Shown piece by piece: positions 1 through 64,000 of a DNA stretch of 64,000 nucleotides. Below the pieces are notes generated by a model that searched no databases, was not told the DNA's origin, and saw nothing but the letters and a program-made list of their open reading frames with translations. The DNA lies in contig NZ_KZ319292.1 in the NCBI RefSeq assembly GCF_002744755.1, positions 62,001-126,000 on the forward strand, written 5' to 3'. The translations under genes were made by a program, and so were the position numbers. Source of the stretch: Leeuwenhoekiella nanhaiensis (GTDB lineage Bacteria; Bacteroidota; Bacteroidia; Flavobacteriales; Flavobacteriaceae). The number at the start of each line of letters is the position of its first letter. The stretch's first letter is position 1.

Positions 1-692
1 ACCGGAGCTCCGTTTACCCAGCGAGCCATAAATGAAGGTTTGAACTGAAGGTTTTCGGAAGGTTCAAAAACATAACCTCCGGTCAGGAAGTAATGGGTGT
101 TTTCACTTCCCAGACGTTGCACGCCATCCTGGTCTTCTATGTGTTTAGAGGCAACCAGGTTGGGAGCAGAAAGCCCCACATAGTATCTTTCAGAAAAATA
201 ATAGGCTCCTATACCAATGGTAGGATAAGTCTGATTGATATTCTGCTGAAAGGAAGGGTCTGTTGCTGGTCCGCCGGTTCCTAGCTGGATGTTGCTAAAA
301 TCCGTACTAAAAAACGAAGCACCTGCCTTTAAACCTAAGGAGAGCGTTGCATCGTCCTGAATCTTCAGCTTGTAAGCAAAATCTGCATTGAGGTTGGTTT
401 CTTGTACAACGTTGCCAATCTCATCGTGAACGAGGTTAAGACCCAATTCAACCTTATCTGACATAGGCAAATGACCAAAGAAACTTGCTGTTGTGGGTGC
501 TCCATCTATACCCACCCATTGCGAACGGTAAAGTGCGCCAACTTTGGCTTTGTTTACTGAGGCGTAAGCAGGGTTGATTACGCTCATATTGTACATATAC
601 TGGGTGTACTCAGGATCTTGCTGTCCATACATGCTACCGCAAAAAAGGACAAGAGCTGCAAATACTGTAAATATTGAAGTTGAAATTTTCAT
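1..692 (-). CDS. PorP/SprF family outer-membrane protein, 3' end cut by window edge
   Basis: The minus-strand frame is open from the ATG at 692 to the window edge, giving 230 codons without a stop. It starts with a signal peptide ending near GSMYGQ, followed by the family signature YTQYMYNMSVINPAYA and then LYRSQWVGIDGAPTT, both typical of Bacteroidota PorP/SprF proteins. Family members are about 300 residues, so roughly the last quarter lies outside. PorP/SprF proteins are outer-membrane partners of the type IX secretion system; SprF is needed for secretion of the giant adhesin SprB in Flavobacterium johnsoniae (known for the family). The gene starts 15 bp after the stop of the large adhesin gene on the same strand, so the two are probably one operon and this copy probably serves that adhesin (inference). 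Family call is firm; the exact partner role is not. Confidence 0.87.
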   Translation of the reverse strand, partial: MKISTSIFTVFAALVLFCGSMYGQQDPEYTQYMYNMSVINPAYASVNKAKVGALYRSQWVGIDGAPTTASFFGHLPMSDKVELGLNLVHDEIGNVVQETNLNADFAYKLKIQDDATLSLGLKAGASFFSTDFSNIQLGTGGPATDPSFQQNINQTYPTIGIGAYYFSERYYVGLSAPNLVASKHIEDQDGVQRLGSENTHYFLTGGYVFEPSENLQFKPSFMARWVNGAP

Positions 693-707
693 CGAAATAA
701 TCCTTTT

Positions 708-3700
708 TTATCGGTTAAGATATACGTTACCTTGTTTTGGACGGGTCTGACCGTCATTGAAGTTGATGATGTAGAAATAAACACCATTGGGTAGCACATT
801 ACCACCCAAATTATTGGTGTTAGCCTGTCCGTTCCAGAAACCGGTTGAGGTGTTACCTTTAAAAACCACGCTTCCGTTTCGGTTAAAGATTTCAATGGTG
901 TAATCCGGGTAGATGAGGTCAATGTTTTTCATTTCAAAGACATCATTGATTCCGTCTCCGTTTGGTGAGAATCCGTTAGGAATAAATACCGAGTCACAAC
1001 CACTTAAATCAACAGTTACTGCCAGACGTTGCGAACTTTCACAACCGCTATCTCCATTAATAACACCAATGTAATAGGTGCTGTTGTCGCTTAGTAGCGT
1101 CCCTGAACTCAGGGCAGCACCACCGATTGCGGCGTTATAGGTTACTACGGTAAATGAACCGGTCACTCGAGATTCAAGGTCTGCGATAGTAGGTGAATCA
1201 TTAATACAGAAAGTCTCACCACCGGCTGCAAGAGTAGGCGCAGCAGGATCTTCTGAAATAAACGATGCAGCAGGATTGTCTACATTTAAAGCACTACAGG
1301 TTGTTGTGAAATTTTGCACATCAACAATAGTAACCGTAGTACTTCCGCTATTAAGGATTAACGCTGCATCCAGATCTAAAGTAGCCGCTCCAGAAGTAAA
1401 CGAAAGGGTCTCGGTCAATGCTTCGCTCGTATTGGCTCCGCTTAATTGATAGGTTACGAAATAATCAGCATCAGCTAAAAGCGTCGCCCCAGATAAGCTT
1501 ACGCTAACAGGCTCGCCAAAACAGACATCAGCAATTGAAACTGCAAGTCCGTCTGCATCGGGTAATGGAAGTACCTCAAAATCATCAGAAATTACTAATG
1601 GATCAGAATCACAACCGGCAGCACTGCTCACCAGAGTCAAGGTGAAGGTTGTAATACCGGTTTCGGTAAGTGAAGTAGCCGGGATTTCGAAGCTTCCGGC
1701 ACCAGAGGCTATACTTAAAGTTGTTGTAACATCAGTTGCTTCATTAGCTCCGGAAAGATCGTAAGTTATCGTATAATCCCCATCAGCCAGGCCGGTAGCG
1801 TTTGTAAAGCTTACAAATCCGTTTTCGTTAAGGCAGATATCTGAAGCCGCCAGTTGTCCATCAGCCACATCAGGAATAGGGTTAACAACAAAGTCTACGG
1901 TTGCAATAGTTGTACTTACACACGAAGTAGCCGCGTTAATTACCTGATTAATACTGAACGTAGTTGTACCTGCATTCGCCAGAGTTGCCGCATCTAGATT
2001 AATTGTTGCAGCCCCATCAGTGAACGTCAGGGTTTCGGTGGCCGAAGCGGTATTGGCTCCGGTAAGCTCATAGGTGACTTCGTAATCGCCGTCAACCAGA
2101 TCTGTACCGGTGATTTCAACACTGGTTCCTTCTTCCAGACAAATATCGGCTACTGCGAGGTCTTCGGTTTCGATCACCGGTAGCGGATTTACAACAAAAT
2201 CAACTGAAATTTCCAGATTTGAGGTAACACAGCTTGTATCATCATTAGTAACCTGGCTTATGCTTAATGTCGTATTCCCTGCATTTGCCAGAAGTGCTGC
2301 ATTAATTGCAAACGTAGCTTCACCACCTGCCACAGCTACTGCACTTTCAATTGCAGTTCCGGTTGAGGCACTGCTGACGGCGTACGTAAACGTATAACTG
2401 CCGTCACTTAAATTTGGTGCGTTGAGCATCACATTTACCGGTGAGTCATTTAAGCAAAGATCATTCAGACTCAGCGTTGCACCGGTTAAATCAGGAGGAG
2501 AAACAATGGTAAAATCTTCACTTACGGCTGCATTAGTACTTTCGCAAAGAGTTGAATCATTGACAAATGAAGTTAGATTTACCGTTGTGGTACCTGCATT
2601 TGGAATTAAAGCGGAGTCGATAACCAGAGTACCGGTTCCTGAAGCAATAGTTACCACAGCAGTCTGAGCCATTTGAGTGTTAGCACCACTAAGATCGTAA
2701 GTTACAGTATACGTGCCATCAGCTAGAGTACCGGTAGTATCTGATAAAACCAGTGATGCATTGTCTCCCTCACAGGTACCCGTAATCTGATTGATACTAA
2801 GGTTTGAAAAATCAGGATTCGGATTAATGGTAAAATCAATACTTAAACCAGTAACCGGAACCTCACAGGCATTGGCTGTGTTTAGATCAGTAATTTGGGT
2901 AATACTTAGTGTGTTGTTACCTGTGTTAACTAAATCTGCTGCTGCGATTGTAAAATTACTTTCGCCTGAAGCAAAAACGAGAGTCGCAGTTTGATCAGTA
3001 AGCGTGTTAGCACCCGTAATCTGATAAACGATTTCATAGGTTCCGTCTACGACGTCAGGATTAGAAAGGCTAACTGTAACAGCATCACCTTCGCAAGAAG
3101 CGTCCGTCGTTAATTCCGTATCAACCAGACTTGGAAGCGGATTTACTATGAGGTCAACTGAAGCCGGCAGGCCTGCACTAGGGCAATCCTGATTTTCGGT
3201 TGCAACTGCTGTTATTGTGATAGTGGTAGTCCCAGGGTTTGCAACCGTAGCTGTATCAAGGCTGAAACTTGCTTCTCCGCTAGTAAAGGTTACAGGGATG
3301 GTAGTTTCAGCAGCTGTATTGTCACCGGTTAGTGTATAGGTGAGGTTATAGTTACCGTCTGCAACCAATGCTGCATCAGTGCTTATCGTTACTGTAGCAT
3401 TTTCGCCCTCACAAATTGCCTCTGCAGTAATCGTGCTTTCTGCAAGATCCGGAGTAGCAACTATGGTAAAGCTTGCAGAAGGATTGGTCAGGGTGGTCGC
3501 TGTACACGTAGTCGTCGAATTAACTACTGAGGTCAGGGTAAGCGTAGTTTCTCCGTTTTCCAGCAAAGCTGAAGGAATGGTGAAAGTTCCTGTTCCATTG
3601 GTAATCGCAACATCAGTAGCAGTCTCACCGGTCGCATTGATCGCACCACTGAGATCATAGGTAAAATCATAGGAGCCATCTGCCAGGTTAGCCGGATCAG

Positions 3701-5372
3701 AAGTGTCTGTGATTGTAACACGTACTTCTTCACTTTCGCAGGCGCTTAAGATACTCACACTAACCGTTTGAGCATCCGGAAGCGGGTCTACGGTAAAGGT
3801 GGTAGTTACATCGGTAGGAGTAACACAATCTGCTTCATTAGAAACTGAATTTAAAGTAGCGGTGTACTCATCAGCGGTTGGTAATGCAGACGCCATAATA
3901 GCGATTGAAGCTGCACCACCATTAACGGTTGCGGTCTGCGTATACTGCTGTGAAGTAGTACCGGTGGTTAGGGTGTAGGTAAAGGTATAATCCCCATCTA
4001 CCAATTCTATTTCTGGAGTAGTGCCGCCATCTGCGATTGAAAGCGTAGCATTTTCACCAAAACAAAGCGGTTCGCCAACAGTTATTTGAGTGTCTGAAGC
4101 ATCGGGTAATGCTATTATGGTCAATGTATCGCTAAGAACATCTATGATAGCTTCACAACTACCCTGTGTATTGGGATCAATTATTTGTACGATGCGTAAT
4201 TCGGCAACGCCGGCAGCGGTAAAAAAGTCAGGATTTACATTAAATGAACCTTCTCCATTTGTGATGGTAACAATAACCGTTTCACTTCCTGTATTTGGAG
4301 CCGGGCTAATCTCGTAACTTACTTCATAATCGCCATCGGCAATTACAGCAGGGTCTCCTGTAATGGTAGCAACAGGTGTAATAGGTAATTCATCTTCGCA
4401 TATAATGTCTTCCTCGTCAGCAGGAAATGTCAATTCTAAAGACGCATCAGTGAAGTCAGCAACGGCTTCGATGGTAATGTTTACCGTTACCTCACTGATA
4501 TTACAGTTTGGATTTATAGGGAAAACGCGATAAGTGAAGGGGTAGGTACCTGCTCCAAGTGTATTACGTATGTTCTCTACATTGATGATGTTATCATTTA
4601 CGCCATTGATTTCAGAAGTAGGGCCTTCAGACCAGAAGCCTCCATCATCTTCTCCAACAATCGCATTTCTTAGATTAAAGTTGCTTTGGTCCGATAAATT
4701 ATCGGTAAGACAAAATGTAGTGACTACAGCCGGATCTACGGTACCTGCGTCGGGAGACTCAATAACCTCTAGCATTACAGTAGATACCGTTGAAGGGCAT
4801 AATCCTCCTCCCTGTGCAGGAACAGTATAGGTGAAGGTGTAGTTTCCAAAGCCGGCCTGAGCTGCGTTAAAAACACTGCCTTGTAGCGCATTTGCAGGAC
4901 CACTGGTAACCGCCCAGGTTCCATCTAAGGTAGGACTGGGTGAACTACCCGTAAATTGAAACAGGTTTACGCTGGTATCATCATCGCAGGCTACAGCATT
5001 CATATCATCTGTTCCGGGGTAACTTCCTAAAATCAGGGTTACTGTAGCAGAATTATCAGTACAGCCTGCAACACCTTCGACGGTATAGGTGTAGTGAAAT
5101 GTCCCACCACGAACAATTTGCCAGGTATTAAGTATGCCGGTAGTGGTATTTAAACCGTTACTGTTATCGTCATCGGTCCAAACACCTCCAGGCTGAGGAC
5201 TTCCATCCAGAGCAGCAAAAAGATCAACGTCTCGTTGCGAGCTTTTGTCACATAAATCGATTGTGTTGTCTTCTCCGGCACATTGCGCAAAGGTTTTAGA
5301 AGAAAAACCAACAGAAAAAAATAGGAAAAGCACAAATGTCGCCCTTCCAAGAAGCGTAGAGTTCTTAATCAT
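708..5372 (-). CDS. Large secreted repeat adhesin with gliding-motility (CHU_C) C-terminal domain
   Basis: A 1554-residue protein with a signal peptide (residues 1-29, cleavage near KTFAQ). After an N-terminal part of about 300 residues with Ig-like segments come ten tandem repeats of about 107 residues (about 305-1375), then one further Ig-like segment and a C-terminal domain of about 90 residues. That last domain has FIPNGFSPNGDGINDVFE, a FNRNG turn, GFWNG, and NGVYFYIINFNDG, which is the type B sorting domain (TIGR04131/CHU_C) used by the type IX secretion system. It is therefore probably exported to the cell surface or medium as an adhesin related in architecture to SprB. The downstream PorP/SprF gene supports this. 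The ligand cannot be told from sequence. Each repeat has a conserved pair of Cys residues and ends in a NPLPD-like linker. Confidence 0.9.
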   Translation of the reverse strand: MIKNSTLLGRATFVLFLFFSVGFSSKTFAQCAGEDNTIDLCDKSSQRDVDLFAALDGSPQPGGVWTDDDNSNGLNTTTGILNTWQIVRGGTFHYTYTVEGVAGCTDNSATVTLILGSYPGTDDMNAVACDDDTSVNLFQFTGSSPSPTLDGTWAVTSGPANALQGSVFNAAQAGFGNYTFTYTVPAQGGGLCPSTVSTVMLEVIESPDAGTVDPAVVTTFCLTDNLSDQSNFNLRNAIVGEDDGGFWSEGPTSEINGVNDNIINVENIRNTLGAGTYPFTYRVFPINPNCNISEVTVNITIEAVADFTDASLELTFPADEEDIICEDELPITPVATITGDPAVIADGDYEVSYEISPAPNTGSETVIVTITNGEGSFNVNPDFFTAAGVAELRIVQIIDPNTQGSCEAIIDVLSDTLTIIALPDASDTQITVGEPLCFGENATLSIADGGTTPEIELVDGDYTFTYTLTTGTTSQQYTQTATVNGGAASIAIMASALPTADEYTATLNSVSNEADCVTPTDVTTTFTVDPLPDAQTVSVSILSACESEEVRVTITDTSDPANLADGSYDFTYDLSGAINATGETATDVAITNGTGTFTIPSALLENGETTLTLTSVVNSTTTCTATTLTNPSASFTIVATPDLAESTITAEAICEGENATVTISTDAALVADGNYNLTYTLTGDNTAAETTIPVTFTSGEASFSLDTATVANPGTTTITITAVATENQDCPSAGLPASVDLIVNPLPSLVDTELTTDASCEGDAVTVSLSNPDVVDGTYEIVYQITGANTLTDQTATLVFASGESNFTIAAADLVNTGNNTLSITQITDLNTANACEVPVTGLSIDFTINPNPDFSNLSINQITGTCEGDNASLVLSDTTGTLADGTYTVTYDLSGANTQMAQTAVVTIASGTGTLVIDSALIPNAGTTTVNLTSFVNDSTLCESTNAAVSEDFTIVSPPDLTGATLSLNDLCLNDSPVNVMLNAPNLSDGSYTFTYAVSSASTGTAIESAVAVAGGEATFAINAALLANAGNTTLSISQVTNDDTSCVTSNLEISVDFVVNPLPVIETEDLAVADICLEEGTSVEITGTDLVDGDYEVTYELTGANTASATETLTFTDGAATINLDAATLANAGTTTFSINQVINAATSCVSTTIATVDFVVNPIPDVADGQLAASDICLNENGFVSFTNATGLADGDYTITYDLSGANEATDVTTTLSIASGAGSFEIPATSLTETGITTFTLTLVSSAAGCDSDPLVISDDFEVLPLPDADGLAVSIADVCFGEPVSVSLSGATLLADADYFVTYQLSGANTSEALTETLSFTSGAATLDLDAALILNSGSTTVTIVDVQNFTTTCSALNVDNPAASFISEDPAAPTLAAGGETFCINDSPTIADLESRVTGSFTVVTYNAAIGGAALSSGTLLSDNSTYYIGVINGDSGCESSQRLAVTVDLSGCDSVFIPNGFSPNGDGINDVFEMKNIDLIYPDYTIEIFNRNGSVVFKGNTSTGFWNGQANTNNLGGNVLPNGVYFYIINFNDGQTRPKQGNVYLNR
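1240..4465 (-). repeat. Ten tandem ~107-codon repeats inside the adhesin gene
   Basis: Ten consecutive units of 102-110 residues share the pattern: Cys near the start (ICLEE, SCEGD, ICEGE), then a short strand, LxDGxYxxTYxLxGANT, a SGxxxF strand, an LxNxGxTTxxI strand, a second Cys (TSCVS, DCPSA, ACEVP), and an acidic DFxVNPLPD linker. The units are clearly diverged at the DNA level, so this is an old protein repeat rather than a recent DNA expansion. Boundaries are approximate. Confidence 0.85.
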
Positions 5373-5432
5373 AAGAGTTGGGTTAGTAAAATTTTATCCA
5401 AGTACAGTCGATAAATTACACATTATACCGAT

Positions 5433-5440
5433 CAAATGTA
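5433..5440 (-). promoter_or_regulatory. Candidate -7 element of the adhesin operon (TACATTTG)
   Basis: On the minus strand the sequence TACATTTG matches the Bacteroidota -7 consensus TAnnTTTG exactly and lies 60 bp upstream of the adhesin start codon. No TTG at the expected -33 spacing is evident, so the call rests on one box only. Confidence 0.4.
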
Positions 5441-5480
5441 AAATAATAAATTGAATTTTTACATTATTTATCATTTACAA

Positions 5481-6491
5481 TCATAAATTTTCCATTTTAC
5501 CGTCAGGATATTTGGCAAAACGCTTCTTTTCGGGTTCGTGGGTGTGTTCGTTTGAGGGCCAGGGCCATCCGCCAAAGGCATCCTGCTGAAAGCGCATAAA
5601 AGCATCTTCTATGTCTTTACGGGAATTGCCTACAAAGGGACCGTGCTTCACCACTGGCTCTCCGATAGGTTTTCCCTGAAGTAGGAGTAGATGCGCTTTT
5701 GTTGAGCCGTTGTTAAGCGTAAGTTGCTCAGTAGCTTCCGCGCGAATGTGGTGCATAACGGGGATTTCAAAACCTTCGGCCTCCAGTTGCTCCCCTTCAT
5801 AAAAGTAGAGGGAACGGTTAGAACCTTCGGCACCTTCAGGAAGAGTAAAACTTGCATTCGGGTCGAGGCTAATCAACCAGATTTGAATATCGTTTTCGGG
5901 ATTTGCCGCCCAGGAATCCGGTGCTGGGTTTAAAGCAGACTGGTTTTTAAAGCTTCCGGCGATGAGTTTTATTTTTATGGAATTGCCCTCTGCATCGGTT
6001 TGTTCTATCACAGGGATTTTTGAATTCCACATCATTCCAAAATAGGGTTCTACTTTTTTGCTTTTCGCAGGAAGATTCAGCCAGATTTGAAACAGTAAAA
6101 GCGGGTTCTCAGCTTCTTCATTCAATAAGGGAAACATTTCGCTATGCTGCACTCCCTTGCCGGCAGTCATCCACTGCACATCACCATTTCCAAAACGCCC
6201 TGCAGCGCCTAAAGAATCGGAGTGATCTACAAAGCCTTTTTCACAAACGGTTACCGTCTCAAAGCCCACGTGCGGATGCGCAGGAAAACCGGGCACTTTA
6301 GAACCATGGTACATCGCCCAGCCGTCTTTTTGTACAAAATCCTGACCTATATAGCGACCGGCTAAAGAAGCATCGGGCCCTAGTTTGCCATTTCCTTTTG
6401 GGTAGTTGTCGTTGTGAAATGCACAAAATAGAAAAGGATCCTGAGTATCCCAGGGCATTTGAAGCCGGGTAATTTTTTGAATAGCTGCCAT
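5481..6491 (-). CDS. Pirin family protein
   Basis: A 336-residue bicupin of the pirin family, slightly longer than the usual 230-320. The N-terminal cupin has the metal-binding pattern of pirins: HPH (His72, His74) in FPAHPHVGFETVTV and QHSEM (His116, Glu118), preceded by the characteristic GDVQWMTAGKG. Members are iron-binding; some have quercetin 2,3-dioxygenase activity and others regulatory roles, and the sequence does not tell these apart. No signal peptide, so cytoplasmic. It stands alone on the minus strand, 108 bp downstream of the next gene's start region and divergent from the YjbQ gene; the 134-bp gap at 6492-6625 should hold both promoters. Confidence 0.88.
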   Translation of the reverse strand: MAAIQKITRLQMPWDTQDPFLFCAFHNDNYPKGNGKLGPDASLAGRYIGQDFVQKDGWAMYHGSKVPGFPAHPHVGFETVTVCEKGFVDHSDSLGAAGRFGNGDVQWMTAGKGVQHSEMFPLLNEEAENPLLLFQIWLNLPAKSKKVEPYFGMMWNSKIPVIEQTDAEGNSIKIKLIAGSFKNQSALNPAPDSWAANPENDIQIWLISLDPNASFTLPEGAEGSNRSLYFYEGEQLEAEGFEIPVMHHIRAEATEQLTLNNGSTKAHLLLLQGKPIGEPVVKHGPFVGNSRKDIEDAFMRFQQDAFGGWPWPSNEHTHEPEKKRFAKYPDGKMENL

Positions 6492-6625
6492 ATCGTAGAT
6501 TTTTTGGTTCTAACGAATATAGTCACCGGCCTTCAATTTCTAAAGTGTAGTTATAAACACTTATTCACAGTCTGATTACCCCGTTTTACAGGCATTTTGT
6601 AATTTTCAATTTCAAAAAAACAGAT

Positions 6626-7048
6626 ATGAAATTTTTTCAAAAAGAAATAAGCCTGCAGTCCCGTCGTCGCGGGTTTCACCTGATTACGTCAGAAATCACG
6701 GGTCAGTTAACCGAGTTAAATCAGATTAATACCGGTCAGTTGCAGGTGTTTATCAAGCATACTTCGGCCTCGCTTACCATAAATGAAAATGCAGATCCAA
6801 CGGTACGGGAAGATTTTGAAAGCCATATCAATAAGATGGTGCCCGAAAATGCACCCTATTACAAACATACTTTTGAGGGACCTGACGACATGCCAGCCCA
6901 CATTAAAGCCAGTCTGATGGGAACTTCCGTCAACATACCGGTTACCAACGGCCGATTGAATCTGGGCACCTGGCAGGGAATTTACCTGTGCGAGCACCGC
7001 AATCACGGTGGCAGTCGCAAGGTGGTTCTTACCTTATTTGGTGTGTAA
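6626..7048 (+). CDS. YjbQ family protein (UPF0047, secondary thiamine-phosphate synthase type)
   Basis: A 140-residue protein covering the whole UPF0047/YjbQ domain. Diagnostic segments are IKHTSASLTINENADP, followed by VREDF, then DDMPAHIKASLMG and the C-terminal GTWQGIYLCEHR. The conserved His and Glu/Asp residues in these segments form a metal-bound site in family structures. Escherichia coli YjbQ has weak thiamine-phosphate synthase activity in suppressor assays; the physiological role is unsettled. Cytoplasmic. The ATG at 6626 fits the family's normal N terminus. Its last 15 bases overlap the 3' end of the convergent HAD gene. Confidence 0.9.
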   Translation: MKFFQKEISLQSRRRGFHLITSEITGQLTELNQINTGQLQVFIKHTSASLTINENADPTVREDFESHINKMVPENAPYYKHTFEGPDDMPAHIKASLMGTSVNIPVTNGRLNLGTWQGIYLCEHRNHGGSRKVVLTLFGV

Positions 7049-7855
7049 CTGTTTTTTTATTGCGACCAATTGCTCCAGAATGTGCTCCACGCCATTTTCA
7101 ACATTGCTTTTTGTGGAGTAAGCAGCAGCTTTTGAAATATTGGGATGCGCGTTTTGCATAGCAAAGCTAAAAGCGGCCTGCTCAATCATTTCCAGATCGT
7201 TGTTGTAATCACCAAAGGCCATGGTCTCCTCTTTAGAGATATTCAGTTTTTGCTGAAGCAATTTTAAGGCGCGACCTTTATCGGTATCCAGGTGGCTGAT
7301 ATCCAGCCAGTTTTCGCCGCTTACCTTGACTTTTACTTCCTCTTCAATATCCCGAACCTGAGGATAGGTGGTTTCCTCAGAACCGCCAAAGCTGTAAACC
7401 GCAATTTTAAAGAAGGAATCTTCGGTAATCGCGGTAAGGTCTTCGACGTTTTTGTATTTGGTATAATACTCTTTAAATATCTCGAGAAATTCATCGTGAT
7501 TAGACTCTACATAGGCCTGCTCTCTTCCGCAGAGCACAATATGCGCATCTTCAATGTCGCGCATACGCCTGATGAGCTTGTGAACGGTTTCGGTATCTAT
7601 GGTGCAGGTGTCCAAAACCTCTTTGCCTTTTACGGTAATCCCTCCATTTTCGGCAATGACAAAAATGTCGTCTTTTATAGGAGCCAGTTTTGAAACAATG
7701 CTGTAATACTGTCTGCCGCTGGCTGCTACAAACGGAATATCGTGCGCCTGCAATTCTTTAAACAATTCAAAAAAACGATCGCTTACCTGGTCTTTGTGAT
7801 TGAGGAGCGTACCGTCCATATCTGAAATGACCAATTTTACCTGTGATAAATCCAT
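7034..7855 (-). CDS. Cof-type HAD-IIB family phosphatase
   Basis: A 273-residue HAD-superfamily hydrolase of the Cof/YbjI type. Motif I is SDMDGTLL (nucleophile Asp12, acid/base Asp14), motif II is VAASGRQ, the Lys motif lies near DKGRALK, and motif IV is AFGDYNNDLEMI. The C2B cap between about residues 85 and 195 is of typical size. Such enzymes dephosphorylate small phosphorylated metabolites (sugar phosphates, pyridoxal phosphate, FMN); the substrate cannot be inferred here. Cytoplasmic, no signal peptide. It is convergent with the YjbQ gene and overlaps its stop by 15 bp. Confidence 0.92.
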   Translation of the reverse strand: MDLSQVKLVISDMDGTLLNHKDQVSDRFFELFKELQAHDIPFVAASGRQYYSIVSKLAPIKDDIFVIAENGGITVKGKEVLDTCTIDTETVHKLIRRMRDIEDAHIVLCGREQAYVESNHDEFLEIFKEYYTKYKNVEDLTAITEDSFFKIAVYSFGGSEETTYPQVRDIEEEVKVKVSGENWLDISHLDTDKGRALKLLQQKLNISKEETMAFGDYNNDLEMIEQAAFSFAMQNAHPNISKAAAYSTKSNVENGVEHILEQLVAIKKQLHTK

Positions 7856-7924
7856 AGCCGCAAAGATACTTTAAAGCTTCAGCCCTAAAACCGATTTTAT
7901 ATTAATTCAATCTTAAATCCAAGC

Positions 7925-9412
7925 TTAGTATTTTGCGCCCTGATCAATTCCCTGTGAAGCTTTTTCGATAAACAAACGCAGATCTTCATTGGCGGCTTTA
8001 AGATCTTCGGCACGTAAATACATCATATGCCCGCTGCGATAGCCTTTAAAATCCATGCGATCGTCAAACTTCCCGTTGATGTTGATCTGGCCCATAATGT
8101 ATTTGGCATTAAAATAGGTGCAGGCGCCGTCGTAGTAACCCGATTGTACCAAAAGGTGAAGATTGGGGTTGATCGCCATGGCTTCACGCAGATCTGCACC
8201 GGCGTGATTGTTTGAGCGGTCCCAGGGATGTACATCACCAAAGAGATCGTAAGTCAGATCGGTCTTAAAGCCCAGTTCTTCACGCATATAATAATTGATT
8301 GCGGGCGTAAAGCTGTGCAGCCACGAGGTGAGTTCGCTGTTATAATCTGGCGTAGTACCTGCGTCAGCAATGTCGAGTCCGCGATAGCGACTGTCCAGAC
8401 GACCTACAGTAAAACCTTTGGAATCGCGCAGCAGATCTTTCCAGAAATAATTGAAGGGTACGGCAAGATTGTTTTGTTTAACAGTCCTAACGGAAAGCCC
8501 CGAGTAATACGCTATTTTTTCGGCTACCACTTCTTTTTCGGCTGCGGAAGCATAACCGCCTTTAGCCAATACCGGAAGCAGTTCGTTAACGGTATAAGCC
8601 TCAACTTCCGGAAGCATTTCAGTAAGGTCTTTATTCTGAAGGTCAGGAGGTAGAGCATTATGGTACCAGGCAGTGGCAGCGAAATAAGGCAGGCGGTTAG
8701 CGATCTCAACGGGACCTTCAAATTCAAAACCAATTTCGGTAGGTGAGACCAGAATCACCCCGTTGAGATACATCCAGCGTTTTTGTTGCAAGGCATTGGC
8801 AAGGCCCGAAACCCGCGTAGTACCGTAACTTTCACCGATGAGAAATTTGGGAGAACGCCAGCGGTTATGCCGGGTCACGAAGGTGTTTACCCAGTCTGCC
8901 AGATAGGAGATGTCTGCATTAACACCGAAAAACTGTTCGCGTTCGGGCATTTTGCCTTCCGCATTGGGAATCATACGGCTATAGCCTGTGTTTACCGGAT
9001 TGACGAAAACCACATCGGCCACATCGAGTACCGAATTGGGATTGTCTTTAATGCCGTAGGGCTGTACCGGATATCCTTCATCTGTGATTTTAAGAATACG
9101 CGGCCCGGTGTAGGCAATGTGCATCCACACCGAAGCAGAGCCGGGGCCACCGTTAAAACTGATGAGCAAAGGCCGGGTCTGGTTATCTGCAATATCTGAG
9201 CGCGAGTAATAGGTGTAGTTTAAGGTGGCAACGGGATTTCCGCTTTTATCCCAAACCGGCTGAAAACCCAATTCTGCAGTATAGGGAATCGTTTTTCCTT
9301 TTATACTAACTGAATGTTTGGAAATCATCGTCGTATCAACAGGAACCTGAACCTTCTGGGCGAAAGCAGTGTTTAAAAGCAAAGCGAAAAGAACGAATAC
9401 TGAATATCTCAT
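7925..9412 (-). CDS. Secreted serine carboxypeptidase-like protein (peptidase family S10)
   Basis: A 495-residue protein with a signal peptide (residues 1-18, cleavage after NTAFA). It has the S10 oxyanion segment FNGGPGSASVWMHI, the nucleophile motif GESYG with Ser195, an acidic residue in SGYYDGACTY and the final His in YRSGHMMYL. S10 enzymes of this bacterial branch are predicted periplasmic carboxypeptidases; few have been tested. All three catalytic elements are visible, so it should be active. It stands as a single gene with 89 bp to the amidohydrolase gene upstream; the two may form a loose peptide-degrading pair, but no direct link is visible. Confidence 0.9.
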   Translation of the reverse strand: MRYSVFVLFALLLNTAFAQKVQVPVDTTMISKHSVSIKGKTIPYTAELGFQPVWDKSGNPVATLNYTYYSRSDIADNQTRPLLISFNGGPGSASVWMHIAYTGPRILKITDEGYPVQPYGIKDNPNSVLDVADVVFVNPVNTGYSRMIPNAEGKMPEREQFFGVNADISYLADWVNTFVTRHNRWRSPKFLIGESYGTTRVSGLANALQQKRWMYLNGVILVSPTEIGFEFEGPVEIANRLPYFAATAWYHNALPPDLQNKDLTEMLPEVEAYTVNELLPVLAKGGYASAAEKEVVAEKIAYYSGLSVRTVKQNNLAVPFNYFWKDLLRDSKGFTVGRLDSRYRGLDIADAGTTPDYNSELTSWLHSFTPAINYYMREELGFKTDLTYDLFGDVHPWDRSNNHAGADLREAMAINPNLHLLVQSGYYDGACTYFNAKYIMGQININGKFDDRMDFKGYRSGHMMYLRAEDLKAANEDLRLFIEKASQGIDQGAKY

Positions 9413-9501
9413 AGGAAGTTTTTAAATGTGGTTTTAAAAATACGATTTATAGGGGATTCGGTTTAAGGCCTTAGCGAAACCAATTTCCAAAAGTGTAGCA
9501 T

Positions 9502-10908
9502 TTATTGATTGCTGACTTTTTTGAGTAAATCCTCCAGATCTTGTTTGGAATATAAATTGCCGCGTTTGATTACGGCAAATAAATCCTGAGTATGGTTTAT
9601 GTTTTCAAGCGGATTTGCATTGAGTAGCACCAAATCGGCTACGGCATCTGTCTGAATAAGCGGTTTGTCTTTTTTAAGGAAATCAGCGCCGTTTAAAGCT
9701 GAAGTTTGAAGAGCTTCCAAGGGAGTTAATCCGGCATCCACGAGAGCCTGCAATTCCTGATGTAAGGACTCGCCGGGATAGACATAGGAGTTGAAGGCAC
9801 CACAGTCTGAACCCGCTAGTAATTTTACTCCGTTACGGTGCAGGTCACCCGCCAGTTTTACAAAGGCCGAATCCAGATTTTTACGCATCACGACAAACTC
9901 AGGTGAGGCGTTTTTAGCGCTGTTGATACGCCCGCCGTAGGTTTTTTGAATTCCGGGACCCATATACTTTAAATAGGAATCGTCCGTATGATTCTCTTCA
10001 TCCAGATAGCTTAAGGTATGGCCAATATGCAGCGTGGGCACCACAAAAACATCCTGATCCTTTAGTGTCTTAAAGGTGTTTTGAGCGGTGGAGTCTGAGT
10101 AGGTCTGCATCACGCGGTCTAAAGACGACCAGAAACCGGCTTCACCAGTTTTCACCGCTTCGGTGATGGACTTTTCTTCGGCTGAGCAGCCTTTTAAGAC
10201 GTAGTACAAATGCTCCATCGCATCGATACCGGAGTTTACCGCCTCATCTACCGTGACGCTATAGGGCATATGGCCGCTGGTGATCATCCTGCGGGCTTCG
10301 GCTTTAGCGATAACCTCCAGGTAGTTTTCCGCAGAAATCGTGCTGTCGTAAATCTTTACAAAGTCTACATTGAGTTGTTGCAGGGAGTCTAAGGCGGCTT
10401 CTATTTCGGCTTCGCCGGAAACTTCAAGCGAACCCGCCCAGGTAGCACCGGGGCCGTCAATCTTAGGTCCAGAGGTGTAGATTTCGGGGCCGGTAAGAGC
10501 ACCGCTTTCAATTTGGCTTTGCCAATCCTGAACAGAACTTGTCAAATCACCGCCGGCGTCTCGAACGGTGGTAATACCGTTTGCGATATACAAATTGAGC
10601 AGGTTTTTATTTTCGGCAATTAAACTGTCGCCGCCCCTAAAATGCACATGATTGTCCCAAAGACCGGTCATCAGGTATTTTCCGGTGGCATCAAGGGTTT
10701 CTTTGGCTTCGATTTGAGCTGCTTCAGCCCTGTCTAACACCGTGATAATGCGGTCTCCTGTGATGTAGATAAATTGATTGGGATAAACACTGCCGCTCTC
10801 CAGATCAATTCGGTTTACATGGGCGATCACCAGATCTGCTTCCGGTTTCCTCGTTTTACACGAAATGAAGAACAGCACACCCAAAACAGCGGTAAGTATG
10901 AGTTTCAT
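9502..10908 (-). CDS. Amidohydrolase family lipoprotein
   Basis: A 468-residue amidohydrolase (imidazolonepropionase-like/prolidase-like branch) with a lipoprotein signal ending at FFISC (Cys17), so it is probably membrane-anchored in the periplasm or outer membrane. Metal-binding residues are seen in the HVH motif (His87, His89), the Lys/metal region around FVKIYD, the later His residues in SGHMPYS and HLYYV, and the Asp in AGSDCGAF. Members hydrolyse cyclic amides or dipeptides including Xaa-Pro, and the substrate is not predictable here. The C-terminal part returns to the small beta-sandwich formed with the N terminus (VADLVLLNANPLENI). Full length for the family. Confidence 0.88.
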   Translation of the reverse strand: MKLILTAVLGVLFFISCKTRKPEADLVIAHVNRIDLESGSVYPNQFIYITGDRIITVLDRAEAAQIEAKETLDATGKYLMTGLWDNHVHFRGGDSLIAENKNLLNLYIANGITTVRDAGGDLTSSVQDWQSQIESGALTGPEIYTSGPKIDGPGATWAGSLEVSGEAEIEAALDSLQQLNVDFVKIYDSTISAENYLEVIAKAEARRMITSGHMPYSVTVDEAVNSGIDAMEHLYYVLKGCSAEEKSITEAVKTGEAGFWSSLDRVMQTYSDSTAQNTFKTLKDQDVFVVPTLHIGHTLSYLDEENHTDDSYLKYMGPGIQKTYGGRINSAKNASPEFVVMRKNLDSAFVKLAGDLHRNGVKLLAGSDCGAFNSYVYPGESLHQELQALVDAGLTPLEALQTSALNGADFLKKDKPLIQTDAVADLVLLNANPLENINHTQDLFAVIKRGNLYSKQDLEDLLKKVSNQ

Positions 10909-10997
10909 AGCTTGATTTATTAAGTCTTCAATTTAGCTGATAATCTTCAGGTTTTAAAACCTTCTTTTGGTATTCCATTTTTCGGCTTTGCCCAAAC

Positions 10998-11026
10998 AAA
11001 AAAAGAGCCTCGTTAAAGGCTCTTTT
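10998..11026 (-). terminator. Intrinsic terminator of gnd
   Basis: A perfect 10-bp inverted repeat (AAAAGAGCCT at 11001-11010 and AGGCTCTTTT at 11017-11026, loop of 6) is followed on the minus strand by a run of T. It lies 20 bp after the gnd stop codon. Confidence 0.85.
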
Positions 11027-11045
11027 GTAAATGGATATCAAGAAA

Positions 11046-12458
11046 TTATTTTCCCCATTCGGTATGGAAAACCCCTTCGCGGTCTAGACGCTCGTAGGTG
11101 TGCGAACCGAAGTTATCGCGCTGCGCCTGAATAAGGTTTAGCGGCAAATGACTAGAGGTATAAGCCTCGAAATAGTTCAAGGAGTTTGAAAGTCCGGGAA
11201 CCGGAATTCCGCTGGTAGCAGCATATGCCACCAGTTCTCTAACAGAAGCCATCGTTTCCTGAACTTTAGGCACAAAAGAAGGCGCTAACAATAAGTTAGG
11301 CAGGTTCTTGTCTGCCAAATACGCTTCCGAAATGTTGTCTAACAAGCCTGAACGTATGATACAACCGGCTCTCCAGATTTTGGCAATCACAGACATGTCG
11401 AGATCGTACTCGTATTCTTTAGAAGCTTCGGCAAGCTGGTGCAAACCTTGCGCGTAAGCGATAATGAATGAGAAGTACAAAGCTTCTTCAGCCATCTCGA
11501 TGATTTTGTCTTTATCAATGGCTTTAGGCTCAGGACGGTCGTATAGTTTATCGGCAACAATACGCTCGTCTTTTAAGGCTGAAATCTCGCGCATACTTAC
11601 CGCGATATCTATGGTAGGAACGGGAATCCCAAGGTCCATCGCGTTTTGTGAGGTCCATTTACCGGTACCTTTTTGCTTGGCTTTATCAAGGATTTTATCG
11701 ATCAATCTCCCGTCACCCAGATCATCTTCCTGCTTGAATATTTCGGCAGTAATCTCCACTAAAAAGGATTGCAGACGCCCTTTATTCCACAGGTCATAAA
11801 CCTGATGCAATTCGTCATTGCTCAAACCAACCGACTTTCGCAGTAAATCATAAATCTCAGAAGTTAGTTGCATCATGCCGTACTCAATGCCATTGTGCAC
11901 CATTTTCACGTAGTTTCCGGCAGATTTGGGACCCAAATGTGCTACGCAAGGCTCGCCTTTAAAGTCGGCAGCTACAGCCTCAAAAATAGGTTTGATGTGT
12001 TCGTAAGCATCGGCGTCACCACCGGGCATAATACTTGGGCCTTTACGGGCACCTTCGGCACCACCGCTAACACCGGCTCCAAAGAAATTAATTCCTTTTT
12101 CCTTTAAATAGGCCTCACGACGGTCTGTATCGGTAAAGAACGAGTTTCCGCCATCAATGATAATATCACCCTTGTCCAGGTGGGGCAGCAGGCTCTCAAT
12201 AACCTGATCTACAATTTTCCCGGCAGGAACCAGGAGCATAATTTTTCGCGGAGCGGCAAGCGCCTCAGTAAAGGTTTTGATATCTGTAGAGGCATCTACT
12301 TTGTTTAGATCGCCACCTTCTTTTTTAAGGGCATCTACTTTTTCTGAGTCGAGGTCGTAGCCAAAGGCTTTAAAGTTGTTGTCTGCGACGTTCAAAATAA
12401 AATTGCGTCCCATTACTCCAAGACCAACCAGGCCAAAATCATAATCTTTATGCTCCAT
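11046..12458 (-). CDS. gnd: 6-phosphogluconate dehydrogenase, decarboxylating
   Basis: A 470-residue enzyme of normal length that oxidises and decarboxylates 6-phosphogluconate to ribulose 5-phosphate, with reduction of NADP (oxidative pentose phosphate pathway, cytoplasm). The dinucleotide-binding motif is GLVGLGVMGRN (residues 9-19). The substrate site includes GVSGGAEGARKGPSIMPGG and the catalytic Lys/His region PKSAGNYVKMVHNGIEYG. The C-terminal helical domain is complete, ending in a tail with DREGVFHTEWGK. It diverges from zwf and pgl across a 199-bp gap, so all three enzymes of the oxidative branch are clustered. An intrinsic terminator follows. Confidence 0.98.
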   Translation of the reverse strand: MEHKDYDFGLVGLGVMGRNFILNVADNNFKAFGYDLDSEKVDALKKEGGDLNKVDASTDIKTFTEALAAPRKIMLLVPAGKIVDQVIESLLPHLDKGDIIIDGGNSFFTDTDRREAYLKEKGINFFGAGVSGGAEGARKGPSIMPGGDADAYEHIKPIFEAVAADFKGEPCVAHLGPKSAGNYVKMVHNGIEYGMMQLTSEIYDLLRKSVGLSNDELHQVYDLWNKGRLQSFLVEITAEIFKQEDDLGDGRLIDKILDKAKQKGTGKWTSQNAMDLGIPVPTIDIAVSMREISALKDERIVADKLYDRPEPKAIDKDKIIEMAEEALYFSFIIAYAQGLHQLAEASKEYEYDLDMSVIAKIWRAGCIIRSGLLDNISEAYLADKNLPNLLLAPSFVPKVQETMASVRELVAYAATSGIPVPGLSNSLNYFEAYTSSHLPLNLIQAQRDNFGSHTYERLDREGVFHTEWGK

Positions 12459-12554
12459 AATAATTTGTTATTGTTCTTTTAAATTTGCACGCTAATGTTT
12501 TTATAAAGCCTCTGCTTTACGGGCAGGATACCTTATTTTTGTGAGCGTATAAGC

Positions 12555-12562
12555 CAAAATTA
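12555..12562 (-). promoter_or_regulatory. Candidate -7 element for gnd (TAATTTTG)
   Basis: In the gnd/zwf divergent gap the minus strand reads TAATTTTG, an exact TAnnTTTG match, 97 bp upstream of the gnd start codon. No convincing -33 TTG was found at 17-23 bp. No equally good box was seen for zwf. Confidence 0.35.
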
Positions 12563-12657
12563 AACGATAATAGTGACATGAAGTAGTTATAAATTATAAA
12601 CTCATGTTATTTTGACGCGAAGGCTTAACGCAAAAACTAAAAAACCAAACTAGTTCT

Positions 12658-14196
12658 ATGAATTCTACATCAAATCAGCTTCTGGTCATTTTTGGAGCTT
12701 CCGGAGATCTTACAGCGCGTAAACTGATACCTGCGCTCTATAACTTATATGCAGACGGTCACTTTCCCGAAAACTTTGTGGTTTTGGGGGCCAGCCGAAG
12801 CAACCTGAGCGATGAAGATTTTAGAAAGCGCGTGGTGTATGAAAGCGAATTCTTAAAAGATGAGGTGAAATCCCGAGATAAGGAGTTTATCAAGAAGTTT
12901 GCAGATATGATGTTCTATACTGATCTGGGTGACGATTACGATTCGGAATACAGCGGTCTTGCCAAGCGCATCAACGAATTGAATAGTGAGCATAAAACCG
13001 ATGATAATTTTACGTTTTACCTATCCACTCCACCCAGTTTGTACGAACCTATTGCCAAAAACCTGTACGATCAGGGATTGACCAAAGGAAGTGGTAGCGA
13101 TAAAGGTTTTAGACGTATTGTGGTCGAAAAACCTTTTGGGTATAGCTTAGAAACGGCAAAAGAGCTTAATGCCGGATTGCAGAAATACTTCAAAGAGCGC
13201 CAGATTTATCGAATAGATCATTATTTGGGTAAGGAAACCGTGCAAAACCTGATGGTTACCCGTTTTTCAAATTCTATTTTTGAGCCGCTCTGGAACCGGA
13301 ATTACATTCACCACGTAGAAATCACCAATGCCGAAACGGTAGGGGTAGAGAAACGCGGTGGCTATTATGATAAATCAGGAGCCTTGCGCGATATGTTTCA
13401 AAGTCACCTGTTGCAGATCGTGTCGCTGATTGTGATGGAACCACCTATCAACGCATCGGCTGAAGAGATTCATAACGAGAAAGTAAAAGCTCTGAAATCC
13501 CTGCGCATTATGCGGGATGAAAAAGAACTTTTTGACCATACGATGAAAGGGCAGTATATCGCTTCAAGTATTAATGGTAAACGCGTGAAAGGATACCGGG
13601 AAGAAGAAGGCGTTGATCCCGAATCGAAGACCGAAACCTATGCGGCGGTTAAGTTTTTTGTAGACAACTGGCGTTGGAAGGACGTTCCGTTTTACGTGCG
13701 GACTGCTAAGCGTATGCCTACCAAGGTAACGGAAGTGGTGATTCACTTTAAGACTCAACACCATCAGGTATTTAAGAATCAGGACATCAACAATAAAGAC
13801 AACAAACTCATCATCCGCATTCAGCCTGATGAAGGTATTTTGATCAAATTTGGTGTAAAAGTACCCGGGCAGGGCTTTAAAGTAGAGCGCGCCAATCTCG
13901 ACTTTTACTACAGCAGCCTGAGCGATAATAATATTATGGATGCCTACGAGCGTTTGCTACTCGATGCGATGCAGGGTGATACCACTCTTTATGCGCGTGC
14001 TGATGAGGTCGAGGCGGCCTGGGCATTTGTAGACCCTATTTTAGAATACTGGGCTAAGGATGTTAATGTAAACACCTACGGATATCCTGCAGGAACCTGG
14101 GGACCTAAAAACTCAGACGATCTTATTGAAGATGCTAACGGCTGGCGCAATCCCGGCGAGTTACTTACCGATGAGACAGGATACTGCATCATTTAG
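12658..14196 (+). CDS. zwf: Glucose-6-phosphate 1-dehydrogenase
   Basis: A 512-residue enzyme that oxidises glucose 6-phosphate to 6-phosphogluconolactone, the first step of the oxidative pentose phosphate pathway. The nucleotide-binding motif GASGDLTARKL starts at residue 13. The active-site signature RIDHYLGKE spans residues 185-193 with the substrate-binding Lys192. The EKPFGY segment and the C-terminal DAMQGD region are also present. Length is normal. It is followed by pgl after a 181-bp repeat-bearing gap and diverges from gnd. Cytoplasmic. Confidence 0.98.
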   Translation: MNSTSNQLLVIFGASGDLTARKLIPALYNLYADGHFPENFVVLGASRSNLSDEDFRKRVVYESEFLKDEVKSRDKEFIKKFADMMFYTDLGDDYDSEYSGLAKRINELNSEHKTDDNFTFYLSTPPSLYEPIAKNLYDQGLTKGSGSDKGFRRIVVEKPFGYSLETAKELNAGLQKYFKERQIYRIDHYLGKETVQNLMVTRFSNSIFEPLWNRNYIHHVEITNAETVGVEKRGGYYDKSGALRDMFQSHLLQIVSLIVMEPPINASAEEIHNEKVKALKSLRIMRDEKELFDHTMKGQYIASSINGKRVKGYREEEGVDPESKTETYAAVKFFVDNWRWKDVPFYVRTAKRMPTKVTEVVIHFKTQHHQVFKNQDINNKDNKLIIRIQPDEGILIKFGVKVPGQGFKVERANLDFYYSSLSDNNIMDAYERLLLDAMQGDTTLYARADEVEAAWAFVDPILEYWAKDVNVNTYGYPAGTWGPKNSDDLIEDANGWRNPGELLTDETGYCII

Positions 14197-14377
14197 AACG
14201 TTATTTGTTAATGGTTAAATGGTGGTTGGTAGCGGGTAAAAAGTAAGTGGTTAGAGGTAAAAGGTAAGAAGTAAGAAGGTTATTTAGTTATTTTAAAACC
14301 GCAAACCGCAAACCGCAAACCGCAAACCGCAAACCGCAAACGGAAAACCCTTGTTAATTTTAAATTTTGAGTTAAAG
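14197..14377. other. Low-complexity gap between zwf and pgl
   Basis: The gap is made of purine-rich, self-similar sequence on the plus strand (GGTAAAAAGTAAGTGG, then AGGTAAAAGGTAAGAAG) followed by a tandem heptamer array. No gene or promoter box was recognised. Similar simple sequence often marks insertion scars around small mobile genes in flavobacteria (inference). Confidence 0.6.
14296..14340 (+). repeat. Tandem heptamer AAACCGC, six perfect copies
   Basis: Six exact copies of AAACCGC occupy 14296-14337, with a seventh that breaks off after AAAC (the array runs into CGG at 14341). The array ends about 37 bp upstream of the pgl start codon, so a change of copy number would alter the spacing in front of pgl. 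Confidence 0.97.
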
Positions 14378-15091
14378 ATGGAATTACGCATAAAAGATAC
14401 AAAACAACAAGTAGCTGAGGATTTTTCAGCATTTTTTAAGGAGCGTTGCGCTACTGGAGAGCCGGTGCATATTGCGCTTTCGGGAGGAAGTACGCCTAAA
14501 ATTGTTTTTGATCAGCTCGCATCAGAATTTGGTAAGGATATCGACTGGTCTCAGGTGTATTTATATTGGGGCGATGAGCGTTGCGTGCCGCCTACCGATG
14601 AAGAGAGTAACTATAAAATGACTGTAGATCATTTGTTGTCGAAAATTGAAATACCAAAGACCAATATTTACCGGGTGAAGGGGGAGAATGATCCCGAAGA
14701 AGAGGCTAAGCGTTATAGCGAGGTGTTGCAGGAAAACATCCTAACAGCAAACGGAATCCCGTGTTTTGATTTGGTGATTTTAGGAATGGGTGATGATGGG
14801 CATACGGCTTCTATCTTTCCGCATCAGATCGCATTGTGGGATATGCCCGAAAACTGTAGGGTAGCCACTCATCCCGATAGTGGTCAAAAAAGGGTAACCA
14901 TCACCGGAAAAGTAATTAATAATGCTAAAACCGTAGCTTTTTTAGTTACCGGAGCGGGCAAAGCCGAAAAGGTTTCTGCAATTATTAATGAGACTGAAGA
15001 TTATAAGCAGTATCCGGCCAGCCTGGTAGCGCCTAAAAGCAACGAATTGATCTGGTTTTTAGATCAGGATGCCGCAGCTGGCCTGGAGTAA
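14378..15091 (+). CDS. pgl: 6-phosphogluconolactonase
   Basis: A 237-residue protein from the ATG at 14378, which gives the normal N terminus MELRIKD. A longer reading from a TTG at 14351 adds nine residues with no family support, so I prefer the ATG. It hydrolyses 6-phosphogluconolactone to 6-phosphogluconate. Signature segments are ALSGGSTPK near the N terminus, YWGDERCVPPTDEESNY, the DLVILGMGDDGHTASIFP block and the C-terminal TGAGKAEKV. It is the DevB/SOL type. It follows zwf on the same strand, and a bidirectional hairpin terminator closes the unit. Confidence 0.95.
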   Translation: MELRIKDTKQQVAEDFSAFFKERCATGEPVHIALSGGSTPKIVFDQLASEFGKDIDWSQVYLYWGDERCVPPTDEESNYKMTVDHLLSKIEIPKTNIYRVKGENDPEEEAKRYSEVLQENILTANGIPCFDLVILGMGDDGHTASIFPHQIALWDMPENCRVATHPDSGQKRVTITGKVINNAKTVAFLVTGAGKAEKVSAIINETEDYKQYPASLVAPKSNELIWFLDQDAAAGLE

Positions 15092-15120
15092 GCATAGAAA
15101 GCTTGTGCTACAATTTAAAA

Positions 15121-15155
15121 AGGATGTCAGTTATTTGAGCTGACATCCTTTTTTT
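15121..15155 (+). terminator. Bidirectional terminator between pgl and esterase genes
   Basis: A perfect 10-bp stem (AGGATGTCAG at 15121-15130 with CTGACATCCT at 15140-15149) is followed by T6 on the plus strand and preceded by A5, so it can work for both convergent genes. The stop codon of the minus-strand esterase gene lies in its T tract. Confidence 0.9.
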
Positions 15156-16017
15156 AATTTTCAGAACCCTGAAAAATGCTTTGAAGATAAATGCCATCCT
15201 CTTCAAACAGACTTGTAATCCCATTATAAAATGCGATGATAGAAACTGAACTGTGAGTTTCGTTTTCAAAATATTCAAGTTTTGCGGGTAGGGGGTCTTC
15301 GCATTTTTGATTTAAGGATTCAAACCATCTTACGTGCCGGTCCCGGTTTCTGACGTTGCGCTTGCCCCAGTTGGCTGTAGCGATATAGATAAACCGGTTA
15401 AAGGAGTTGGGCGTAACCTGTTCAATCTTAGCATCCATCGTTTCAGCATCCCAGGTGCCAAAGCTGGGATCTACCGCGATAAAACCATTAAAGCGACTTT
15501 CTTCCTGCATATAGGCATGTGCTGCGAGCAGGCCGCCTAAAGAGTGACCAAAAAGAACGCGGTTAGCATTGGTTCTGAATTTTTGATCCAGCTCCGGGAT
15601 GAGTTCGTTTTCCAGAAAGCTTAAAAATGCTGCTCCGCCGCCGGTATCATTGGGTCTTGTGGTGATGACTTTATCGGGCGTAAAGTCTCTGCGTCGGTTG
15701 ATATTTTCAATACCTACCACGATCATTTCAGGGATACAAAGATTGCGGGTAGAAGCCGAACTCAGATACTGCACCATACCAGAAAGGGGCCTGAAATGCG
15801 TATTTCCGTCCAGTACAATAAGCAGCGGATAGGTTTTGTCTGCGGCGCTATCGTCATTATACGATTCCGGCAGGCTTACCGTATAGATGCGGTCTTCGTT
15901 TAAGGTTTTGGAGTAAAATGTATAGGAGGTACCTAGATATATATTGCGAGTTTCCTGTGCAGAAAGATTGTGGAACACAACGCTTAAGAGGAAAAAGATA
16001 ATTAGACTTGTTCTCAT
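15154..16017 (-). CDS. Secreted alpha/beta-hydrolase, Fes/IroE-like esterase
   Basis: A 287-residue protein with a signal peptide (cleavage near HNLSAQ). It belongs to the esterase D/Fes-like alpha/beta-hydrolases (COG2819 type). Visible parts are YPLLIVLDGNTHF, the nucleophile elbow FGHSLGGLLAA with Ser159, and the late catalytic His in ETHSSV. Relatives include enterochelin-hydrolysing and general carboxylic esterases; no siderophore gene is next to it, so a specific substrate is not supported. It is convergent with pgl and upstream of it lies a 257-bp gap (16018-16274) in which I see no gene. Confidence 0.85.
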   Translation of the reverse strand: MRTSLIIFFLLSVVFHNLSAQETRNIYLGTSYTFYSKTLNEDRIYTVSLPESYNDDSAADKTYPLLIVLDGNTHFRPLSGMVQYLSSASTRNLCIPEMIVVGIENINRRRDFTPDKVITTRPNDTGGGAAFLSFLENELIPELDQKFRTNANRVLFGHSLGGLLAAHAYMQEESRFNGFIAVDPSFGTWDAETMDAKIEQVTPNSFNRFIYIATANWGKRNVRNRDRHVRWFESLNQKCEDPLPAKLEYFENETHSSVSIIAFYNGITSLFEEDGIYLQSIFQGSEN

Positions 16018-16274
16018 TAAAATTGGCTTTGAAGTTTAAAATAACCTTGATTACCGGTAAAAATGAGATTTCTGATTAAATGTCAGCGTAATTTTGAATG
16101 GAAACTTTCTAAATGCTAATGATTTAGATTTATGAATTGTTCTTTAGCCAGCACTCCCTTTTAAAAAAGCGTTTCCCTATTTGCCTCAGGTACTCCTTTT
16201 TTTATTGAGGTGTTAATTGACCTTTTTCCTGTGACAGATTCTCAATAATTTTTAAAATTTTGCTGCAGCACTAC

Positions 16275-16754
16275 TCAACTCGTCATTGCCGATTTTTTAT
16301 TTAAGACGCTATCTATCCTTCTCTTGTTTTCCTGTTGCAATAAGGAAGGATAAAAATTAAGTAGAACGTTCGGAATCATCATTGCAAATGCGAAAAGTAT
16401 TCCAGTGGTTACGCCTTTATAAATCGCAACAAGAGCTACAAATGTGAAGCCAATAAGATGACTTATTTCGGAAAGGGTCATTTCCTTTCTAATTTCGTTC
16501 AAATCAGTATTTCTATTATGCAGTTTTAGTTTCTGGTTAAAAAATCTGAAAAAGGTATTTTTTACGATCCATTTGAAGTATTGAATCCCGATTTTTCTAT
16601 TCAGCTTTTGACTCCTAATAAAATTGAGATTTGATAACTTTTTGTAGTATTTCGTTTTCATCAGAATAGCATTAAGTGCCATCCCTACGATCCAGGAAAT
16701 AAATGACATCGATATTCCAAAGGTGAACCCCAATACTAGATTTTTAAGAATCAT
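16275..16754 (-). CDS. Small CrtO-like integral membrane protein
   Basis: A 159-residue membrane protein. I chose the ATG at 16754 because the longer frame to 16871 would overlap the end of the mscS gene and its extra 39 residues are basic and featureless. It has one or two hydrophobic segments at about residues 4-30 and two near 100-135. The middle is basic (YFKWIVKNTFFRFF), followed by SEISHLIGF and MMIPNVLLNFYPSLLQQENKRR. This layout and these segments resemble the CrtO family (glycosyl-diaponeurosporenoate acyltransferase of Staphylococcus and its uncharacterised relatives). No carotenoid gene is nearby, so only a loose family call is justified. It begins 25 bp after the mscS stop and may be co-transcribed. 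Confidence 0.5.
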   Translation of the reverse strand: MILKNLVLGFTFGISMSFISWIVGMALNAILMKTKYYKKLSNLNFIRSQKLNRKIGIQYFKWIVKNTFFRFFNQKLKLHNRNTDLNEIRKEMTLSEISHLIGFTFVALVAIYKGVTTGILFAFAMMIPNVLLNFYPSLLQQENKRRIDSVLNKKSAMTS

Positions 16755-16779
16755 TTTATTTTGATTTAATCTTAAGATC

Positions 16780-17889
16780 TTAATTTTCCTTTCTAAGCAA
16801 ATCAGACTTTCCCGGATCATTTTTCTGCTGAGACGGAGTTTTGGAGCCCGGTTCCGCCTGTATTTCAACACGCGTACGGGGAAGGCTATCCGGATAATTT
16901 TCCTGAATAAAAACCACCAGTTTTTCGCGCACCAAAACCCTTAAATCCCAGGCAGTAGGGGAGTCTTTGGCACTCATAAGCGCACGGGATTCAACCATTT
17001 CGTTATTGGCATCAGTGACCTGTAAGACATTGACCTCTCCATCCCAAAGATCGGTATTTTCCAGAATTCGGGTCAGTTCCGCACGCAGTGCATCAAAGGG
17101 AACTTTATAGTCCGTGTAAATAAAAACGGTACCCAAAATATCTGACGAGTTACGTGTCCAGTTTTGAAAAGGTTTTTCAATAAAATAGGTGGTAGGTAAT
17201 ACAAGACGACGCTTATCCCAGATTTTAACCACCACATAGGTGAGGTAAATCTCTTCAATACGGCCCCATTCGCCCTCAACCACCACGACGTCATCAATAC
17301 GTATGGGCTGCGTAAACGCAATCTGTATACCGGCCATCAGAGTTCCTAGAGCTTTCTGAGCCGCAAAACCAATGATAATACCCGCAATACCGGCAGAGGT
17401 AAGCATGCTTACACCAATAGAGCGTATGCTGTCAAAACTCATTAAAGCAATACTTACGGCAAACAAAATAATTAGAAAGATGAGCACACGCTCTAAAACA
17501 TTGAACTGGGTGTACACCTTTCGCGCATGTATGTTATCTGTAGCGCTCATATCGTATTTGGTGAGTATATGTCTTTTAAAAGCCTTGATGATCACGATTA
17601 GAGCCCAGGTGATACTTAAAATAAAGAGGAGCGTGCTCGAGTGGGAAAGTACGCGTTCATCAATAATACTTAAAACTTCATCATTCGTTTTTATAATGCG
17701 CAAAATCAGAGCAAGCATAAACAGGGCAAGTGGTATCCTGATTTTTCCGGCAAAATTGAGCGGCAGCATAGTTTTAGGACTTTTGCCCAATTTGCGAAGT
17801 ACAAAAAAGAGAACTGTAAAGGCTACCAGTCCGCAAGCAAGGGTAATCAATAAAAAAACCGATGTCTGAGAGTCTATCGTGTTGATCAT
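16780..17889 (-). CDS. MscS family mechanosensitive ion channel
   Basis: A 369-residue inner-membrane protein. It has about four or five transmembrane segments in the first 190 residues, the last being the pore-lining helix GIAGIIIGFAAQKALGTLMAG. This is followed by the beta domain IRIDDVVVVEGEWGRIEEI, with the conserved YFIEKPFQNWTR stretch. A polar C-terminal tail ends in a Lys/Glu-rich segment. MscS channels open under membrane tension and release solutes at hypo-osmotic shock. The gene diverges from the GH43 lipoprotein gene across 241-bp (17890-18130). Confidence 0.92.
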   Translation of the reverse strand: MINTIDSQTSVFLLITLACGLVAFTVLFFVLRKLGKSPKTMLPLNFAGKIRIPLALFMLALILRIIKTNDEVLSIIDERVLSHSSTLLFILSITWALIVIIKAFKRHILTKYDMSATDNIHARKVYTQFNVLERVLIFLIILFAVSIALMSFDSIRSIGVSMLTSAGIAGIIIGFAAQKALGTLMAGIQIAFTQPIRIDDVVVVEGEWGRIEEIYLTYVVVKIWDKRRLVLPTTYFIEKPFQNWTRNSSDILGTVFIYTDYKVPFDALRAELTRILENTDLWDGEVNVLQVTDANNEMVESRALMSAKDSPTAWDLRVLVREKLVVFIQENYPDSLPRTRVEIQAEPGSKTPSQQKNDPGKSDLLRKEN

Positions 17890-18065
17890 AATCTGGGTAT
17901 TTCTCTAAAGCTAAAAGAAGAAACCGGAGTATTCGTTAATAAAACTTAAAACTTTTAAAATGAGTGAACTACAACGTTGGTAAATGTAAAATCGGGTTTT
18001 TATTTTAAGCGTTTAACCCTAACTTTTTAGGCGTAATCAGAAGGAAAAGACAAAATTTTATTTTA

Positions 18066-18084
18066 AAATGTAAAAAATACATTT
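18066..18084. promoter_or_regulatory. Inverted repeat AAATGTA-N5-TACATTT upstream of GH43 gene
   Basis: A perfect 7-bp inverted repeat with a 5-bp A-only spacer lies 47 bp before the GH43 start at 18131. Its right half TACATTTA matches the -7 consensus TAnnTTTG at seven of eight positions, so it may be a promoter/operator, but the region is AT-rich and chance is possible. Confidence 0.3.
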
Positions 18085-18130
18085 ATTTTTAGTTAATTTG
18101 TTTTTCAGCACATTATTCAAACGCTTTATT

Positions 18131-20317
18131 ATGATTTTCAATTCTTTCAGATTATTTACGCTAAGTTTTCTTCTGGTCCTAACGGGCATTACTTCCTGCA
18201 AAACTTCCGGAATAAATGAGTCGGTCAATGAACAGGCTAAGTCGGCTTACCTTTTTGTCTACTTTACCGGTAATGGCCCGGGCGAAGAGGCCGTGCATTA
18301 TGCCTTAAGTCGCAATGGCCTCGATTATTATGCGCTTAATGATGATAAACCCATTGTAGCTACTGATGCGATAAGCAATACGGGAGGGGTGCGCGATCCG
18401 CATATTTTGCGTGGTGAGGATGGTATGTTTTATATGGTACTTACCGATCTTAAAACCCAAAATGGCTGGAGCAATACCGAAATCATTCTGGCAAAATCCA
18501 GTGATTTGGTTACCTGGGAATCGAGTAAAATCAATCTGGCAGAGGTCTTTCCTGAATTTTCAGACATTACCCGTGCCTGGGCTCCTCAAACCATTTATGA
18601 CGAAAAAGCCGGAAAATATATGGTATATTTCTCGATGCTACAGCCGGGTAGCTATGACAAGATTTACTACGCCTATGCCAATGCTGATTTTACGGCTTTG
18701 GAAAGCACTCCCAAACAACTTTTTTACAGTCCCGATGAAAAATCCTGTATTGATGCCGATATCATCAAAAAAGGCGGTCAATTTTATATGTTTTACAAAA
18801 CCGAAGGCACCGCGACCAAAGGTATTCGGGTTGCAGTATCAGACAGTCTTACGGACGGTTATGTGCCTGTTGAGGGCTACGTAGACCAGACCGAAAAGGC
18901 CGTTGAGGGTTCTTCCGTTTTTAAAATGATAAACAGCAATACGTACATTTTGCTTTATGATATGTACATAGACGGCGAGTACCAGTTTGCAGAGAGTACA
19001 GACCTCAAAAACTTTACGGCTTTGGGCGCAGCCGAAATTTCCATGAATTTTCACCCCCGTCACGGGACCATAATTCCGGTAACTGAAGCAGAAGCCACTC
19101 GTTTACTCAAGGCTTTTCCATCTAAAGACTTACCGCTTTTAGTAGGCGCAGCTAATTCGAGCGTTCGCACCCAAAATGTCAAAGCCGATGCAACGGATAA
19201 GACGATTTACCTTCCGGTGTATCCGGGTACAAGCCTGACTGATTTCGATCCTAAATTATTAGCATTTCCGGGAGTTCAGGTAGAACAGAAGAGCGGTCAG
19301 AATTTTGAAAACGCTCCGGTTTCCTATACGCTCAGCCTTCCCGATGGTACTACAACAACCTATGCAGTGGAAGCTGAAATAGCCGGAAATCCTGTTTTGA
19401 ATGGATACTACGCAGATCCCGAAATCATTTATTCTAACAAAGACCAAAAATTTTACCTGTATCCTACCAGCGATGGGTTTGACGGCTGGTCTGGTAAATA
19501 CTTCAAGACTTTTTCATCTACAGATTTAATAAACTGGAAAGATGAAGGCGTAATCCTCGATTTGACTAAAGATGTGAGCTGGGCGAATCGCAATGCCTGG
19601 GCGCCCTGTATCGCAGAGCGAAAGATTGATGGGAAATATCAGTATTTCTACTACTTTTCGGCAGCTCAACAAATAGGTCTGGCTGTAGCTGATGATCCTG
19701 CAGGACCTTACAAAGATCTGGGTGAGGCTTTTGTAGGCGAAAAACCTGAAGCCATCAAAAGGGGAGGAGGTCAAATCATAGATCCTGATGTTTTTTACGA
19801 TCCACAAAGCGGAAAAAGCTATTTCTATTGGGGAAATGGGTATATGGCAGGAGCCGAACTGAATGACGATATGCGTTCTATGAAGGAAGAAACCATCACC
19901 GAAATGACCCCTGATGGTACCTATCGTGAGGGTACCGAAGTATTCTTTAGAAACGGAAAATACTATTTTATGTGGTCTGAAGACGACACCCGAAGCCCTA
20001 ATTACCGGGTGCGCTATGCCACTGCCGATAGTCCGTTAGGACCTTTAAATATTCCCGATGACAATCTGGTCATTATGAAAGATGAAGAACAGGAAATTTA
20101 TGGTACCGGGCATAATTCGGTAATCAATGTACCGGGCACTGACGACTGGTATATTGTTTACCATCGTTTTACGCGTCCTAAGGGGATCGCGATGGGAAGT
20201 CCGGCAGGTTTTAACAGAGAAGTGTCTATAGACAAACTTACTTTTGCGGAAGACGGGTCAATAGTTCCTGTAAAGCCAACGCTTCAGGGAATTGAGCCGG
20301 TAAGTCTTCCGAGATAA
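18131..20317 (+). CDS. Bimodular GH43-type glycosidase lipoprotein
   Basis: A 728-residue lipoprotein from the ATG at 18131. A TTG at 18098 would extend it, but the ATG gives a clean lipoprotein signal with ITSC (Cys23). It carries two five-bladed propellers. The N-terminal one has GGVRDPHILR, CIDADIIKKGGQFYMFY and VEGSSVF. The C-terminal one has YADPEIIYS, IIDPDVFYDPQSGKSYFYWGNG, then REGTEVFFRNGKYYF and the TGHNSV His, so its three acidic GH43 catalytic positions are all present. A linker of about 100 residues with a beta-sandwich look separates them. GH43 enzymes remove arabinofuranose or xylose; arabinofuranose side chains of arabinogalactan would fit the locus (inference). It faces the regulator gene and a hairpin terminator separates the two. 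Confidence 0.85.
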   Translation: MIFNSFRLFTLSFLLVLTGITSCKTSGINESVNEQAKSAYLFVYFTGNGPGEEAVHYALSRNGLDYYALNDDKPIVATDAISNTGGVRDPHILRGEDGMFYMVLTDLKTQNGWSNTEIILAKSSDLVTWESSKINLAEVFPEFSDITRAWAPQTIYDEKAGKYMVYFSMLQPGSYDKIYYAYANADFTALESTPKQLFYSPDEKSCIDADIIKKGGQFYMFYKTEGTATKGIRVAVSDSLTDGYVPVEGYVDQTEKAVEGSSVFKMINSNTYILLYDMYIDGEYQFAESTDLKNFTALGAAEISMNFHPRHGTIIPVTEAEATRLLKAFPSKDLPLLVGAANSSVRTQNVKADATDKTIYLPVYPGTSLTDFDPKLLAFPGVQVEQKSGQNFENAPVSYTLSLPDGTTTTYAVEAEIAGNPVLNGYYADPEIIYSNKDQKFYLYPTSDGFDGWSGKYFKTFSSTDLINWKDEGVILDLTKDVSWANRNAWAPCIAERKIDGKYQYFYYFSAAQQIGLAVADDPAGPYKDLGEAFVGEKPEAIKRGGGQIIDPDVFYDPQSGKSYFYWGNGYMAGAELNDDMRSMKEETITEMTPDGTYREGTEVFFRNGKYYFMWSEDDTRSPNYRVRYATADSPLGPLNIPDDNLVIMKDEEQEIYGTGHNSVINVPGTDDWYIVYHRFTRPKGIAMGSPAGFNREVSIDKLTFAEDGSIVPVKPTLQGIEPVSLPR

Positions 20318-20342
20318 CAGAGCATCAAAAAATACTATACTT

Positions 20343-20378
20343 AAAAGCCCTCGTTACTTTGATAACGACGGCTTTTTA
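20343..20378. terminator. Terminator between GH43 and regulator genes
   Basis: AAAAGCCCTCGTTA (20343-20356) pairs with TAACGACGGCTTTT (20363-20376) with one mismatch and a 6-nt loop, with T or A runs on both sides. It sits between two convergent genes and can serve both. Confidence 0.85.
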
Positions 20379-20410
20379 ATTCAAAAATTATACGTGCTAC
20401 AAACAGCAAT

Positions 20411-23400
20411 TTAAAGCGGATTCTGTTTGAAGGCAGAAGGTGTTCTACCAAATTTCTCCTTAAAGATTTTTCGGAAGTATTTGGCATCGCCAAAACCAAC
20501 TTCGTAAGCTGCCTGCGATACGGTAAAATTTTCCTTTTCGATGAGGTAAGCCGCTTTCTCAAGCCTGATGTCTCTAATGTACTCATTGATACTTTGACCA
20601 GTAATGGCTTTAACCTTGCGGTAGAGGGAAGATCTGCTCATCCCAATATGTTCTGCAATAGTCTCTACGCTTAGATCCCCTTCCTGGGTTTGCTCAAAAA
20701 TGAGTTGTTTTAATTCGGCCAGGAATCTCTTTTCATTTTCGAGAATTTTGGAATCCTCCTGATTATCTGATACCTCAGATTGGGAGTCCTGAACTTTTTG
20801 AAGCAGAAATTCCCGACTTTCAATCAGGTTTTTAACCCGGGCTCGCAGCACCTGAACATTAAAAGGCTTTACGATGTAATCATCAGCTCCCTCGTCATAA
20901 CCCGTCTCAATAGTCTCATAATTGCTTTTCGCAGACAGTAAAATCACCGGAATGTGTGAGGTCTCCTTTTTGTTTTTGATAAATTGACAGAGATCAAGGC
21001 CGCTCTTTACGGGCATCATTACATCGCTGATAATCAAATCTGGGATATATTTTGTTGCCAGGTTTATGCCTTCCTCTCCATCTTCCGCCTGAATGAGGTC
21101 GTATTCTGAACCAAGCGCACTTTCTAAAAACTCAAGAATATCTGGGTTGTCGTCTACGAGCAAAACCAGTTTGCGGGAGCTTTCTGCTTTAAGATAAACG
21201 CTGTTTGCCTTGGGTTCAGGATTAACAGGCTCTGAATCACTAATCCGTTTTTCAACCTCTTTTTTATTGATCTGAGGCCGCTCTTCGAGCTGAAGATAGG
21301 CATCAAGTAAGGTGTCGTCGTTCGGTATTTTTAGCGTAAAGGTGCTGCCCTGATTGGCTTTGCTTTCTACCTCAAGAAAGCCCTTATGCAGATGTGCAAA
21401 TCTTCTGGAAAGCGCAAGACCTATACCTGTGCCGTCTTTTTTAAACTTGTTCTCCGATTGATAGTACCATTCAAAAATGTGGTTGAGGTCACTGGTTTTG
21501 ATTCCACTTCCGGTATCTGATACCACAATATTGACATACGATTCATCAACTTCCAGAATGACATTGATTTTACCACCATCGGGCGTGTATTTTATAGCGT
21601 TTGAAATCAAATTGTTTACGATCACGTGTATTTTCTCAAGATCACAATACACCTTTATTGTTTTCTGAGGCATAGTGACCATCAGGTTGATGTTTTTTTT
21701 CTTTACAACCGGTTCGTATCCCGAGAGCCACTGAGAGAGGTTTTTGCTCAGATTGTATTCATTAATTTCCAGTTTACTTAGGCCTTCTTCGCTTTTCCTG
21801 AATTCTAACAGTTTATTTATAAAACTGAGCAGGTTATCTGCATTACGTCGTATGAGCTTAAGGCTTTTGCGGTGTCGTTTATGAACAATCTCATCGAGCA
21901 AGGTTTCGAGCGGAGCTAAAATAAGGGTAAGCGGGGTTTTAAGTTCGTGCGAAAACCCGGTATAAAATCGAATACGCTCTTCATTGAGTTCGTGCTCAAG
22001 TTTGCGCTGTTTTTGTTCAAAGAGCAGCGAGTTTTTAAGGTGGATGCGTTCGGAGTAGTATTTGAGCCCACTAACAACCAGTATAATAATCACAGCTAAA
22101 TAGAACAGATACGCGGGTAGTGTTCGCCAGAACGGAGGCAAAATATTAATATCTAGAGTTTTTAAATCTGTGGCATTAGGCAGATTATTCTGTTTGATTT
22201 TTAAAGTATATTTCCCTGGCGGGATGTTACTAAAATTAATCCTATTCGCATTTTTAAGATCAATCCAATTTTCATTAAAACCTTCAAGAATATAGGAGTA
22301 GGTGATATTTTCTGAAAAGGGAAAGCTAAGGCTTGTAAAATCAATTGAAAATATCGTCTTGTCATATGGAATATTTATTTGCTTTTTATACAGCATAGAG
22401 CTGCTCAAAATTCCTTTGTCGTCTTCTCCTGATATGGGTACAGACTCATTAAAAATTAATAGGTCTTCCAGAACAATTGGCCCGGCAGAACTATTTTGAT
22501 CCAGAGCTTCTGGATTAAACTCAAATATTCCTCTATTACTTCCCAGAAAGAGTTTATTGGAGGATGATTTTAAAATTGCGCCGAGATTGAATTCCGTTAT
22601 TTGAAAACTTTTGGGCAAGTTTATAGTTTCAATAGTATTGGTTTCAATATTGTATTTATTGATTCCCTTATCGGTAGCTAACCAGAGATAATTATCATCC
22701 CAATTAATTATGCTATTTACCGTATTGTTGCTCAATCCCTCTGTCTCTGTAATACTGATTGCTTTTGTCGAATTAGGATTGAAGCGAATTAGTCCTCCGT
22801 GCTTGGTTCCTGCTACGACTTCTCCGGTTGTTAAAACAGTAATACTGTAAACGACGTTACCACGTAAATTTTCAAGATTATTGGTGTGATAGGAATAAGC
22901 ACTTTGATCTTCCAGATCATAACTCAGAATACCATTACCATAAGTTGCTAACCATAAGGTTCCTTTTGAATCCTCAGTAATATCACGCACATCAATTTTT
23001 CCAAAGGCTTTCTCCAAAGGCTCTTCATTGATAAAGTCTTTTTTACTCTCGGAATATTTAAAAAAGCCATCGCGGTTTGTTCCAACCCAAAGTTGTCCCT
23101 CTTTATTCTCAAATATTGATCTTACATCACTTCCCTTGCCTATACTTCCTTGCAAATAATAAGACCATTTTTGAGTTTTCAAATCAACACAGGTAATACC
23201 ACCCTTATAAGTGCCGATCCATAATCTATCTTTGCTGTCTTTATAAATAGTATTTATATAGTTTGTAGAAAGTTTGTTGCTCGAGGAGTAAACTCCGTAG
23301 TCAAAATTTCCGCTTTTGAGATCATATAGGTCAATGCCTCCACCGTCAGTACCCAAAATAAGTTTGTTTTCAGATAATTCTTCAATTGCAAATACACGGT

Positions 23401-24511
23401 TATGCGCAATTCGTTCAGAGTTATACAAATCATTGCTTATTAAAGTCAATGCTTCACCGCTTGGATCAACAAAATTTAAACCGGCACTGGTTCCAATCCA
23501 CATATTGCCGGAAGAATCCTTATAAAGCGCTGATATTGTTGCGTCAGAGACACTTGAGTTATTTTCTTTAGGTAGATACCATTTAATGGAGGGTTTTTCA
23601 GGATTATCAAAAAGACTTTCACGGTCTAAAATATTTAAGCCACCGTATTGAGTGCCAATCCAGATTTGACCAAAATCATCTTCTTCGAGAGATAGAACTA
23701 CATCGTCACTCAACCCTCTTGTTGTCTTTTGTTGGCCTAAATGAAATTCTTTTCCAGTAGCCGTAAATACTTTAAGTCCCGAGTGTGTTCCTACCCATAC
23801 ATTATTCTTTTGATCAACTAAAACCGCATTTATAATGGCTTCATCTTTGTTTTTATAGGGATATCGAATAACTTCTTTTCTTTTGATATTAAGTTTATTT
23901 AAACCGTTATCAAAGGTTCCTATCCAGACTATACTATCATTTTGATTTGTTAAACATGATATTTTGTTTGATGAAAGCGAATTTAAATGCTCTGACTGAT
24001 GGGAATAAAAACCAACACTTTTATTGTTTTTAAAGATATGTAATCCTTCATCATAGGCTCCAACAAGCAATTTGTTGTCCTTAAGTTGTAATACTGAATT
24101 AATGCTATTTGATATATAAGCGAGATCGGATTGGAAAAATGAAAATTCTTCGGTACGCGGATTAAAAATATTTAGCCCACCATCTGTTGCAACAAATAGC
24201 GAACCATTTTCACACCTCCTTATTTGTTGAATATAGTTGTTAGTTAGATTAGAAGTTTCCTGTCTGAATACTTTAAATTGATTCCCGTCATATCTGTTAA
24301 TGCCGTCTGATGTCCCCACCCATATAAAACCAAGTTTGTCCTCTTCAATAGATTTGACCTGATTGTTTGATAAACCGAAGTCTGTATCAATAGTATAAAA
24401 GGTTAGCTTATTGGATAAACGTTCCTGTTTAGTAGTTTGATTTTGACCAAATAGGATCAAACCAAACAATTGAAATATAAATAATGTCTTAACAGAATTT
24501 TTAGTTAACAT
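20411..24511 (-). CDS. Hybrid two-component system regulator (HTCS) of the PUL
   Basis: A 1366-residue one-protein two-component system. In order: signal peptide (about 1-23), about a dozen Reg_prop propeller motifs (WVGTSDGINRYDG, IWIGTQYGGLNILD and similar, about 35-690), a Y_Y_Y domain (about 730-790), one membrane helix (about 795-818), HisKA with phospho-acceptor His855 in FSHELKTP, HATPase with DTGSGIK and DGTGIGLALSRR, a receiver with VDDN and phospho-acceptor Asp1163 in ISDVMMP, and an AraC-type HTH at about 1264-1366. Such proteins sense oligosaccharide in the periplasm and activate the neighbouring PUL. All phosphotransfer residues are intact. It diverges from the second GH43 gene; the 226-bp gap holds a candidate operator. 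Confidence 0.96.
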   Translation of the reverse strand: MLTKNSVKTLFIFQLFGLILFGQNQTTKQERLSNKLTFYTIDTDFGLSNNQVKSIEEDKLGFIWVGTSDGINRYDGNQFKVFRQETSNLTNNYIQQIRRCENGSLFVATDGGLNIFNPRTEEFSFFQSDLAYISNSINSVLQLKDNKLLVGAYDEGLHIFKNNKSVGFYSHQSEHLNSLSSNKISCLTNQNDSIVWIGTFDNGLNKLNIKRKEVIRYPYKNKDEAIINAVLVDQKNNVWVGTHSGLKVFTATGKEFHLGQQKTTRGLSDDVVLSLEEDDFGQIWIGTQYGGLNILDRESLFDNPEKPSIKWYLPKENNSSVSDATISALYKDSSGNMWIGTSAGLNFVDPSGEALTLISNDLYNSERIAHNRVFAIEELSENKLILGTDGGGIDLYDLKSGNFDYGVYSSSNKLSTNYINTIYKDSKDRLWIGTYKGGITCVDLKTQKWSYYLQGSIGKGSDVRSIFENKEGQLWVGTNRDGFFKYSESKKDFINEEPLEKAFGKIDVRDITEDSKGTLWLATYGNGILSYDLEDQSAYSYHTNNLENLRGNVVYSITVLTTGEVVAGTKHGGLIRFNPNSTKAISITETEGLSNNTVNSIINWDDNYLWLATDKGINKYNIETNTIETINLPKSFQITEFNLGAILKSSSNKLFLGSNRGIFEFNPEALDQNSSAGPIVLEDLLIFNESVPISGEDDKGILSSSMLYKKQINIPYDKTIFSIDFTSLSFPFSENITYSYILEGFNENWIDLKNANRINFSNIPPGKYTLKIKQNNLPNATDLKTLDINILPPFWRTLPAYLFYLAVIIILVVSGLKYYSERIHLKNSLLFEQKQRKLEHELNEERIRFYTGFSHELKTPLTLILAPLETLLDEIVHKRHRKSLKLIRRNADNLLSFINKLLEFRKSEEGLSKLEINEYNLSKNLSQWLSGYEPVVKKKNINLMVTMPQKTIKVYCDLEKIHVIVNNLISNAIKYTPDGGKINVILEVDESYVNIVVSDTGSGIKTSDLNHIFEWYYQSENKFKKDGTGIGLALSRRFAHLHKGFLEVESKANQGSTFTLKIPNDDTLLDAYLQLEERPQINKKEVEKRISDSEPVNPEPKANSVYLKAESSRKLVLLVDDNPDILEFLESALGSEYDLIQAEDGEEGINLATKYIPDLIISDVMMPVKSGLDLCQFIKNKKETSHIPVILLSAKSNYETIETGYDEGADDYIVKPFNVQVLRARVKNLIESREFLLQKVQDSQSEVSDNQEDSKILENEKRFLAELKQLIFEQTQEGDLSVETIAEHIGMSRSSLYRKVKAITGQSINEYIRDIRLEKAAYLIEKENFTVSQAAYEVGFGDAKYFRKIFKEKFGRTPSAFKQNPL

Positions 24512-24593
24512 CTTGTGACTTCTAAATTGTGAATTGTTATTAAAAATAAGACTTTAGTTTGGTAAACCGTTGTATTATCGGGCTTTTGAACAG

Positions 24594-24657
24594 TATACCC
24601 CCTAAGATTTCCCCAGCCACCCCCGTAAGACTTCACATAATATTGGGAAACTTGTAA
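24594..24657 (+). promoter_or_regulatory. Candidate HTCS operator upstream of GH43/regulator, copy 1
   Basis: In the divergent gap, TATACCCCCTAA (24594-24605) and ACCCCCGTAA (24619-24628) form two direct boxes 22 bp apart (ACCC to ACCC), followed by GGAAACTTGTAA at 24646-24657. The same arrangement, including the identical last 12-mer, stands before the BNR_4 operon at 35144-35202. The box spacing is about two helical turns, as for AraC-type dimer sites. Here the TTG in the 12-mer has no clear -7 partner. The site lies 80 bp before the GH43 start and 82 bp before the regulator start. Confidence 0.55.
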
Positions 24658-24737
24658 ATGTGAAATTGCTAAAGATTTATTAAAAAAGAAAATCTCAGGC
24701 AAGTCTTAAAACAATCATTTTAGAAATAGTATCCTTA

Positions 24738-25901
24738 ATGCATATTAAAAGTGTTTATTTCTTATTGGTAGCTTTTGCAATTAGCGCATTGACTAATGCC
24801 CAGCAAAATATTAAGAATACTTCCTTTCTTCCCGGAAAGGTATGGTATGATATGCAAGGAGATACTATAAATGCTCATGGGGCTGGTTTTTACTACGAGA
24901 AAGGGGTTTACTACTGGTATGGCGAGCACAAGAGTCGTAATAGTTTAGCTGAAGTAGGTGTTCGCGTTTATAGCTCAAAAGATCTGCTTAATTGGAAAAA
25001 TGAAGGTGTTGCCCTTGAGGTAAGTAAAGAAGCATCTTCTGAAATTACTAGAGGCTCAGTCATTGAGAGACCTAAAGTTATTTATAATGAGAAAACCGGA
25101 AAATATGTGCTGTGGTTTCATCTTGAACTTAAAGGAAAAGGATACGAGGCAGCGAGAACAGGGGTGGCAGTCAGTGATTCACCCGTTGGACCTTTCAGGT
25201 ATTTAAAATCGTACAGACCGAATGCAGGTGTGTGGCCACAAAATTTTAATTCTCAACAGAAAAAGACAAATTCTAACGAATCGTCCTATAAGTGGTGGAC
25301 AAAAAAATGGTCAGAAGCTCTTGTAAATGGTCTATACGTTCGCAGAGACTTTGAAGAAGGGCAAATGTCAAGAGATATGACTGTTTTTGTTGACGATGAT
25401 GGGAAAGCGTATCACATACACTCTTCAGAAGAGAATCAAACGCTGCATATATCACTCTTGACAGAAGATTATCTAGACTTTACTGACACCTGGGTTCGGG
25501 TGCAGCCTGGTGGACAAAACGAGGCTCCTGCTGTCTTTAAAAATGGCGATTATTATTATATGATTACTTCGGGCTTGACTGGTTGGGACCCTAACGCTGC
25601 CCGTTCTTTCCGGGCAAGATCAATGCTTGGTCCCTGGCAAAGTCTTGGCAACCCGGCAAAAGGAAAAGGGGCTGAAGTTACATTTAATTCGCAAAGCACT
25701 TATGTGTTGCCTGTAGAAGATAGAAAAGATACTTTCATTTTTATGGCTGATCGCTGGAACCCCAAAAATCATCAGGATGGAAGGTATGTGTGGTTGCCAG
25801 TAATTATAAATAATGAAGGAAACCCTGAAATAAAATGGACTGATGAATGGAATTTTAACGAAAAAAGCTATTCAACTGAAAATGAATTAGGTGGAAAATA
25901 A
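24738..25901 (+). CDS. GH43 glycosidase, exo-beta-1,3-galactanase-like (subfamily 24/34 type)
   Basis: A 387-residue secreted enzyme with a signal peptide (cleavage after LTNAQ). The usual GH43 DP motif near the N terminus is replaced by INAHGAGFYYEKGVYYWYGE, as in the exo-beta-1,3-galactanase branch, which lacks the standard catalytic base. Glu110 in IERPKVIYNEKTGKYV and Glu262 in GGQNEAPAVFKNGDYYY match the acidic residues conserved in that branch. RDMTVFVDDDGKAYHIHSSEEN is a further typical block. An insert of about 40 residues (160-205) is more like subfamily 34, whose specificity may differ, so the exact activity is open. It is the first plus-strand gene of the PUL after the regulator. 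Confidence 0.8.
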   Translation: MHIKSVYFLLVAFAISALTNAQQNIKNTSFLPGKVWYDMQGDTINAHGAGFYYEKGVYYWYGEHKSRNSLAEVGVRVYSSKDLLNWKNEGVALEVSKEASSEITRGSVIERPKVIYNEKTGKYVLWFHLELKGKGYEAARTGVAVSDSPVGPFRYLKSYRPNAGVWPQNFNSQQKKTNSNESSYKWWTKKWSEALVNGLYVRRDFEEGQMSRDMTVFVDDDGKAYHIHSSEENQTLHISLLTEDYLDFTDTWVRVQPGGQNEAPAVFKNGDYYYMITSGLTGWDPNAARSFRARSMLGPWQSLGNPAKGKGAEVTFNSQSTYVLPVEDRKDTFIFMADRWNPKNHQDGRYVWLPVIINNEGNPEIKWTDEWNFNEKSYSTENELGGK

Positions 25902-25959
25902 AATGCGATACCTCAATCGATATCGTAAACCAGTAATCAATAATTAAAACTATTAAACT

Positions 25960-26057
25960 ATGATCAAACCAGACGACTTAAGTCTTTGCCTTTTAAAGCA
26001 ACCCAACTGTAAACTATGAAACTATTGATAAAAACTACCTTAAGATTAGAACAATAA
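25960..26057 (+). other. Two overlapping mini-ORFs leading into susC
   Basis: An ATG at 25960 opens a 19-codon frame that stops at 26017-26019. A second ATG at 26016 overlaps that stop in ATGA and opens a 13-codon frame ending at 26057, two bases before the susC ATG. This chain would allow translational coupling into susC. No ribosome-binding site is evident and neither peptide is recognised, so they may be chance frames. Confidence 0.25.
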
Positions 26058-26059
26058 TT

Positions 26060-29000
26060 ATGAAACATAATATTCTTAATATTAAAAGAGCCTATTCTTT
26101 GATGCTGCTGGTTTTGAGTTGCACATTGAGTCTAAATACATATGCCTTAAGACTTGATAATTCTGAAGACGTGGCGTTGCAGAAAGTGGTTACCGGTACT
26201 GTATATGACGACAGTGATAACAATCAACCTCTTATCGGGGTTACGGTTGTTGAAAAAGGAACTAATAATGGTACTGCTACAGATTTTGATGGAAATTATT
26301 CTATTCGGGTCGCTCCGGGGGCTACCCTGGTTTTTTCGTTCGTAGGTTTTGAAACGAAGGAAGTATTGGTTTCAGACCAGGAAAGTATAAATGTAACTCT
26401 GAGTCTTAGCTCAGAATCATTGGAAGAAACCGTTGTAATAGCCTTTGGAGGTAAGCAGCTTAAAGAAAGTCAGGTAAGTTCTATCGCAACTATCAACCCC
26501 GCAGAACTAAAAGGACCTACCAATAACCTTACTAATATGATCGCGGGTCGCGTACCGGGAATGATTTCTTTTCAGCGGTCTGGTGAGCCGGGGGCAGATA
26601 ACTCTGACTTCTTTATTCGGGGTTTGAGTACTTTTGGGAGTGGTAAGCGTAATCCCCTCATATTAATTGATAATATTGAATCTACGCCCACTGATCTTGC
26701 TCGTTTGCAACCAGACGATATAGACACCTTTTCAGTCTTAAAAGATGCGGCAGCTGCTTCAGTTTATGGAGCGCGTGGTGCAAATGGCGTGATTCTCATT
26801 ACCACAAAAAGTGGTAAAGCCGGTAAGGCAAAATTTAGTGCACGTGCAGCATCGCGAATTTCAACTAATACTGATAATTTTCAGTTTGCAGATAATATTA
26901 CCTATATGAATCTGGCAAATGAGGCTGCACTTACGCGTGATCCTCTGGCGGCATTGCCTTATTCGCAAATTAAAATTGATCGTACAGCGGCAGGAGATAA
27001 TCCATATTTGTACCCCAGCAATAATTGGATAGATCAAATCCTAAAAGACTATACCGTTAACCAAAGTTTTAATATTAGTGCCAGTGGAGGCTCAGAACGT
27101 GCGCGCTATTATGTTTCAGGAACTTACAATGTTGATAATGGAATTTTGGATGTTAATCCCATAAATAACTTTAACAGTAATATTAAACTCCAAAATTATT
27201 CGCTTAGAAGTAAATTGGACATAGATTTAACACCAACGACTTTCGCAACAGTTAATATCTACGGTCAGTTTGACGACTATAATGGTCCAATCGCTCAAGG
27301 TGGAGACATCATTGCTTCAACGGTAAATGCAAACCCGGTAGCATTTCCAGCAATCTTTCCTTCAGAATTTTATCCTATAGCAGAGCATCCTTTATTTGGT
27401 AATGCTCCCTTGTCATTGTCAAGTAATGCTCTATATAGAAATCCATATGCAGAGATGGTTAGAGGGTATCGTACTACCAAGAACTCAACGGTACAGGCAC
27501 AACTTGCAATTGATCAAAAACTTGACTTTATTACTAAAGGGCTTAAACTAGGAACTATGAATTATATAAGACGTTATAATTCCTATTCAATAAGTAGAGC
27601 CTATAATCCTTTTTACTATCAGGCTTCCCGTAATCCGGTTGATAACAGTATAATGTTAAGAGTACTAAATGACGGTACTCAGGCCTCCATAGGCACCCCC
27701 GGAACTGAATTTTTAAATCTTGCCGGAGGCGGGAATGTTTCAAATTCCAGAATTTACAACCAGTTTACACTTAATTATGATAAAACATTTGCTGAAAAGC
27801 ATGTGGTTTCGGGTTTTCTAATCAATGTTTTACAAAGTTATGAGACTACGGAATATGATAACCTTCAGCAATCGTTACAATATCGTAACCATACTTTTTC
27901 TGGAAGGTTTACCTATGCTTTTGATAGAAGGTATATTGCCGAATTTAGCTTTGGGTATAACGGTTCAGAGCGTTTTGATCGCAGCAACAGATATGGTTTT
28001 TTCCCTTCATTTGGTGTAAGCTATGTAGTTTCAAATGAAGCTTTTTTTGAAAAATGGAAAGAAACTGTGACCAATCTCAAGTTGCGATTTACCTACGGTA
28101 AGGCCGGAAACGACGAAATTGGAAATGCAGATGAGGATAGATTCTTTTATTTATCAAGAGTAAATGCGAATAACGGAGGATTTGGAGCTCTGTTCGGTCA
28201 GGATTATAATTACTACCGCCCGGGTATATCGATAGATCGTTATGCAAATCCAAATATTGGTTGGGAGATTTCGGAGCAATACAATTTTGGTATAGACATT
28301 GGTTTATGGAGGGATTTAAATATTACTGCAGAGATTTATCAACAAAACCGTTCAAATATACTTCAAAGACGTACCGAAATTGGGGATGTAATAGGTCTAA
28401 CCGCACAGCCTCAAGTAAATTTTGCAGAGCTTGAGTCAAAGGGTATTGATTTATCTTTAGATTATAACAGGCAAATAAATCAGGAGTGGTGGACACAGGC
28501 AAGAGCTACGTTAACTTTTGCGACTAATGAGGTTAAACAGACTAATGAGCTCAACTATCCCGATGATTTAAGTTACCTCTCTCAGGTAGGTAATAATGCA
28601 TCTCAAATGTACGGGTATCTTGCTGAGCGTTTATTTACAGATCAGGAAGAAGTAAATAATTCACCAGCACAATTTGGTCAATATACCGGTGGAGATATTA
28701 AGTATCGTGATGTAAATGGCGATGGCGTGATTACACCTTTAGACCGCGTACCTATTGGTTTACCAACTACACCTGAATTAATCTATGGTTTTGGAGGCAC
28801 TGTTGGATATAAAGATTTTGACTTAAGTATTTTCTTTCAGGGATCTGCCCGGTCCTCTTTTCAAATCGATCCCAGAGCTATTTCACCATTTGTTTTGGGT
28901 ACGGGTGATAACACTGGTAGACAAAATGGCTTGCTTAAAATCATTGCAGACAGCTACTGGTCTGAAGACAACAGAGACCTATATGCATTTTGGCCTCGCC

Positions 29001-29272
29001 TAAGCTCAACAGTAATTGAGAATAATGTGCAGAGTTCATCCTGGTGGCTGCAAAACAATGATTTCTTAAGACTTAAGAATCTTGAGTTTGGCTATCGTGC
29101 TTCAGAGCGCCTTACAGAATCCTTAGGCTTACGCTCTTTACGTGTTTATGCGAGTGGAATCAACCTGGCCGTTTGGAGCAGCTTTAAGCTTTGGGATCCT
29201 GAAATGGGAGGAAATGGTTTAGGATATCCTATTCAATCTACTTACAACTTAGGTGTTCAATTTGACTTTTAA
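26060..29272 (+). CDS. susC: SusC/RagA family TonB-dependent outer-membrane transporter
   Basis: A 1070-residue TonB-dependent transporter. After the signal peptide (about 1-30) comes a carboxypeptidase-regulatory-like domain (VTGTVYDDSDNNQPLIGVTVVEKG, about 40-120), then a plug with LTNMIAGRVPGMISFQRSGEPG and GVILITTKSGKAG, and a barrel ending in the hydrophobic YNLGVQFDF. No STN domain, so no sigma/anti-sigma signalling role is expected. With SusD it imports oligosaccharides across the outer membrane using TonB energy. It is 12 bp upstream of susD and begins the operon susC-susD-two binding lipoproteins. The symbol denotes the family; the substrate is not starch on the evidence of the neighbours. 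Confidence 0.96.
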   Translation: MKHNILNIKRAYSLMLLVLSCTLSLNTYALRLDNSEDVALQKVVTGTVYDDSDNNQPLIGVTVVEKGTNNGTATDFDGNYSIRVAPGATLVFSFVGFETKEVLVSDQESINVTLSLSSESLEETVVIAFGGKQLKESQVSSIATINPAELKGPTNNLTNMIAGRVPGMISFQRSGEPGADNSDFFIRGLSTFGSGKRNPLILIDNIESTPTDLARLQPDDIDTFSVLKDAAAASVYGARGANGVILITTKSGKAGKAKFSARAASRISTNTDNFQFADNITYMNLANEAALTRDPLAALPYSQIKIDRTAAGDNPYLYPSNNWIDQILKDYTVNQSFNISASGGSERARYYVSGTYNVDNGILDVNPINNFNSNIKLQNYSLRSKLDIDLTPTTFATVNIYGQFDDYNGPIAQGGDIIASTVNANPVAFPAIFPSEFYPIAEHPLFGNAPLSLSSNALYRNPYAEMVRGYRTTKNSTVQAQLAIDQKLDFITKGLKLGTMNYIRRYNSYSISRAYNPFYYQASRNPVDNSIMLRVLNDGTQASIGTPGTEFLNLAGGGNVSNSRIYNQFTLNYDKTFAEKHVVSGFLINVLQSYETTEYDNLQQSLQYRNHTFSGRFTYAFDRRYIAEFSFGYNGSERFDRSNRYGFFPSFGVSYVVSNEAFFEKWKETVTNLKLRFTYGKAGNDEIGNADEDRFFYLSRVNANNGGFGALFGQDYNYYRPGISIDRYANPNIGWEISEQYNFGIDIGLWRDLNITAEIYQQNRSNILQRRTEIGDVIGLTAQPQVNFAELESKGIDLSLDYNRQINQEWWTQARATLTFATNEVKQTNELNYPDDLSYLSQVGNNASQMYGYLAERLFTDQEEVNNSPAQFGQYTGGDIKYRDVNGDGVITPLDRVPIGLPTTPELIYGFGGTVGYKDFDLSIFFQGSARSSFQIDPRAISPFVLGTGDNTGRQNGLLKIIADSYWSEDNRDLYAFWPRLSSTVIENNVQSSSWWLQNNDFLRLKNLEFGYRASERLTESLGLRSLRVYASGINLAVWSSFKLWDPEMGGNGLGYPIQSTYNLGVQFDF

Positions 29273-29284
29273 AAAAACTTAAAT

Positions 29285-31252
29285 ATGAAAAATATACTAT
29301 TTAAAAAATCTTTTAAGCGAAAGTTAGTGCTGGTACTGGCACTACCCTTTGTGATGATTTATAATGCCTGCCAGGATGATTATCTGGATGTAGTTCCTGA
29401 TGGTCTGGCTACTGTTGATAAAATTTTTAATTTGAGACAGGAAGCTGAAAAGTACTTATTTACCTGTTACTCATATATGCCAAGGTTAGGAGATTTGCGT
29501 AGAAACGCGGCCTTTCTTGCCGGTGATGAAATGTGGGTACCAGACAACCGTGAAAACGGGGATTACTTTGCATTAGAGATAGCATTAGGAAGGCAACGTG
29601 TTGCAAACCCATATTATGATGTATGGCAGGGAGAGTATCAGGGAGGTTTACCTTTTGACGGCTCTGAAATCTGGGATGGTATCAGACACTGTAATATTTT
29701 TATTGAGAATATGTCTGATCCTAACAATGTACCTGATATTACAGATACTGAGCGGGAACGCTGGATTGCAGAAGCTAAGTTCTTAAAGGCCTATTATCAT
29801 TTTTATTTAATGCGGCATTACGGGGCGATACCTATTATCAAAGAAAACGTTTCTGTAGATGCTCCAACACCTGCATTTGATTTACCGCGTGATCCTTATG
29901 ATGAGGGAATTAATTATATAGTAGAACTTCTGGATGAAGCCGCTGCAGTATTACCACCGGTGATCGCAGATATCAATACAGAATATGGTCGCATAACCTC
30001 GGTTATTGCAAGATCATTAAAAGCACGGGTTTTGGTAACTGCCGCCAGTCCATTATACAATGGTAACCCAGATCTTTCGGTAGTAATTAATAACGATGGT
30101 ACACCTTTATATAATACCACTTTTGAAGCTAATAAATGGCAAATTGCGGCTGATGCAGCAAAAGAAGCCATTGATGCAGCTGAAGCTGCAGGACTAAGAT
30201 TGTATGAGTTCAATGAGGCTTTAACGGGATTTGATCTTACAGATACGACTGTTACCAAGTTGAGCATTCGTAATGCAATCACAGACCCTGAAAGCCTGGA
30301 AATTATTTGGCCTAATACTCAGAGTCTTACAAATGGCGCAGACGGCCTTCAGGCCAGTGCTATGGCACCTCTCGAGGTTGGTCATAATACCCGGGTGGCA
30401 CGTAAAGTAATTTCACCTACCATTACGATGGCAAAATTATTTTATACTGATAATGGAGTGCCAATCACGGAAGATAAAGCTTACGATTTTAACGATATCC
30501 TTGAGTTGAGAGAAGCTCAACCTGATGAGCGTTATAATATAGAAGAAGGATACCGCACTTCAAGATTAAATTTTGACCGGGAACCTCGTTTTTATGCAGA
30601 CTTGGGTTTTGATGGAAGTATGTGGTATAAGCGTGATGCTTTGGGAGATGAAACCAAATGGCACATAGAAGGTAAATTCGGGGACTATTCAGGAAGTGAT
30701 CATCCATTCTTTTTTAACGAGACCGGGTATTACTGTAAAAAACTGGTGAATTGGAGAATGACATTTAGTAATGATGGTGGAACCTTTGAGACCTATGCCT
30801 GGCCCGAAATGCGTCTTGCAGATTTATATTTGCTCTATGCAGAAGCTCTTAATGAAGTGTCAGGACCTTCACAAGAAGTTTATTCCTACTTAGATCAAAT
30901 ACGAGAACGTGCTGGTTTAGATGGTGTTGTAGAGTCCTGGGCAGCCCATTCTAACAATCCAAATAAGCCAACAACTCAAGAAGGTTTAAGAAGTATTATA
31001 CAACAGGAGCGTATGATAGAATTGGCTTTTGAAGGACAACGATATTGGGATCTTCTTCGCTGGAAACGCGCGGTTCAGGAATTTAACGATAATGTGCAGG
31101 GTTGGAATATTAAAGGTGATGACGAAGCATCTTACTATCAAATACGCACCATTCATCTACAAAACTTTATTTCACCTCGTGATTATTTCTGGCCACTTAG
31201 TGAAACGTCTTTAATCCGTAACACAAATCTGGTTCAAAACCCAGGTTGGTAA
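29285..31252 (+). CDS. susD: SusD/RagB family nutrient-binding outer-membrane lipoprotein
   Basis: A 655-residue surface lipoprotein with lipobox YNAC (Cys29). The N-terminal SusD-like domain includes YLDVVPDG and the helical TPR-type part RWIAEAKFLKAYYHFYLMRHYG. The C-terminal RagB/SusD domain has MRLADLYLLYAEALNEV and IIQQERMIELAFEGQRYWDLLRWKR. It is the lid of the SusC transporter and binds the glycan at the cell surface. It is about 100 residues longer than the average SusD, which fits the branch paired with DUF4959/DUF4998 lipoproteins as found here. Confidence 0.96.
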   Translation: MKNILFKKSFKRKLVLVLALPFVMIYNACQDDYLDVVPDGLATVDKIFNLRQEAEKYLFTCYSYMPRLGDLRRNAAFLAGDEMWVPDNRENGDYFALEIALGRQRVANPYYDVWQGEYQGGLPFDGSEIWDGIRHCNIFIENMSDPNNVPDITDTERERWIAEAKFLKAYYHFYLMRHYGAIPIIKENVSVDAPTPAFDLPRDPYDEGINYIVELLDEAAAVLPPVIADINTEYGRITSVIARSLKARVLVTAASPLYNGNPDLSVVINNDGTPLYNTTFEANKWQIAADAAKEAIDAAEAAGLRLYEFNEALTGFDLTDTTVTKLSIRNAITDPESLEIIWPNTQSLTNGADGLQASAMAPLEVGHNTRVARKVISPTITMAKLFYTDNGVPITEDKAYDFNDILELREAQPDERYNIEEGYRTSRLNFDREPRFYADLGFDGSMWYKRDALGDETKWHIEGKFGDYSGSDHPFFFNETGYYCKKLVNWRMTFSNDGGTFETYAWPEMRLADLYLLYAEALNEVSGPSQEVYSYLDQIRERAGLDGVVESWAAHSNNPNKPTTQEGLRSIIQQERMIELAFEGQRYWDLLRWKRAVQEFNDNVQGWNIKGDDEASYYQIRTIHLQNFISPRDYFWPLSETSLIRNTNLVQNPGW

Positions 31253-31268
31253 TTTAAAAATTGAAACT

Positions 31269-32486
31269 ATGAGAACATTAATTTTAAAATCAGTAGTCCT
31301 ATTTATACTCTTATCTATAGGTCTAAGCTGCTCCGAAGAAGTCGAGCAGGTTCCTTTGGAATCTAATAGCACTGCACCGGCACCCGTATCCAATGTTGAT
31401 GTGGAAAACTTACCGGGTAAGGTTAAGTTGACTTTTACACTTCCCAAAGATCCGGATCTTTTGTACGTAAAAGCTAATTATACGCTTCCCACAGGAAGAG
31501 AGATGGAGGTAAAATCATCTTTGTATTCTAATTCTATGATTTTACAAGGCTTTAGTGGTAATGAGGAGGTAGATGTTGAGGTTGTTGCTGTAAACCGTAG
31601 CGAGGTTGAATCAGAACCCGTATTGCTTAGTGTGAAGCCTTTACGGTCTCCAATATTCGACGTCTATGAAAGTTTAAGCGTAGGAAGTGCGTTTGGAGGT
31701 ATTTTTGTAAACGCTGATAATCCGGTACGGGAGGATCTGGCAATTTTAATTCTTACCAAAAATGAAGAAGGTGACTATGTAGCTGATCCTAATAGCATCT
31801 ATACTTCTACTGATGATATTAGACGCGTAGTACGAGGTTATGATACGATACCAAGAGAGTTTGCATTTACCATTCGTGACAGATGGCTCAATTATACTGA
31901 CACACTGGTTACCTCAATTACTCCATTATTTGAGCAGGCAATACCTAAGTCAAGCTATGGAGATTTGCGATTGCCCAATGATGCTCCCGGGCATAATTCT
32001 ACTCCAAAGAGCGGAATGTGGGATAATGATTTTATTAATTGGCCTCGCTGTTATTTAACTCAGGGTAATTTTATTGCTGATACGCACATAACAAGTTTTG
32101 ATATTGGGGTTCTTGCCAAGCTAAGTCGAATAGTTATATGGGACTACCCGGAATATTACAATAGCGGTAATGGTACCGGAAGGGCTTATTATTATAACGT
32201 TTGTATGAAGGAATTCAAAATTTACGGTTCTGCAGAATTAGAAACTACCGGGGACCTTGATAAATGGACTCTTTTAGGGACTTACAAGGAAGTTAAACCA
32301 TCCGGATTACCTTACGGCCAGAGTACCGGTGAAGATTTTGAAACTGCAAACGCCGGGTTTAGTTGGGATGTTGACCCTAGTGCCGGTCCCATGCGTTACA
32401 TCCGTATAGAGATGATTGATAATTGGGCAGGTACTTACTCTATGGGTATATCTGAGCTTCAGGTATACGGTAACACAAAATTTTAA
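31269..32486 (+). CDS. Surface glycan-binding lipoprotein, DUF4959/DUF5126/DUF5000 type
   Basis: A 405-residue lipoprotein (lipobox GLSC, Cys21). The N-terminal third is a DUF4959 Fn3-like domain (APVSNVDVENLPGKVKLTF), the middle a DUF5126 module and the C-terminal half a DUF5000 discoidin-like domain (WPRCYLTQGNFIADTHITSFD, ending in SMGISELQVYGN), a fold shared with CBM32. Proteins of this build follow SusD in many Bacteroidota loci and are taken to be surface glycan-binding proteins. 16 bp after susD, so in the same operon. The ligand is unknown. Confidence 0.85.
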   Translation: MRTLILKSVVLFILLSIGLSCSEEVEQVPLESNSTAPAPVSNVDVENLPGKVKLTFTLPKDPDLLYVKANYTLPTGREMEVKSSLYSNSMILQGFSGNEEVDVEVVAVNRSEVESEPVLLSVKPLRSPIFDVYESLSVGSAFGGIFVNADNPVREDLAILILTKNEEGDYVADPNSIYTSTDDIRRVVRGYDTIPREFAFTIRDRWLNYTDTLVTSITPLFEQAIPKSSYGDLRLPNDAPGHNSTPKSGMWDNDFINWPRCYLTQGNFIADTHITSFDIGVLAKLSRIVIWDYPEYYNSGNGTGRAYYYNVCMKEFKIYGSAELETTGDLDKWTLLGTYKEVKPSGLPYGQSTGEDFETANAGFSWDVDPSAGPMRYIRIEMIDNWAGTYSMGISELQVYGNTKF

Positions 32487-32505
32487 TCTTAAAGAGAAAA
32501 GCAAG

Positions 32506-33720
32506 ATGAAAAATTTAAACTTATATATATACGCAGCGGTCGTAAGCTGTTTTATAGTTCTTTGGTCATGTTCAGATCAGGAGTATGATGATTACAAGAA
32601 ATTTGCTGATGGAGGTGAAATAAATTATACTGAAAAAGTAGATTCGTTAAAATCCTTTTCAGGGAAAAACAGAATTATGCTTCAGGGAATTATTGATGCT
32701 GACCCAAAAATCACTGAATTTCGTGTTTTTTGGAACGACGGGAGAGATTCTGTTTCTGTACCGATAACACGAAGTGGTGGTGTTGATACACTTGAGGTCA
32801 CGATTGCTGATATTCCGGAGAATATCTACAACTTTCAGATCCGTACGTATGACGCAGCAGGTAATAAATCTTTAGTATCTAATGTAACGGGTGCGGTATA
32901 TGGAGAACGGTATCAAAATACCTTGTTTAATAGACCAGTCCTGGCAAACGATTTGGTTAGTGGAACATTAACTATTTCATACGCAAGTATGGATCTTACA
33001 ACAGGTGTTATTGGAACCGAAGTTCTATTGGATGGAGCCTCTGAGCCCATCTTTGTTCCCATAGATTCAGAAGAGTATGAAATTTCAGATTATGTCGTAA
33101 ATAGTAGCTATAAATACAGGACCTTGTTTTTACCTGAAGAGACAGCTATCGATACCTTTTATACTGATTATATTTCGTTTACTCCAATTCCCAAGCCTAT
33201 ACTGGTAAATGCTAAGGCTCCTTTTGCCACAGTAAAACGAGGAGGTGAAGTAGGAGCGAATAACAGATGGGGAACTCTTGCAGATTGGACCACCAACGAT
33301 GCCGCTAAAACTTTTGGAAATCCACCAGTAGGCGGTTTTGACGATAATGAAGGTCTAGCTGCAATGGGGCAGGAAAGCTGGGGTTCACCACTTATTAGAA
33401 ATGGTAAAATCTACCAACAGGTAGAAGTCAAAGAAGCCAGTTATGCGCTTAATGTTTTTGTAAGAAATGGTAACAAGTTGAATGAGGCGGGTACTAAAGT
33501 TTACCTGGCAATTGTTGATGGAGATGGTTTACCAGACGTTGATAATATCGTAGATAACCCAATTGTTTTAGGCTATAAGCGAATTACAGGAACAGGCGAT
33601 TATGTATTAAATTTTGATGCAAATCAGGATATGACAGTTTCTGTAGGTATAGTTACAGATTTTACTATTGATCAAAGTTATTGGAAGATTATGTCTTGGG
33701 ATATTGTCGTACAGAACTAA
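32506..33720 (+). CDS. DUF4998 surface lipoprotein, probable second glycan-binding protein
   Basis: A 404-residue lipoprotein starting at the ATG at 32506, 19 bp after the previous stop. An in-frame ATG at 32416 lies inside the preceding gene and would bury the lipoprotein signal VLWSC (Cys22), so I reject it. The N-terminal half is a DUF4998 tandem Fn3-like region (KSFSGKNRIMLQGIIDADPKI, NIYNFQIRTYDAAGNKS). The C-terminal half is a compact beta domain rich in Trp and Gly. It is the last gene of the susC operon and a terminator follows. A carbohydrate-binding role is inferred from position. Confidence 0.8.
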   Translation: MKNLNLYIYAAVVSCFIVLWSCSDQEYDDYKKFADGGEINYTEKVDSLKSFSGKNRIMLQGIIDADPKITEFRVFWNDGRDSVSVPITRSGGVDTLEVTIADIPENIYNFQIRTYDAAGNKSLVSNVTGAVYGERYQNTLFNRPVLANDLVSGTLTISYASMDLTTGVIGTEVLLDGASEPIFVPIDSEEYEISDYVVNSSYKYRTLFLPEETAIDTFYTDYISFTPIPKPILVNAKAPFATVKRGGEVGANNRWGTLADWTTNDAAKTFGNPPVGGFDDNEGLAAMGQESWGSPLIRNGKIYQQVEVKEASYALNVFVRNGNKLNEAGTKVYLAIVDGDGLPDVDNIVDNPIVLGYKRITGTGDYVLNFDANQDMTVSVGIVTDFTIDQSYWKIMSWDIVVQN

Positions 33721-33732
33721 AAACATTATTTA

Positions 33733-33764
33733 AAAGGGAAGAGGTCTTAATCTTCCCTTTTTAT
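33733..33764 (+). terminator. Terminator of the susC-susD operon
   Basis: AAAGGGAAGA (33733-33742) pairs perfectly with TCTTCCCTTT (33751-33760) over an 8-nt loop, and the T run continues to 33762. It starts 13 bp after the DUF4998 stop. Confidence 0.88.
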
Positions 33765-33847
33765 TTAATGAAACATTCAGTTAATAAAATCATATTTCCA
33801 AAGCAAGAGATACCTTAAAACTGAGGATAAATACAATACATACTATA

Positions 33848-35053
33848 ATGAAATATTTAAAATATATATTTTTTTCAACTAGCATTCTGTTGTGGAGTCT
33901 TAGTTGCTCACCGGAAGATGCTAAAGAAGAACCTAAAGAGGATCCTGTCGTTGAGCTAAATTTAGCTACTGTTAAAACTAATGAGGTTTCAGATGTAGAT
34001 GCTTATAAGGCTACAATATCAGCCAAGGTTGAAGATGATGGAGGCAGTACAATTAAAGAGCGTGGAATATGTTATGCTCTGGCACCTAGTCCAGATTATT
34101 CAGATAATAGGGCTACACCTAATTCATTTAAAGGATCTGGCGAATATGACATTAACCTTTCTGATCTTGAAGATAACACAACCTACTTTGTCCGTGCATT
34201 TGCGACAAATTCAAAAGGAATTGCTTATGGTAACGAACTGTCGTTCAAAACTCTTAATGCCGATGTACCCAAATTTGCGATAAGTGAAACCAAAGTAAGT
34301 GGGGTTCATGATATATGGGTTGAAACCACGTTGATTGAAACCGGTGACGCTAATATTAAGGAGGTAGGTATTGTTTACGGCACAACAGGTGATTTAAATA
34401 TTGAAACGAATCTTGTCGTTGTTCAGGAGGAGGTGAAGGCTAAATATTTAAGCAGAATGACCAAACTCGAAGAAAAAACAACCTATTATTTTAAAGCTTA
34501 TGCCGTCACAGATAATGATGACGTTTTTTATAGCGAACCTGAAACGTTTGAAACGATAAATTCTGGCGACTTTACGTATACTATAAACGGATACAATGAA
34601 AACAATGCGGTGTTTGTGAGGTTGAAAAATGCTATCGAAAGAGTGCAATACTATTATAACAATTTCACTTCGATTAAAAAACACGTCTGGGTAAATTATG
34701 TCCCTGGTGTGACTACTGCCGATGCTAACTTTGATGGCTGGATCCGTTTTGGTTCTAATCAATCCTATCAACAAACTGGAACAGCCCTGCACGAGGTGGC
34801 TCATACGGTAGGAGTAGGGACACATTCTAAGTGGAATGAACTTCTTGAAGGCGGAATCTATCAGGGCTCAAGAGCAAATCAAATTTTAAAGCTTTTAATT
34901 CAGGATGAGGATGCAGCAATAAAAGGAGACGGTTTACATTTTTGGCCGTTTGGAATAAACGGAGCTCACGAAGATGATGGTCAGGATATGACATATATTA
35001 TTAATACCTTAATTATTCAAGGAATGCGTGCTGATGGATTACCCATCAACTAA
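33848..35053 (+). CDS. Lipoprotein with two Fn3-like domains and an HExxHxxGxGTH putative metallopeptidase domain
   Basis: A 401-residue lipoprotein (lipobox SLSC, Cys20). Two Fn3-like domains span about 35-135 and 140-240. The C-terminal 150 residues contain HEVAHTVGVGTHSKW (315-329), with His315, Glu316 and His319 forming an HExxH zinc motif and His326 as a possible third ligand. In metzincins the third His is at +10 from the first; here it is at +11, so it is not a standard metzincin. A later block GDGLHFWPFGINGAHEDDG is also seen in uncharacterised Bacteroidota and actinobacterial lectin-linked proteins as I recall the family. It stands alone between the susC operon terminator and the BNR_4 operon. 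A surface peptidase acting on a glycoprotein substrate is a guess; a non-enzymatic binding role is possible. Confidence 0.6.
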   Translation: MKYLKYIFFSTSILLWSLSCSPEDAKEEPKEDPVVELNLATVKTNEVSDVDAYKATISAKVEDDGGSTIKERGICYALAPSPDYSDNRATPNSFKGSGEYDINLSDLEDNTTYFVRAFATNSKGIAYGNELSFKTLNADVPKFAISETKVSGVHDIWVETTLIETGDANIKEVGIVYGTTGDLNIETNLVVVQEEVKAKYLSRMTKLEEKTTYYFKAYAVTDNDDVFYSEPETFETINSGDFTYTINGYNENNAVFVRLKNAIERVQYYYNNFTSIKKHVWVNYVPGVTTADANFDGWIRFGSNQSYQQTGTALHEVAHTVGVGTHSKWNELLEGGIYQGSRANQILKLLIQDEDAAIKGDGLHFWPFGINGAHEDDGQDMTYIINTLIIQGMRADGLPIN

Positions 35054-35143
35054 GGCTATTTATATACCTGAGTTTACATAGAGCAAGCTTTAAGAGCAAA
35101 TTGTAAGCTTGTATTCAATAATCCAAGGTTTTGACCACCCCGT

Positions 35144-35228
35144 CCCCCCTAATATGTCAATTTATACCCTCTAATAACACCTGTTTTTTAGGAAACTTGT
35201 AAGCTGGGGATAAATGCTATTACGTTTT
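35144..35228 (+). promoter_or_regulatory. Candidate HTCS operator and promoter before the BNR_4 operon, copy 2
   Basis: CCCCCCTAA (35144-35152) and ACCCTCTAA (35166-35174) are direct boxes 22 bp apart, followed by GGAAACTTGTAA at 35191-35202, identical to copy 1. Here the TTG at 35197-35199 is followed after 21 bp by TACGTTTT (35221-35228), seven of eight matches to the -7 consensus TAnnTTTG. The boxes thus lie directly upstream of the -33 element, the place expected for an activator. The BNR_4 start codon is 87 bp downstream. Confidence 0.6.
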
Positions 35229-35315
35229 CGAAAAAACGAACCTGGCGTTACAACTAAAGATAGGAACGTAGGTTACTAGAATTATAAATGTTTTAATTAC
35301 ATTTATAAAATTTTT

Positions 35316-36632
35316 ATGAATTTCAGATTACTCATTTCATCAATTCTTGTGCTTGCCATTTTTGGCAGCTGCGCTGGTGTTCCTCTAGCCGAAACTGCAA
35401 AAGAAAGTGTTGTAGGCGAGGGCTGGTCTTTCAATTCGGTGAATACGGTAATCTTCAGGCAAAATGCGGTTACGACCTATGCCAATATACAATTTACAGG
35501 CTATTACGATGCCGAAGCACGGGTAATTCTGGCCAAACGTAAACTGCCCCGTGGCAAATGGGAGGTTTATAAAACGCGATTTACAGGCAATGCAAAAGAT
35601 GCACACAATGCGATTAGTATTGCGGTTGATGGAAAAGGTTATTTGCACGTTAGCTGGGATCACCACGACAATCCGTTGCGTTATGCTAGGAGTTTAGAAC
35701 CTTTTGGTCTTGAACTTTCTGAAATGCAACCGATGATCGGTTTCGACGAAAACAAAGTTTCTTATCCACAGTTCTACAATTTGCCCTCAGGAGATTTAAT
35801 CTTTATGTACCGCTCGGGGAAGTCGGGTAGCGGAAGTTTAGTTTTAAACAGATATGATTTAGATACCGAAAACTGGACTACACTGCACAGCAATCTCATA
35901 GATGGTGAAGATAAGCGTAATGCCTATTGGCAGGCCTATGTAGATCAGGAGGGTACCATTCACCTTTCTTGGGTGTGGCGCGAAAGCTGGGACGTTTCGA
36001 CCAATCACGATATCGCTTACGCGCAGTCAAAAGATGGCGGTAAAACCTGGAAAAAATCAGACGGGAGTCTTTATGAATTGCCCATTACGCAGCGCAGTGC
36101 AGAGTATGCTGCGATCGTTCCGCAAAAGAATTCGCTGATCAATCAGACGGCGATGACTACTGACAGTCAGGGTAATCCCTACATTGCTAATTATTGGAAT
36201 GTGGACGATGCAACCCAATTTCACGTGGTTTATCTCAAAGAAGGTCAATGGCAAACCGAAAATACCGCATTCAGAACAACGGGTTTTCAGTTGGGCGGCG
36301 GCGGAACAAAAAAAATACCCATCTCGCGGCCTGAAATTTTTATCGATGAATCTCAGGGCAAGAGGCTTTACCTGCTCTTTCGTGATGCAGAGCGCGGATC
36401 AAAAATAGTCCTCGCTTCGCGGGATTTAAACAAAGAAGAATCCTGGAAGCTAACTGATCTGACTAAAGCATCTGTTGGCGATTGGGAACCCAATTTTGAC
36501 AAAGAATTATTTAAAAAAACAGGAAAGCTTCACCTATTTGTGCAAAAGGTGAATCAGGTGGATGGCGAAGGGCTTCAAAACAGTAAGCCTACACCTGTTA
36601 AGATTTTAGAGTATAATACATTACAAGAATAA
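35316..36632 (+). CDS. BNR_4 seven-bladed propeller lipoprotein (GH145/PL24/PL25/PL42-like)
   Basis: A 438-residue lipoprotein (lipobox FGSC, Cys18/19). The fold family is BNR_4, a seven-bladed propeller. Visible blocks are DAHNAISIAVDGKGYLHVSW then DHHDNPLRYA, and YWQAYVDQEGTIHLSWVWRE with TNHDIAYAQSKDGGKTW. This fold includes ulvan lyases (PL24, PL25), L-rhamnose-alpha-1,4-D-glucuronate lyases (PL42) and GH145 alpha-L-rhamnosidases acting on Rha-GlcA caps of arabinogalactan. The paired His in HNAI and DHHDN are candidate catalytic residues. GH105 in the same operon is the usual partner of a lyase, since it removes the unsaturated uronate. First gene of the long enzyme operon; lyase versus hydrolase is undecided. 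Confidence 0.75.
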   Translation: MNFRLLISSILVLAIFGSCAGVPLAETAKESVVGEGWSFNSVNTVIFRQNAVTTYANIQFTGYYDAEARVILAKRKLPRGKWEVYKTRFTGNAKDAHNAISIAVDGKGYLHVSWDHHDNPLRYARSLEPFGLELSEMQPMIGFDENKVSYPQFYNLPSGDLIFMYRSGKSGSGSLVLNRYDLDTENWTTLHSNLIDGEDKRNAYWQAYVDQEGTIHLSWVWRESWDVSTNHDIAYAQSKDGGKTWKKSDGSLYELPITQRSAEYAAIVPQKNSLINQTAMTTDSQGNPYIANYWNVDDATQFHVVYLKEGQWQTENTAFRTTGFQLGGGGTKKIPISRPEIFIDESQGKRLYLLFRDAERGSKIVLASRDLNKEESWKLTDLTKASVGDWEPNFDKELFKKTGKLHLFVQKVNQVDGEGLQNSKPTPVKILEYNTLQE

Positions 36633-39764
<3,132 letters not shown>

Positions 39765-39772
39765 GAATTACA

Positions 39773-41731
39773 ATGCGAAAGATTTCTTCATTTTTTATAC
39801 CAATCATTTTTAGTCTGGTCGCTGTAAATGCCGGCCTGGCGCAAACTCCTGCAAAGGTGAGTTCGCCGGACGGTCACATTTCGGTTACAGTCAGGTTAGA
39901 AAATGGAAAACCCGTTTACAGTGTTGCTCACGATTCTGATATTTTTCTGGAAGATTCTCCTCTAGGTCTAAAAACTTCAATCGGTGATTTTAGCGAAGGA
40001 CTTACTATTGAGAGTTCAGCCTCAAACACTATTGCGGACTCCTATGAGTTGAACCGTGCTAAAGTGAGTAAAGTTCAATACAATGCAAACGAGTTGGTCA
40101 CCTCTTTTACAAATGAAGCTAAGGACACGCTTCAGGTTATTTTCAGGGTAAGCAATCGTGATGTAGCCTTTTCCTATAAGTTAATCGGGAAAGATCTCAA
40201 TACCAAAGTAAAAATTCTCAGCGAAGCTACAGCATTCAATCTGCCCGATCAGGCAACCACATTTTTAAGCGCTCAGGCTTTGCCGATGACCGGATGGGAG
40301 CAAACCAAACCTTCTTATGAAGAGGGTTATACCTTTGACGCGCCTTTGGGAGAAGCGTCACAGTATGGGGTGGGCTATACGTTTCCGGCACTCTTTAAAA
40401 ATGAAACTAAAGGTTGGTTACTTATTTCAGAGACAGGCGTAGATGGTACCTATCCCGGTTCACGATTGGGAGAGTCAGGTACTGACGGGGTGTTTCCATT
40501 ATTGTTTCCGCAGGAAGGAGAAAACAATAGCATTGGCGCTACCTATGCGGCGATGGCGATGCCGGCTCAAACGCCCTGGCGCACCATTACCTTGGGTAAA
40601 ACCTTGAAGCCCATCGTAGAATCTACCGTAGCTTTTGATTTGGTGAAACCAAAATACCGGGCTACGACAGACTACCAAACCGGTAGGGCAACCTGGAGCT
40701 GGATTGTTTGGCAGGATGGCAGCATCAACTATGAAGATCAGATTAAGTTTATTGATCTCTCGGCTGCATTGAATTTTGAATACGTGCTCATTGACAACTG
40801 GTGGGATGCCAACATTGGCCGGGATAGAATGGAGGAACTGGTAGATTATGCCCGCTCTAAGAACGTCTCAGTCTTGCTTTGGTACAATTCAAACGGCTAT
40901 TGGAGCAATGCGCCACAGACCCCGCAGGATTTTATGAACACCGCTTACAAGCGTCAGCGCGAGATGGCCTGGATGCAAGAAATAGGGGTTAAGGGTATTA
41001 AAGTTGATTTCTTTGGGGGTGATAAGCAAACCACCATGCAGCTTTATGAAGACATTCTTAACGATGCTAATAATTATGGTTTGGGCGTGGTTTTTCACGG
41101 CTGTACTTTACCGCGTGGCTGGGAGCGTATGTATCCCAATTATATGTCTTCAGAAGCGGTACTGGCTTCCGAAAATTTAATTTTTACTCAGGAAGCTTCA
41201 GATCAGCACGCGTATAAAAGTACCTTGCATCCCTTCATACGGAATACCGTTGGAGCGATGGATTTTGGCCCCGTTTTTCTCAACAAACGTTTAACTAAAG
41301 ATCAACAGGGCGGCTCTATTCGTAAAACCACCGAAGCTTTTGAGCTGGCAACCGGCGTCCTGTATTTTTCGCCCATTCAGCATTTTGGCCTTACGCCAAA
41401 TAACCTGGACGAACAACCGCAGTTTGTGCTCGATTTCTTAAAAGAAGTTCCGGCAACCTGGGATGAGACGGTTTACATAGGCGGTGAGCCCGGTGATTAT
41501 GCGGCTATCGCAAGGCGAAAAGGACAGAAATGGTATGTGGCGGTAACAAACGGCAAAAAAGAAGATCGCACATTAGAGCTAAACCTTCCAATGCTTAAAA
41601 ATGCAGAAATAACACTTATTTACGATAAATCAGACCGAACAGCCGGTCTCAAGTCAATGAAAATCATTAAAAATGGTAAATTGAAATTCAAATTACTGGG
41701 AGAAGGCGGTGCCGTGATCACTGGCAATTAG
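39773..41731 (+). CDS. GH97 retaining glycosidase (alpha-galactosidase-like)
   Basis: A 652-residue secreted protein with a signal peptide (cleavage after AGLAQ). It has the GH97 layout: N-terminal beta-sandwich with SSPDGHISVTVRLENGKPVYSV, a catalytic barrel with YVLIDNWWDANIGRD, GIKVDFFGGDKQTTM and YMSSEAVLASEN, and a C-terminal beta domain. Asp412 in KVDFF is the nucleophile position of retaining members such as B. thetaiotaomicron alpha-galactosidase BtGH97b; inverting SusB-type alpha-glucosidases lack it. Retaining GH97 includes alpha-galactosidase and beta-L-arabinopyranosidase, both plausible for arabinogalactan ends. A Ca site is usual for the family. Confidence 0.9.
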   Translation: MRKISSFFIPIIFSLVAVNAGLAQTPAKVSSPDGHISVTVRLENGKPVYSVAHDSDIFLEDSPLGLKTSIGDFSEGLTIESSASNTIADSYELNRAKVSKVQYNANELVTSFTNEAKDTLQVIFRVSNRDVAFSYKLIGKDLNTKVKILSEATAFNLPDQATTFLSAQALPMTGWEQTKPSYEEGYTFDAPLGEASQYGVGYTFPALFKNETKGWLLISETGVDGTYPGSRLGESGTDGVFPLLFPQEGENNSIGATYAAMAMPAQTPWRTITLGKTLKPIVESTVAFDLVKPKYRATTDYQTGRATWSWIVWQDGSINYEDQIKFIDLSAALNFEYVLIDNWWDANIGRDRMEELVDYARSKNVSVLLWYNSNGYWSNAPQTPQDFMNTAYKRQREMAWMQEIGVKGIKVDFFGGDKQTTMQLYEDILNDANNYGLGVVFHGCTLPRGWERMYPNYMSSEAVLASENLIFTQEASDQHAYKSTLHPFIRNTVGAMDFGPVFLNKRLTKDQQGGSIRKTTEAFELATGVLYFSPIQHFGLTPNNLDEQPQFVLDFLKEVPATWDETVYIGGEPGDYAAIARRKGQKWYVAVTNGKKEDRTLELNLPMLKNAEITLIYDKSDRTAGLKSMKIIKNGKLKFKLLGEGGAVITGN

Positions 41732-41785
41732 GCTTTTTTGCACGAAGCATCCCGGGATTTGATCGTATTCATTTAAAAGCATTTT

Positions 41786-44700
41786 ATGAAATTTATCCCT
41801 ACATTTTTATCTTTTCTTTCAATTTTCCTGTTGTTTTCCTGCGGAAAGGAAGACGCTGCTGTTACTGAAGATACGAATACCTTATTTACACTTTTAAACG
41901 CTTCAAAAACAGGTATTGACTTCGAAAATACACTCGTAGAAACCGATGAAAGCAACATCATCACCTACGAATACATTTACAACGGTGGCGGTGTCGCAGT
42001 GGGAGACGTTAATAATGACGGACTTTCAGACGTTTATCTTTCGGGCAATCAGGTTCAAAATAAACTCTACCTGAATAAAGGTGATCTGAGCTTTGAAGAT
42101 ATCACTGCCAAAGCGAAGATTCAGGAAAAAGAGGGTTGGAAAACCGGTACCGCGATGGCTGATGTTAATGGCGATGGCTTACTCGATATTTATGTTTGCT
42201 ACTCAGGCAATGCCCCGCAGGAAGGGGTTACATCGCCCGTAATACGCGAATACAAACCCCGGTCAAACCAGCTGTTTATCAATCAGGGGCTTGATGCTAC
42301 CGGTGTTCCCACCTTTAAAGATCAGGCTAAAGAATATGGGGTTGACGCCATAGGCACCTTCACCACACAGGTTTATTTCTTAGACTATGATCTCGATGGC
42401 GATCTCGATTTATTTTTGCTCAATCACGCCAACAAGTTTTACAACATTTTCTTCAACGTAACCCTGTTACGCAGCAAAAGGCATCCGTATTACGGCAATC
42501 AACTTTACGAAAACCGCGATAATCAATTTGTAGAAGTTTCAGAAGAAGCGGGAATTGACGGGACGGGTATCAATTTTGGGCTGAGTGCCGCAATTAGTGA
42601 TTTTAACAAAGATGGGTATCCTGATATTTTCGTGACTAACGACTATTCCGAACAGGATTTTTGCTATCTCAATAACGGCGACGGCACCTTTACCGAAACC
42701 TCGAAAGCTTCTTTCGCCCATTTCTCAAAGTACTCAATGGGTTCTGATGCTGCAGACATCAACAACGATATGAATCCTGATTTGTTTGTGGTTGATATGC
42801 TTCCGGAAGGTAATTATCGTCAAAAAGTGCTCAAAGGACCGGATGAATACAATAAAGTTAAGCGACTTATTGATAGTGGTTACCACCCGCAATATATGCA
42901 CAACAATTTACAGTTGAGCAAGGGCTTAGATCCCAATGCAAATTTACGTTTTACGGAGGTGGGGCAGCTTGCAGGGATTTCAAATACCGACTGGAGTTGG
43001 GCTCCCTTACTTGCTGATTACGATAACGATGGTTTAAAGGATGTGTTTATCACAAACGGCTATCTACGTGATTATAGCAATCTCGATTTTAATAACTACA
43101 CGGTGCACGAGGCCAGAGATCGTGCTCAGGCAACTGGCGAAAGACTTGATCTGGGCTTACTCATCAGTAAAATTCCTTCCACCAAAGTTTCCAATTACAT
43201 CTATAAGAATGTAGACGGACTCCTCTTTGAAAACAAAACTCAGGCCTGGGGACTTGACCAAAAAACGGTATCTAATGCCGCCGCGTATGCCGATTTTGAT
43301 AACGACGGGGATTTAGACCTGATCATCAATAACCTCAATGATCCAGTTTTGGTTTATGAGAATCATGAAAATGAACAGCTGAATAATAACTTTTTGTCGC
43401 TGACGCTCGAGGGTGCAGGTAAAAATACCCAGGCTCTGGGTGCCAAAGTGATGCTTCAGCTTGAGGATGGTAAACAAATCTATCAGGAAGCCTATTACAT
43501 TCGCGGCTATCAGTCTTCGGTAGAGCCCAAAATGACTATTGGTTTAGGCAAAGCCGAAAGGATTCAGAGTCTTGAAATAATTTGGCCCTCTAAAAAAATG
43601 ACCCGCCTCGAAAACGTTCAGGCCAATCTGGCTTTGGTTTTAAAGGAGGCTGAAGCGACTGAAACTTATGATTATAAGATCACACCGCCTGAAACCTTCT
43701 TTACTGATATTACGGCAAATTCGAATATCGATTTCATCCATCAGGAGAATGATTATGTAGACTATAACTACGAAAGCCTTATCCCATATCAGGTCTCAAA
43801 AACCAGCGGAAAAGCCGCAGTTGGCGACCTTGACAACGATGGTAACGACGATATTTTCTTCCTTGGCGCTAGTGGTCAGGCTTCGCAACTGTATCTGGGT
43901 TCTGATTCTGGCAAATTTAAACTGAATAATGCCGGCCAGCCCTGGACTTCCGCTGAAGAGGTAGTTCACGAAGACTACGACGCCCTGTTTTTTGACGCTG
44001 ATGATGACGGCGATCTGGACCTGTATGTGGTAAGCGGCGGTAATGAAGAGTTTAATGGCGATGCCTATTATCAGGACCGTTTATATCTCAATACAGGTAA
44101 CGGTAAATTCAGCAAAGCTGAAAACGCGCTGCCCGATATGAAATTCAGCGGGGGAGTGGTTAAAGCTGCAGATTACGATAAGGACGGCGACCTGGATTTA
44201 TTCGTAGGCGGAAGGATTTCGGGAGGAAATTACCCGATGTCGCCCCGAAGCGTGTTACTTACCAATGAAACTTCCGGCTCTGATGTGAAATTTAGCGTCA
44301 CCCGAAACTATGACCTGGAGCAGGTGGGTATGGTAACCGATGCAGATTGGGTAGACGTTGACAACGACTCCTGGCCTGATTTGGTTTTGGCAGGGGAATG
44401 GATGCCTATTAGTCTGTTTAAAAACAACGCAGGTACTTTAAAAAATGAAACAGAAGCAGCAGGCCTGGCCAATTCAAACGGCTGGTGGTTTAGCCTGCAG
44501 TCCGGGGACTTTGACGGCGACGGGGATGTTGATTTTCTGGCCGGTAATCTGGGCGAAAACAACCAGTTTAAAGCTTCGGTTCAAGAGCCTATGCGCTATT
44601 ATATTCAGGATATTGACAACAACGGGCGTATAGATCCTATTTTGACCTACTACATTGACGGGGTTAGCTATCCGTGGCCTACCCGCGACGAACTCATGGG

Positions 44701-45178
44701 GCAGGTTTCCGCCTTAAAAAAGCAGTATCAATCGTACGAGAGTTATGCGAAAACCAATACCGAAGAGTTTTTAAAAACTAATAAGATCGAGCCACGTTTT
44801 ACTCTGGAGATCAAAATGCTTGCTTCGGCTTTTATAGAAAATAAAGGTGATGGTACGTTTAGTATAAAAGCTTTGCCCAAAGCGGTTCAGGATGCACCCA
44901 TTCAGGATTTTGTAGTTGCAGACTTCGATGATGACGGCAATTCAGAGATTCTTACTGCCGGAAACCTGTATCCGTTTCGCGTGAGTCAGGGGCCTCTTGA
45001 CGCTTCTTTCGGTTCGTTGCTGAACTTTAATCAGGGTGATTTTCGCCTTATGCCTCAAACAGCCAATCTGTGGTTAGATGGCGATATAAAATCCTTAAAC
45101 ATTTTAAATACAAAATCCGGTCAAAAACACCTACTGGTCACCCGCAATAATGACGGGCCCGGTCTGTACACCTATTAA
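41786..45178 (+). CDS. Double VCBS/FG-GAP propeller lipoprotein with central ASPIC/UnbV domain (CRTAC1-like)
   Basis: A 1130-residue lipoprotein (lipobox LFSC, Cys19). About fourteen DxDxDGxxD calcium-type loops fall in two groups of about seven: the first at residues 70-520 (DVNNDGLSDVY, DYDLDGDLDLF, DFNKDGYPDIF), the second at 690-1110 (DLDNDGNDDIF, DYDKDGDLDLF, DFDGDGDVDFL). Between them lies an ASPIC/UnbV domain (about 530-625, NTQALGAKVMLQLEDG, SLEIIWPSKK). This suggests two seven-bladed propellers joined by a beta domain. Such proteins are frequent in flavobacterial PULs but none has a settled function; glycan binding or a surface scaffold is plausible. 54 bp after GH97 and 9 bp before GH16, so in the same operon. 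Confidence 0.88.
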   Translation: MKFIPTFLSFLSIFLLFSCGKEDAAVTEDTNTLFTLLNASKTGIDFENTLVETDESNIITYEYIYNGGGVAVGDVNNDGLSDVYLSGNQVQNKLYLNKGDLSFEDITAKAKIQEKEGWKTGTAMADVNGDGLLDIYVCYSGNAPQEGVTSPVIREYKPRSNQLFINQGLDATGVPTFKDQAKEYGVDAIGTFTTQVYFLDYDLDGDLDLFLLNHANKFYNIFFNVTLLRSKRHPYYGNQLYENRDNQFVEVSEEAGIDGTGINFGLSAAISDFNKDGYPDIFVTNDYSEQDFCYLNNGDGTFTETSKASFAHFSKYSMGSDAADINNDMNPDLFVVDMLPEGNYRQKVLKGPDEYNKVKRLIDSGYHPQYMHNNLQLSKGLDPNANLRFTEVGQLAGISNTDWSWAPLLADYDNDGLKDVFITNGYLRDYSNLDFNNYTVHEARDRAQATGERLDLGLLISKIPSTKVSNYIYKNVDGLLFENKTQAWGLDQKTVSNAAAYADFDNDGDLDLIINNLNDPVLVYENHENEQLNNNFLSLTLEGAGKNTQALGAKVMLQLEDGKQIYQEAYYIRGYQSSVEPKMTIGLGKAERIQSLEIIWPSKKMTRLENVQANLALVLKEAEATETYDYKITPPETFFTDITANSNIDFIHQENDYVDYNYESLIPYQVSKTSGKAAVGDLDNDGNDDIFFLGASGQASQLYLGSDSGKFKLNNAGQPWTSAEEVVHEDYDALFFDADDDGDLDLYVVSGGNEEFNGDAYYQDRLYLNTGNGKFSKAENALPDMKFSGGVVKAADYDKDGDLDLFVGGRISGGNYPMSPRSVLLTNETSGSDVKFSVTRNYDLEQVGMVTDADWVDVDNDSWPDLVLAGEWMPISLFKNNAGTLKNETEAAGLANSNGWWFSLQSGDFDGDGDVDFLAGNLGENNQFKASVQEPMRYYIQDIDNNGRIDPILTYYIDGVSYPWPTRDELMGQVSALKKQYQSYESYAKTNTEEFLKTNKIEPRFTLEIKMLASAFIENKGDGTFSIKALPKAVQDAPIQDFVVADFDDDGNSEILTAGNLYPFRVSQGPLDASFGSLLNFNQGDFRLMPQTANLWLDGDIKSLNILNTKSGQKHLLVTRNNDGPGLYTY

Positions 45179-45187
45179 ATACAAATT

Positions 45188-46057
45188 ATGAGAATCCTGT
45201 TCCTGCTGCTTAGTTATGCTTTTGTGATTTCGTGTAAATCTTCAAAATCCGGGCAGGTGGGGGATTCTGCTATTCAAACTCCACAAGGCTACGAGCTGAT
45301 CTGGCACGATGAGTTTGACACCGGTACTAAGCCCGATCGGGATTCATGGAACTATGAGTACGGTTTTGTACGCAACAAAGAGCTGCAATGGTATCAGGAA
45401 GACAATGCCACTCTTGCTAACGGAAATCTGGTCATCACAGGTAAACGCGAAGAGCTTGTAAATCCCGGTTATGAACCGGGTAGTACTAATTGGAGTAAAA
45501 GTCGCGAAACAGCGCAGTATACGTCTTCAAGTATCAATACCCGGGATCGGTTTGAGTTTATGTTCGGTATTGTAGAAGTACGCGCTAAGATTGATACCGC
45601 AAGCGGAATGTGGCCGGCAATCTGGACGTTGGGCGTTGAAAAAGGCTGGCCTTCAAACGGCGAGATCGATATGATGGAATACTATCAGATTGACGGAAAA
45701 CCCCACATTCTGGCTAACGCAGCCTGGGGAGCACACTGGCAGGATGTGTCTTGGGACAGCGCTAAAATTCCCTTTACTGAGTTCTTAAAGAAAGACCCGC
45801 AATGGCCTGAAGAATTCCACATCTGGAAAATGGAATGGACTCCGCAGTTTATCAAACTCTATCTGGACGATGCGTTAATCAACGAGATTGATTTAGCCGA
45901 AACCAAAAATCCCGACGGGTTTAATGGCTTTCACCAACGGCATTATATTTTACTCAATTTAGCGATTGGTTCCAACGGTGGTGATCCTTCAAGCACGCAA
46001 TTCCCTAAAGAATACCTGGTAGATTATGTACGGGTGTATCAGAAAACAGATTCTTAG
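45188..46057 (+). CDS. GH16 endo-glycanase lipoprotein (putative endo-beta-galactanase)
   Basis: A 289-residue lipoprotein (lipobox VISC, Cys16) with one GH16 jelly-roll domain. The catalytic motif is GEIDMMEYY with Glu159 nucleophile, Asp161 and acid/base Glu164, i.e. the ExDxxE form with a beta-bulge as in laminarinase-like members. WHDEFD, GIVEVRAKIDTASGMWPAIW and YLLDYVRVYQK-type blocks are also present. The protein is a surface lipoprotein, as expected for the endo-enzyme that makes the first cuts outside the cell. GH16 contains endo-beta-1,3-galactanases of arabinogalactan loci, and also laminarinases; locus content favours galactan. 2 bp before the GH105 gene. Confidence 0.85.
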   Translation: MRILFLLLSYAFVISCKSSKSGQVGDSAIQTPQGYELIWHDEFDTGTKPDRDSWNYEYGFVRNKELQWYQEDNATLANGNLVITGKREELVNPGYEPGSTNWSKSRETAQYTSSSINTRDRFEFMFGIVEVRAKIDTASGMWPAIWTLGVEKGWPSNGEIDMMEYYQIDGKPHILANAAWGAHWQDVSWDSAKIPFTEFLKKDPQWPEEFHIWKMEWTPQFIKLYLDDALINEIDLAETKNPDGFNGFHQRHYILLNLAIGSNGGDPSSTQFPKEYLVDYVRVYQKTDS

Positions 46058-46059
46058 TT

Positions 46060-47247
46060 ATGAAACAAAATTTAAAATACAAATCCTTGAAAACACCGCT
46101 TATTTTTTTTTCAATTTTGGCAGGAATATTCACTTCCTGCGGGGGAGCAAAACCGGCTGATTCGGCCTTAAACGAAGCTTCACTTCCCAAACCCAATCAG
46201 GTTTTGGCCATCATAGAGATGGTGAATACCCACTGGCAAGAGACGCATCCCGAGCCTGCATCGGCATTCTGGCATCCCGCGGCCTATCAGACCGGGAATA
46301 TTGAAGCTTATAAAGTGACAGGAAATCAAGATTTTCTGAACTATGCCACGGCCTGGGCCGAGCATAATGAGTGGAAAGGTGCAAAATCTGATGATAAATC
46401 GGCGTGGAAATACAATTATGGCGAGACTGACGATCACGTGCTTTTTGGCGACTGGCAGATTGCCTTTCAAACTTATATCGATTTGTATACGCTTGAGGGT
46501 TCTACAGATCCTTCAAAAATTGCCCGCGCCCGTGAGGTGATGGAATACCAGATGAGCACGCCACAAAATGATTTCTGGTGGTGGGCTGATGGCCTGTATA
46601 TGGTGATGCCGGTGATGACCAAACTCTATCAGGTGACCGGCAACGAGCAGTATTTAGATAAACTCAATGAATACCTGAAGTATTCAGACAGCATTATGCT
46701 TGATGAAGAGACGGGGCTTTATTATCGAGATGCCAAATATGTCTATCCCAAACACAAAAGCCTGAACGGTAAAAAGGATTTCTGGGCACGCGGCGACGGC
46801 TGGGTTTTTGCCGGTTTGGCGAAAGTCTTACAGGATCTCCCTGAAGATTCCAAATACCGAAACGCATTTGAAGCCCGCTACAGGCGAATGGCCGAAGCTT
46901 TAAAAGCAGCCCAACAGCCGGAAGGTTACTGGACGCGTAGTATTCTCGATCCGGAGCATGCTCCAGGACCTGAAACCAGTGGTACCGCTTTCTTTACCTA
47001 CGGCTATTTATGGGGTATCAACAACGGTATTCTGGATGCAAAAACCTATTTGCCTGTTGTAGAAAAAAGCTGGAAATACCTGACGGAAGTGGCTTTACAG
47101 GAAAACGGAGCCGTGGGTTATGTACAGCCTATCGGCGAAAGGGCCATTCCCGGGCAGGTAGTTGATGTCAACTCTACTGCCGACTTTGGAGTGGGAGCCT
47201 ACCTGCTTGCCGCTTCTGAAATGTACCGAATGGTTTCAGATAATTAG
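46060..47247 (+). CDS. GH105 unsaturated uronyl hydrolase lipoprotein
   Basis: A 395-residue (alpha/alpha)6-barrel protein of family GH105 (YteR/YesR type) with a lipoprotein signal (FTSC, Cys27). Signature blocks are the Asp-containing WWADGLYMVMPVM and DFWARGDGWVFAGLAKVL, which hold the two catalytic-site Asp regions of the family. GH105 removes delta-4,5-unsaturated uronic acid left by polysaccharide lyases; unsaturated glucuronyl activity is known in arabinogalactan and ulvan loci, rhamnogalacturonyl activity in pectin loci. No pectate or rhamnogalacturonan lyase is present here, so glucuronate released by the BNR_4 protein is the likely substrate (inference). Confidence 0.88.
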   Translation: MKQNLKYKSLKTPLIFFSILAGIFTSCGGAKPADSALNEASLPKPNQVLAIIEMVNTHWQETHPEPASAFWHPAAYQTGNIEAYKVTGNQDFLNYATAWAEHNEWKGAKSDDKSAWKYNYGETDDHVLFGDWQIAFQTYIDLYTLEGSTDPSKIARAREVMEYQMSTPQNDFWWWADGLYMVMPVMTKLYQVTGNEQYLDKLNEYLKYSDSIMLDEETGLYYRDAKYVYPKHKSLNGKKDFWARGDGWVFAGLAKVLQDLPEDSKYRNAFEARYRRMAEALKAAQQPEGYWTRSILDPEHAPGPETSGTAFFTYGYLWGINNGILDAKTYLPVVEKSWKYLTEVALQENGAVGYVQPIGERAIPGQVVDVNSTADFGVGAYLLAASEMYRMVSDN

Positions 47248-47301
47248 AATCAGGTTAGAGATTTAAAATGTTGAATCATAAGCTAAAAAACAGCCAAAGC
47301 A

Positions 47302-47928
47302 ATGAAAAATATATTTACCGCATTAATAATTTTAACCTGTTCCAGTTTATTTGCGCAAGATATTTTTGATCGGGGAGATACACATCTCGTAGTTCCTCAT
47401 ATAGGCTTATCAGAATTTCCGATAGATTCAACTAGCATGGCCACAGTAATTTCAGCTTTTGGAGGTGATTATCAACTCGATGATAAAGAGGAAAAAATTG
47501 AAGAATTTTTGAATCAAAGAAAATCTCATTCTAGAGAAAACCTTAAACAGTTTCCATTGCTTTTGGAACTTAAATACGAAAGCCTGGGAGTTTCCTTTTA
47601 TTGGTTGTCAAATGACAGTACCCAAACCATTAGGGCAGTGAAATTTTATCATCCTTTTAAGGCTGAAAGTCAAAAGGGTATTGTTTTAAATAAATCTACA
47701 ATGGGAGCCGCAAAAACAGCTTATGACGCAGCCACTATTCTGGTTAGCGGAAATCCTTTAAATGAATTGACTATTCACGAGTTTACCGAAATAGGAATCC
47801 GATTTAGGTCTTCTATATCAGGCTATTCCAAAGATAACTTCCCTCCTAAGAAGGTGATTGAAAACGCAATTCTCGAAGAAATTTATATATCAAACTATCA
47901 GGAAAAACTGCTTTTGGGCAGTTTATAA
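47302..47928 (+). CDS. Secreted protein of unknown function
   Basis: A 208-residue protein with a signal peptide (cleavage after SSLFA). I do not recognise a family. The mature part is mixed alpha/beta with a KEEKIEEFLNQRK helix and strands such as LLLELKYESLGVSFYWLS and TIRAVKFYHPF. The central part reads GIVLNKSTMGAAKTAYD, a pattern sometimes seen in bacterial proteins that carry a conserved G-x-S-T-x-x-x-V/A turn. No catalytic motif is evident. It sits 54 bp after GH105 and 36 bp before GH154 on the same strand, so it is inside the enzyme operon, yet its sequence is visibly more AT-rich than its neighbours. It may be a late insertion rather than a functional PUL part. Confidence 0.75.
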   Translation: MKNIFTALIILTCSSLFAQDIFDRGDTHLVVPHIGLSEFPIDSTSMATVISAFGGDYQLDDKEEKIEEFLNQRKSHSRENLKQFPLLLELKYESLGVSFYWLSNDSTQTIRAVKFYHPFKAESQKGIVLNKSTMGAAKTAYDAATILVSGNPLNELTIHEFTEIGIRFRSSISGYSKDNFPPKKVIENAILEEIYISNYQEKLLLGSL

Positions 47929-47964
47929 GTGCAACATATCTAAAAAACCAGCCATAACTTAATT

Positions 47965-50001
47965 ATGAACTTATTAAAAAATTTTCCCGCACTAATCTTT
48001 TTTTTCACGAGTACCTCGTTCCTGTTTGCTCAGGAAATCAAACCAGCAAAACAAGTGGATGGCGAAATGTCGCTCTTTGAGCTTGAAAAGCCCGATTTTC
48101 AAACGAGTCCGTATACCGGAATGACCAAAAAGCACTGGGAAGATGCCGCCAGGTATTTACTGGCAGGAGCGTTCAGCTATATTGACGATCTGGACGACCC
48201 GATGAAGTTTCCCAAGCTTCCGGGTAAAAGCTATCCGCACCATATAAGCCGCGTGCCTACCGAGAAACTGGAAGGTCTGGTGCGTACCCTTTTCGTTGCT
48301 GCACCCCTTTTAAAAAAAGAACCCGATCTTACCTTAAATGGAATCAAGGTCGCCGAATATTATCAGCATCAATTGCCCAAACTGGCAGACCCGGATAGCG
48401 AAGCTTACATCAAACCACGAGGTAACGGCGGTCCAAGTCAGAATCTGGTAGAGTACGGGGCTTTGGCGATTTCCTTATTCATTTCACCCGAAACGCTTTG
48501 GGATCCGTTGAGCCAGGAAGATAAAGACGCCTTGGCAGCCTCTATGCTGAGTTATGGCGACGGACCCACAGTACCTTCCAACTGGAAATTCTTTAACATT
48601 TTTGTACTTAGTTTTTTTGATGCTCAGGGCTATGAAGTCAACAAGCCCTTGCTTGAAGAATACCTGCAAAAATCACTAGACCATTACCGTGGGCAAGGCT
48701 GGTACAACGATAATCCGGCTTATGATTACTACAGTATGTGGGCCTTTCAGGTTTACGGGCCTATGTGGGCGTCGGTCTACGGAGATACGCATTATCCCGA
48801 GATAGCCAAAGCCTTTAAAACCAATTTTCAGGATTTGGTGTATCACTATCCCTATATGTTTTCAAAAGATGGCGAGATGATTATGTGGGGCCGCAGCATC
48901 AGTTACCGCATTGGGTCTATTAGTCCGTTTCCCTTTACCGGAACGCTGCAGGATGACACGATTAACTTCGGCTGGCTACGGCGCATCTCTTCGGGCACCT
49001 TACTTCAGTTTTTACAGAATCCCGACTTTTTACTCGATCGAATCCCGACTTTAGGTTTTTACGGACATTTTGAACCTGCAGTACAGGTGTACAGCGCCCG
49101 CGGCAGTGTGTTCTGGATGGGTAAAGCTTTTTTGGGTCTTTTGGTGCCTGATGATAATCCATTCTGGACGGCGACTGAAAATTTGGGTCCGTGGGATAAC
49201 ACTTTTGAAAAGGATAAGGTGTACAATAAGTTTCAGGCTGCTTCTAATATTCTGATTACCGATTATCCCAATATCGGCGCTTCTGAAATACGGGCATGGT
49301 GCCACGAAAAGAAAGCAGACGACTGGCAAGGCTTCCGCAGCAGCGAAAACTACAACAAGCTGTCGTACAATTCGGCATTTCCCTGGCAGGCAGACAGAGA
49401 GCAGGGTGAAATCTCGATGAATTATGTCTTTAAAAATGCCAAAAACGAATGGGAACCCTGGCGGTTGTATACCTTCAAAAGCTATGAAAATGGCGTGTAC
49501 CGCCGGGATGCGGTATTGGAAACAAACGAGCAGGTGACGATGCAACTGGCAGACATCCCATTACCTAATGGGATTTTACGAGTTGATAAACAGACCAGTA
49601 AGGTTCCTGTAGAAATGCGTTTAGGTCATTATGCATTGCCAAAATTAGAAGGTAAAGAAATCAAGGAATCCAAACTCAAAGTGGGCAAAACCGAAGCTTT
49701 TATCATCGATAACGGTGAATATCAACTTGCGATGCTTCCTCTTCAGGGTTGGGAAAAAACAGAATTTGTGTCAGCCAGCGGACTCAACCCGGTTTCTGAC
49801 GAAAGTACAACGATCAATGTCTCGGCTACCTTTTCGCCGCAGGCTCAGGCTGCAACCAACATCTACGCTACGTTGATGCTCTGGAAAAAATCGGGCGAAG
49901 ACTTTACCGAGGCGGAGTTGATGCCGGTAACTTTAGAAAGAAATGCAGAAAGGATTAAAGTTATTTTAAAGGATGGTTCTGAGAAAATCATTGCATTTTG
50001 A
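47965..50001 (+). CDS. DUF2264 protein, GH154 beta-glucuronidase family
   Basis: A 678-residue secreted protein with a signal peptide (cleavage after SFLFA). The N-terminal two-thirds are an (alpha/alpha)-barrel of DUF2264 (MTKKHWEDAARYLLAGAFSY, GNGGPSQNLVEYGALAIS, NPAYDYYSMWAFQVYGPMWA, MIMWGRSISYR), and the C-terminal third is a beta-sandwich. DUF2264 is CAZy family GH154, whose characterised member is a beta-glucuronidase from a Bacteroides arabinogalactan locus. This is one of the strongest pointers to glucuronic-acid-bearing arabinogalactan. Last gene of the long operon before a 312-bp gap. Confidence 0.87.
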   Translation: MNLLKNFPALIFFFTSTSFLFAQEIKPAKQVDGEMSLFELEKPDFQTSPYTGMTKKHWEDAARYLLAGAFSYIDDLDDPMKFPKLPGKSYPHHISRVPTEKLEGLVRTLFVAAPLLKKEPDLTLNGIKVAEYYQHQLPKLADPDSEAYIKPRGNGGPSQNLVEYGALAISLFISPETLWDPLSQEDKDALAASMLSYGDGPTVPSNWKFFNIFVLSFFDAQGYEVNKPLLEEYLQKSLDHYRGQGWYNDNPAYDYYSMWAFQVYGPMWASVYGDTHYPEIAKAFKTNFQDLVYHYPYMFSKDGEMIMWGRSISYRIGSISPFPFTGTLQDDTINFGWLRRISSGTLLQFLQNPDFLLDRIPTLGFYGHFEPAVQVYSARGSVFWMGKAFLGLLVPDDNPFWTATENLGPWDNTFEKDKVYNKFQAASNILITDYPNIGASEIRAWCHEKKADDWQGFRSSENYNKLSYNSAFPWQADREQGEISMNYVFKNAKNEWEPWRLYTFKSYENGVYRRDAVLETNEQVTMQLADIPLPNGILRVDKQTSKVPVEMRLGHYALPKLEGKEIKESKLKVGKTEAFIIDNGEYQLAMLPLQGWEKTEFVSASGLNPVSDESTTINVSATFSPQAQAATNIYATLMLWKKSGEDFTEAELMPVTLERNAERIKVILKDGSEKIIAF

Positions 50002-53442
<3,441 letters not shown>

Positions 53443-53448
53443 AAGACT

Positions 53449-56172
53449 ATGCACCATGTAAAAGTATCGAAGAGCCCCCTACCAAATTTCTTCATCAAAT
53501 TTAAAACGGGCCTTTGTGCTTTTATAATTTTAATAACTGCTTCCAGGCTTACCGCTCAGCAGGACATCAGCGCTCAGGAAGCCCTGGCCGAAAAGATTTA
53601 CCTGCAAACCGATCGTAAAGCCTATACGCCGGGAGAGACCATTTGGTTTAAAGCCATTGTTGCCCAGGCGAAAGACAATATGCTTTCAGGCTTGAGCGGC
53701 GTTTTGCATGTAGAACTGATAGACCCGTTTGAAACGCTTGTGGGCGAAAAAATGATAAAACTCAATAACGGGATTGGAAGTAATTTTTTCACTATTGCAG
53801 ATTTTTATGCACCAGGTACCTATCAATTGCGGGCCTATACCCGGTGGGATCAAAATTTTGATGCCGACTTTATTTTCAAAACCTATCTCAACATTGCCGA
53901 AGCCAAAAGCCAGGAACTTGTTGTTGAAAAAATGGAAGTTGAAGGTAAGGATGCCATCCGTTTCATTTTCAAACCCGAACTTATAGACAGCACTGCCGGG
54001 AATAAATTTGATCTGGAACTCGCTTATGGAGATCAGGTAAAAAAGCGCCTCATTCGTAAGAATGGCGCGGGCTATTTTGTTTTGCAAGAAAATTTTGCCG
54101 AAGATACAGACTGGGTGCATTTTAAAATCCTTACCGAATCAGGTAAGCAATACAGTGAGAGTATACCACTTTCCAAACCTGGGATAGATATTCAGTTTTT
54201 ACCTGAGGGCGGTAGTTTATTGGGCGGAATCAACAACCTTATTGGTTTTAAGGCGATTGACGAGACCGGAAAAGGCGTTGCCGTTTCCGGGACTATTTAC
54301 GACGATCAGGGAACTCAGGTTACTTCGTTTAAAAGTAATGAGCTGGGGATGGGACGGGTTTACCTCTTTCCAAATGCATCAACAACTTATAGGGTTGAAT
54401 TAACAGAGGCAAATAAGGATACTGAGTTCACCTATTCTTTCCCTAATGTTGTTGAGACGGGTAGTAAAATTTCGGTAAACCCCGTAGGTTCTAATCTCGC
54501 CATACAGGTGCATTCCACCCAATTTGTGAATGATTCGGTCTATGTAGCAGTGAGCAGAAGAGGTTTGGCACTTGGCGAAGTTGGGCGAAAACTTGAAAGT
54601 GGAAAGCAAAGTTTAATGTTTTCAAAAGAATCTTTACCCGCAGGAATTTTAGTATTTACGCTTAAAGACCAAAACAAAAATCCGTTAGCCGAACGTTTAT
54701 ACTTTAATCATTTAGAAACCGAAGCGCTAGAATTAGATATAGAACTGACCAAACCTTCTTTTAAAACGGAAGAAGAGGTGAACTTGACACTTTCTGTAAC
54801 CGGACTTACCCGGGATGCCAGTGCATCTGTGGTTGCAGTTCCTAAAGAGTTAAGCAATGAGCACAGTATTTGGACCTATTTTATGTTGACTTCTGAGTTG
54901 CGAGGGGAGATTGAAAAGCCTTCGTTTTATTTTGACGGAACAGATTTAGTTCACGAAGCTGATCTGGATAATTTGCTGCTCACTCAAGGTTGGCGGGGCT
55001 ACACCTTCAATTCTTCTCCAGATCAGCAGGAAATGCCCTTTTTGCCTGAATTTACCTTAGGGATTCAGGGCGAGATAGCAGCACTTTTTGATAAAGATAA
55101 AATGAAGGAGGATGTAGACGTGAGCCTGATGGTTTTTGGCGAAGAACAACAGTTTTACGATCAGAAAACCGATAGTCTGGGACGCTTCAATTTTCTGTTG
55201 CCCCCAATGGAAGGCAGACGAGTGCGCGCGGTTTTACAAACCAAAAATGATGCAGGTAAAAACCGAAATTATACCTTAAGTCTGGACGAGCCAACCAAGC
55301 CAAAAGTACAATATGACCGTACCCGTGCTTACTTCAAACAAAAGGATCTACAACCTGAAGTTTTTCAAAAAGTAAAGAATGAAGAAACGCCTGATTCGTT
55401 TTTCGATTATGATCCTGAAGTCAACCAGTTAGACGAAGTGCTGATCAGCGATTATGAACTTACACCGCAACGCCAAAAAGTGATGGATACTTATGGCAAG
55501 CCCGATGTGGTGATTGATGGTCGTAAGATTGAAACGAAAGCAAATGAGTACAGCAATGGTCTGTATGGCGTGCTAAGGCAGTCTTTTGGAGATAAAATCA
55601 GTTTTCAACTCTATCAGGATAGCACCGGCGTACGTTATCAAAAAGCAATGGTCACCGGTGGGATGGAAACTCTTGTGCTGGTTGATGGGATTCCGGTTTT
55701 GGCCGACGCCTATCAGTTTTTGCCTAATCTGCCGCCCAGCGAAGTAAAAAGCGTTGAAATTTTAGATGGCACCACTCAAAATTTTATGCCGCTGTACCGG
55801 AGGGTGTATCCCTTCAGAGATATGAGCTCAACACCAACACAGGGAAGCATTTTGGCTATTTATACCTACAGCGGTAACGGTTTTTATACGGCCACAAAAT
55901 CAAAAGGCATTCTCAAGACCAGCATCCCGTTATTTGCGCCTACCAAAGCATTTTATATCCCAAAATATGAGAGTGGGGAAACTTCTTTAGGCTCCGGGGA
56001 TAATGCAGTAACGCTTTATTGGGATCCAAACATAAGTCTGCAAAATGGAGAACCTGTTAACGTTAAATACCCAAACAATACCATCCCGGGAATTAAAACC
56101 GTTCTTGTGGAAGTCATTTCCCCGGATGGTAAAATAGGCTATAAGACTGTTGATTATGAAGTGAGAGAGTAG
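53449..56172 (+). CDS. Secreted MG2-like protein with a TonB plug-like C-terminal domain and no barrel
   Basis: A 907-residue exported protein with a signal-like hydrophobic segment (about 20-36, RLTAQQ). The N-terminal part has the macroglobulin MG2-like start AEKIYLQTDRKAYTPGETIWFKAIVAQ and further beta-sandwich domains. Near residues 655-790 there is a segment like a TonB-receptor plug (LVLVDGIPVLADAYQFLPNLPPSEVKSVEILDG), but the remaining about 110 residues cannot form an outer-membrane barrel. Proteins like this are common in Bacteroidota as singletons of unknown role. Located 6 bp after the second GH2 gene and 3 bp before the convergent aldo/keto reductase gene. Confidence 0.75.
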   Translation: MHHVKVSKSPLPNFFIKFKTGLCAFIILITASRLTAQQDISAQEALAEKIYLQTDRKAYTPGETIWFKAIVAQAKDNMLSGLSGVLHVELIDPFETLVGEKMIKLNNGIGSNFFTIADFYAPGTYQLRAYTRWDQNFDADFIFKTYLNIAEAKSQELVVEKMEVEGKDAIRFIFKPELIDSTAGNKFDLELAYGDQVKKRLIRKNGAGYFVLQENFAEDTDWVHFKILTESGKQYSESIPLSKPGIDIQFLPEGGSLLGGINNLIGFKAIDETGKGVAVSGTIYDDQGTQVTSFKSNELGMGRVYLFPNASTTYRVELTEANKDTEFTYSFPNVVETGSKISVNPVGSNLAIQVHSTQFVNDSVYVAVSRRGLALGEVGRKLESGKQSLMFSKESLPAGILVFTLKDQNKNPLAERLYFNHLETEALELDIELTKPSFKTEEEVNLTLSVTGLTRDASASVVAVPKELSNEHSIWTYFMLTSELRGEIEKPSFYFDGTDLVHEADLDNLLLTQGWRGYTFNSSPDQQEMPFLPEFTLGIQGEIAALFDKDKMKEDVDVSLMVFGEEQQFYDQKTDSLGRFNFLLPPMEGRRVRAVLQTKNDAGKNRNYTLSLDEPTKPKVQYDRTRAYFKQKDLQPEVFQKVKNEETPDSFFDYDPEVNQLDEVLISDYELTPQRQKVMDTYGKPDVVIDGRKIETKANEYSNGLYGVLRQSFGDKISFQLYQDSTGVRYQKAMVTGGMETLVLVDGIPVLADAYQFLPNLPPSEVKSVEILDGTTQNFMPLYRRVYPFRDMSSTPTQGSILAIYTYSGNGFYTATKSKGILKTSIPLFAPTKAFYIPKYESGETSLGSGDNAVTLYWDPNISLQNGEPVNVKYPNNTIPGIKTVLVEVISPDGKIGYKTVDYEVRE

Positions 56173-56175
56173 CTT

Positions 56176-57081
56176 TTAAGGCAAATCTTGTCCTTTAGAA
56201 GCAATCCAGATTTTGTACCACTGCTGCAGGCTTAAATCAATTTCAAGAGCATCTACCGCACTTTTAATGCGATCAATATGCTGAGACCCTACAATGGGCA
56301 ATGCGCCCACAGGATGTTTTAATAACCACGCATACATCACCTGATCAATTTGCTCAATCCCCAGTTCGGTTGCGACTTCTTTCAATACCGAATGCAGGCG
56401 GTGCTCGCGCTGGGTTTCGGGTTTAAATAGTTTACCACCGGCAAGGGGAGACCAGGCCATGGGTTTGATTTTATGTTTTTGGAAAAATTCAATATTCTCA
56501 TTTTCCCAATGCTCCAGGCAGGCAACCGAAAGTTCCACCTGATTGGTCGCCAGCGGCATATTGAGATACGCCTGAAGGCTGTCAAACTGCATTGGGCTAA
56601 AGTTTGAAACTCCAAAGTTCAGCACTTTTCCGCTTTGCTTTAAATGGTCAAAAGCTTTCGCGACTTCTTCAGGCTCAAAAAACGGAGCTGGGCGGTGCAG
56701 AAGCAACAAATCGAGACGGTCTGTTCCCAGATTTTTAAGCGAAGCTTCAGCCTGCTTGATGATATACTCGGTGCTGTACTCGTAAATTTTTACGTCCAGT
56801 TCCGGATTGAAATCTGTAGCCAGTCTGATGCCGCATTTGCTAATCAGCTGCATCTGCTCGCGCAATTCCGGTTTTAAGGCCAGCGCACGGCCAAAGAATT
56901 CTTCACAGGTATAATTCCCGTAAATGTCAGCGTGGTCAAACGAGGTGATCCCCAGTTCGAGCAACTGTTCCATCAGTTTTAAAAGTTCAGTATCGCTGAG
57001 GTTCCAGTCGCGTAGGCGCCAATATCCGTGAATGATGCGTGAGAGGCTGAGGTTTTCGTTTAGGGCTAGTGTATTTTTCAT
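56176..57081 (-). CDS. Aldo/keto reductase, YdhF-like
   Basis: A 301-residue cytoplasmic oxidoreductase of the aldo/keto reductase superfamily (COG4989 branch). Catalytic Asp49 and Tyr54 lie in FDHADIYGNY, followed by LLLHRPAPFF (His of the tetrad), NFGVSNFSPMQF and the C-terminal cofactor motif LPIVGSQHIDRIKSAVDALE. Reduces aldehydes or sugars with NADPH. It is the last gene of a minus-strand group that runs from 59971. There is 3 bp between its stop and the convergent PUL gene's stop. Confidence 0.92.
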   Translation of the reverse strand: MKNTLALNENLSLSRIIHGYWRLRDWNLSDTELLKLMEQLLELGITSFDHADIYGNYTCEEFFGRALALKPELREQMQLISKCGIRLATDFNPELDVKIYEYSTEYIIKQAEASLKNLGTDRLDLLLLHRPAPFFEPEEVAKAFDHLKQSGKVLNFGVSNFSPMQFDSLQAYLNMPLATNQVELSVACLEHWENENIEFFQKHKIKPMAWSPLAGGKLFKPETQREHRLHSVLKEVATELGIEQIDQVMYAWLLKHPVGALPIVGSQHIDRIKSAVDALEIDLSLQQWYKIWIASKGQDLP

Positions 57082-57089
57082 AACAGGTT

Positions 57090-57830
57090 TTATTCAACAA
57101 GTTGTAATGTAGCAAAAAGTCCGGAATCCTGATCGATGCGGTTTTTATAATCTTCGGGAATCGCTACAGATCCCAGAATGGTATCGGAATCTTTTTCTTC
57201 GGAAGCCCTACTAATGTAAGCCATTGCAAAACCCAGTTCTTTGTTGGGCGAAAGCGACACGGCCATATTGGGCGATCCCGGCTTAAAATTTTGGTCAAAA
57301 ATAGCAATGCGTAATTCGTGATAGGCTTCCTGCTTAGTTCGGAAAATTTTGTGGTTAATGTGATTGTTATAGGTTTTCGGAAGCTTTTGAGCATCATAAC
57401 CCACTACAAAACCATTGTAGAGCACATTATACGTAAAAACGTCAAAGCCGGAGTCGTAAAGTCCGCCGCTGTTGTTTTCGTCCAGATAAATCACAAGCCG
57501 GTCCTGCCGGTTGTAGTCTTCAAGGGGATTCCTAGTTTTTAGCTGAAGATTGAAATTTTGAAAATATACCAGAACATAAAGAGCATCGGGCGTCCAAGTG
57601 AGTTTGTATTGGATGTTTTGATCGGATTTTTGGCCTTGCCAGAGTTGGTCGAGCTTAAGCCAATCGGTTTTCTGCCAGGCCGGGTCATTGGGCTTGCCGT
57701 CAATCTTGGGTGCTATTGTGGCTTTAGGAATTTTCAGTTGTGGAGCTTCAGCTTTGGGAAAGGGTGCTGGGTCTTCTTTTTTTCCGCAGGAAAAAGCAAG
57801 CAAAGCGAAAACTAAAAAGAGGTATTTCAT
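57090..57830 (-). CDS. CBM9-like carbohydrate-binding lipoprotein
   Basis: A 246-residue lipoprotein (lipobox AFSC, Cys15) whose mature part is one CBM9/DOMON-like beta-sandwich: IDGKPNDPAWQKTDWLKL, YKLTWTPDALYVLVYF, YLDENNSGG. Such domains are found in xylanases and as stand-alone surface lipoproteins. It lies next to the PUL and 8 bp upstream of the reductase gene, so it may contribute to sugar binding, though the strand differs and a link is not proved. Confidence 0.8.
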   Translation of the reverse strand: MKYLFLVFALLAFSCGKKEDPAPFPKAEAPQLKIPKATIAPKIDGKPNDPAWQKTDWLKLDQLWQGQKSDQNIQYKLTWTPDALYVLVYFQNFNLQLKTRNPLEDYNRQDRLVIYLDENNSGGLYDSGFDVFTYNVLYNGFVVGYDAQKLPKTYNNHINHKIFRTKQEAYHELRIAIFDQNFKPGSPNMAVSLSPNKELGFAMAYISRASEEKDSDTILGSVAIPEDYKNRIDQDSGLFATLQLVE

Positions 57831-57922
57831 CTGTTTAAAATATGCAAAAATCTATTTTTCAGTGTTTTGCTTACTCACGTGGGAATGTACTTTACTTGCC
57901 AAATGCCCATTATGTGCTTTCA

Positions 57923-59083
57923 TTAGTGTGTTTTGCCCAGACTAAGAACGCCAAAGATAGGCCCCGGCGCCAAAACCCAAAAGAGATAAGGCATTTCAAA
58001 ATGCAGAATGGCATATCCCAACGCCTGAATACTGACAATTGTAATCGCAAAACCTACACAATTTACCAGTGTTAGCGCAGTACCCCTGTATTCGGGCAGG
58101 GCGTTTGAGGCAACGAGCGTTGAAAATTGCGGACTGTCTGCCACCACCACAGCACCCCAAAACAGGAGAAAGGAGGCAAAAAGCCAAACCGGCAATTGCA
58201 GCGCAAACGGCGAAAGCAAACAGCAAATGCCTGAGGCTACAAGTGCAAAGCGCGCCACAGATTTACTGGTAAATCGCGCGACTAAGCTTCCGCCCATGGC
58301 ACAGGCGATGGCACCTACGCCAATCACTCCAAATGACCAAAGCGGAATGTTAAGCAGCAGAACGTGTTTTTGCGCGTAATAGGTTATAAACAGCGGGACA
58401 AATCCCCAGAACGCATAGAGTTCCCACATATGGCCCCAGTAGCCAAAAGCTGCCGCTCTAAACTTAGGCGCTTTAAAAAGCCGGGGGATCGCCTTTATTT
58501 GTAGTTTCTGCTGCGCCTTGCGAAACGGACCGTCGGGCACTCCAAAACCGATAAGTATTCCGCCCAGTGCGGCCAGAGCACTGGTGATGAGTGTGATGTT
58601 TTTGTAATTAAGCGAAAGTCCAAAACTGTTTAAAAAGTGGGGCAGGGCAGTGCCCAGCACGAGCGCACCTACCAGAAAACCTAATGCTTTGCCCAGACCC
58701 TGCTCAAAATAATCAGCTGCGATTTTCATGCCTACGGGATAAATCCCGGCAAGAAAAAAACCGGTACTGAAGCGCGAGATCAGTACGGTTGAATACGTAA
58801 CAGCAGGCAGCAGCAGCGCCAGATTGGTAAGGGCTCCCAGCAGGGCACAAATTAAAAAGACTTTGGAAGGCGAAAAACGGTCTGCAAAAGCCAAAAGCGC
58901 AAAGACCAGTGTACCGCTAATAAAACCAAATTGCACCGAAGCCAGAATACTGCTCACGCCGGTGGCGGTATCTAAGCGCGCCAGCGGCAACTGCGGCACC
59001 ACGATATTGCCCACAAACCACAGTGAAGTCCCCAAAAACTGGGCGAGTACGATGAGGAAGATGATGCGGTTCTTTTGCAGCAC
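57923..59083 (-). CDS. MFS transporter
   Basis: A 386-residue integral membrane protein with twelve predicted hydrophobic helices in the usual 6+6 arrangement. The N terminus QFLGTSLWFVGN and the loop-2/3 region FADRFSPSKVF carry the acidic/basic residues of the MFS A-motif region. The family (COG0738/COG2814-type) includes sugar and drug exporters; no substrate can be assigned. A 92-bp gap separates it from the CBM9-like gene, and it begins 9 bp after the TolB-like gene, so these are probably co-transcribed. Confidence 0.88.
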   Translation of the reverse strand: MLQKNRIIFLIVLAQFLGTSLWFVGNIVVPQLPLARLDTATGVSSILASVQFGFISGTLVFALLAFADRFSPSKVFLICALLGALTNLALLLPAVTYSTVLISRFSTGFFLAGIYPVGMKIAADYFEQGLGKALGFLVGALVLGTALPHFLNSFGLSLNYKNITLITSALAALGGILIGFGVPDGPFRKAQQKLQIKAIPRLFKAPKFRAAAFGYWGHMWELYAFWGFVPLFITYYAQKHVLLLNIPLWSFGVIGVGAIACAMGGSLVARFTSKSVARFALVASGICCLLSPFALQLPVWLFASFLLFWGAVVVADSPQFSTLVASNALPEYRGTALTLVNCVGFAITIVSIQALGYAILHFEMPYLFWVLAPGPIFGVLSLGKTH

Positions 59084-59092
59084 GTGTTACAG

Positions 59093-59971
59093 CTATTCTA
59101 CCGGTTCTGCTGCCAGAGCGAGGTGTTTTCCATCAGCGCTTATCGCGATTCGGGAGATGTTGGTGAGCTTGTAGCTGTTTAGACTCACAGCAAAAACCCA
59201 GGCGGGTTCTCCAAACAAATCGTAAACAAATAGGCTATCACCGCTGCCCACCAAAATGCGGTTTTCATCAAGCCAGGCGTAATCCTGCCGCCCGATAGGG
59301 AGTTCGCATACAAAATAGCTGGTAGGGCTTTCTCCGGAAAGATCAAGCATATATAGGTCCATATTCTGAGCGTCGTTTTCTACCAAATAGCTCATCGAGT
59401 CGCTATTGGGCACTTTATGAAGGGAGCGACCTGCGTTGGCCACTATTCTTTGAAGGCTGTCGTTAGCAGGAGCTGAAAGGAATAAATCCATTTGATTGGG
59501 CACTAATACCGAAGCTATAAAAGTTTCTTTATCGTAAAACGAAAAGTAACCTACCTGACTGCTGTCCAGCAATTTTTGAAAGGCTTTAGTTTTAAAGTCG
59601 TAGGTAGCGAGGCGCTGTCTGCCTTCCGGGTCCTGGCGAACCGCAGCCACAAGATCGGTTTGCGGGATGCGCTGGGGCGAAAAGAATCCGCTATTGGGTT
59701 CGTTTGTTAAAACTGTATTTTTCTGAGTTTGCAGATCGTAAACGCCAATCGCAGTAAGGCTGTCTTTGGTGCGGCTGTAAATCAGGGTGTTATCATCATA
59801 GAATGAAGGCTGATTATCGTAACCCGGGTTTTGGGATATGTTTTGGCCGTACTTAACTTCCAGAGTAGTGGGTGTGGTACTGATTTCAAAAAGGTAAACT
59901 TCGGGAGCGATTTGCGCGCTAAGGCTAAAGCTCAAAAGTCCCAGGAAGAAAAAAAGTGATGATCTAAGCAT
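59093..59971 (-). CDS. Secreted TolB-like beta-propeller protein
   Basis: A 292-residue protein with a signal peptide (cleavage after SLSAQ). The mature part is built of WD40-like PD40 motifs (NQPSFYDDNTLIYSR, GFFSPQRIPQTDLVAAVRQ, YAWLDENRILVGSGDSLFVYD, RIAISADGKHLALAAEPV), consistent with a six-bladed TolB-type propeller. Likely a periplasmic binding or adaptor protein; no enzyme motif. First gene of the four-gene minus-strand group. Confidence 0.75.
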   Translation of the reverse strand: MLRSSLFFFLGLLSFSLSAQIAPEVYLFEISTTPTTLEVKYGQNISQNPGYDNQPSFYDDNTLIYSRTKDSLTAIGVYDLQTQKNTVLTNEPNSGFFSPQRIPQTDLVAAVRQDPEGRQRLATYDFKTKAFQKLLDSSQVGYFSFYDKETFIASVLVPNQMDLFLSAPANDSLQRIVANAGRSLHKVPNSDSMSYLVENDAQNMDLYMLDLSGESPTSYFVCELPIGRQDYAWLDENRILVGSGDSLFVYDLFGEPAWVFAVSLNSYKLTNISRIAISADGKHLALAAEPVE

Positions 59972-60079
59972 AGTCGTGATTCAGATTTTAAAGATACAGA
60001 TGTTTGTGTAAAGAGTCTTGCAAGGATTGAGCCGTTTTGAAATACGAAAGACAAAATTGAAAATACGAAATACAAGTAT

Positions 60080-60175
60080 GGTCATTTCGACCGGTAGGGA
60101 GAAATCGCATCAACCATTAACGGGAGCTTGGTTTTTGTTTACCAAGTAGGATGTGACGGCTCCTGCCGTCGAGGT
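60080..60175 (+). repeat. REP-like element with palindromes
   Basis: The segment contains GTCATTTCGACCGGTAGGG followed by GAGAAATC, a phrase I recall from many flavobacterial intergenic regions, then CTTGGT-N8-ACCAAG (60127-60146) and a perfect GACGGC-TCCT-GCCGTC hairpin (60155-60170). These are hallmarks of repetitive palindromic elements. A genome-wide search was not possible. Confidence 0.5.
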
Positions 60176-60234
60176 GACAGCTGACCTGGACTTTGAATTT
60201 CAAATTTTAAACCTTAAATCAAATCCGCGTGAGG

Positions 60235-60310
60235 TATAGTAGTGGAAATCCTTTAGGAGCGGGAGCGACTAAAGATTGCAACGAATAGCCCGGCCCGAAG
60301 GGCACGCCCA
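60235..60310 (+). repeat. Second dispersed-repeat-like segment (GCCCGGCCCGAAGGGC core)
   Basis: The text around AAAGATTGCAACGAATAGCC and CCGGCCCGAAGGGCACGCCC resembles a short interspersed repeat common in intergenic regions of Bacteroidota. It includes the short hairpin GCCC-GGCCCGAA-GGGC. Recognition is from memory. Confidence 0.45.
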
Positions 60311-60316
60311 AAAACA

Positions 60317-60349
60317 AAACAACCTGCAACTTAAAGCTACAGGTTGTTT
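60317..60349 (-). terminator. Terminator after acyl-CoA dehydrogenase gene
   Basis: AAACAACCTG (60317-60326) is the perfect complement of CAGGTTGTTT (60340-60349); on the minus strand the second arm ends in T-rich sequence. It lies 33 bp after the stop of the acyl-CoA dehydrogenase gene. Confidence 0.75.
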
Positions 60350-60381
60350 GATTTTAGAATTTCGGTTTTAGGGGTGAAAAT

Positions 60382-62190
60382 CTAAAAGGGGTAGGTGTTT
60401 TCAGCCGTGATTTTCTCTGCGATGGTATTGCGCAGCGCCACCACGTTAGGCTGATTTTGATATTTGGTAAAACGCTTAAGACCCATAAGCATCATGCGCT
60501 GCTCATCACCTTCGGCAAAGGAGACAATGCCTTCTTTAGCCTTTTGGTTGATGGTGTCTACGGCGTGATACAGGTACAACTGCGCCATTGCGATCTGCTC
60601 TTTCTGAGCTTCTTCGCCAAAACGTTTCACGTTTTTCTCTGTACGCAAAATGGTACTTTCAGCCATATAGATCTCGATCAGGATGTCTGAAGCGGCCAGC
60701 AATAACTGCTGATGCTCTTCGAGCTCCGGACCGTATTTTTGGATCGCGCTACCGGCTACCATCAAGAATACCTTTTTCAGTTTGGCGATCATCGCTTTTT
60801 CTTCCGAAAGCACTTCAGAATAGTCTGGTGTGTCAAAAGAAGGAATTCCGGTAAGTTCTTCGCCCACTGCCATTGCAGGATTAAGCAAATCTACGTGACC
60901 TTTCATCGCTTTTTTGACAAGCATACCTACCGCAAGCATACGGTTGATCTCGTTTGTACCTTCATAAATACGCGAAATACGGGCGTCTCTCCAGGCTGCT
61001 TCCATCGGCGCATCGGCGCTAAAACCCATACCACCATAAATCTGGATGCCTTCATCGGCGCAATTCTGCATATCTTCTGAAGCGGCTACTTTTAGGATCG
61101 AACATTCAATCGCATATTCTTCAACACCTTTAAGTTCGGCTTCTGAGTGGCTTGCACCATCCTCAAGACGGATTGAAATTCGGTCTTCAATATTTTTTGC
61201 AGCACGGTAAGAAGCACTCTCACTGGCGTAGGCATTGGTCGCCATTTCAGCCAATTTTGATTTGATTGCACCAAATTTGGCAATAGGCGTATTAAATTGT
61301 ACGCGTTCATTAGCATATTTAACACCCATGTCGATCACGCGGCGTTGCGCGTCAAGACAGGCAGCAGCGAGTTTGATACGGCCTACGTTAAGTGCGTTCA
61401 TCGCGATTTTAAAGCCTTCACCACGACCGGCAAGCATATTTTCTACAGGAACCACGCAGTCATTGAAGAAAACCTGACGGGTAGAAGAGGAGTGAATACC
61501 CAGTTTCTTTTCTTCTTCACCTAATGAAATTCCGTTAGACGGATCGTTCTCAACGATGAAACCGGTAATGTTTTTATCGTCTTCAATTCGGGCGAAAACA
61601 ATAAAGACATTACAGAATCCCGCGTTGGAAATCCACATCTTTTGACCGTTGATCTTGTACGATTTCCCATCTGCCGAAAGTTCTGCTTTGGTTTTTCCGC
61701 TGTTGGCATCAGAACCAGCGCCCGGCTCGGTCAAACAGTAGGCTCCAAACCACTCGCCTGTAGCGAGTTTGGGAACGTATTTTTTCTTTTGTTCTTCGGT
61801 CCCGTAAAGGGTGATTGGCATCGTACCAATACCGGTATGCGCACCAAAAGCGGTCGCGATAGACCCGGTTGCTCCTGAAATGTAGTCACAAACCAGCATT
61901 GTAGAAACAAAGCCCATTCCCAGACCATCATATTCTTCAGGAACTGCGATACCCAAAAGACCCAGCTCACCGGCTTTGCGCATCACCTCTTCGGTAAGCG
62001 CATAGTCTTTATGCTCAAAGCGTTCTTTGTGTGGTACAATCTCACGGTCAACAAATTCTTTAACCGTTTCTTTCATCATTTTCTGCTCCTCGTTAAAATC
62101 TTCGGGAGTAAAGATGTCTTCGCAAGGAGTTTCCTTTACCAAAAACTGACCACCGCGAAGGATGTCTTTTTTATCTGCTGTTTCTGCCAT
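60382..62190 (-). CDS. Acyl-CoA dehydrogenase
   Basis: A 602-residue flavoenzyme of the acyl-CoA dehydrogenase family, first step of fatty-acid beta-oxidation in the cytoplasm. Visible are CLTEPGAGSDANSGKTKA (flavin/substrate motif), WISNAGFCNVFIVFARIEDD, the QIYGGMGF turn and RIYEGTNEINRML with the catalytic Glu of this family type. It is about 200 residues longer than short/medium-chain enzymes because of an extra C-terminal helical domain, as in the very-long-chain (VLCAD-like) branch. Downstream of the thiolase gene with 110 bp between them. Confidence 0.94.
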   Translation of the reverse strand: MAETADKKDILRGGQFLVKETPCEDIFTPEDFNEEQKMMKETVKEFVDREIVPHKERFEHKDYALTEEVMRKAGELGLLGIAVPEEYDGLGMGFVSTMLVCDYISGATGSIATAFGAHTGIGTMPITLYGTEEQKKKYVPKLATGEWFGAYCLTEPGAGSDANSGKTKAELSADGKSYKINGQKMWISNAGFCNVFIVFARIEDDKNITGFIVENDPSNGISLGEEEKKLGIHSSSTRQVFFNDCVVPVENMLAGRGEGFKIAMNALNVGRIKLAAACLDAQRRVIDMGVKYANERVQFNTPIAKFGAIKSKLAEMATNAYASESASYRAAKNIEDRISIRLEDGASHSEAELKGVEEYAIECSILKVAASEDMQNCADEGIQIYGGMGFSADAPMEAAWRDARISRIYEGTNEINRMLAVGMLVKKAMKGHVDLLNPAMAVGEELTGIPSFDTPDYSEVLSEEKAMIAKLKKVFLMVAGSAIQKYGPELEEHQQLLLAASDILIEIYMAESTILRTEKNVKRFGEEAQKEQIAMAQLYLYHAVDTINQKAKEGIVSFAEGDEQRMMLMGLKRFTKYQNQPNVVALRNTIAEKITAENTYPF

Positions 62191-62211
62191 TTTTCTAAGA
62201 TATAAGTATTG

Positions 62212-62300
62212 AGATTTTAGATTTTAGAACCTTACTCTCAAATGTGTTTTTAAATTATTTTGCTAGATGAGTCTGTTATCTCAAGTCTCAAATCTATTGT
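62212..62300. repeat. Degenerate AGATTTTAGATTTTAGA-type AT repeats
   Basis: AGATTTTAGATTTTAGA (62212-62228) and CTCAAGTCTCAAATCTATTG further on are near-repeats of the TTTAGATT / TCAAATCT text also found at 63496-63528 and 63898-63939. They mark each gap of this operon. Confidence 0.5.
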
Positions 62301-63491
62301 CTAATTGAGGAACTCATAAACTCCGGCGGCGCCCTGACCGGTACCTACGCACATCGTTACAATACCGTATTTGTTTTTCATATCGCGCTTACGCATTTCG
62401 TCAAACAACTGTACCGAAAGTTTGGCTCCAGTGCATCCCAGCGGGTGACCCAGTGCAATTGCTCCTCCGTTTACGTTTACGATATCGGGATTTAGACCCA
62501 ATTCACGGATTACTGCAAGAGACTGCGAAGCAAAGGCTTCGTTTAACTCAATCAGGTCGATGTCGTCTTGCTTGAGTCCTGCTTGTTTTAGCGCTTTCGG
62601 AATTGCTTTTACAGGACCAATTCCCATAATGCGCGGTTCAACACCCACGGCTGCAAAGTTTACAAGACGGGCGATGGGTTCCAGATTCAATTCTTTCACC
62701 ATTTCTTCGCTCATTACCAACACAAAGGCTGCACCGTCACTCATTTGCGAGGAATTTCCTGCGGTTACGCTTCCGCCTTCGGCGAAAACAGGACGTAGCT
62801 TACCCAATACCTCGAGACTGGTGTCGGCACGCGGACCTTCGTCTTTACTTACGGTGTAGGTTTTTGTTTCTTTCTTGCCACTGTTGTTTACAAACGTGTG
62901 TTCTACTTCAATCGGAACGATTTGCTCTTTAAAACGATCTTCCTCTTGGGCTTTTAAGGCTTTTTGGTGCGAATGGTACGCAAACTCATCCTGATCTTCA
63001 CGCGAAACCTTAAACTGATTGGCTACGGCTTCGGCGGTAAGTCCCATTCCCCAGTAATAATCTTCGTTTCCGGCTTTGGCCACTTTATAATCAGGTACCG
63101 GTTTGTAACCACCCATAGGGATGTAGCTCATACTTTCGGCACCACCGGCGATGATACAATCTGCCATTCCGGCCTGTATTTTTGCCGAGGCCATCGCGAT
63201 GGTTTCAATACCCGATGCGCAATAGCGGTTTACGGTTACACCCGGTACATCTTCGATCTTCAATCCCATAAGGGAAATCAGACGCCCCACGTTAAGGCCC
63301 TGTTCGGCTTCTGGCATCGCGTTGCCAACCATTACATCATCAATGCGTTTTTTGTCGAGGTTTGAAACCTCTTTCATCATATAATCGATGGTTTCCGCAG
63401 CGAGTTCGTCGGGTCTTTTAAATCGGAACAATCCGCGCGGAGCTTTCCCTACGGCTGTTCGGTATGCTTTTACTATATATGCTGTTTTCAT
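62301..63491 (-). CDS. Acetyl-CoA C-acyltransferase (3-ketoacyl-CoA thiolase)
   Basis: A 396-residue thiolase that cleaves 3-ketoacyl-CoA to acetyl-CoA and shortened acyl-CoA. Acyl-enzyme Cys91 is in VNRYCASGIETI, the second region NGGAIALGHPLGCTGAK holds the catalytic His, and the proton-donor Cys is in MCVGTGQGAAG. Length is standard. Its partner in the multienzyme beta-oxidation set, the 3-hydroxyacyl-CoA dehydrogenase/enoyl-CoA hydratase, is expected upstream, where only a gene tip is inside the window (63940-64000). The four-helix-bundle gene separates them. Confidence 0.95.
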   Translation of the reverse strand: MKTAYIVKAYRTAVGKAPRGLFRFKRPDELAAETIDYMMKEVSNLDKKRIDDVMVGNAMPEAEQGLNVGRLISLMGLKIEDVPGVTVNRYCASGIETIAMASAKIQAGMADCIIAGGAESMSYIPMGGYKPVPDYKVAKAGNEDYYWGMGLTAEAVANQFKVSREDQDEFAYHSHQKALKAQEEDRFKEQIVPIEVEHTFVNNSGKKETKTYTVSKDEGPRADTSLEVLGKLRPVFAEGGSVTAGNSSQMSDGAAFVLVMSEEMVKELNLEPIARLVNFAAVGVEPRIMGIGPVKAIPKALKQAGLKQDDIDLIELNEAFASQSLAVIRELGLNPDIVNVNGGAIALGHPLGCTGAKLSVQLFDEMRKRDMKNKYGIVTMCVGTGQGAAGVYEFLN

Positions 63492-63495
63492 GGAA

Positions 63496-63528
63496 TAGAT
63501 TTTAGATTCTAGACTTTAGATTTGAGAT
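63496..63528. repeat. TAGATTTTAGATT-type repeat between thiolase and four-helix-bundle genes
   Basis: The text TAGATTTTAGATTCTAGA followed by CTTTAGATTTGAGA consists of four imperfect copies of a TTTAGATT unit. The same kind of text flanks the small gene on its other side. Confidence 0.55.
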
Positions 63529-63535
63529 CATTAGT

Positions 63536-63892
63536 CTACTTTGAAAATTTCTTTATTAAGGTGTAATTCATTTTTTGAACTTCTAACAAGTTTTCCAGTA
63601 AAGAAGAAAAATGTTCATTTTCAGAAATAAGACCTAGCCTTTTAGATAAGATGAGTTGCGTAAAAAGTTCATTACAAGATCCACTTGCAATTCCAAGAAA
63701 ATTTTTGAATTCACCATCTGTATTTCTTCCCGCTCCTTCAGCAATATTTGAAGGAATACTTACAGCACTTCTTCTAATCTGACTCGTTAAACCAAATTTT
63801 TCATCATTTGGAAAATCAGCTGAAATCAAATAAGCATTTTCAGCAATGTCCATTGCTTTCTGCCAAATTTTTAATTCTTGAAAATTGTGCAT
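63536..63892 (-). CDS. Four-helix-bundle protein (S23/IVS family)
   Basis: A 118-residue all-helical protein of the S23 ribosomal-protein-like / four-helix-bundle family. Signature blocks are LKIWQKAMDIAENAY, FPNDEKFGLTSQIRRSAVSIPSNIAEG and the C-terminal NELFTQLILSKRLGLI helix. These proteins are encoded in 23S rRNA intervening sequences and, in Bacteroidota, often as stray genes of unknown role. It lies between beta-oxidation genes and is bordered on both sides by AT-rich near-repeats, which suggests an inserted cassette. Confidence 0.93.
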   Translation of the reverse strand: MHNFQELKIWQKAMDIAENAYLISADFPNDEKFGLTSQIRRSAVSIPSNIAEGAGRNTDGEFKNFLGIASGSCNELFTQLILSKRLGLISENEHFSSLLENLLEVQKMNYTLIKKFSK

Positions 63893-63897
63893 AGTCG

Positions 63898-63939
63898 TAG
63901 ATTTTATCTAACATCTTATATCTGAAATCTCGTGTCTAA
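63898..63939. repeat. AT-rich near-repeat upstream of the four-helix-bundle gene
   Basis: The gap reads TAGATTTTATCTAACATC then TTATATCTGAAATCTCGTG, containing several TAGATT/ATCT variants like those at 63496-63528. It is the other flank of the putative insert. Confidence 0.45.
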
Positions 63940-64000
63940 TTAGTTTCTCAACGGTTTCCCCTTTTTGATCATATGCTCCAGGCGTTCAAGCGTTTTGCGT
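63940..64000 (-). CDS. 3' tip of a gene, probably 3-hydroxyacyl-CoA dehydrogenase/enoyl-CoA hydratase
   Basis: Only the last 19 codons and the stop (63940-63942) are inside the window; they read RKTLERLEHMIKKGKPLRN. The tail is too short for a family assignment. Flavobacterial beta-oxidation operons usually have a large 3-hydroxyacyl-CoA dehydrogenase/enoyl-CoA hydratase gene just upstream of the thiolase, and I infer that identity from position. Confidence 0.45.
   Translation of the reverse strand, partial: RKTLERLEHMIKKGKPLRN

Follow-up and report, generated by a model that had tools for sequence, protein, structure and literature searches.

The lipoprotein gene that starts at position 33,848 of the analyzed stretch of Leeuwenhoekiella nanhaiensis DNA (the window, 64,000 nucleotides) probably encodes a surface zinc endopeptidase, which would cut the protein part of arabinogalactan-proteins (AGPs) or of similar glycoproteins. 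This putative activity is assigned to a predicted zincin domain at the C-terminus of the protein. A peptidase for the protein core had already been proposed in a first-pass annotation of the window, and it is still the best reading of the predicted activity, as it is supported by the intact HExxH motif, by the lipoprotein nature of this product of a polysaccharide utilization locus (PUL), and by the GH43 and GH145 genes of the locus. The coordinates of the gene, of its conserved sites and of the neighboring genes are collected in Table 1.

Table 1. Features of the lipoprotein gene and of the surrounding PUL (positions in the window)
Feature	Position	Strand	Basis
Hybrid two-component regulator, probable PUL regulator	20411..24511	-	
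GH43, exo-beta-1,3-galactanase type	24738..25901	+	Pfam GH43; PDB matches
SusC-like TonB-dependent transporter, module gene 1	26060..29272	+	Plug and CarboxypepD_reg domains
SusD-like lipoprotein, module gene 2	29285..31252	+	NCBIfam SusD E 2.8e-11, 42 bits vs cut-off 725
SusE-like lipoprotein DUF4959-DUF5126-DUF5000	31269..32486	+	Pfam
DUF4998-DUF5013 lipoprotein, probable glycan-binding protein (presumed role)	32506..33720	+	Pfam; kept gene order
Lipoprotein gene, 401 aa, Fn3-like N-terminal half and C-terminal HExxH domain	33848..35053	+	ORF, translation, relatives
Lipoprotein signal, Cys20 the presumed lipidated residue	33848..33907	+	By eye from translation
C-terminal domain as modeled, residues 236-401	34553..35050	+	AlphaFold2 pLDDT 95.2, pTM 0.90
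HEVAH 315-319 (His315, Glu316, His319), proposed to bind zinc and supply the general base	34790..34804	+	80/80 rows of alignment A2
His326, third ligand of the first-pass annotation	34823..34825	+	His in 7/80 rows of A2
His364 in GDGLHFWPFG, proposed third zinc ligand	34937..34939	+	80/80 rows of A2
Glu375, invariant, rival third ligand in a Glu-zincin arrangement	34970..34972	+	80/80 rows of A2
GH145-type rhamnosidase/lyase	35316..36632	+	PDB 5muk E 1.1e-139
GH2 beta-galactosidase-like	36639..39764	+	
GH97	39773..41731	+	
GH16, named PDB relatives mostly beta-1,3-glucanases and laminarinases	45188..46057	+	
GH88 family (Pfam Glyco_hydro_88), presumed GH105-type unsaturated uronyl hydrolase	46060..47247	+	

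The gene is present in one copy in the genome. As read by eye, its product begins with a plausible lipoprotein signal, MKYLKYIFFSTSILLWSLSC followed by SPEDAKEE, with Cys20 at the end of the signal, which together with the adjacent SusC and SusD genes agrees with the earlier description of a PUL surface lipoprotein. The N-terminal half matched the Fn3-like models fn3 (20.3 bits vs 25) and Pur_ac_phosph_N (21.1 bits vs 30), in both cases only below the curated cut-off. Residues 1-138 were also similar to the N-terminal part of AlphArabdaseBT0360, an arabinanase model (E 1.6e-19, 69.9 bits vs a cut-off of 600). A comparable Fn3-like part (38% identity over 126 residues) belongs to a protein with a GH16-like domain, which is encoded directly upstream of a flavobacterial relative (L145:7303-8469), i.e., the neighbors share a domain. 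The region between the DUF4998 gene and the lipoprotein gene contains a terminator-like hairpin (33732-33761), the site of which would fit an attenuator placed after the SusC/D and binding-protein genes; one such hairpin was found vs 1.0 expected in shuffles, and the promoter and terminator scan gave the same counts as shuffled sequences.

The SusC and SusD genes form an adjacent pair, which defines the locus as a PUL, and the lipoprotein gene is followed, in this order, by genes for GH145-type, GH2, GH97, FG-GAP/UnbV, GH16, GH88, DUF2264, and GH2 proteins. The best PDB match of the GH43 protein was 6eug (E 2.6e-135), which the depositors named Beta-glucanase, followed by 7bys (E 1.8e-55), a galactan 1,3-beta-galactosidase, and 5flw (E 1e-38), an exo-beta-1,3-galactanase. 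The GH145-type protein matched the NCBIfam model AlphRhmnaseBT3686 (E 3.2e-180, 599 bits vs a cut-off of 700), and its PDB match 5muk corresponds to BtGH145 (PMC8406133). The same study treats GH43_24, GH145, and GH105 as enzymes of AGP degradation (PMC8406133), the GH43 of the window being assigned here at the family level. Together the exo-beta-1,3-galactanase type of GH43 and the GH145 point to arabinogalactan, which upholds the link to this glycan made in the first-pass annotation, while the laminarinase-like GH16 does not speak for galactan. The C-terminal domain of proteins related to the SusE-like lipoprotein is of the galactose-binding type and CBM32-like, as the abstract of PMC8211771 states. 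The PUL also contains a 1130-aa FG-GAP/UnbV_ASPIC protein (41786-45178), which adjoins GH97 in three other loci as well (L005, L006, L145), a 208-aa open reading frame (47302-47928) for which neither Pfam nor NCBIfam gave a match at E<=0.001, and, at its end, a 907-aa MG2-domain protein (53449-56172).

Relatives were collected by scanning GTDB contigs with two DNA seed patterns, which gave 215 in all, and the best 80 were kept. Judged by record title, these 80 loci come from Bacteroidota (32), Actinomycetota (25), Myxo/Delta (8), Clostridia (7), Fibrobacterota and Chitinispirillaceae (6), and others (2), and the closest contig, from L. parthenopeia, encodes a domain that is 93% identical. The family is rare: it was found in 2 of 395 sampled Bacteroidota genomes, that of the window among them, in 4 of 299 from the window's own family, itself included, and in 1 of 296 from Actinomycetota, the phylum of Streptomyces scabiei, this one being the search-center genome itself. 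Two related plasmid records, both from Clavibacter phaseoli, were found, in addition to one chance match. A phage origin was considered and dropped, as only three weak phage matches to unrelated genes (E 4-7) were obtained and no viral-contig relative was confirmed.

As judged from sequence comparisons, the HExxH domain appears to belong to a family for which Pfam and NCBIfam have no entry. The domain of the window protein (residues 236-401) had no match in either database at E<=1, and the commonest Pfam matches among the 80 aligned members were weak, namely matrixin in 12 (best E 0.0028; not listed for the window protein), APD1-4_N in 7 (0.00048), and M57 in 7 (0.012); the NCBIfam matches were equally weak (best E 0.0019). 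Solved structures gave no match by sequence, the best phmmer hit being an unrelated stretch of RNA polymerase (E 0.06), and the best profile match was MMP-12 at E ~1 over 19 residues. A known non-peptidase family in which the motif is mostly absent was not found either; no family matched the domain, and the motif was present throughout the alignment. No description of this HExxH lipoprotein family was found among the open-access articles listed, as judged by titles and the starts of abstracts, and therefore the novelty is relative to Pfam, NCBIfam, PDB, and that literature. Among 11 proteins scanned for fusions, the domain was joined to dockerin (L017, L041, L063), ricin-type lectin (L003, L028, L041, L052, L065), or LamG (L056), and single-domain forms exist as well. 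One flavobacterial relative of 1122 aa (L146:8778-12143, minus strand) has repeated N-terminal modules and a match to a type IX secretion tail below the cut-off, and it may represent the same domain secreted by another route.

Alignment A2, which comprises the window and 79 of the best 80 of the 215 relatives, includes close kin (hhalign kept 57 of 80 sequences, Neff 3.1); L047 was left out, as its gene is split into two frames. All 80 rows keep His315, Glu316, His319, Gly322, Gly324, and His364, and the same is true for Trp366, Pro367, Gly369, Asn371, Glu375, and Asp396. Such conservation of HExxH and His364 exceeds chance. The count for HExxH is biased, since this motif was part of one of the two seed patterns; neither of them covered the region of His364. 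In the window protein residues 315-329 are HEVAHTVGVGTHSKW and residues 360-369 are GDGLHFWPFG, so that the four residues listed in the first-pass annotation (His315, Glu316, His319, and His326) and this block are present where they had been placed. Its view that the motif is not that of a normal metzincin also held, because position 325, the slot of the third metzincin histidine, is Thr in 74 of 80 rows and otherwise Gln, Tyr, or Leu, and none of the 80 has the His or Asp of HExxHxxGxxH/D. Met393 is Met in only 66 of 80 rows, and hence a Met-turn is not established.

The weight that had been put on His326 as an off-register third ligand did not hold for the family. Position 326 is His in 7 of 80 rows (four Flavobacteriaceae, which are the window, L005, L006, and L007, plus L052, L054, and L056) and Ser, Thr, or Ala in 68, while HExxH and the alternative also named in the annotation, the histidine of GDGLHFWP, are invariant. 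These counts make His326 an unlikely family ligand and His364 the better candidate. The proposed site is HExxHxxG-x41-His, in which His364, located after 41 residues behind Gly322, would serve as the third zinc ligand as in leishmanolysin. The insertion of 62 residues between the conserved Gly and the third His of leishmanolysin, reported in a passage of PMC5572447, provides a precedent for such a separated histidine.

The AlphaFold2 models of the window domain (pLDDT 95.2, pTM 0.90) and of the Streptomyces scabiei member (pLDDT 95.6) were confident, with the modeled order of a strand, a long helix, strands, the HExxH helix, loops, and a last helix. The PDB fold search gave no match at E<=0.001 for either model (0/241 and 0/291), with TM values by query length of 0.3-0.4. 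Below this level of significance metzincins were at the top of both lists: BMP1 and MMP-12 (probability 0.98) in one, with the Wss1 protease near the top, and HCE-1 (a hatching enzyme, probability 0.95), BMP1, and MMP-12 in the second. Gluzincin aminopeptidases were lower in both, from rank 10 in the second. Predicted viral proteins gave two fold matches at E<=0.001 (TM 0.61 and 0.52), the second of which comes from an algal virus and is named putative metallopeptidase. No M8-like relative was confirmed in viral contigs.

Profile comparisons using hhalign were made with ten leishmanolysin-related bacterial sequences (L136, L133, and two further plasmid matches were left out) and with 17 matrixin sequences, which came from 19 of 30 fetched loci after leaving out L108 and L114. 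The leishmanolysin-related profile aligned with a probability of 94, the 42 aligned columns running from HExxH, motif included, as far as TGxxA; His364 was paired with their third His, but with low confidence. Once the motif was removed, 9 of 200 column shuffles scored as high as the post-motif part and 11 of 200 as high as the pre-motif part. Matrixins aligned with a probability of 95 over the N-terminal half and HExxHxxGxG, and with the motif removed 1 of 200 shuffles reached the pre-motif score and 19 of 200 the post-motif score, in a null distribution that has outliers. The pre-motif part is nearer to matrixins than to the leishmanolysin-related proteins, and for the latter the post-motif part stands only slightly above shuffles. 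On the basis of the models and alignments the domain reads as a zincin of uncertain kinship, with metzincin character and an M8-like order of ligands.

Other assignments of the ligands and of the family fit these data less well. It is very improbable that His326 is the third ligand, even in Flavobacteriaceae alone. When L144, L145, and L146 are added, His326 is found in 7 of 7 Flavobacteriaceae sequences, besides the three other rows of the alignment, so a clade-limited role is possible, but the sequences with His326 keep His364 too. A Glu-zincin, in which Glu375, located 56 residues after His319, would be the third ligand and His364 would have another role in the active site, seems unlikely. 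Glu375 is as invariant as His364, and gluzincin aminopeptidases are among the weaker fold matches; on the other hand, the predicted HExxH helix stops at residue 320, immediately past the second His, with GxG coming next, which is metzincin-like, and metzincins come first in the fold lists. There is a somewhat better chance, though still a small one, that the protein is a short, diverged true member of family M8 and not of a separate family. The elements occur in the same order, which is HExxHxxGxGT, W, TGxxA, and a distal His near Trp, and leishmanolysin has its own insertion before the third His. This assignment is weakened by the lack of a PF01457 match for the window protein, by the absence of PF01457 from the list of 17 Pfam families that the 80 members gave at E<=1, by the above post-motif score of shuffled profiles, and by the absence of leishmanolysin (1lml) among the 50 fold matches listed for either model. 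The arrangement with His364 as the distal ligand of a separate family is the one preferred here.

The gene is part of a recurrent module in other genomes. Of the best 80 loci kept from the 215, 21 have the order SusC, SusD, SusE-like, DUF4998, and the peptidase candidate, all in Bacteroidota (21 of the 32), with carriers in Leeuwenhoekiella, Flavobacterium, Mucilaginibacter, Pedobacter, Sphingobacterium, Parapedobacter, and one Sphingobacteriaceae MAG, and the same order is present in two of three further Flavobacteriaceae genomes. The module of L047 ends with the split gene, and an extra gene precedes the last one in three of the 21 (L021, L026, L029), which is weakly GH16-like, as is a relative of it in L144. 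In 11 of the 21 modules (L008, L009, L010, L015, L016, L033, L035, L038, L044, L045, L047) no homolog of the glycoside hydrolases of the window occurs within the stretch examined, which extended ~1.3-1.7 kb ahead of SusC and at most 10 kb past the gene, a comparison by which other glycosidase types would be missed. Seven of these 11 belong to Pedobacter or near kin and may reflect one event. The neighbors that were tested are ClpC (L016), an AcrB-like protein (L015), and, for L009, a clostripain-like C11 peptidase and a protein that no Pfam model matched; the others were inspected by eye. The C11 peptidase gene (L009:14856-16712, Pedobacter alluvionis) is downstream of the five-gene module. 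In L035 the next gene encodes a second family member with a lectin-like N-terminal part, in which HExxH and the distal His were recognized by eye.

Outside Bacteroidota the gene was also found beside glycan-related genes. In Streptomyces scabiei it is divergent from a neighbor with a secreted endo-beta-1,6-galactanase as its top PDB match, and homologs of this neighbor occur in L067, L075, and L079, which makes 4 of the 15 Streptomyces loci among the best 80 of 215. A Streptomyces protein of ~590 aa is encoded directly downstream of the gene in three loci (L061:10505-12289, L067:7164-8948, L073:10528-12288) and has no Pfam family at E<=1e-5 in the copies scanned (L061, L073). A Clavibacter plasmid carries two family 43 genes within ~4 kb. 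A match to the GH43 of the window was present in 17 of 22 carrier genomes and absent from 5, and the matches outside Bacteroidota, at 36-50% identity, may include other GH43 enzymes. Within Bacteroidota, 11 of 15 carriers had such a match vs 2 of 46 other sampled genomes, the window's own being excluded from the latter (Fisher p 2e-7), a comparison confounded by lifestyle and genome size, as many carriers are polysaccharide degraders with large genomes.

The glycan-related partners, i.e., lectins, dockerins, and galactanase neighbors, raise the question of whether the domain is a zincin-fold zinc enzyme that acts on glycan rather than peptide bonds and serves as the depolymerase of the minimal five-gene loci. 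The 11 modules would fit this role, as the SusC/D there would otherwise lack a recognized depolymerase. We consider it improbable, because the zincins among the fold matches are mostly named peptidases, although the second list also has the endoribonuclease YbeY, and because peptide import by SusC/D is possible (as discussed in passages of PMC11992087). The position of the gene behind those of two probable binding lipoproteins could also be that of a noncatalytic, glycan-binding surface protein derived from a peptidase, for which we see hardly any chance, given that none of the 80 rows lacks the putative catalytic residues and that the domain occurs in single-domain, dockerin-fused, and lectin-fused forms. 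The points that count against a peptidase for AGPs include the lack of fold matches at E<=0.001, the low TM values, the gluzincins in the lists, the shuffle scores outside the motif, the variation at Met393, the laminarinase-like GH16, the confounded GH43 comparison with its 5 of 22 carriers lacking a match, and the finding of the galactanase in just 4 of 15 Streptomyces loci.

A surface peptidase could work as follows. The C-terminal domain would carry out catalysis as a zincin-superfamily zinc endopeptidase, with zinc held by His315, His319, and, past the 41-residue insertion behind Gly322, His364, and with Glu316 activating the water molecule. The lipid anchor would keep the protein on the cell surface, where its Fn3-like domains would form a stalk and SusC/D and the two glycan-binding lipoproteins would be its neighbors. 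There it may cut the protein part of AGPs or of similar plant or algal glycoproteins into peptides or glycopeptides for SusC/D, while the galactanase, the GH145, and other hydrolases of the PUL would trim the glycans. The working model for this scheme is the M60 peptidase BT4244, encoded in a SusC/D locus for which glycopeptide import was proposed, and passages of the same source describe SusC/D systems able to import peptides (PMC11992087). More tentatively, and with less than an even chance of being right, the domain may define a new peptidase family that recognizes arabinogalactan-type glycans on hydroxyproline-rich proteins, a plant or algal counterpart of mucin O-glycopeptidases, in which case the five-gene loci would be glycoprotein utilization loci that import glycopeptides without a glycoside hydrolase of their own. 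The fact that in some relatives it is the sole recognized enzyme beside an uptake system hints at a bacterial route to plant and algal glycoproteins.

The biology of AGP PULs is written in glycosidase terms. The words "peptidase" and "protease" are absent from the main text of the B. plebeius AGP study (PMC8406133), and a review of arabinogalactan degradation does not use "peptidase" and has "protease" a single time, where it lists proteins of the plant wall (PMC8424115). If the reading is true, a dedicated surface zincin, conserved across Leeuwenhoekiella, Pedobacter, Streptomyces, and dockerin-bearing Clostridia, would fill this peptidase gap and would name a family missing from Pfam and NCBIfam. 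It also predicts, in a testable way, that glycopeptides are imported by SusC/D.

Several known peptidase families share features with this domain. Matrixins (M10, PF00413) align over the N-terminal half and HExxHxxGxG, and they differ in the third His of HExxHxxGxxH, which is replaced by Thr in most members here. No match to a Pfam family of M60 (PF13402) was found for the window protein or among the families listed for the 80 members. We considered filing the domain formally under M8, M10, or M60 and decided against it, because M8 and M60 gave no match, M10 matched weakly in 12 of 80, and the third His is absent. Leishmanolysin (M8, PF01457) has the same succession of HExxHxxG, an insertion, and a His, the ligand role of His364 being predicted, and bacterial leishmanolysin-related zinc metalloendopeptidases also resemble the domain in TGxxA and the His-Trp block. 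The differences are the gap of 41 residues in the window protein instead of the 62 given for leishmanolysin in PMC5572447, the length of the domain, which is ~160 aa in all, and the weak similarity outside the motif. Svx peptidases of Pectobacterium, compared here by their description in PMC10815107, are likewise secreted zincins thought to act on plant cell-wall glycoproteins, their targets presumably being plant extensins, but they are described as gluzincins. The M60-like mucinases of Bacteroides PULs, to which the first-pass annotation had compared the protein in idea, are an apt parallel, because an M60 peptidase encoded beside SusC/D in a PUL is documented: BT4244 is a surface lipoprotein peptidase accompanied by SusC/D and a glycan-binding protein (passages of PMC11992087), while the locus described here is equipped with a galactanase and GH145 and is not a mucin locus.
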